DNA of 34,010 bases, taken from assembly GCA_945861575.1 (NCBI GenBank), contig CAMAVD010000024.1:1-34010 (forward strand), read 5' to 3'. Under the pieces are notes generated by a model that saw nothing but the letters and a program-made list of their open reading frames with translations, did no database searches and was not told where the DNA came from. Shown here in pieces: positions 1-34,010 of this stretch (position 1 is its first letter; every line of letters begins with the position of its first letter). The position numbers and the translations under genes are program-made. The DNA comes from Akkermansia muciniphila. GTDB taxonomy: Bacteria; Verrucomicrobiota; Verrucomicrobiia; Limisphaerales; UBA11320.

Positions 1-2
1 CT

Positions 3-3000
3 GTCACAGCGGACTTGACCAATCGTCAGGCCGCGCTAGTGCCTTTCCAGCCCTATTCAGGCCGCAACACGAATGCCCCTAGCTTCAGTGCATTGGACGC
101 AGCTTACCAGCGGAACGTGCATCTGATGATCGTTTCCTTAGGAAACTGCTTCGGCATCTCGACAGCCAGTGTTTGCGATACGCGCGTGCCGTGGTGGGAC
201 GATTACGTTGATCCTTGGGTTCCCTTGCCCGACAGGCCCACGCCCCTGTTCAACATTCTGGAACAGGTGTATGGTTTGCCCGGCTTTAATCGGGCTGGCA
301 TATACGATGGACCCAGCCAAGGACAGGCCTATGAGGTGATTGGCGAGCATCCTTTCGACCCGATGGGAAGCCTGCTGGATCGGTCTGGCAGTCCCTATGA
401 GTATTTGGAGGATAGGGTTGAGAACTCTCATTTTAGCGCGATCAACAAGCTGATCTTGGGGTGGATCCCCACCAACTATGTTACCGTAGCACATCGCAGC
501 ACGACCAACCGACTCTACGCCTTTGATGTTCCCTTTTTGAAGCCGGGCAATATCTATGCTCTTGGGGTTCGTAAGGACGTGCTTCGCACGAACTGGATCG
601 AGTACCGTAAAAAGGTCACCGTCAACCCTTGGGTTTCGCGCGGCGTGTTGATCAACTGGGGTCCGTGGCCTGGAGCACTCTCGACCTGCCAGTTGGTGGA
701 CACGACGCCAGGTTCGGTGCCATCGAGGAGCCCCTTCCGCGGTTTCCAGGACAGCGCTGTCGTGTTGGGTAGGACCTTTTCTGATGAAGTTAATAATGTC
801 CACATCACACCTACCGTAAGCGGTGCCGATGATCGAGGGGATTGGATCGATGTGGTCGTCCAGATGGGAAGCTTCCCAGAAAATCGGTCACCTAATTTCA
901 CGCTTGAGGCAAGCAGCTTAAGGGTGGCGACAAATGAGCCCATCACATTTACTGCTCGCAATGTGGTAGACCCTGACGGGGATGCGCTCTCCTATTTCTG
1001 GGATTTTGGTGACGGGAACTTCGGTGACAATGTCGCCACCGTCCAACATTCGTTCCCGGGTGGCCAGTACGTCATTCGTTGCGAAGTGTCGGACATGAAA
1101 GGGGGAGTCAGGAGCAGCCACGTTTTGGTCACAGTGGGGGATGTTTCTACAACGCGGGTCTACGGGCGCGTCATTGATATTGATCGCAATCCTGTTGCGA
1201 ATGTTCGGATCGCGGCTCTCGGCTCGAACGACACCGTTGGCTTCACCGACTCGGATGGCCGGTACACCCTGGCCGGTATCCCCTCGGGCGCTCTGACCAA
1301 TCTTGCACACCTTTTCGGGTATAACATCCTGCCTCACAACTTCAACAACCCATCGCCTCTCACCGATGGGACCGCGGCCGAACTGAACTATGTCGCAGTG
1401 CCCAAGATCACCGTTAACGTAGAAACAGTGCGGAACGCCGATTTGTCTGGAAATCCGATTGGTGCATTTCGCTTCAAGCGGAACGGGGTGCTGAGTCTGC
1501 CGTTGATCGTCTCGTATCGCCTGGACGGGGATGCCGCCTTCGGCGTTGATTATCGTGCGAACCTCCTGCCGCCGAATGATTTCACCGATGGATTTACCAA
1601 TATCTTCTTCTTCGTCTCAGGATTGGGGAGGGGCCGGTTCTTCAATTCGTTCGACGATGTTTCGCACTCCATCACCATCCCTGCTGGCTCGGACTCAGTT
1701 GATTTGCCCATCCAGGCTCTTCCCAACCCATTCGGTGGAGGGACCCGTTCCCTGATTGCCAGTGTGGTGCTGCAGTCGACCGCCCTTGTATTGACGAACG
1801 GCGGCAGCTTCCCCGTTTTCGTTCCGGATTGGCATTTTGATATCTGGAGGCCTGGAACCACTCCGATTTGGGGTCAATTTCAGTCGCAGGAAGCCTACAA
1901 CATCCGTAGCGGCGAGGCCTTCATGGCAGTGATTGATCCCGCGCCGGAGTTGCGGCCGCTGGTTTCACTCCAGGCCATTGGAGACTCCGTTAACGAAAAC
2001 GGATACGATGCGGGACAAATCCTATTTGCGTTGGACCGGCCCATCGGGCGTGATTTGAGGGTTCGTTACGCGTTGACAGGCACGGCCAAGGTGGGTGTCG
2101 ATTTCGTTCCTCTCTCGGGCGAGGTCCGCATTCCCGCCGGCAGCCTGGCGAGCGTGCTTCCTATCTTTGCTCTGCCAAACAATTTGGTGGAGGGAAATCG
2201 GGACGTGACTATCACGATCGCTGATGGGACCGATTACGATGTCCAGAATGCCAGGGCCACAGTGTTCATCGTGGATGATGACCTTCCCGCCGTCAGGGTC
2301 TACTCCTTCAACGAGGCTATCGAGGAGTCAACGAACAGTTTTGGCCGTTTCAGCGTGTTCCGGAGTGGGGACCGGTCCGTGCCTTTGGTCGTGGATTATG
2401 TTTTTGAGGGGAGCGCAACGAACGGAATCGATTTTAGGGCGGTTTCAGGTTCGGTTACCATCCCAGTTGGCTCTGACCAGGCGTTTGTTGCTATTCGACC
2501 TTTTGAGGATGGGCGAAAAAACGATCCGAAGAGCGTCGTTCTGCAACTCTCCCCAAGCCCGCGTTACAACGTTGATTCACCAGCCTTGGCCACCATGAGT
2601 ATTCTGGATGATCAGACCTCATTGGTGCGAATCCACGCAGCAGTGCCTGGGGTGTTGTCGACACCCGAGGTAGGAACCGGATTTGAGTTGCAATTGACGA
2701 GGGTTGGACCTGCCACCAATGCACTCTTCGTGAACTACGATGTCGGAGGCACCGCTGGGAATGCTGCTGATTATCGGTCGATTGGACGGGGAGCGGTCAT
2801 TCCTGCAGGGGTCGCATCTGTGCGAATACCCATAGTCCCGCTTGCAGACGCCTTGGCCGAGTGGGTCGAGACGATCACGGTGCGCTTGACGCCGGGCGAG
2901 GGCTATCAAATAGATCCAGCTTTCAGCGAGGTGGCTGGCCAGATTGAAGCTTCCGACTATGGTCAATTTCCGAGTGCAGAGTTCACAGTGGAACAGACGG

Positions 3001-6000
3001 TGGTGAAGGAGTCTGATGGTCGGTTGACGGTAGGCATCCATCTCACCGACGCACATCCCCAGGTGGGGGAAGTTGCCGTGGTGGAATATCGCGTTGCGGG
3101 TGGATCCGCCGTCTATGGGCAGGACTATCGTATTATTTCACCCTACGCGGTGGGTTCTACGGGATTTGTCTCCTTCATTTACGATACAGGTGATCCCCAG
3201 AATGAGACCTCGGTAAGTCTGACACGCAGTTTCACCGTAGAGCTCTTGGACAATAAGCAGAAACAAGGGCCTCGAACTATCGCGTTTGAGTTGGCTTATC
3301 CAGAGATTCCCGATCCCGTCTTTATCAGCGATTTCCGCTTCATCATCGACACCAACGGTTTCTTTGTTCCCTCGGAGACCGTGCAGACAACAAACACTGT
3401 TGTGGCTCCAAAGTTCTTCAGGCTTACCACCCGACGGCTGCACTGGATCACCATCTTGGATGATGACGCTGCTGAGGTTTCAATCGAAGCCGTTAAGCCG
3501 TATGCCTACGAGAGCGGTGTGAGGGAAGGCGCCTTCCGAATTTTGAGGACGAGCACTAATGGCTACGCTGACTCGATGAAAGTGCAGTTTGACGTGTCCG
3601 GAACGGCCGCTGGAGCTAGCGATTATGAGCAGCTACCTCGTTCTGTGGTAATACCTGCGGGACAGCGCGAAATCATCCTATCGATGATGCCCGTGGACGA
3701 TTTGGTCTACGAGGGACCAGAGACAATCACGGTGACTTTGGTGACGGCTGAGGGTGCCACAATCGGTGTGAACAAGAAGGCGAGCGTCACGCTGGTCGAT
3801 GACGATGGGACCATCGAGTTTGCCGAACGGGAATTTACATTCTCCGAGCGTGGAGGCCTCGTTCGGATTCCGGTCCGACGCTCTGGGGATGTGTCACTGG
3901 CGCAATCGGTCAGCGTTTTCTTCCAAGCCGGCACGGCCGCTGAGAACGCGGACTATACCGCTAACTCGGGCATCCTCAGCTTCCAGCCAGGCGAGCAGCT
4001 TAAGTACGTGGAGATCTCCCTAGTTGACGATCAGGTGGCGGAACTGCCCGAATCGCTTGAAGTTCGTTTGGCCAATCTCAGCGGAGGAGTCTCGTTGGCT
4101 GGGCAAACGCGCACTACGGTCATGATTCTTAGTGACGACACTGGTTTTGTTTTCGCTACCAATCGCTATGCTGTCGCTGAGTTTGATGGAGGCATCGAGG
4201 TGCAAGTCTTGCGCACGGGTGATGCGGATGGAGGTGCTTCCGTTCGGGTAGGCTTAGTGACGAATGCGGGTGATTCGGCAGTGCCGGGGGTGGATCTAGT
4301 CGATGTTTCGACTGTGTTGACCTTCCTCGACGGGGAGACTTCGAAGAAACTCACCCTGGTGCCGATCGAGGACGATCTGCTGGAAGGTGACGAGAGCATC
4401 ACTCTTGTTTTGACCGATCCCGTGAATGGGGTGGTCTCCCCGGAGACATCAAGCGCCAAGCTGCTTGTGCGTGATGATGATTGCACCCTGGAGCTCTCGG
4501 CCGCTGAGACGCGTGTCTGGGAGCAGCACAAGACGGTTCGCGTGAAGGTAATCCGAAACGGTGGGGCGTTGAATGCAGTCGCTGTGGACTATTCTACGAG
4601 CGATGGAACCGCGTGGGCTGGCAAAGACTACACCGCCAAAACAGGGACTTTGATCATCGATGGCGAGCAAATCTTCCGTCGAACGGACGGGTCGGGCCTT
4701 CTGGGTGTTCGCGAAGGGTCTACAGAAGGGTTCATCGACATTCCCGTCTTAGACGATGCGATCGGCGAACCTAACGAAAACTTCACCGTCCAATTGAGCA
4801 ACGTCCGTCCCGTGTCGCCCAGTCGGCGCCTGGAGTCTGTGACTTTGACCCAACCGACACGGCAGGACGTCGTGATCTTGGACAACGAGCAACCGGGGCG
4901 AGTTGACCATGAATATGCTCCTAGCTTGGTCTTTACCCAGCATGAGGATGGAGACACGAACGGTCTGGCGCTCGAAGCACCCGTCAACGCCATTGCGCTG
5001 CTGCCCAATGGGCGTGCGATCATTGGTGGTGAGTTTACCGAGATCAACGATTTCACCTATCGACACATCGCGCGTCTGAGCTTGGAGGGCGAGCTGGACC
5101 TTGGCTTTGACCCAGGGGTGGGAACAGACGGCAGTGTCAATGCCCTCGCAACAAGCGACGATGGCAGGATCTTTTTGGCGGGAGCCTTCAGAACGGTGCA
5201 CGGTGTGAGTCGATCCGGCATTGCACTACTGACCCAGGAAGGAGACCTAGATCCTGTTTTTGATCCAGGTCTGGGAGCCGAGGGTAAGGTGGCTCGAGCG
5301 TTGGCGGTGCAGGAGGATGGATTCGTGCTGGTGGGGGGTGAGTTCACAAGGTTTGACGGTCTGAGCCTGTCGAATCTCGTGCGGTTGACCGCCAGGGGAT
5401 TCGTAGATCTGAGCTTCAAGCCTAGCATCGGTGGCCCCGTCTTGGCCCTAGCGGTGCAGGGAGACGGCAAGATTATTGCAGGCGGTTCCTTCACGAACGT
5501 GAACGGCAGTCCGCTCGCTGGTTTGGTGCGATTGAATGCGGATGGATCCGTTGACAACTCATTCCGGATCGGGAAGGGCGTAACGGGAGTGGTGAATGCG
5601 CTTACGATTCAACCGGATGGCCAGCTCCTGGTCGGTGGTCTGTTCACCTCCATTAACGACAAGCCCTCGGCCAATTTGGCCCGCTTGAGCGTCCTGGGTG
5701 CTCTAGATCAGTCCTTCCCTGCGGGTTCTGGGCCGAACGGCCGGGTGAGAGCGTTGGGAGTCCATCGGCTCGGGAAAATTTACATCGGCGGTGATTTCAC
5801 ACAACTGAATGGGGAGCCTCAAAATCGCTTCGCGCGTTTACTTGCGGATGGTTCGGTGGACGCTCGGTTCGATCTCGGTGCGGGTGCTGACGCTCCTGTT
5901 AGGGCAGTGCTCGTGGCTGCGAACTCTGCCGTCTACCTTGGTGGGGAGTTTACCACGATTGATGGGGAGAGCCGCCCGCGTTTTGCCCGGGTACATGGCG

Positions 6001-8114
6001 ATGAGAAGCTCGCCTTGGTTGGTGTTGAGTTCATCACCAGTTCCCTGACAGTTCCGGAAAATGTGGGAGCCGTGAACTTTACGGTCCGCAGGGTGGGGGA
6101 TCCAACACTTGGATTCAGCGTCGATTTCAGTACAACGGAGCTTAATAGCACCGCCACGGCGGGTCTGGACTATGTTGCAACGAATGGCACGTTGACCTTC
6201 TCCCCTGGCGTGCTCTCTCGGACCTTCCGGGTGCAGGTTCTGGATGACCTGATCGGAGAGGCTACCGAGTCGATCCGAGTGCAGTTGGACAATGCTCCCT
6301 TCGGTGTCGATTTGGGCGGTGCCACGCGGGCGACGATCCATGTGCTCGACGATGAGGCCACTGTGGGGCTGACCACAGCAACCTACACGGGGAGCGAGGC
6401 TTCTGGACAAGCCATCTTGACCTTGATTCGCAAAGGAAATACCAACACCACCGCTTCGGTTTTCGTCAACATCGCCAGCGGGACGGCCCTTTCAGGCCAG
6501 GACTTCGATGGGTCTGCGATTCCAGTTTCTTTCGCTGCTCTTGAAGTGACCAAGAGTGTCGTGATCCCCGTATTTGAGGATCGCATGCAGGAAGGTGCCG
6601 AACAGTTCACCGTAAGTCTGGCGAACGCCTCGGCGGGACTGCTGATTGCGAATGGAGTGGCTGCTGTAACCATTGTGGACAATGACTTCGACACCATCGT
6701 TTTCGTTGGGAGCGCGCTCGCCGTTGAAGAGAACGCGAACGGAAGCATTGACCCGGGCGAAGTCACCACAGTGAATGTGGCACTTCGCAATATTGGCACT
6801 GCTGACTCAACCAACCTGACGGCGACACTTCTACCGCAGGGAGGCGTTGTGCCGATTATCGCCACGGCCACCTATGGACCGATGGCAGGAGAGTCGAGTT
6901 CCGTGACCAGAGGCTTCACCTTCCGTAACACGCGAAGCGATGGCCAGGCTCTTGATCTGGTTCTCGATCTTAAAGACGGCAACCGCAGCCTTGGTCGGGT
7001 CCCGTTCCAAATGTCGGTTGGGCGCCGAAGCCTTGCGTTCTCTAACCATGAGCGCATTTCCATCAACGACCTCGGGAAGGCGACGCCTTACCCTTCACAG
7101 ATCGAGGTCGCGGGTGTTTTGGGCCCTTTGGTTAAGGCCACGCTTACGTTTGAAGGTGTGGTTCATTCTGCTCCAGGCGATCTCGATGTGATGTTGGTCG
7201 CCCCGAACGGGGAGGCCTCGGTGGTGATGTCGGATGCGGGTGGTACGTTCCGGCTGAACGGCGTTACGTTCACCCTGGACGACGATGCTCCGGCTCCGCT
7301 TCCGTCCTCTTCCGCGATCGCGAGTGGGACCTATCGTCCGATCAACTATGTCGTGAATGAAACGTTCCCGGCACCCGCGCCTACCGCGCTGATTGGCAAA
7401 CAGGATCTGAGGTTCGGAGGCACCGATCCGAACGGGATTTGGTCTCTCTTTATTCGGGATGACAGCGGCGGGGACACCGGATTTATCACCAACGGCTGGA
7501 CACTCACCTTGATCACCAGTGGCCAGGTGCTGCCTACTACAGATCTGGAGGTGTCGGTTCGCGAATCATCGAGTCCTGTCCTCGCGGGTCAGGAATTTAG
7601 TTACATCATCAAGGTGTCAAACAACGGCCCAGCACCGGCTACGGGTGTTGTGCTCAGTCAGACGCTCCCGCTCGCGGGTGAGGCCAGCTTCGTCCGGGCC
7701 ACTGGAGGTGCTGTATTTGCTGGGGGTAACGTGACGGCTGCTCTCGGAAGTCTGGCACCGGGGGCGAACTCGGAGCTTGTCGTCACGGTCAAGACCATCG
7801 GGGTCGGACAACTCCGCTCGACTGTGAGTGTGGCGGGCAGCGAACCTGAGTTGGTGCCAGCCAACAATCTGGTGCAGATCGTCACCACGGTTTCGAACGT
7901 GGTTGCACCGGTTCCTCTGTCAGTCTCGTCGGATGGAGCTACGGTGACCGTCTCCTGGTCCTCGGTAGGTGCCGGCGTGCTAGAGACCTCGAGCGATCCG
8001 GGGCACGGCAACTGGAGCCCGATTCGAGTGCAGCCGGTGCTTGCTGAGAATCGGTATCAAGTGGTCCTGCCCGCTTCGAACCACTGCCAGTTCTATCGAC
8101 TCAGGCAAAACTAA
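3..8114 (+). CDS. Giant secreted multidomain protein, 5'-truncated by the window edge: metalloprotease-like N-terminal part, PKD, carboxypeptidase-regulatory-like, about 9 Calx-beta, 7 delta-60 repeats, 2 Calx-beta, proprotein convertase P-domain, DUF11-like, C-terminal FYRLR module
   Basis: The frame is open to the left edge; the listed start at 15 is TTG and upstream codons read VTAD. Motifs read in the translation: INKLILGW...NWIEYRKKV...RGVLINWG (resembles the C-terminal part of M6/M11-type metalloproteases), DGDALSYFWDFGDG (PKD), repeated 'G.DY....G.....G' Calx-beta signatures, 'VNALA..DGRI..GG.F' repeats, GDLDVMLVAPNG...DPNGIWSLFIRDDSGGDTGFITNGWTL (P-domain). Confidence 0.9.
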   Translation, partial: VTADLTNRQAALVPFQPYSGRNTNAPSFSALDAAYQRNVHLMIVSLGNCFGISTASVCDTRVPWWDDYVDPWVPLPDRPTPLFNILEQVYGLPGFNRAGIYDGPSQGQAYEVIGEHPFDPMGSLLDRSGSPYEYLEDRVENSHFSAINKLILGWIPTNYVTVAHRSTTNRLYAFDVPFLKPGNIYALGVRKDVLRTNWIEYRKKVTVNPWVSRGVLINWGPWPGALSTCQLVDTTPGSVPSRSPFRGFQDSAVVLGRTFSDEVNNVHITPTVSGADDRGDWIDVVVQMGSFPENRSPNFTLEASSLRVATNEPITFTARNVVDPDGDALSYFWDFGDGNFGDNVATVQHSFPGGQYVIRCEVSDMKGGVRSSHVLVTVGDVSTTRVYGRVIDIDRNPVANVRIAALGSNDTVGFTDSDGRYTLAGIPSGALTNLAHLFGYNILPHNFNNPSPLTDGTAAELNYVAVPKITVNVETVRNADLSGNPIGAFRFKRNGVLSLPLIVSYRLDGDAAFGVDYRANLLPPNDFTDGFTNIFFFVSGLGRGRFFNSFDDVSHSITIPAGSDSVDLPIQALPNPFGGGTRSLIASVVLQSTALVLTNGGSFPVFVPDWHFDIWRPGTTPIWGQFQSQEAYNIRSGEAFMAVIDPAPELRPLVSLQAIGDSVNENGYDAGQILFALDRPIGRDLRVRYALTGTAKVGVDFVPLSGEVRIPAGSLASVLPIFALPNNLVEGNRDVTITIADGTDYDVQNARATVFIVDDDLPAVRVYSFNEAIEESTNSFGRFSVFRSGDRSVPLVVDYVFEGSATNGIDFRAVSGSVTIPVGSDQAFVAIRPFEDGRKNDPKSVVLQLSPSPRYNVDSPALATMSILDDQTSLVRIHAAVPGVLSTPEVGTGFELQLTRVGPATNALFVNYDVGGTAGNAADYRSIGRGAVIPAGVASVRIPIVPLADALAEWVETITVRLTPGEGYQIDPAFSEVAGQIEASDYGQFPSAEFTVEQTVVKESDGRLTVGIHLTDAHPQVGEVAVVEYRVAGGSAVYGQDYRIISPYAVGSTGFVSFIYDTGDPQNETSVSLTRSFTVELLDNKQKQGPRTIAFELAYPEIPDPVFISDFRFIIDTNGFFVPSETVQTTNTVVAPKFFRLTTRRLHWITILDDDAAEVSIEAVKPYAYESGVREGAFRILRTSTNGYADSMKVQFDVSGTAAGASDYEQLPRSVVIPAGQREIILSMMPVDDLVYEGPETITVTLVTAEGATIGVNKKASVTLVDDDGTIEFAEREFTFSERGGLVRIPVRRSGDVSLAQSVSVFFQAGTAAENADYTANSGILSFQPGEQLKYVEISLVDDQVAELPESLEVRLANLSGGVSLAGQTRTTVMILSDDTGFVFATNRYAVAEFDGGIEVQVLRTGDADGGASVRVGLVTNAGDSAVPGVDLVDVSTVLTFLDGETSKKLTLVPIEDDLLEGDESITLVLTDPVNGVVSPETSSAKLLVRDDDCTLELSAAETRVWEQHKTVRVKVIRNGGALNAVAVDYSTSDGTAWAGKDYTAKTGTLIIDGEQIFRRTDGSGLLGVREGSTEGFIDIPVLDDAIGEPNENFTVQLSNVRPVSPSRRLESVTLTQPTRQDVVILDNEQPGRVDHEYAPSLVFTQHEDGDTNGLALEAPVNAIALLPNGRAIIGGEFTEINDFTYRHIARLSLEGELDLGFDPGVGTDGSVNALATSDDGRIFLAGAFRTVHGVSRSGIALLTQEGDLDPVFDPGLGAEGKVARALAVQEDGFVLVGGEFTRFDGLSLSNLVRLTARGFVDLSFKPSIGGPVLALAVQGDGKIIAGGSFTNVNGSPLAGLVRLNADGSVDNSFRIGKGVTGVVNALTIQPDGQLLVGGLFTSINDKPSANLARLSVLGALDQSFPAGSGPNGRVRALGVHRLGKIYIGGDFTQLNGEPQNRFARLLADGSVDARFDLGAGADAPVRAVLVAANSAVYLGGEFTTIDGESRPRFARVHGDEKLALVGVEFITSSLTVPENVGAVNFTVRRVGDPTLGFSVDFSTTELNSTATAGLDYVATNGTLTFSPGVLSRTFRVQVLDDLIGEATESIRVQLDNAPFGVDLGGATRATIHVLDDEATVGLTTATYTGSEASGQAILTLIRKGNTNTTASVFVNIASGTALSGQDFDGSAIPVSFAALEVTKSVVIPVFEDRMQEGAEQFTVSLANASAGLLIANGVAAVTIVDNDFDTIVFVGSALAVEENANGSIDPGEVTTVNVALRNIGTADSTNLTATLLPQGGVVPIIATATYGPMAGESSSVTRGFTFRNTRSDGQALDLVLDLKDGNRSLGRVPFQMSVGRRSLAFSNHERISINDLGKATPYPSQIEVAGVLGPLVKATLTFEGVVHSAPGDLDVMLVAPNGEASVVMSDAGGTFRLNGVTFTLDDDAPAPLPSSSAIASGTYRPINYVVNETFPAPAPTALIGKQDLRFGGTDPNGIWSLFIRDDSGGDTGFITNGWTLTLITSGQVLPTTDLEVSVRESSSPVLAGQEFSYIIKVSNNGPAPATGVVLSQTLPLAGEASFVRATGGAVFAGGNVTAALGSLAPGANSELVVTVKTIGVGQLRSTVSVAGSEPELVPANNLVQIVTTVSNVVAPVPLSVSSDGATVTVSWSSVGAGVLETSSDPGHGNWSPIRVQPVLAENRYQVVLPASNHCQFYRLRQN

Positions 8115-8285
8115 TCCTGAGATATCCCCTGTTTCTTGGTAGCCGTTTCCTCGTGAGGGGGGACGGCTTCCTTTTTGGTTTCATGAGGCGAACGACGGCC
8201 CGCTGGCATCCGTCCCTGCGCCTTCCCAGCCTTCCGAGCGACCCAATTTGTTTCGCTGCGCACTTCATCCGCTTCCAGAGCTACT

Positions 8286-8316
8286 GTGCCACCCTGTCCA
8301 CGGAACTGGGTGGCAC
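8286..8316. terminator. Perfect 9-bp inverted repeat between convergent genes
   Basis: GTGCCACCC-tgtccacggaact-GGGTGGCAC, between the giant gene (ends 8114, plus) and the PaaK-like gene (ends 8396, minus). Confidence 0.4.
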
Positions 8317-8395
8317 TCGGGTGCCTGGAAGGTCCTATGACCCGCTTAGAAAACACTTGATAGTCTATTCTTGTCCCTGGCCGGAGAGGGGTATG

Positions 8396-9475
8396 CTAAT
8401 AAACCCCCTCGACGATTGTTTTCTCGAGGGCGCCGAAGGGGCGGACCTCGGCGACACCGTCCCAGGCGTAGGGAGTTCGTGGCTCACGCCGAATCGCTTC
8501 GTCTCGCTCTAGGAAGCGAGGCATGAAGAATTCCCGTGTCAGAGTGGTAAGTTCAACCCGACCCCACTCGCCGACGTTCTTGAGCTGATGGGTCTCTTTT
8601 GGGTCAACGATGCGTAGGACGGCGCGAGGCTGAGGGGCGTAGTAGGTAATGGAGAAGTTGTCCTCTTCTCTCAATGGAACGCTGGCAGCGAGGCCCATCA
8701 AGGTGTTGCCGTAGGTGGGGTAGAAGCCGATTTTGCCTTCGAGAACCTCCTCGACAATGTAGCGCACGTATTGCGGAGCCATGGTCGTTCCTCCGCAGAA
8801 GACTCCCCGGATTCCTGCCTCGTAGAGATTAACCTTCTCGGCGAGCGCCTCCAGGAGCTTGGGTGTAGTAAAGAGTCCGCTGACCTTGCGGTTCTTGAGG
8901 ATGGTAATTCCCTGATCTACCACATGGTCCATGTAGCTTCTGGCGACTTCAAACTTCTTGTCGGCCAGCACCTTCTTTACGAAGCGCGGATCCAGGTCGA
9001 TGAAGTAGCACGGACTACCCCTGAAGTTGGCTAGATGTTCGATGGCTAGCCGCAAGCGACGGGGTCCTGTTGGACCTACCATCAACCATGCACCGCCCCG
9101 GGGGAAGTGTTCGTCACGCACCTTTCCGGAGAACTCCTCGTAGTCCACCTTGTAATCGGTCCATCCAATCCGTTGCTTCGGCATTCCCGTGGTACCGCCA
9201 GTTTCAAAGATGTTGTAGGGCTTTCCTGCGAAGGCTGCGGGAACCCACACCTCAGGCTGCTCATCGCGCAACCACTCGTCCTGGAAATGGGGGAATCGAG
9301 CGATGAGATCCGCAAAGGAGTTTACTTCCTTGCGGGGATCCCAGCCGACCTTCTTCGCCCAGTTGAGCCAGAATGGGCATCCGGTCTCAGGGGAGAAGTG
9401 CCACTGAATGGTTTCACGAACGTGGGTGTCCAGCTCTTGCTGGGCCTTGGTGATCAATGAGGAATCGACGGACAT
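8396..9475 (-). CDS. PaaK-like (phenylacetate-CoA ligase family) AMP-dependent ligase, short form
   Basis: 359 aa; adenylate-forming P-loop-like motif ETGGTTGMPKQR; overall COG1541-like sequence. Confidence 0.72.
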   Translation of the reverse strand: MSVDSSLITKAQQELDTHVRETIQWHFSPETGCPFWLNWAKKVGWDPRKEVNSFADLIARFPHFQDEWLRDEQPEVWVPAAFAGKPYNIFETGGTTGMPKQRIGWTDYKVDYEEFSGKVRDEHFPRGGAWLMVGPTGPRRLRLAIEHLANFRGSPCYFIDLDPRFVKKVLADKKFEVARSYMDHVVDQGITILKNRKVSGLFTTPKLLEALAEKVNLYEAGIRGVFCGGTTMAPQYVRYIVEEVLEGKIGFYPTYGNTLMGLAASVPLREEDNFSITYYAPQPRAVLRIVDPKETHQLKNVGEWGRVELTTLTREFFMPRFLERDEAIRREPRTPYAWDGVAEVRPFGALEKTIVEGVY

Positions 9476-9514
9476 GGATAAAGTTCAGTAACCGAGTTGG
9501 AGTCGAGGTGCCTA

Positions 9515-11140
9515 TCAGGGCTTGTTGAGTTTCACATCCACCTTAGCCGGCGAGTCGGAACCTGCGACCGAGGAGTCGTGGAATGCGTAGAGATGCGAGT
9601 TGCTAGCGATGTACATCACCCCGTTTGCCACGATCGGGGTCGAGTAAACAGGGGATCCCAGATTGGTTTCGCTCAGGACCTTCTTTTCCTTCGAAACGGC
9701 AAGGATGGTTAAATCGCCGTCCTCATCGCCTACAAAGACTTTTCCGTCGGCGACGAGTGTGGAGCCCCACATGTGTGCCTTCATATCGTGTGTCCAATAG
9801 AGCTTGCCGGTCTCGGCGTCTAGGCAGTGAACAAAGCCGGAAAAGTCGGCTGCAAAGAGCAACCCAGTCGTTGGGTCGATGGAGACGGTTGAGATCGTGC
9901 GATGAATTCCTTTGTAACTCCAAATCGGTCCGGCAGCTGTGATGTCCCCGGTCTTGGTGGCGTCCAAGCAGACGAGATGGCCCACGCCTTCCCCGTGCTC
10001 CGGATCCTGGCCCGTTGCGATATAGATCCGATCCTTATAGAGGACGGGCGTTCCGTTGATCTCGCTTGGGCCCTCTGCCAGGGGATATTTGATCGGCTTT
10101 CCGTCCTTGGATTTGTACTCGGGTGGGTTGGCGTCGAACTTCCAGACGATGGGCAGAATGTTGATGTCATCTTTTTTCTTGGGCTGAACGTCGAAGGCGT
10201 AGCAGAAGCCGTCCCCTCCTCCGAAAAAGACCATCTTCTTACCCTTGACGACGCCGCTGCTCGGCGAACTCCACTGGCCGTGATAAATCCGAGGCCCGAT
10301 GCCAGCCTCATCCTCAGCCACTAGTTCACCTGTCTTTTTCTTCAGGGCTACGAAGCTGGGCGAGAGAGGCGATGGGATGTTGACATGGGTCCAGTCCTGT
10401 CCGTTCGAAGTGCAGGCGAATACGAGGTCGTCGACGATGGACACTGAGCAGTTGGAAGCGTTGTGCGGGAACACCCCAAGCTGGTCCATCATGTCATAGG
10501 ACCAGATGATATCGGCATCCTTGGGGCCGACCGGCACCGGGGGCTTGCCCGCATCTTTGACGAAGTAGGCGGCCTCTTCCTTGAAGGGGCCGTCGTTTCC
10601 GTTGGCCTGTCCGTTGATATCGAGACAGAGAACTTCGCAGCGGCTCGTCACCACGTACACTCGATTGCCTTCGACGGTGGGTGAGGAGAGCAGGCCGAGG
10701 TTTTCCCAATCGTTGACCTTACCCGACTTCAGCTTGGGCACCACAAGCTGCCACAGCAGGTCGCCGGTCTTTTCGTCGAAGCACATCAAAATGCTGCGGT
10801 CGCCCGTATGCTGGGGATCGCGAGGCGATTCGTTGTTCGTGCCAACGAAGACCTTCCCTTGGGAGACAGTGGCGTTGCCGTAGCTCTGCGATCCCAACTT
10901 TGTGACCCACTTCACATTTTTGGTGGTGGAAAGATCAATTTCCTCCGTGCCCTTCTTCATCTTGCCGGGGTCGAACGAGGACGGCAGACCTTTGGCCGGC
11001 GAGTACATGTTGCGCCCCGGGTCGTTGCCGCCCCACTGCGGCCAGTCGAGGGCGATTCCCGCCGAGGGCGCCGTCAGGGATACAGCGAGCGCCAATCCAA
11101 GCGAGGAGTTCAGTGCTGAGGAATGAAAGGCTGGTTTCAT
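9515..11140 (-). CDS. Secreted PQQ-binding-like beta-propeller repeat protein
   Basis: Signal-peptide-like N-terminus; repeated blade motifs such as LLWQLVVP, LVCLDATKTGDI, VHCLDAETGKLYWTHDM, YSTPIVANGVMYIASNSHLYAF. Confidence 0.88.
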   Translation of the reverse strand: MKPAFHSSALNSSLGLALAVSLTAPSAGIALDWPQWGGNDPGRNMYSPAKGLPSSFDPGKMKKGTEEIDLSTTKNVKWVTKLGSQSYGNATVSQGKVFVGTNNESPRDPQHTGDRSILMCFDEKTGDLLWQLVVPKLKSGKVNDWENLGLLSSPTVEGNRVYVVTSRCEVLCLDINGQANGNDGPFKEEAAYFVKDAGKPPVPVGPKDADIIWSYDMMDQLGVFPHNASNCSVSIVDDLVFACTSNGQDWTHVNIPSPLSPSFVALKKKTGELVAEDEAGIGPRIYHGQWSSPSSGVVKGKKMVFFGGGDGFCYAFDVQPKKKDDINILPIVWKFDANPPEYKSKDGKPIKYPLAEGPSEINGTPVLYKDRIYIATGQDPEHGEGVGHLVCLDATKTGDITAAGPIWSYKGIHRTISTVSIDPTTGLLFAADFSGFVHCLDAETGKLYWTHDMKAHMWGSTLVADGKVFVGDEDGDLTILAVSKEKKVLSETNLGSPVYSTPIVANGVMYIASNSHLYAFHDSSVAGSDSPAKVDVKLNKP

Positions 11141-11174
11141 GAGAGGAGGATCTTGGGGTTTGTGATGAGAGCGG

Positions 11175-13517
11175 TCAGTTGGGGGTCACCTTGACGTTGT
11201 CGATGAAGACCCGCATTTCCTGCGGTGAGAATCCGAAGAGCCCTGGCGAACCGCTCGCATGGGCGTGTTGATGGGGGACCTCCGCGGTCCATTTCTCGGG
11301 CTCGGGCTCGTCACGCCTCCATGCTTTTGCACGGATGACACCCGAGCCGTCGGGTGCAATGTCCACGCGGGTCTTTAGGGTATACCATACATTGGGAAGC
11401 CATCGGAAATTGGGAGCATCGGTGGCTGCTGGAACGCGCAGGCGCTCAAGATTGGAGTTCACCTCCAGCTTCTGGTCGTTTCCTTTGAGCACGATAATAT
11501 AGCGTTGGTTGATGACGCCCACCTCCGACATTTTCCGGCGATTTCCTTCGCTCATAATATCCGCCTGAATGGTGTAATTTTTCATGGCAGGGTCTCCCAT
11601 GAATACAGTGGCTCGCTGGAAGAACTTGTTATCGATGGTTTTGGTGAGAGCCTTGGTGCCGTCCTTGTCGCGGACCTCGAATTTAAAGCGTGCTCCAATC
11701 CAGGGGAGCGGAGGGTAGGCGAAAAGTGTGGCAGGTTCCACGGTGTTGGTCGTGGTTTCTGAAAGCGCGAAGGTCTCGAAATCGGCCTGCATCGGAAGGT
11801 TCGGGAGTACGCGTCCCCGCATATAACCCTTCAGGTTTCCCAGGCTTCCTTCAAAGGCACCCGCTGAGGGTATCGCTTCGGGCGAAGCGACGAGTTCAGC
11901 GGAGGTATTGAATGCGCCTTTCATCTGGGCTCGGACACGTGCTGTGGGAGGAATATAGCTGGCCCACTTCAGTGTGGTTGGGTCGATGCCTTCCTTCACG
12001 GTGAGCCCGTGTGCATCCAGTGAACGGACGCGGAAGCTGGCCTTTTCAGAGGGATGTAGGAGAACTTCGGAAGGAATGATTTGCAGCTGTGTGGCGGGTC
12101 CAGCGGCGGGCCATGCTTCCGCGGCGGGTGCGGACGCGAGCCCCGCGCTTTTCCCCGGCTTGCCCCAGCAATACAGCTTTCGGGTGGTTTGCACATAGAG
12201 CTTTCCGTTGTAAGCGACAGGCGTTCCAAAACAGCGGCCGTCTAACGAGATCTTGCTGAGGATCTGGCCTTCTTTGTCGCCGGGCTTGATGACGTAAAAT
12301 CCTCCGCGAGTTCCGGCTTCGGACTCGCCTGCGGTCTTGGCCTCTGGGTCGTCCAGAATCGGCACGTACAACCGTCCATCGGCATAGAGCGGGCACGCGT
12401 TTCTCTGCTCAATACCGAGCTTGATCTTCCAGAGGATTTCACCTGTGTTAGCGTCGAGGGATGAGAGGTCGCCCTTCTCAGCGACCACATAGATCCGGTC
12501 GCCGACCAGGATGGGTGAACTGGTGGACGTGGAGACATCCTTCGCCCAGAGCTCCACCTTGCTGCGCTCCACGACGACCGGCGCATTGGTGGGGTTGTCC
12601 GGTAGGACGTCTGGTATCCGCAGAGCCACCATCTGTCCGAGCTCATAGGGAGTTCCATAAATGGCAATGATCTTGTCTTGCTTATGAACCAGCACAGTGG
12701 CGTTGATGCCGGCGCGGAAGAGGGGAATGCGCCAGAGAGGTTCTCCCGTGCGTGCGTTCACGCAGACGACGCTTCCGTCCCCGGTGGCGGCGTAGAAAAC
12801 GCGGCGTCCTTTGTACCAGCCAAATTGGGGATGTGAAAAAGAATTGTCTTTCGGTCGGTCCCCTGGACCCGAAGCCCAGACGAGATCCCCTGTTTTTTTC
12901 TCGAAGGCGTAGAAGCGGTCGCCCGCCGCGCCTTGAGCGCCCCAGTTGGCCATGATTCCTCGTGTGATCACCAAATCACCATCGATAGCCGGTGTTGCTG
13001 TGCGGCTATTGGGAAAGGTCAGTCGGCCGTAAAGTTCCATCATGGAGTGCTCCCACACCCGGCGTCCGTCGGGAGTAAACGAGGCGAGGATGCCCTGCGT
13101 CCCTTGCATATACACATTCCCCGTCTCGGGATCTATGACGGGGGAGGCAGTCGAATATCGGAGGTAGATCGTGTCGCTTAGAAAATCGCTGTAAAGCTTC
13201 CGCCACTGCTGCTTGCCCGTCTCAGCATCGAAGCATGTGATGCCCTCTTGTAGCTCCGCGCCGTCTTCGAGATAGCCGTTGATATAGAGCCTTCCGTTCG
13301 CGATTACCGGGGTGGATTGCCCAGGAAAATCTGCGGTCCAGAGGGGCTTCTCCGAGCTCAGACTTTCCGGAAGCCCCGTCTCTCGGGAGACGCCCGATTG
13401 CTCCGGACCGCGCCATGAAAGCCACCCCTCCACCTCAGCGAAGGCTACGGCGGGCAATAGGGGTAGAATCAGCGTCGCTAAGAGCGACGCCCGAAATGAG
13501 GAGGTGTTTCGTTTCAT
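11175..13517 (-). CDS. Secreted PQQ-binding-like beta-propeller protein with C-terminal LamG/DUF1080-like domain
   Basis: Signal peptide MKRNTSSFRASLLATLILPLLPAVAFA; repeats ITCFDAETGKQQWRK, VVCVNARTGEPLWRIPL, LSSLDANTGEILWKIKLG; C-terminal 'NKFFQRATVFMGDPAMKNYTIQADIM...FIDNVKVTPN'. Confidence 0.88.
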   Translation of the reverse strand: MKRNTSSFRASLLATLILPLLPAVAFAEVEGWLSWRGPEQSGVSRETGLPESLSSEKPLWTADFPGQSTPVIANGRLYINGYLEDGAELQEGITCFDAETGKQQWRKLYSDFLSDTIYLRYSTASPVIDPETGNVYMQGTQGILASFTPDGRRVWEHSMMELYGRLTFPNSRTATPAIDGDLVITRGIMANWGAQGAAGDRFYAFEKKTGDLVWASGPGDRPKDNSFSHPQFGWYKGRRVFYAATGDGSVVCVNARTGEPLWRIPLFRAGINATVLVHKQDKIIAIYGTPYELGQMVALRIPDVLPDNPTNAPVVVERSKVELWAKDVSTSTSSPILVGDRIYVVAEKGDLSSLDANTGEILWKIKLGIEQRNACPLYADGRLYVPILDDPEAKTAGESEAGTRGGFYVIKPGDKEGQILSKISLDGRCFGTPVAYNGKLYVQTTRKLYCWGKPGKSAGLASAPAAEAWPAAGPATQLQIIPSEVLLHPSEKASFRVRSLDAHGLTVKEGIDPTTLKWASYIPPTARVRAQMKGAFNTSAELVASPEAIPSAGAFEGSLGNLKGYMRGRVLPNLPMQADFETFALSETTTNTVEPATLFAYPPLPWIGARFKFEVRDKDGTKALTKTIDNKFFQRATVFMGDPAMKNYTIQADIMSEGNRRKMSEVGVINQRYIIVLKGNDQKLEVNSNLERLRVPAATDAPNFRWLPNVWYTLKTRVDIAPDGSGVIRAKAWRRDEPEPEKWTAEVPHQHAHASGSPGLFGFSPQEMRVFIDNVKVTPN

Positions 13518-13683
13518 GTCAGCAGAGTGATCGTGATCGATCGCTGGATTGATAATACCTATACGTATGATTTTGGTGCAATGTTCAATTTATCGAATTG
13601 GATTCTGATTGCGGATTGTCCGGGGTGGGGGGAGCAGCTTAGTTTAGGCTCTTTCCTGGGTGGATCCACCTTGGATGAGCATC

Positions 13684-14163
13684 ATGAAATCAAAGAGAAC
13701 ACCCGATGTTTTGCCTGTCGATGCCCCGGAGCGGCGCAGGCTTCCTCCGCTGTTGCGCAAGGCGTGGTATGGCCTAAATCAGGCTTTCCGTCGTCGGATC
13801 GCACACAGTGGCATCACGCCCGACCAGTTTACAGTGATGCGGATCCTCCGCGAGACGGATGGGCTCACTCAACGGCAGTTGACCGGACTCATGAGCAGCG
13901 ATCCTAACACGGTGGCCTCGTTGCTCGAGCGGATGGAGAAGGCTGGGCTGCTCAAACGATCCCCGCATGCACGCGACCGCCGGGCGCATCAGGTCGAACT
14001 TCTTGCGGCGGGGCATCGGAAGTACGAGGAAGTACGTGAGCTTGCCGTGGCGTTGCAAACCGAGGTCTTGCAGGGGGTGGAAGAGTCCGAGAGAGAGTCC
14101 TTTCTCGGTCATCTCGCCTGCGTTGCGGCGGCCTGCCGTGTCGCTGCGGAAATGCGTGGCTAG
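13684..14163 (+). CDS. MarR-family winged-helix transcriptional regulator
   Basis: TVMRILRETDGLTQRQLTGLMSSDPNTVASLLERMEKAGLLKRSPHARDRRAHQVELLAAG matches the MarR wHTH. The ORF track starts at GTG 13660; ATGs at 13675 and 13684 are alternatives. Confidence 0.88.
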   Translation: MKSKRTPDVLPVDAPERRRLPPLLRKAWYGLNQAFRRRIAHSGITPDQFTVMRILRETDGLTQRQLTGLMSSDPNTVASLLERMEKAGLLKRSPHARDRRAHQVELLAAGHRKYEEVRELAVALQTEVLQGVEESERESFLGHLACVAAACRVAAEMRG

Positions 14164-14250
14164 CCCGCACAGTTCATAGCCCGCAACACGATTGAAGTTC
14201 GTCCGCAGTCATTCCTGTCACCGCAGATCCTACCAGCGCGCTGCGGGCTA
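14161..14250. repeat. TAGCCCGCA direct repeat plus inverted copy
   Basis: TAGCCCGCA at 14161-14169 and 14177-14185; reverse complement TGCGGGCTA at 14242-14250. Confidence 0.6.
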
Positions 14251-14254
14251 GAAG

Positions 14255-14276
14255 CAACTCCGGCAAACCGGAGTTG
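14255..14276. terminator. Perfect 9-bp stem/4-nt loop hairpin in a convergent intergenic region
   Basis: CAACTCCGG-caaa-CCGGAGTTG, 92 bp downstream of the MarR stop; no strong T tract. Confidence 0.45.
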
Positions 14277-14368
14277 GGAGAAACTCAACACTCTGTGTTC
14301 CCGCGCGTAGCGCTCATTAGCCCGGATTTTGTGCAGGATTGGCTCGGCCGACGCTTCCTAAGTCTGGA

Positions 14369-15460
14369 TCACTGGGCTGATGCCGTCTTGACGGCCTTCG
14401 TGGGCGCGTTCGTCACTCCCGCTGCGTTGCCCTTGTAATTGGCTGTGAGCCATTCCGCGAGCGAGGTGACCTGATCGGGCGTCAGTGGACCCCCGTGTTC
14501 CTGGGCGAACGCTGGCATAAGCGTCCCTGCTTTGCCTTCCTTGATCCAGTGGGTCCAATACTCGAGATTAGTGGGGTGTTTCAGGGCTTTTAGGTCGGTC
14601 ACCATGGACGCCCGGTGCTCTGCCTCGTGGCAGATGCCGCAGGACGCTGCAAAAAGCTCCTTACCCATCTTACCTTTGCCGGGTTCGACATGGCAGCTTG
14701 CGCAGTCCCCACGAAAAACAATCTGCCGATCCTGGAGAGCGAGCTGCATGTTCTGTGAGCGCCCGGCCTGGGCCTCGAACTGTGGATCGTTCGGAATGTC
14801 CGCACTTACCAGGAGAGACTTGATCCCTGCGGTGGTGTCGACGGTCACTGTCTTGACGAGTTTGCCCCGCTTCCCGCGGAGATCCAGCGTTACGTTAATC
14901 GGGCCATTGCTTCCGGGGCGGATGCGCCAGGGGGTTTCAGGGAGTTTGGCTACGGTGCATCCACAGGAGGTCCGCACCGAGTTCACCAAGACGTCCTTGT
15001 CGCAGACATTGGTCAGCCAAAAACTGAAATGAGCATTCGTTTCGCCGATCTTCGGCTTTTGTTCTTTGGACTCAGAGTCCCAGGCGAGAGACGTAGACGG
15101 AAGGAGGGGGGGAGGCGTCGCGGGAACGATGGCCGTGTTTTTGTATCCGGGAGGAGCCAGTGGCGTCGGGCGGTTGGGAAGCCCGCCATTGGGCCCTGCG
15201 AAGGGAGGGGTGAGCGACGGCTGCGATGGGTTCGCTACCGGTTGCAATCCGCCTGTGCCCACCGGGCGCGGCCTAAGCGGAGTGGTGCGAGTCGGTGGCA
15301 CGGGAGGAAGAAGAACGGGCGGTTTTGGGGCCGTAGGTTTTTGCTGGATCGCCGGACTGCCCGAAGTTTCGGGCTCAGCAGTCAGTCCGTTCGTCGCTAA
15401 ACAAAAGCACGCTGCGCCAAGGATCCCAACCTTGGTGAGAATAAGGCTGCTACGTAACAT
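14369..15460 (-). CDS. DUF1573 domain protein with C-terminal cytochrome c (two CXXCH motifs)
   Basis: DUF1573 signature NAHFSFWLTNVCDKDVLVNSVRTSCGCTVAKLP...; C-terminal CASCH and CGICH, later MPAF; proline-rich N-terminal linker. Confidence 0.85.
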   Translation of the reverse strand: MLRSSLILTKVGILGAACFCLATNGLTAEPETSGSPAIQQKPTAPKPPVLLPPVPPTRTTPLRPRPVGTGGLQPVANPSQPSLTPPFAGPNGGLPNRPTPLAPPGYKNTAIVPATPPPLLPSTSLAWDSESKEQKPKIGETNAHFSFWLTNVCDKDVLVNSVRTSCGCTVAKLPETPWRIRPGSNGPINVTLDLRGKRGKLVKTVTVDTTAGIKSLLVSADIPNDPQFEAQAGRSQNMQLALQDRQIVFRGDCASCHVEPGKGKMGKELFAASCGICHEAEHRASMVTDLKALKHPTNLEYWTHWIKEGKAGTLMPAFAQEHGGPLTPDQVTSLAEWLTANYKGNAAGVTNAPTKAVKTASAQ

Positions 15461-15492
15461 GGATTATACCATAAAAGTAAAGCCAGGATGAA

Positions 15493-15523
15493 GCGAGAAA
15501 AAAGGGTGGTGGTTTTTGCTCGC
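15493..15523. promoter_or_regulatory. Imperfect inverted repeat between divergent genes
   Basis: GCGAG-AAAAAA ... TTTTT-G-CTCGC, in the gap between the DUF1573-cytochrome gene (minus) and the beta-helix gene (plus). Confidence 0.35.
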
Positions 15524-15582
15524 CCGCCGAGCCCAATCTGCGTATCAAGATACCCTAATCATCCTTATTTGTTGTATTCGCC

Positions 15583-17565
15583 ATGACCTCATTGTCGTAC
15601 CTCTGTATTGTTTCTTTCTGCGCAGCGACGGCTCTCGTCGGACGCGCCTCTGTCATCACAGTCACCACAGCAGACAATCTCTCTGACCCCAACGATGGGG
15701 TCACTAGCTTGGTCGAAGCTCTGAATTCCGCTCAGGCAGGCGATACCATTGGATTTAATATATCAGGGGTCGGACCGCACCGTATTGTGACACCATTGGG
15801 TGGGTATCCTTTCATAGTGGTTGATGGACTCACCTTAGATGGCTATTCACAGCCCGGCGCGTCTCCCAACACGCAGCCCTTCGATCGGTCCAACACCGCG
15901 CATCTTCAGATCATTCTAGACTCGTCTGGGGAAGATCTGGCCGAGAGTTCCTATCCCGACCGTCCTGATTTGATCGCCCGGCGATCTACGCGGATGGTTT
16001 TTGAAGATGGGTCCGACATTCCTGGCTATGGGGATAGTGAGAACGGGATTCTCGCCGCGCTGAGCGCAAGAAACTTGGTTGTTCGAGGGATGAGCTTTTT
16101 AGCACGGCACACGGCTGGCAATAAAGCCGATCCTTCCATCTATGGCGTTGCACTTGCCCGGGGTGCTGTGGGGGCGAGGATACAAGGGTGCTGGTTTGGA
16201 CTCCATCCGGATGGCGCTTCCGTTCAGGGCTTCCGATCCAGCGTCGCCGCGTTTCGCTACCGAACGAACCTAGGCGGGGAGTTAGTGGAGCGGTTTTCCG
16301 GAGGATTGATCTTCGGCACGGATGGGGACGGGCATGACGATCGTGCGGAGGCGAACAGTTCCATGGGAGCCTAGATCGCTCTCGCTCTTGAGCTTCCGGG
16401 CGCAAGGATCTCCGGGAATCGGTTCAATGTCTTCCCCGACGGAGTCACTTTCCTCGATGTCCGCACCTATTGCCTGGAGCATCAAATCGGATCGATGGAG
16501 GTGCTTGAAAATGGCAGATCGCGCGAGGGAACGCTTATTGGCACCAACGGTGATGGGGTTTCGGATGCCGAGGAGCGCAATGTCATGGCTCCGGTGAATT
16601 ATCGACGACAGTTCGAGTTCTACGGGGGAACCCCTGCATCGGGAACGGTCATCGCAGGCAATCTGATTGGAGTATCTGTAGACGGACTGACCCTATATCC
16701 ACATGAATTGATTGGCACACCCGATTTAATGTCGATGGATAATGTCGGTGCGGTGCGCGTGGGATCGAATGGGGATGGTCGCAGCGACGACTTGGAGGCG
16801 AATCGAATTCATGGGCTACGCGGAAGCCGCTTTTGCGATGCAGGCCGGGCGGTGCGGATTACCGCGAGGGGGAATGAGCTTTTTGGAAATGGTTTCGATG
16901 GATTTCCGTTTTTACATCGGGATCGGGATCGTGATTTTCTCCTTTATTACGCCGACCTCCTTGAGAACGCCCCTACGTCTCCAGAGGAACTGCAGCCGGT
17001 GCTGTTGGAGGACGATGGGGCATTTCTCGTAGGGCATCTGCCTCCCGTGGATTCTGAACGGTATCCTTACTCCTTAGTGGATGTCTATCTTCGTGACCCT
17101 TCCGCGACGGCATCCGGCCGCGTTCTGCCTGGGAGACATCTGGGCAGTTTTGTTGAGGGCTCCACCCAAGATGGGAATCAGGCTTCCGGTAGCTTCCGAG
17201 TTCGAATCGAAACCGCAGAGCTTCCTGCGGAAGCTGAAGTGGTGGTGGCAGTGACCTACTCGACGACGTTCGGCGCACTGGAGGCAGGTTCGTCTGTGAC
17301 CGGGCCGGTTTCGGCAGGAATGCGCCTGTCGTCGCACCTCGTCGAATCTAAAGATGCACCGACCCTCTCTGCTCACCGGGATGGCGACGCTGTTTTAGTG
17401 TCCTGGAATGGGGTTGAAGGTCTCTTTCGTCTGGAGGTTTCAGAAGACGGCCTCGGAAGTGGGTGGCGTCCCGTGATGGGTGCTGCTGCCCATACGCTTG
17501 GCGCGAACCGTTATCGTCTGGAGACTGGCGGAATGGCTGCGTTCTATCGGCTGCGTTCCTTCTGA
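15583..17565 (+). pseudogene. Parallel beta-helix-type secreted protein interrupted by one in-frame TAG (16372-16374)
   Basis: ORFs 15583-16374 and 16495-17565 are in the same frame (912 nt apart). Codons after the TAG read continuously IALALELPGARISGNRFNVFPDGVTFLDV... into the second ORF. GT(D/N)GDG..D..E.N repeats lie on both sides of the stop. Confidence 0.8.
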
Positions 17566-17628
17566 TCCCGTTGGCTTAGGAATCGTGTCTGGACTTGTCG
17601 GAGGTCCCTCACTAAAAGCGGCAGTGTC

Positions 17629-18399
17629 TTGAGTTGTCGCATGCCATTCTTCTGCCGTCCACTGGGGGTGCTTGGGCCCCCGGAGATTTTGGGCTTTGGG
17701 TCAAGGCCGCGGGGCGCCCACGGGTTCACCTTGATTGAACTTCTCCTGGTGATCGCCATTATTGGTGTCCTTTCCAGCCTCGTGCTTCCCTCTCTGGCTC
17801 GCGCTCGTCGACAAAGCCATCGGGCAGCCTGCCTCAGTAATCTCCACCAACTTTATCTCTCCCTCCACAGCTTCGCGATGGAGAATGACGACGGCGTTCC
17901 TTTGGGCTACCGGGGAGGACGAAAGCAGTGGAATACCATGATCTACAGTGGAACGAATCGAAAGTTTGTCCTCTTCGGGCGTCTCTTCCTTGCCGATTTG
18001 ATGCCGACGCCTCGTGCACTCTACTGCCCTGCGGAGCGTTCCCCGGGACAGGCCTACAACACCTCCGAAAATCCGTGGCCCCCTGGGCAGGGGAGCGTCA
18101 GCGTTCAGGGCGGCTACGGTGGATTGCCTTCGGTGGACTGGGGACAGGAAGACTTGCCTGCTCGCCTTCCGCGCTGGACCGATTATTCCGATCGCGTTCT
18201 GCTGTCGGATACCCTCAGCCTTCCCGAGAGGGTGGATTCACGTCATCGGGAGGGTGTGAATGTTACTGTGGGTGATGGCAGCGCCCGCTGGGTTCCCCGG
18301 GGGGTCTTCCAGGCACCTCTGCAGAAGTGTGAAGGTCTTAGCTCTGCTAACAACGATGCTCAGGATGAGGTTTGGGCTTCCCTGAATCTTCAGCGTTGA
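17629..18399 (+). CDS. Type IV pilin-like / prepilin-type N-terminal cleavage-methylation protein (DUF1559-like)
   Basis: HGFTLIELLLVIAIIGVLSSLVLPSLARARRQSHRAACLSNLHQLYLSL. Confidence 0.88.
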   Translation: MSCRMPFFCRPLGVLGPPEILGFGSRPRGAHGFTLIELLLVIAIIGVLSSLVLPSLARARRQSHRAACLSNLHQLYLSLHSFAMENDDGVPLGYRGGRKQWNTMIYSGTNRKFVLFGRLFLADLMPTPRALYCPAERSPGQAYNTSENPWPPGQGSVSVQGGYGGLPSVDWGQEDLPARLPRWTDYSDRVLLSDTLSLPERVDSRHREGVNVTVGDGSARWVPRGVFQAPLQKCEGLSSANNDAQDEVWASLNLQR

Positions 18400-18431
18400 G
18401 GGGTCATTCCTTTCGTCAACGGAGTCTTCTA

Positions 18432-18463
18432 AGGGCTCGCTGGAAACCTTTCCAACGAGCCCT
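18432..18463. terminator. Long hairpin between convergent ORFs
   Basis: AGGGCTCGCTGGAAA-cc-TTTCCAACGAGCCCT: 15-bp arms with a single non-Watson-Crick position, which would be a G-U pair in minus-strand RNA. Confidence 0.65.
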
Positions 18464-18477
18464 GTGCACCTCTTAAC

Positions 18478-18876
18478 TCAGTCTGCCACGGCGCGGTAGT
18501 ATGCTGCAGGCAGCGTCGCCTCGTCGATGAGGTGGTCGACACCGTCCACCGGCAGGATCAGGGCGGTGCCTCGTGGTTGCCAGGGGCCTTCGAGGGATGT
18601 GGCGCTCTCAATATGCCAGTGGGATCCCGCGACGCCGCTGACGGAGATTTTCACTCGACCTCCCTTTTCACGTTGGATTTCCAACACCGGAGGTTCTGGG
18701 AGCTCGCCTTCGATCTCGACATCAAATCCGGCCATCTGCGCGCCAATGTAGCCGCCCACTGCGTCCGGGCATTTCTTGATGTTGCTGCACTTGGCCTCCC
18801 CGTCTTCGGGATTCACTTCGCCCACATAGGCGAAGAACTCGTATCGGCGGGTGACCATCTCATCCCCTTCGGGCAA
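18478..18876 (-). CDS. Short ORF, probably the C-terminal part of a larger secreted protein
   Basis: The listed start is TTG. The frame stays open upstream to about 18960 without an ATG/GTG. C-terminus resembles the FYRLR-type tail of the 2699-aa protein. Confidence 0.45.
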   Translation of the reverse strand: MPEGDEMVTRRYEFFAYVGEVNPEDGEAKCSNIKKCPDAVGGYIGAQMAGFDVEIEGELPEPPVLEIQREKGGRVKISVSGVAGSHWHIESATSLEGPWQPRGTALILPVDGVDHLIDEATLPAAYYRAVAD

Positions 18877-19013
18877 AGAGTCCTCGGCTTCCTCTTTGTC
18901 GTCGCCAGGATTGGGAGAGCGGTAGCCAACTGAAGGATTGCCTGCCGCGCTGAGGCTTACTCTAATGGGGGAGTTCGCACCTTCCAGAGAAGGGGCGGAA
19001 AATTATACGATTT

Positions 19014-20147
19014 ATGGATCTGACACGCACGGCTTACGGGACTTGGAGCGGGGGACGCTTCATGCACTTCGGGGAGGAACTTCCTGAGGATCGTTTCATT
19101 CAAGTGATACAGAAGGCCTATCAGAGCGGTATTCGCACCTTCGTCACTGCGGATGTCTATGGTAACGGGGCGGCAGATGAGATGCTCGGTGTTGCTTTGG
19201 CTGGGTTGCCGCGCGACTCCTACTGCCTGGTCGGTGCCGTGGGCCATGATTTTTATTCTGGCAAGCGGGACGGTTCCAAAGGCTTCCCTCGTTTCACAAA
19301 CGCCCAACTGCGACAACCGGCCGACTATTATGACTACCTGCAGATGGCGACAGAGAAGTCCCTCGCGCGCTGTCGTACCGATCACTTTGACTGCCTGTTG
19401 CTCCACAATCCCGATACCACTGGTTATAGCAGCGACTCGGTTTGGAACGCCCTTCAAAAGTTAAAGGACAGCCGTTTGACCCAGCGGCTAGGAATCGCTC
19501 CAGGGCCGGCAAACGGATTCACGCTCGATCTGGTTTTGTCCTTCGAGCGCTTTGGGGCCTTGATTGATTGGGCTATGATCATCCTAAACCCTCTGGAGCC
19601 CTGGCCTGGCGGGCTCTGTCTCCCGGCGGCCCTGAAGAATCAAATCAAGATCATCACTCGGGTTGCCGACTACGGTGGCCTATTCCACGATGACGTGAAG
19701 CCGGGCCATACGTTCGGCTACGGGGATCATCGAACCTTCCGTCCCGCCGGCTGGATCGAGGCCGGCAATGCGAAGCTCGAGCGTATGCGCTCCATCGCTG
19801 AAAAAAACGGACTGACCCTATTGCAGCTGTCGTGCCTGTGGAATTTGTCACAGCCTGCGGTTCATAGCGTGATTCCAACTCTTATTCAGGAGGTGCCGCC
19901 GGCCACCAAGACGATCGAGGCGAAGGTGGCTGAATTGGCGTCGATGCCAGAGCTAAAGCTTTCGGATGACGACAACCTCTTTTTGGCGGAGGTGGGGAAC
20001 AACAAGGGGTGCATGTCTCTGAAGGGGGGGAACCGAGCGCACTCCGGCGACCCCGTGGCGGACGCGTGGCAGTTAAACTCGGATCTGATTTCCGTCGCTG
20101 AGCGTTGGGGGATCGATCCCGATCGCGATCTGACGTGTAAGATGTAA
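19014..20147 (+). CDS. Aldo/keto reductase family protein
   Basis: TAYGTWSGG..., YQSGIRTFVTADVYGNGAADEMLGVAL, DHFDCLLLHNPD, QLSCLWNLSQPAVHSVIPTLIQ. Confidence 0.82.
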   Translation: MDLTRTAYGTWSGGRFMHFGEELPEDRFIQVIQKAYQSGIRTFVTADVYGNGAADEMLGVALAGLPRDSYCLVGAVGHDFYSGKRDGSKGFPRFTNAQLRQPADYYDYLQMATEKSLARCRTDHFDCLLLHNPDTTGYSSDSVWNALQKLKDSRLTQRLGIAPGPANGFTLDLVLSFERFGALIDWAMIILNPLEPWPGGLCLPAALKNQIKIITRVADYGGLFHDDVKPGHTFGYGDHRTFRPAGWIEAGNAKLERMRSIAEKNGLTLLQLSCLWNLSQPAVHSVIPTLIQEVPPATKTIEAKVAELASMPELKLSDDDNLFLAEVGNNKGCMSLKGGNRAHSGDPVADAWQLNSDLISVAERWGIDPDRDLTCKM

Positions 20148-20284
20148 GTGGTAAATCTACTTTCGTAGCGCTGCGCTCCCGGGTCGCCCAAATAATTAGG
20201 TGACGCAGGCCAAGAGCAGCCGTGATTTTCCCTCTAAAGCAAACATTGCCTGATCTTCATTCTTGGGCTAATTCTAAGCAATCG

Positions 20285-23026
20285 ATGATGTTCATGCTCT
20301 GCCCATCCTCTCGCAGGCTCTTTGCTTGTTTGCTGCCGTCTGCGGCCTTCCTCATTGGAGTATCGGTTGTGGCAGGGGCTGAGTTGCTGGCGACCAATAC
20401 TGTTCGCTCCTCTCTTTGGTCCCTTCAGCCATTGCTGTCCTCGCTGCCACCCTCGCCTCGCCAAGCGGGTTGGGCGCGCGGTGCCTTGGATGCCTTTATT
20501 CTCGATCGTTTGGAGAAGTCGGGTCTGGCACCCTCTCCCGAGGCGGATCGGCTGACGCTCATCCGGCGCGTGAGCTTTGATCTCATAGGTCTGCCCCCGA
20601 CCACTCAGGAGATGGACGCGTACTTATCCGACGACTCCTCTGAGGCTTACGAAAAGCTGGTGGATCGCTTGCTTGCATCGCCTCATTTCGGGGAGCGCTG
20701 GGCTCGGCACTGGTTGGATGTGGTCCGTTATACCGAAAGCCAGGGATTTGAGTATGATAAGCTGCGCGACAATGCGTGGCATTACCGCGACTACGTGATC
20801 CGCAGCTTCAACGCGAACAAACCTTACGATCAGTTCATGAAGGAGCAGGTTGCGGGCGATGTGATGGAGCCTTCCCGATTCGATCGCATCGTCGCCAGCA
20901 GCCTGCTGGTATGTGGGCCCTGGGACGAGGCGGGCAACGCTCAGGCGAATGTGGCGCAGCGCATGGCAACGCGTGAGGAGGAGTTGGAGGATCTGGTATC
21001 GGTGGTGGGACAGACCTTTCTTGGATTGACCCTGAATTGCGCGCGCTGCCATGACCATAAGTTTGATCCGATTCCGCAGACGGACTATTACCGTATCCGG
21101 TCCGTATTCGATGGGGTGAAGCACGGAGAGCGAACTGCGGCCTCTCAGGAGGAGGTCGTGGCTCACGGTGCCAGGGCGCGTGGGTTTGAGGCTCGGCGAG
21201 CCGAGTTGGAGCAGGAGATCGGTGCGATTGAATGGGAGGGGGTGCGCGCGGTGAAGGAAAAGCGAGGGGAACGCGGTTGGACGAACGGGTCACCGATCCT
21301 TCCGCTGAAGCGCTGGTACTTTTCAGACGCCGGGTCTTTGGCTGCCCAGGGAAGCTTGGAGGGAGGAGCGACTGTTTCCGCAGGCAGGCTTCAGCTTTCG
21401 AAGGCGGGTGCCTACTTTCGCTCCCTTCCGCTGCCACGTGCGATTGGGGAGAAAACTCTTGAGGTCTGGGTATCGCTGTCCGACCTGGCGCAGTCCGGGG
21501 GCGCGGCGATTTCTTTGGAGAGCCGCGGAGGGCAGATGTTCGACGCTGTGGTGTTTGGGGAGAGACAAGCCCGAAAATGGACAGCGGGAAGCGAAGGGTT
21601 CGGTCGGACTCGCGATTTGAACGCGATGTCCGAGAGCACTCCTCCGGGCGGTTGGGTACATATGGTGGCGACCTATGCCGCGAGCGGAGAGGTGGCCTTG
21701 TTTCGCAACGGAGAACCTTATGGTAAACCTTACAAACCAGCCGACGCTCCGGTGACTTTTCCACAGGGCGACACTCGAGTGCTGCTTGGAATGCGGCATA
21801 CGGGTGGCGGAAAGCCTTTTCTGACCGGCAGCATTCTCGAGGCGGCTGTTTATGACCGTGCCCTTGCGACCGGAGAGGTGGCTCGGCTCCATCGGGAAGC
21901 GGCCTGGACGGTGACTGCCGATGAGTTTTTGACTGCGCTTTCGCCGGAGCGCAGGCGCGAGCGCCAGGAGTTACTGGAGCAGGTCGAGCAGGTCAAACGC
22001 GATCAGGCGTCGCACAAGCCCTTGCCCGTGTCCTATATCGGCCGCCGTGAGCAGCCGACTCCGACGCGGCGGCTCAAGCGTGGAGATGTGCGCACCCCCG
22101 AGGAAGTTGTCACTCCCGGCCCGCTGTCTGCCCTGGTTGCTCTCGGGGCGAGCACGGAATTTGGGTTGGCTGCCGATTCCCCTGAGGCGCAGCGACGTTT
22201 GAAGTTCGCCGATTGGCTGGCGGATGTCCGCAACCCCCTTCCATCGCGCGTGATGGTGAACCGCCTTTGGCAGCAGCATTTCGGTCAGGGCTTGGTCATC
22301 ACGCCCAGCGATCTTGGGAAGTCCGGTAGTGCTCCCACCCATCCCGAGCTCCTCGATTGGCTCGCGGGGCAGTTTGTCGCCTCCGGCTGGGATTTGAAGC
22401 GGATGCATCGAGTGATGGTGACCTCGGCTACCTATCGCCAGTCTTCAGAGCTGCGGCGCGACGCATTGGAGCGGGATGCAGAGAACCAGTGGCTCTGGCG
22501 GCAGGCTCCCCGTCGGCTGGAGGCAGAGGCTCTGCGTGACGCCATGCTGCAGGTAAGCGGTGAGATCAATCTTCAGGTCGGAGGCCCCAGCTTTCGGCCC
22601 TTCGAGGTCATGACCTTTCCTGCCAATGCCTATAAGCCAACGGACAGTGCTGCTTCGGAATTCAACCGTCGCACCGTCTACCGGATGAACGTCAATTCGG
22701 GCAAAGAGCCCATGTTGGACGCCTTTGATTGCCCAGACCCGGCGGTCAAGACGCCACGCCGAGGTGTAACGACCACACCATTGCAGGCCCTGGCCTTGAT
22801 GAACAATCCCTTCGTGCTGCGCCAGGCTGACCGATTGGCAGCCCGTGGGCTGGAGGAAGGTCGAGGAGATATGGGTGCGGCTATTCAGGCAGTCTATCGG
22901 CGATCCCTCGGTCGATTGCCAAGCGATCGTGAGGTGTCACGGGCCCTCTCCGCGGTCCGAGAGCGCGGTCTTCCCAGCGTCTGCTGGACGCTTTTGAACT
23001 CCACTGAATTTCTATATGTTCGCTGA
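20285..23026 (+). CDS. PSD1-type protein: DUF1549, LamG-like, DUF1553
   Basis: SFDLIGLPPTTQEMDAYL, FGERWARHWLDVVRYTESQGFEYDK, CARCHDHKFDPIPQTDYY, VMVNRLWQQHFGQGLV, PRRGVTTTPLQALALMNNPFVLRQADRLA. ATG at 20285 followed by a signal-peptide-like stretch; the ORF track starts at GTG 20222. Confidence 0.92.
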   Translation: MMFMLCPSSRRLFACLLPSAAFLIGVSVVAGAELLATNTVRSSLWSLQPLLSSLPPSPRQAGWARGALDAFILDRLEKSGLAPSPEADRLTLIRRVSFDLIGLPPTTQEMDAYLSDDSSEAYEKLVDRLLASPHFGERWARHWLDVVRYTESQGFEYDKLRDNAWHYRDYVIRSFNANKPYDQFMKEQVAGDVMEPSRFDRIVASSLLVCGPWDEAGNAQANVAQRMATREEELEDLVSVVGQTFLGLTLNCARCHDHKFDPIPQTDYYRIRSVFDGVKHGERTAASQEEVVAHGARARGFEARRAELEQEIGAIEWEGVRAVKEKRGERGWTNGSPILPLKRWYFSDAGSLAAQGSLEGGATVSAGRLQLSKAGAYFRSLPLPRAIGEKTLEVWVSLSDLAQSGGAAISLESRGGQMFDAVVFGERQARKWTAGSEGFGRTRDLNAMSESTPPGGWVHMVATYAASGEVALFRNGEPYGKPYKPADAPVTFPQGDTRVLLGMRHTGGGKPFLTGSILEAAVYDRALATGEVARLHREAAWTVTADEFLTALSPERRRERQELLEQVEQVKRDQASHKPLPVSYIGRREQPTPTRRLKRGDVRTPEEVVTPGPLSALVALGASTEFGLAADSPEAQRRLKFADWLADVRNPLPSRVMVNRLWQQHFGQGLVITPSDLGKSGSAPTHPELLDWLAGQFVASGWDLKRMHRVMVTSATYRQSSELRRDALERDAENQWLWRQAPRRLEAEALRDAMLQVSGEINLQVGGPSFRPFEVMTFPANAYKPTDSAASEFNRRTVYRMNVNSGKEPMLDAFDCPDPAVKTPRRGVTTTPLQALALMNNPFVLRQADRLAARGLEEGRGDMGAAIQAVYRRSLGRLPSDREVSRALSAVRERGLPSVCWTLLNSTEFLYVR

Positions 23027-24449
23027 TGCGTCATCCCCTGCCGACTCGTTGTCTCGTCGTCGTTTCTTTCAAAGCTCCGTGGGCGGGATGTCCGCCATGT
23101 CGCTCGCGTGGATGATGAGTCGAGACCGCGCGTCGGGTGCTGTGGCCTCGCGGCCCACGCTGCACATGCCGGTGGCCCGCCGGGTAATACAGATCTTTTG
23201 TTGTGGCGGTGTGTCCCACCTGGACACCTTCGATCACAAGCCGGACCTGGAGCGATGGGATGGAAAGTCGCTGGAGGGGAAGGGTGAGAACCTGGGATTC
23301 TTTGGGCAGCCGGGCAAAGTGATGAAGAGCCCTTACGCTTTCAGTCGGCATGGGCAGTCCGGCTCGTGGGTGAGCAGCCTGCTCCCCCATCTGGCCAAGT
23401 GTGCGGACGATCTTTGCTTCATTCATTCCATGGTGGCCAAGAGTAATAATCATACGCCAGCCACCTTCCAGATGAACAGCGGCTTCACCATGAACGGATT
23501 TCCGAGCATGGGGGCCTGGCTCAGCTATGGGCTGGGCACGGAGAATGAGAATCTTCCCACGTTTGTGGTTTTGCCGGATCCTCGGGGAATGCTGGCAGGC
23601 GGGTCCATCAACTGGACCTCTGGCTTTCTGCCTGCAAATCATCAGGGCGTGCCTTTCCGGACGCAGGGCCATGAGCCTATCGTGGATCTTCGCACTCCAG
23701 ACAAGATTCGGCCTGAGCATCGCGGCTCCGAGATGGAACTACTGGCGGAAATGAACCGCGAGTTCGCTAGCCAGCACTCCGAGGAAGGCGGCTTCGCTGC
23801 GAGGCTCCGGGCCTATGAGTTGGCCGCTCGGATGCAGGTGAGCATCCCGGAGGCTACCGATTTGGATTCGGAGCCCGAGTCTATTCGCCGTCTCTACGGC
23901 ATCGACCGGGAAAATACGAAGGGCTTCTCGAGGAATTGTTTGATGGCTCGTCGGCTTCTGGAGCGAGGCGTGCGTTTCGTCCAGGTCTTCAACGGAGGGG
24001 CTTTCGGTAGTCCACGAATCAACTGGGATGGGCATGAGAATTTGAAAGAGAACCATGACAACCAGGCAGCCACTATGGATCAGCCGGTGGCAGCGCTGAT
24101 CCAGGATCTTAAGCAGCGCGGGATGCTGGAGGACACGCTGGTGATGTGGTCTACCGAGTTTGGCCGTGGACCGGCTACTCAGGGAATCGGCTCTCACGGG
24201 CGCGATCATCACCCGACTGCATTCACCTGCTTCCTTGCAGGGGCGGGGGTGAAGAAAGGGTTTCACCACGGGGTCACGGATGAGGTGGGCTATTTTGTGG
24301 GGGAAAATACCGTGACCATCCCGGATCTTCACGCCACGGTGCTTCACCTGCTCGGCATTGATCACGAAAAGTTGACCTTCTATCACAATGGTGTCAGACG
24401 GCGTCTGACCGATGTGCATGGCCATGTGGTTAAGGAGATTCTGTCCTGA
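23016..24449 (+). CDS. DUF1501 domain protein (sulfatase-like fold, Tat-like N-terminus)
   Basis: SRRRFFQSSVGG, IFCCGGVSHLDTFDHKP, FIHSMVAKSNNHTPATFQMNSG, MWSTEFGRGPATQGIGSHGRDHHPTAFTCFLAG; overlaps the upstream gene by 11 nt. Confidence 0.93.
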   Translation: MFADASSPADSLSRRRFFQSSVGGMSAMSLAWMMSRDRASGAVASRPTLHMPVARRVIQIFCCGGVSHLDTFDHKPDLERWDGKSLEGKGENLGFFGQPGKVMKSPYAFSRHGQSGSWVSSLLPHLAKCADDLCFIHSMVAKSNNHTPATFQMNSGFTMNGFPSMGAWLSYGLGTENENLPTFVVLPDPRGMLAGGSINWTSGFLPANHQGVPFRTQGHEPIVDLRTPDKIRPEHRGSEMELLAEMNREFASQHSEEGGFAARLRAYELAARMQVSIPEATDLDSEPESIRRLYGIDRENTKGFSRNCLMARRLLERGVRFVQVFNGGAFGSPRINWDGHENLKENHDNQAATMDQPVAALIQDLKQRGMLEDTLVMWSTEFGRGPATQGIGSHGRDHHPTAFTCFLAGAGVKKGFHHGVTDEVGYFVGENTVTIPDLHATVLHLLGIDHEKLTFYHNGVRRRLTDVHGHVVKEILS

Positions 24450-24572
24450 ATTGATGCAGGGTTTGTTCCCAGGTTCAACTTGGCGAGGGTGCTTGCCGAT
24501 GTCTAAGCGGAGTGGGGTCGATGCTGGGGGTGGCCTTCGGGCCCGAGCGTTGTTCCCTGTCCTACTAGACAG

Positions 24573-26018
24573 ATGCCTGATCAAGAATCAAGAGGTCCCT
24601 TGCAGCCGGAGATTTCCGCCCCTAAGGGACGTACCCCTGACAGCGAGACCTTCTTCCAATCGCGAGGCAAACTGCTCATGCAGGCCCCGCTCGCTGAAAT
24701 GGCAGGCCTGGCGGAGCAGATCATCGCACAGGCCGAAGCCCTGGGGCACCCTCAGCTGATTCCGGAGTTTCGTTTGCTTCGAGACCGAGCCCTCCGTCTT
24801 CGCGAGGATCTCTGCGGGGCTGTCACCAATCGTTGCGCCCAGCCTCCCGCTGTTCTGGATGAGGCTGGGGAGCGAGAAAGGAGAACGGGAACCAAGTTCT
24901 TCTTCAAGCTTTTGGGTGCGGAAAGGCCCAGGGCTCAGGCTCATGTAAGTGAGGCGTCGCACAAGGGCAATCTGCTCCTTGTCGATGACGAGCCCGACGT
25001 CACCGATCTGCTTCAGATGCTCCTTCAGAATAGCGGATATCGGCTGAGCACCGCCCCAGACGGGGCCGCCGCCTTGCAGCAGCTCGAAGAAAAGCCGATC
25101 GACCTAGTCCTTCTAGATCTTCTGCTCCCTGAGACCAACGGCTACGAAGTGCTCGAACAGATGCGTCAGCATCCCCTATGGAAGAGCATCCCTATCATTG
25201 TCATCAGTGGCACGACAGATATGGACAGCGTGGTGCGGTGTGTGGAGTTGGGTGCCGAGGACTTTCTTCCCAAGCCGTTCAACCCACTGCTGCTCCGGAC
25301 TCGAATTGCCGCAGGCCTGGAAAAAAAGCGGTTGCGGGATCAGGAGCAGGCCTTTTTGAAGCAACTCAAAATCGAACGGGAAAAGTCGGAACGGCTTCTG
25401 CTCAACGTGCTTCCGGCAGCCATCGCGGAGAGACTAAAACAGGGCGAGGCAACCATAGCCGAAAGCTATGCTGACGTGACGGTTCTCTTTGTCGATCTGG
25501 CCAACTTCACCCAGCTCAGCGAGCGAACACCGGCACCCAAGCTCGTTGAGTTGCTCAATGAAGTCTTCTCCACCTTCGATCAGCTCACCGAGCGGCACGG
25601 TCTGGAGAAAATCAAAACCATTGGGGACAGCTACATGGCGGTGGGTGGCCTGCCCATCCCCTGCTCCAATCATGCTGAGCGCGTGGCCCGGATGGCCCTG
25701 GATATGCGGACGGCCATTCGAGATCTGAATGCGAGCCGAGGCATGGGGCTTGCCATTCGGGCAGGTATCCACTCGGGCCCGGTGGTCGCAGGAATCATCG
25801 GCCGACAAAAGTTTAGCTACGATCTCTGGGGGGATACGGTGAATCTGGCGAGCCGGATGGAGTCGCATGGTCAGGCCGGCGAGATTCAAGTGACCGAGGT
25901 GACCAAGCGCAAGCTGGAGCATCTGTTTCAGTTTACTCCACGCGGCCTGATCCAGATCAAAGGCAAGGGCGAGCTGCCGACGTATCTCCTCAACAGCCCC
26001 GACTCTCTCCAGCCTTGA
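24573..26018 (+). CDS. Response regulator receiver-class III adenylate/guanylate cyclase
   Basis: Receiver: LLLVDDEPDV...LVLLDLLLPETNGYEVL...PIIVISGT...EDFLPKPFN. Cyclase: VTVLFVDLANFTQLSE...LEKIKTIGDSYMAVGG...RAGIHSGPVVAGIIGRQKFSYDLWGDTVNLASRM. Confidence 0.94.
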   Translation: MPDQESRGPLQPEISAPKGRTPDSETFFQSRGKLLMQAPLAEMAGLAEQIIAQAEALGHPQLIPEFRLLRDRALRLREDLCGAVTNRCAQPPAVLDEAGERERRTGTKFFFKLLGAERPRAQAHVSEASHKGNLLLVDDEPDVTDLLQMLLQNSGYRLSTAPDGAAALQQLEEKPIDLVLLDLLLPETNGYEVLEQMRQHPLWKSIPIIVISGTTDMDSVVRCVELGAEDFLPKPFNPLLLRTRIAAGLEKKRLRDQEQAFLKQLKIEREKSERLLLNVLPAAIAERLKQGEATIAESYADVTVLFVDLANFTQLSERTPAPKLVELLNEVFSTFDQLTERHGLEKIKTIGDSYMAVGGLPIPCSNHAERVARMALDMRTAIRDLNASRGMGLAIRAGIHSGPVVAGIIGRQKFSYDLWGDTVNLASRMESHGQAGEIQVTEVTKRKLEHLFQFTPRGLIQIKGKGELPTYLLNSPDSLQP

Positions 26019-26046
26019 CCCTGCCCGCCGCTCTTGACTTCGAGGT

Positions 26047-27111
26047 CTACTCCACGCCCTTTCGGTTGAGCCCCAGTGCCTTGATCCGAGAGGCCAGTGT
26101 GGTGGGTTTCATACCCAAAAGTTCAGCGGCTCCATCTGGACCAAACAATTTGCCACTGCTCTGCTTCAAGGCGGCGATGATACTCTCCCGCTCCTGCCTC
26201 TTGAGTTGGTCTCGCGTGAGCATGACCCTGGGAGATGCGGGTAATTTTTCGGTCCGAGAGACCTCAACTGTGTCTCTCTCCGGCAAGTCGAACTGCAATG
26301 AGCCGCCCTGCGCGAGGATGACCGCCCTTTCAACGGCGTTTTGGAGCTCGCGAATGTTGCCGGGCCAATCGTGAGCGCTGAGCTGTTCAGCATGCGCCTT
26401 GGTGAAACGTGGTGCGGGGCGGTTCATCTTCTTGGCGGTTGCGCGGACAAAGTGGGCGGCCAGTTGGGCAATGTCTTCACGTCGATCGCGCAGCGGAGGG
26501 ACCTCAAGTGGGAATACTCCCAGACGGTAAAACAAGTCCTGGCGAAAACGGCCGGTGGCCACTTCCTTTTTCAGATCGCGATTGGTCGCGGCGACGATTC
26601 GAACATTGACCTTGCGCGTGCGAGTATCGCCCACCCGCTCGATCTCCTGCTCCTGCAGGACGCGCAGGAGCTTCGCCTGCATGGCGAGAGGGATCTCTCC
26701 GATCTCATCGAGGAAGAGAGTGCCACCATCGGCCAGCTCAAAGCGGCCTGGCTTGTCGCGGGTAGCCCCTGTGAATGCCCCGCGCATGTGGCCAAAGAAC
26801 TCGCTCTCGAAAAGGCTATCTGGGATCGCTCCGCAGTTCACCTTGATCAAGGCCCGTCCTTTGCGCGGGCTGTTCTCGTGGATCGCGCGAGCCACCAGCT
26901 CTTTGCCGGTGCCGCTCTCCCCGTTGATCAGCACTGCGGCATCGGTGGGTGCGACGAGCTGGATTTGTTGGAGTACTCTTTTCAATGCGGGACTTGTTCC
27001 CACAAGATCGTGCGCGCCGAGGGCTGCGCTGACTTCTTCCCGGAGATATAGGTTCTCCAGCTCGAGTCGTTCCTTCAGTGATGCAATTTCCTCAAACCCA
27101 TCATCAGCCAT
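26047..27111 (-). CDS. Sigma54-dependent Fis-family activator (AAA+ plus HTH, no N-terminal sensor)
   Basis: [83 protein letters not shown]-terminal Fis-like HTH. ATG at 27111 (MADDGFEEI) preferred; the ORF track begins at 27141. Confidence 0.93.
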
Positions 27112-27523
27112 GAACACTCGGCCACCCCTCCCTCCATTCACTGAAGAAACCGCCCGTCAGAAAATTCAACTCGCTGAGGACGGGTGGAACAGTCGAGATC
27201 CGCAGCGCGTCGCCCTTGCCTACACTGAGGATTCGGAATGGCGCAATCGCTCGGAGTTTATCACCGGCCGTGCGGCCATCGTTGAGTTCCTCCGCGCTAA
27301 GTGGGCTCGCGAGCTCGATTACCGCCTCCGTAAGGAACTGTGGGCCTTCACCGACAACCGGATCGCTGTGCGTTTCGAATATGAATTCCACAATGTCGAC
27401 GGCCAATGGTTTCGCGCTTATGGCAACGAAAACTGGGAATTCGCCGCCAACGGTCTCATGCAACGCCGCTTTGCCAGCATCAACGATCTCTCTATCACCG
27501 AAGCTGAGCGGAAGTTCCGCTGA
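27110..27523 (+). CDS. DUF1348 / NTF2-like (SnoaL-fold) protein, probably C-terminally truncated
   Basis: [104 protein letters not shown] at 27110 lies inside the longer ORF 26555-27523. Confidence 0.85.
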
Positions 27524-27668
27524 AATACGCTCGATACCTACACTGATTGTGTTTAAGGACGGTAAGCCAGTGAGGACCCTCAATGGAATCCAATCGCGTA
27601 CGGATCTGCAGACGATCATGGACTATCTCGACGCGGATGACCATGTCAGCTTCGGTGGTCAAGCGTGA
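27522..27668 (+). pseudogene. Thioredoxin C-terminal remnant lacking the CxxC half
   Basis: Frame reads [36 protein letters not shown]..., the canonical thioredoxin cis-Pro region; there is no WCGPC upstream, where the DUF1348 gene occupies another frame. Confidence 0.72.
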
Positions 27669-27698
27669 CCTAGATCTCAAACTCTACACCCCCACATC

Positions 27699-28298
27699 AT
27701 GGCTCTCAACTATCTCGCCACCGCCATCACGCCGGCTGTGCGCGCTGCCCAGGTCCACTATTATGGAAGCGCTCGCCAGCTGCCCGCTGCGTCCGGCAAG
27801 GATCTTCTCACTGCCGAGGAGATCGATTTTATCAAGGAGCGCGATAGTTTCTACATGGCCACCGTCACGGAAGACGCCTGGCCCTATGTCCAGCATCGTG
27901 GCGGGCCCCCGGGCTTCATCAAAGTGCTTGGGCCAAACCAGCTGGGCTTCGCCGATTTCGGAGGGAATCGTCAGATGATTTCGACCGGCAATCTTGCCGT
28001 CAGCGACCGGGTCTCACTCTTCTTTATGGACTACCCGCGCAGGGAGCGGTTGAAACTTCTGGGTCATGTCCGTGTGCTCGATGCTCGTGAGCATCCCCAA
28101 TTGTCCGATCAACTCTCGCCCACGTCATCGCTCCGCGGCAACGTCGAGCGCCTGTTCTTCATCGATGTGATCGCTTTCGATTGGAACTGCCCGAAGTACA
28201 TCACTCCGCGCTTCACCGAAGCAGAAGTGGAGGCCGCGGTCGCTCCACTGAAACAGCGCATCGCCGAACTCGAAGCTCAAACGAAGCGAATGGGATGA
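27699..28298 (+). CDS. Pyridoxamine 5'-phosphate oxidase family (PPOX-class FMN-binding) protein
   Basis: FIKERDSFYMATVTEDAWPYVQHRGGPPGFIKVLGPNQLGFADFGGNRQMISTGNLAVSDRVSLFFMDYPRRERLKLLGHVRVLD. Confidence 0.88.
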   Translation: MALNYLATAITPAVRAAQVHYYGSARQLPAASGKDLLTAEEIDFIKERDSFYMATVTEDAWPYVQHRGGPPGFIKVLGPNQLGFADFGGNRQMISTGNLAVSDRVSLFFMDYPRRERLKLLGHVRVLDAREHPQLSDQLSPTSSLRGNVERLFFIDVIAFDWNCPKYITPRFTEAEVEAAVAPLKQRIAELEAQTKRMG

Positions 28299-28382
28299 GC
28301 ACCGTTCGCCGAGCGACCTCCTCGAGGTGGCCGGTTACTCGATCAAGATGACCCGATAGAAGCGTGGTTGATTGGCGAGTGG

Positions 28383-28760
28383 TTAGACTTCCACCGTGTG
28401 CTTCTCTGAGGCCTTGAGCTTGTCTTTGGCCGCTTGGATGTCGTGCATCAAGCCGAAGGGGTTGACGGGGGTGATGATCAGGGTGCGGCTGAGCAAGCCG
28501 TGTTTGCGGCGGATCACCAATCTGCGGCCGACGGGAGAGAGCGTGTTGTAATAGCGCTCTGCCCAGCCCCGGGTTTCGGTGCCCATATGGCGGATGTCCC
28601 GGATCCGGATTCTTCGGACTGGGATTCGTAGCACGGTGATGACCAGATGCGTGGGCGTGAGACGGTAGCCCGTGGAATAGAACATGACCAAGGCCAAGAC
28701 CACTAGCCCCAGCCAAGCACCTAACACTGTTCCCAACTTAATGAGGGTGCCATCGATCAT
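28383..28760 (-). CDS. Small membrane protein, possible PH-like domain
   Basis: One hydrophobic segment (LGTVLGAWLGLVVLALVMFYSTG) then YRLTPTHLVITVLRIPVRRIRIRDIRHMG. ATG at 28760 forms an ATGA overlap with the stop of the upstream gene; the ORF track begins at 28829. Confidence 0.6.
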   Translation of the reverse strand: MIDGTLIKLGTVLGAWLGLVVLALVMFYSTGYRLTPTHLVITVLRIPVRRIRIRDIRHMGTETRGWAERYYNTLSPVGRRLVIRRKHGLLSRTLIITPVNPFGLMHDIQAAKDKLKASEKHTVEV

Positions 28761-29131
28761 CGCTTTGCTCCAATCCATAATATTATAGCAGGGAACACTA
28801 CACCAAGAAGGAGTGAAAGCCAAACCCAAACACGCTGTCGGACGACTCTAAATGCGAGGTAAACACCCAGAAGAACACTGAGCAGCAAGCCGATTGACAT
28901 CACCACCACGAGTACTTTGAAAAGGGCTGGGGACCAAGAGTTGGCGAAAGCAGCCGGGTAGATCTGGTCGGTGTGCACGGCGACCAGCTTGCTTGCCAGC
29001 GTTTCCGCTTCAGCCGGGTTCTTGCGGCGGTCAATTTGCAGGGTTTGGTACCATCCTGTGGCCGTGTAAAACACCAGCAGGGGTGCAAAAAAGCATCCCA
29101 GATACAAATGGAGCTGGCGCACCCACCTCAT
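28757..29131 (-). CDS. PepSY-associated TM-like membrane protein
   Basis: MRWVRQLHLYLGCFFAPLLVFYTATGWYQTL plus two more hydrophobic segments. Confidence 0.65.
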   Translation of the reverse strand: MRWVRQLHLYLGCFFAPLLVFYTATGWYQTLQIDRRKNPAEAETLASKLVAVHTDQIYPAAFANSWSPALFKVLVVVMSIGLLLSVLLGVYLAFRVVRQRVWVWLSLLLGVVFPAIILWIGAKR

Positions 29132-29137
29132 GATTCT

Positions 29138-29785
29138 CTAGGAGTTCGGGATAGGGATGAAGATCTTCTGCCCAATCCTCAATCGGTCCCAGTTGATGTC
29201 GGGGTTCGCTTCCTTCATGATCTTTTGGGTCATTTTAAGACCCTTCTGCCGGCAGGATTCAACCACTCCGGAGAGCGTGTCTCCAGACTTGATCACATAT
29301 TCGATTCCCTTTTGAGGAATGCTCGGTGTCGTCGGCTTTGAATCGTTGTCCGGTGCAGGGGTTGCGCTGTGTGTGGGTGGCGCATGCGTCCTCACTTGCG
29401 GGGGCGGAGCTACGGGCGTGTCGGCAATCTGCTTGGCCAACTTGGCCAGCTCGCCAAGCACTTTGTCGTTGTCAGAGCGGCGCTTGCTGTCGACTTCCTT
29501 CACGCTGTCTGCCAGGCGGCGCATCTGTTCTTGGACGGCTGAGTGATCTCCTAGGCGGCGGGCCTCTTCGCGCAGTTGTTGGATTTCCCGCTTGAGATCA
29601 TCGACCTTGGCACGGAGGGAGACGTTGGACGCCTCCAGGTCTTCGACCCTCGCGTTGAGAGCACTCATGTTCTGCTGCAAGGCCTGTCGCACCGCAACCG
29701 CCTCGCTGGTTTCCTGGGCGGGCAGCGTCATGGGGGAAAGGGAGAGCACCGCAACCAGGCAAAGGGAGCTAAAGCGCATTCGCAT
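29138..29785 (-). CDS. Secreted coiled-coil protein with C-terminal LysM domain
   Basis: Signal peptide; heptad-like ALNARVEDLEASNVSLRAKVDDLKREIQQL; EYVIKSGDTLSGVVESCRQKGLKMTQKIMKEANPDINWDRLRIGQKIFIP. Confidence 0.87.
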   Translation of the reverse strand: MRMRFSSLCLVAVLSLSPMTLPAQETSEAVAVRQALQQNMSALNARVEDLEASNVSLRAKVDDLKREIQQLREEARRLGDHSAVQEQMRRLADSVKEVDSKRRSDNDKVLGELAKLAKQIADTPVAPPPQVRTHAPPTHSATPAPDNDSKPTTPSIPQKGIEYVIKSGDTLSGVVESCRQKGLKMTQKIMKEANPDINWDRLRIGQKIFIPIPNS

Positions 29786-29886
29786 TCCTTGAACTTAGGA
29801 AAGGTGGGGCAGAGATCAATGCGGAAAATGGATCCGAAGGAAAATGCCTCGATCCCGCGAGGGTTTCCGCCTATTGGTTTGGCCGC

Positions 29887-30750
29887 TTGACGGTCTTGGA
29901 TGTCATTCAACGGAGTACCGACTATCTCTCGAAAAAGGGAGTGGACTCGCCACGCCTTCAGATCGAACTCCTGCTTGCCCATCAGCTCAAACTCCGTCGG
30001 CTCCAGCTCTACTTGAACTTTGATCGTGTTTTGACCGCCGGTGATTTGGAGGCCTTGCGTGCGTTCGTCACCCGCCGTGGCGAGCGCGTGCCCTTGCAGC
30101 ATCTGGTCGGTTCGGTCAGTTTCTGCGGTATGGAGCTTGGCGTGGGGCCTGAGGTGCTGATCCCTCGACCCGAGACCGAGATGCTGGCCGAGCGGGCTGT
30201 GAAGTGGCTCGGGGAGCGCAAGGATGCAGGAGCCACAGGCTTGCGCGCACTGGACTATGGGACCGGCAGCGGCTGCCTGGCTCTCTGGATCGCTTCGAAG
30301 TGTGACTCGGTCGAGGTTCATGCCTTAGATATTTCTGCGGCTGCCTTGGAGAGGGCCAAGGACAACGCCCGACGAAATTCTTTGGATTCGCGGGTAACTT
30401 TTCACGAAGGAGATGGGTTGTCATCCTGGGATCCAGGGCTGACTTTGGATCTGTTGATATCGAATCCTCCCTACATTCCGACTGAGGAGATTTCCTCCTT
30501 GGAGCCGGAGGTTCGCGATTTCGATCCTCGGCAGGCTTTGGATGGTGGCCCGGATGGGCTAACCTTTTATCGTCGGTTGGCGTCTGAGGCCAGCGAGTTC
30601 GTTCGACCGGGCGGACTTTTGCTGCTCGAGTTGGGGGATGGACAGGGCGATTCTGTACGCGCATTGCTCTCGACCGAAAAGTGGGTTGTCGAGGCGATCC
30701 TCCCCGATTACAGTGCGCGCCCAAGGGTGCTGGTGGCCCACCGACATTGA
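29887..30750 (+). CDS. prmC: Release factor glutamine methyltransferase (PrmC/HemK)
   Basis: PLQHLVGSVSFCGMELGVGPEVLIPRPETEMLAE, LDYGTGSGCLAL, LLISNPPYIPTEEISSLEPEVRDFDPRQALDGGPDGL; TTG start. Confidence 0.93.
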   Translation: MTVLDVIQRSTDYLSKKGVDSPRLQIELLLAHQLKLRRLQLYLNFDRVLTAGDLEALRAFVTRRGERVPLQHLVGSVSFCGMELGVGPEVLIPRPETEMLAERAVKWLGERKDAGATGLRALDYGTGSGCLALWIASKCDSVEVHALDISAAALERAKDNARRNSLDSRVTFHEGDGLSSWDPGLTLDLLISNPPYIPTEEISSLEPEVRDFDPRQALDGGPDGLTFYRRLASEASEFVRPGGLLLLELGDGQGDSVRALLSTEKWVVEAILPDYSARPRVLVAHRH

Positions 30751-30771
30751 CAGCCGCGGTTTTCTTTCAAC

Positions 30772-32034
30772 ATGGACAGCTTATTGATCAAGGGCGGTGT
30801 GCCGCTCGAAGGGGAGGTTCATATCTCCGGTGCAAAAAACGCGGTGCTGCCTCTCATGGCGGCCACGCTGCTCACGGAGGAGCCGTGCATTATCCATCAC
30901 GTTCCTGACCTGAGTGACGTGCGTTTCATGGGGCAGATCCTGACTTCCTTAGGGGCGGATGTGCGCTTTGACGGTGGCACGGTTTACATCCAGGCAGCCA
31001 AATTGAAGGGGATGGCCGACTATGACCTGATTCGCAAAATGCGAGCCTCCATCTGTATCCTCGGCCCGCTGCTGGCCCGCTTGCACCAAGCCAAGGTCTC
31101 CTTGCCGGGTGGATGTATCATTGGGTCCCGCCCGGTCGATCTCCACCTGAAGGGTTTAGCCGCCCTAGGTGCCAAGATCACGGTCAAGGCAGGCTATGTG
31201 CACGCCAAGGCTCCTCGTTTGTCTGGCGGAGAGGTTTTCCTCGGAGGGCGAGTTGGACCCACAGTGCTTGGCACTGCCAACGTCATGATGGCAGCAACGC
31301 TAGCCGACGGCGTTACTGTTATAGAAAGTGCTGCCTGCGAACCTGAAGTCGTGGATCTTGCGAATTTCCTCAACGCAATGGGAGCACGAATCACTGGAGC
31401 AGGCAGTCCGACTGTTCAGATCGCGGGCGTGAAGGCCCTTCATGGAGCCGAGCACGAGGTCATTCCTGATCGCATCGAGGCGGCCACGTTTGCGATCGCC
31501 GCTGCTGCCACCGATGGTGAAATCACACTCGTGGGAGCTCGCCCTGATCATTTGTCTGCTGTGCTAGATAAACTCAGAGATGCTAACGTTAAAGTTCAGC
31601 GCAACGGTCGAAATCTGACGGTTAAACGTGGTGGAGAACTTCGCCCCGTTGATATTACGACCCTCCCATACTCGGGCTTTCCGACGGATGTCCAGGCGCA
31701 AGCCATGGTTTTGATGACGTTGACTCCTGGCTTGAGCATTATTACCGAGCGTGTGTTCGAGAGTCGCTTCATGCACGTCAGCGAATTGGCACGTTTGGGA
31801 GCTGAAATCAGCATTGAAGGACCAAGTGCTATCGTTAAAGGTGGTCGCCCCCTAAGTGGGGCACCGATCATGGCGAGTGATCTGCGCGCTTCGGCGGCGT
31901 TGGTCATTGCTGGATTGGCAGCCTCGGGAACCACGGTAGTCAACCGGGTCTACCATATCGATCGGGGCTACGAGAAGATTGATGCAAAGCTTAAGAAGTT
32001 GGGGGCACGGATCGAGCGAATCAAGGAGACATGA
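30772..32034 (+). CDS. murA: UDP-N-acetylglucosamine 1-carboxyvinyltransferase
   Basis: GGVPLEGEVHISGAKNAVLPLMAATLL, LPGGCIIGSRPVDLHLKGLAALGA (active-site Cys loop with Cys retained), PYSGFPTDVQAQAM, RASAALVIAGLAASGTTVV. Confidence 0.97.
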   Translation: MDSLLIKGGVPLEGEVHISGAKNAVLPLMAATLLTEEPCIIHHVPDLSDVRFMGQILTSLGADVRFDGGTVYIQAAKLKGMADYDLIRKMRASICILGPLLARLHQAKVSLPGGCIIGSRPVDLHLKGLAALGAKITVKAGYVHAKAPRLSGGEVFLGGRVGPTVLGTANVMMAATLADGVTVIESAACEPEVVDLANFLNAMGARITGAGSPTVQIAGVKALHGAEHEVIPDRIEAATFAIAAAATDGEITLVGARPDHLSAVLDKLRDANVKVQRNGRNLTVKRGGELRPVDITTLPYSGFPTDVQAQAMVLMTLTPGLSIITERVFESRFMHVSELARLGAEISIEGPSAIVKGGRPLSGAPIMASDLRASAALVIAGLAASGTTVVNRVYHIDRGYEKIDAKLKKLGARIERIKET

Positions 32035-32453
32035 AAAACCTGATTGGTTTAGCAATGATTGCTGCTGTGCTGTTTGGGGCCTACAAGCTGTGGGAGGTCT
32101 ACGATCAGTCGAACACGACCAAGAAGTTGGAGGGGCGTGTGGATCAGAGGCAGGAGTTCGGAGCGCATTTGCAGGGCATGGACTTGCGTCTGGAGCAGCG
32201 CTTGCGTGAGGCTTACGGCAAAGGGGCCTTAGGGTTGGCAGCCTTCCTTAAAGACTATGGCAACACCGTCCATCTCCAGGACCCGCGGCTCGCATGGGTG
32301 GAGTTGGACTACGCCAAGCTTCTTATCAATAAGGATCCGGGGCAGGGAAAGAAGGTGTTCCAGCAGGTGCAAGCCCGGGTGCCGAACGGCTCTCCTCTCG
32401 CAGCCAAGGTGAAGGATGACGCTGAAATCTGGCAGAAAGTGGATGTCCGATAG
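32031..32453 (+). CDS. Hypothetical single-TM periplasmic/membrane protein
   Basis: ATGA overlap with murA; N-terminal hydrophobic segment NLIGLAMIAAVLFGAYKLW; C-terminal half TPR-like in character. Confidence 0.72.
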   Translation: MKNLIGLAMIAAVLFGAYKLWEVYDQSNTTKKLEGRVDQRQEFGAHLQGMDLRLEQRLREAYGKGALGLAAFLKDYGNTVHLQDPRLAWVELDYAKLLINKDPGQGKKVFQQVQARVPNGSPLAAKVKDDAEIWQKVDVR

Positions 32454-32551
32454 TTCCCGTAGATCTTGGTTACGGTTACGGAGCGTAAGCTAGCTGGAGG
32501 CAACACCAAAGTCAGGCAACCCTTGAGGGGCATCTCGATAGTTTGATAGCC

Positions 32552-32569
32552 TTGTGAAAAAAATCACAA
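32552..32569. promoter_or_regulatory. CRP-type palindrome upstream of nuoB
   Basis: TTGTGA-aaaaaa-TCACAA: perfect 6-bp arms, identical to the TGTGA-N6-TCACA CRP half-site pattern, about 67 bp before the nuoB ATG. Confidence 0.5.
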
Positions 32570-32636
32570 ATTCATTCTTGCCTGCCGAATTGAGGCTAAC
32601 TAGGTTCGGAAAGGCGAACTTCGCCATGCGTCTGCT

Positions 32637-33137
32637 ATGACTACAAGCGCTGAGTTTGGCTACAATTCGAAGGTGGAAGGCGAGGTTATCGTGACCCGCG
32701 TTGACGCTGCGATCAACTGGTTCCGGAAGCACTCCCTCTGGCCGATGCCGATGGGCCTTGCCTGCTGTGCTATCGAGTTGATGGCGGCGGGTGCTAGCCG
32801 TTTCGATATTTCGCGATTTGGTGCGGAGGTAATGCGTTTTTCCCCTCGCCAGTCAGATGTCATGATCGTTGCTGGAACGGTGACCTACAAAATGGCCATG
32901 GCCGTGCGGCGTATTTACGATCAGATGCCTGAACCTAAGTGGGTGATTGCCATGGGTGCATGCGCTTCCACGGGTGGGATGTATCGCAGTTACGCGGTGC
33001 TTCAAGGGGTGGACAATATTCTTCCGGTAGACGTGTATGTGGCCGGCTGTCCGCCACGGCCTGAGGCACTTTTGGACGGTCTGCTTAAACTGCAGGCCAA
33101 AGTGGCTGTCGAGCCAGTCCGGGCTCAGCGGTCTTGA
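32637..33137 (+). CDS. nuoB: NADH-quinone oxidoreductase subunit B
   Basis: [78 protein letters not shown]. Confidence 0.97.
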
Positions 33138-33197
33138 ACCATCTCGGCGGCCCGTTGTAGCCGTTGAGACTCTCTCGACGACGTATCCCGTTTTCAA

Positions 33198-33773
33198 ATG
33201 TCAGCTATTGAACACGCTCAACGACTTGCGGCCCGATTCGGTGCCGCCCTCTCGACACCTGCCGAGTTCCGCGGTGAGCTGTCGATCTGCGTCGCGAACC
33301 CAAGTCAGATCACGGAGGTGTGTGCCTATGCCAAGTCCGATCTTGGCTACAACATGCTCTTGGACATCTGCAGCGTAGATAATTACGGGGAGGCCGTGCG
33401 TTGGACCGTAGTCTATGAGCTCTTCAACCTTACGGATAAAACCCACCTGCGTCTTAAGGTGAATGTTTCTGAGGAGAGCTCAGAATTGCCTACAGTGAGC
33501 AGTGTCTGGAGGACGGCGGACTGGCATGAGCGAGAGATCTTCGATATGATGGGGATTCGCTTCCAAGGCCATCCTGATCTGAGGCGAATTCTGATGTGGG
33601 ATGGGTATCCCTATCATCCCTTGCGGAAGGACTTTCCTCTGGCAGGGAAGCCGACGGAGTTGCCGGAGGTCGCCTTCTCAAAAGCGGCTCCCCTGGAGGG
33701 CGGCCCCTTTGTCACCTCGGCGGGTGCCAGAGACACCATAGCACGTGAGCCGCGCGCGCGCTCCCAGGAATAA
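33198..33773 (+). CDS. nuoC: NADH-quinone oxidoreductase subunit C
   Basis: [46 protein letters not shown]. Confidence 0.95.
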
Positions 33774-33787
33774 TCATTTCAAAGCAC

Positions 33788-33985
33788 ATGGCCACCGTTC
33801 AACAGATCGAAGTGCGGGATACGCTAGCCAGGGCAGCCGCCTCAAATGCCCTGACCTCTGGCACTCGTGAAAGTGATGAAGTCCAGGATCTGACAGGTGA
33901 GAAGATGGTTCTCAACATGGGGCCGTCCCATCCCTCCACTCACGGGGTGCTGCGCATCATTCTGGAGATGGATGGGGGATTTTAG
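33788..33985 (+). CDS. nuoD: NADH-quinone oxidoreductase subunit D, N-terminal part only; reads to a stop near the window edge
   Basis: [27 protein letters not shown] is the NuoD N-terminal signature; the expected continuation (GYLHRG region) is not present before the TAG at 33983-33985. Confidence 0.8.
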
Positions 33986-34010
33986 ATTGATCTCATTCAA
34001 CGTCTTCACG

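Follow-up and report, generated by a model that had tools for sequence, protein, structure and literature searches.

A shared domain at the end of three genes

The window, meaning the whole 34,010-nucleotide stretch of DNA analysed here, is the entire contig C24 of a 5.2-Mb genome assembled in 377 contigs (G000). An original prediction, made from the letters of this DNA, held that three unrelated proteins in the window close with one C-terminal module ending in F/YYR, and that this module might be a sorting or anchoring signal. We found the three tails at the places given for them, each ended by a stop codon; the quoted version of the third begins one residue ahead of its coordinates and is otherwise correctly placed. 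The first tail (7905-8111, + strand) lies 0 aa from the stop of a giant protein of 2699 aa or more (15-8114, +), which carries PKD, six Calx-beta, DUF5122/delta-60 propeller and DUF11 domains. The giant's N-terminus is not visible because the contig start cuts the gene, leaving the frame open at that end. The second tail (17356-17562, +) closes a beta-helix-like protein with a signal peptide (15583-17565, +), a passenger for which Pfam gave no match. The predicted beta-helix protein does have this tail, but its gene is not intact: the single frame is interrupted by an in-frame TAG (16372-16374, +), which may be a mutation, decay or an assembly error and which separates the signal peptide, upstream, from the tail, downstream. 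The third tail (18478-18690, -), which ends AAYYRAVAD, closes a short ORF of 126-132 aa (18478-18876, -; TTG at 18876 or ATG at 18858). We looked for a signal peptide on this ORF and saw none, and the ORF may be a gene remnant.

The similarity of the three tails is real, standing above chance both when a tail was used as the query and when a profile was run with a shuffle control. A single tail as query retrieved the giant's tail (E 5e-4) together with other C-terminal matches in the genome. The third tail scored 23.2 bits (E 1.9e-5) against a broad profile built without it; the highest-scoring of 200 shuffled versions of this tail reached 7.2 bits (E 1.9) against the same profile. The third tail is a divergent but genuine member of the family and the weakest of the three. 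Together, the three tails represent a single unnamed Fn3-like domain of Verrucomicrobiota.

Two other loci in the window deserve mention. Neighbouring ORFs at 8396-11140 (-) carry part of an AMP-binding domain along with a PQQ/ACSF4-type beta-propeller and may be a single split gene. At 20222-24449 (+), a PSCyt2/LamG/PSD1 protein precedes a DUF1501 protein; such gene pairs are typical of the PVC group.

The domain closes many exported proteins of the genome

A profile built from six tails gave 54 matches in the genome, one of which was spurious and was left out. The remaining 53 copies sit on unrelated passengers; the reuse of one module on different proteins is larger than first described. 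The domain spans about 60-70 aa (roughly 65 residues), with the motif W..W..F/YYR and a predicted six-strand Fn3-like sandwich. Fifty of the 53 copies end within 20 aa of a stop codon, whereas 4.9 would be expected from uniform placement on the same ORFs; the feared outcome that matches would be mostly internal did not arise. A C-terminal F/YYR is seen even in matches whose E is near 1. The copies that depart from simple terminal placement in this genome are on contigs C321, where two stand in tandem, C309, and C99, where a pair lies towards the C-terminal end. The last residue varies by lineage, being P in 22 of 47 copies in G000 and 15 of 23 in a second genome (G252), and E in 12 of 32 in a third (G081).

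Signal-peptide-like starts were found by a crude heuristic on 32 of 39 complete carriers and on 21 of 73 background ORFs of the same stretches (p 5e-8); since this background consists of long ORFs adjoining the carriers and may include some spurious ones, the contrast is indicative only. The passengers include bacterial Ig domains, InlB-like repeats, LamG, Ig with a lamin tail, PKD, YHYH, cytochrome/lactonase, DUF11, DUF642/CBM4_9, Hcp and Calx-beta types, and some carriers are short (150-200 aa). The Hcp-domain protein (L082:1107-1934, -, on C64 of G000; T6SS_HCP, E 9e-32) has a signal-peptide-like start and the same terminal domain, and is thus, judging by its sequence, probably a secreted Hcp-like protein with a terminal Fn3-like domain.

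The domain is predicted to be Fn3-like and matches no named family

Searches by sequence against Pfam, NCBIfam and the PDB matched no family, including the curated Fn3 families of Pfam, and we found no description of the domain in the literature searched, many subscription papers being outside the reach of that search. The sole PDB lead by sequence was a weak profile match (E 0.0018) to a Paenibacillus glucanase/chitosanase domain, which we take to be discoidin/CBM32. Structure prediction gave a confident six-stranded beta-sandwich, both for the window tail of the beta-helix-like protein (pLDDT 84.9, pTM 0.70) and for a consensus-like relative (pLDDT 90.5, pTM 0.76). The top Foldseek matches to these models were mostly Fn3 domains (TM about 0.5-0.65), with CBM56 and the Pel3/PelI Fn3 domain also present, all at E 0.06 or worse. 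In the Pel3/PelI pectate lyases, loops of the Fn3 domain are determinants of type II secretion (PMC7949064); given the Foldseek E values, the likeness may reflect a common fold only. It had been foreseen that the module might prove to be a generic Fn3-like fold without C-terminal bias: the predicted fold may be Fn3-like, and the bias is present.

The domain is almost confined to Verrucomicrobiota

We found the domain spread over the phylum and almost confined to it. Within the phylum, 109 of 289 genomes had matches at E <= 0.01, the highest count in one genome being at least 21, and in the best 29 loci from other genomes the distance to the stop is always 0-4 aa (29/29). A DNA pattern scan over 85,000 species genomes gave at least 119 stretches. 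Among the 119 listed, about 100 hold a real domain, nearly all of them titled Verrucomicrobia or Verrucomicrobiota; the carriers from elsewhere among those listed were a single Phycisphaerales chromosome and several MAGs, one of Omnitrophota, one labelled Proteobacteria and others without a name. Bacteroidota and other pattern matches among those listed were chance hits to short ORFs that lack the domain. We used the pattern-scan loci for taxonomy and alignments only, and C-terminality was not scored on them because the pattern itself required a stop codon.

Non-terminal copies retain the F/YYR motif

In the complete genomes G252 and G081, 58 of the 70 matches examined are terminal, comprising 55 whose end is no further than 20 aa from the stop and three in which the motif end lies 26-29 aa past the match; for G081 alone, 32 of 37 examined copies are C-terminal. 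Eight of the 12 non-terminal copies fall in the first 220 aa of their ORF. The domain directly follows the signal peptide in four proteins (L255, L261, L271 and L299) and follows a signal peptide plus TSP3-like repeats in four others (L257, L262, L290 and L292), and the copies on C321 and C309 of G000 resemble these near-N-terminal ones. The repeats of the latter four proteins, and of a fifth (L242) that likewise has a signal peptide and repeats ahead of the domain, are acidic, and more repeats often come after it.

A second group of non-terminal copies is found in the YHYH proteins of the phylum. Here the domain comes after YHYH in 13 of 15 proteins and lies at or near the C-terminus in three or four only, so that it seems to travel with YHYH whatever comes after. 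Two of these proteins (L337 and L344, of genomes G182 and G170, in which the 289-genome survey had no domain match at E <= 0.01) have a Gly-rich, hydrophobic, Arg/Lys tail behind the domain (GGGGGGAPSDWFA...). These tails resemble CTERM sorting signals, and no NCBIfam model matched them above cut-off.

The predicted C-terminal bias therefore stands (50/53, 29/29 and 58/70), whereas the stricter expectation of a domain found only at the C-terminus of signal-peptide proteins fails on the near-N-terminal copies and on those internal to YHYH proteins. Because F/YYR is conserved in the non-terminal copies as well, we ruled it out as a motif of the free terminus; it is best read as the predicted last strand of the fold.

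The domain takes the place of known sorting signals on two passengers

A PEP-CTERM protein of 217 aa (L322) and a 663-aa carrier on C54, both from the same genome, have a common lamin-tail passenger (35% identity, E 2e-31). Past a GD[IT]GSP motif, the former continues into PEP-CTERM and the latter into the Fn3-like domain. Sampling 148 genomes of Bacteroidota, the phylum of Arenibacter, we found six homologues of the passenger of a YHYH carrier, and all six end in TIGR04183. These swaps, seen on two passengers, which is a small sample, indicate that the domain sits where two known sorting signals would otherwise be; the YHYH swap is weakened because YHYH proteins often carry the domain internally.

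Exosortase and GspD co-occur with the domain

The original prediction suggested looking for co-occurring secretion or processing genes, and we found none dedicated to sorting or processing. The T9SS protein SprA was absent from all six carrier genomes tested (0/6), while both Bacteroidota controls were positive (2/2). Exosortase is present in 108 of the 109 domain-positive genomes; a strong EpsH exosortase (E < 1e-32) occurs in 106 of these 109 and in 70 of 180 other genomes (p 5e-27, uncorrected for shared ancestry or genome size). A GspD-like secretin is found in 283 of the 289 genomes, and none of the 57 genomes in which GspD is weak or absent has five or more domain matches (p 4e-6, uncorrected for kinship or genome size). 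In every one of the 51 genomes that have five or more matches, EpsH exosortase and GspD are both strong. Small genomes tend to be without the domain, exosortase and GspD alike, and since the associations are uncorrected for ancestry or genome size we treat them as leads and not as evidence of mechanism; a T2SS-type secretin in the genome would be at most a necessary condition for the carriers to be type II secretion substrates. G000 itself has two exosortases (C40:12957-13742, +, and C21:17151-17849, -) and at least ten PEP-CTERM proteins, which are separate from the domain carriers.

The domain may localise or retain exported proteins through its fold

We give roughly even chances to the reading that this is an end-located localisation or retention domain that acts through its fold. 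In its favour are the terminal bias, the signal-peptide-like starts, the unrelated passengers, the swaps with PEP-CTERM and the T9SS domain, the confident small beta-sandwich with its non-significant likeness to the Pel3/PelI Fn3 domain, and the strong EpsH and GspD of genomes rich in copies. The domain is fused to one end of Sec-exported proteins, usually at the C-terminus and sometimes just after the signal peptide, and once exported, the folded domain would serve as a localisation module. It might hold the attached protein at the cell surface or within exopolysaccharide, or it might help to recruit that protein to the type II secretion system. Recognition would occur through the fold and not through a free C-terminus; this would account for the use of either end and for the retention of F/YYR, the predicted last strand, in non-terminal copies. 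Against this reading count that a plain structural end domain would equally be terminal, go with signal peptides and be specific to a lineage, that in YHYH proteins the domain seems to accompany YHYH irrespective of what comes next, and that no partner gene was found.

Such a structural domain, which would serve as an Fn3-like cap or spacer peculiar to the lineage and play no part in localisation, its position reflecting domain-shuffling habits and the stability of long exported proteins, is a possible explanation to which we assign a lesser probability. It accommodates a generic Fn3-like fold with no significant structural neighbour, the non-terminal copies and tandem pairs, the constant companionship with YHYH whether terminal or not, and the failure to find a partner gene. 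It sits poorly with an end bias far over uniform placement, with the replacement of the domain by a PEP-CTERM or T9SS domain on homologous passengers, and with passengers that are very diverse and include some of 150-200 aa that would hardly need a cap.

A dedicated C-terminal sorting signal, cleaved or anchored by a Verrucomicrobiota translocase or sortase as T9SS CTDs or PEP-CTERM are, is quite improbable: the terminal copies here and in G081, the lineage-dependent last residues, the swaps with both known signals and the exosortase co-occurrence all favour it, but copies lie near the mature N-terminus, two YHYH proteins have another CTERM-like tail behind the domain, F/YYR is kept in non-terminal copies, the domain has neither a transmembrane segment nor a basic cluster, and T9SS SprA is missing from the six genomes tested. 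The original prediction is supported in part: the reuse on unrelated passengers, the terminal bias, the signal peptides and the slot swaps bear it out, and a strict C-terminal sorting signal is not supported, given the non-terminal copies and the two CTERM-like tails.

A bolder version of localisation through the fold is that a new, phylum-wide Verrucomicrobiota route of export or surface anchoring, analogous to T9SS and PEP-CTERM, would use the domain as its targeting signal and read a folded Fn3-like domain at either end; we regard this as unlikely. In the literature searched, we found no Verrucomicrobiota sorting route besides PEP-CTERM described. Around 50 exported proteins per genome have this unnamed domain in common, in an environmentally important phylum, and it stands where other phyla put sorting signals. 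Defining it would help to explain the display or release of very large exported proteins by Verrucomicrobiota, and would let annotation pipelines flag them.

Comparison with known systems

Carbohydrate-binding modules (CBM56, CBM32/discoidin) resemble the domain in a weak CBM56 fold match and the weak Paenibacillus profile match (E 0.0018); these matches are below significance, and no curated family matched. The PelI/Pel3 Fn3 domain (PMC7949064) is likewise an Fn3-like sandwich at one protein end, with a structural match of TM 0.53-0.62 at E 0.1 or worse. It differs in showing no sequence similarity, and it is itself N-terminal and confined to a few enzymes, not a genome-wide module.

The PEP-CTERM/exosortase system (PF07589, PF09721) is closer in habit: its signal likewise closes exported proteins in this genome at the C-terminus, is swapped with the domain on the lamin-tail passenger, and has its exosortase in nearly all domain-positive genomes. 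Membership was ruled out on sequence, as the domain has no PEP motif, transmembrane segment or Arg/basic cluster and its models are all-beta. The Fn3-like tail is a folded domain, unlike PEP-CTERM, and the genome has its own distinct PEP-CTERM proteins.

The T9SS type A sorting domain (TIGR04183, Por_Secre_tail) is likewise a small C-terminal domain on diverse exported proteins, and on homologous YHYH passengers it is found in the same position. Like T9SS C-terminal domains, the Fn3-like domain is C-terminal on signal-peptide proteins (50/53; 32/39), with non-terminal exceptions. Membership in T9SS was ruled out: none of 26 domain members matched TIGR04183 in NCBIfam, hhalign against the type A CTD gave a probability of 0.1, and SprA is lacking from the six carrier genomes tested. 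The Fn3-like domain thus shares placement with the T9SS sorting domain and differs from it in profile, in genomic company and in the non-terminal position of some copies.
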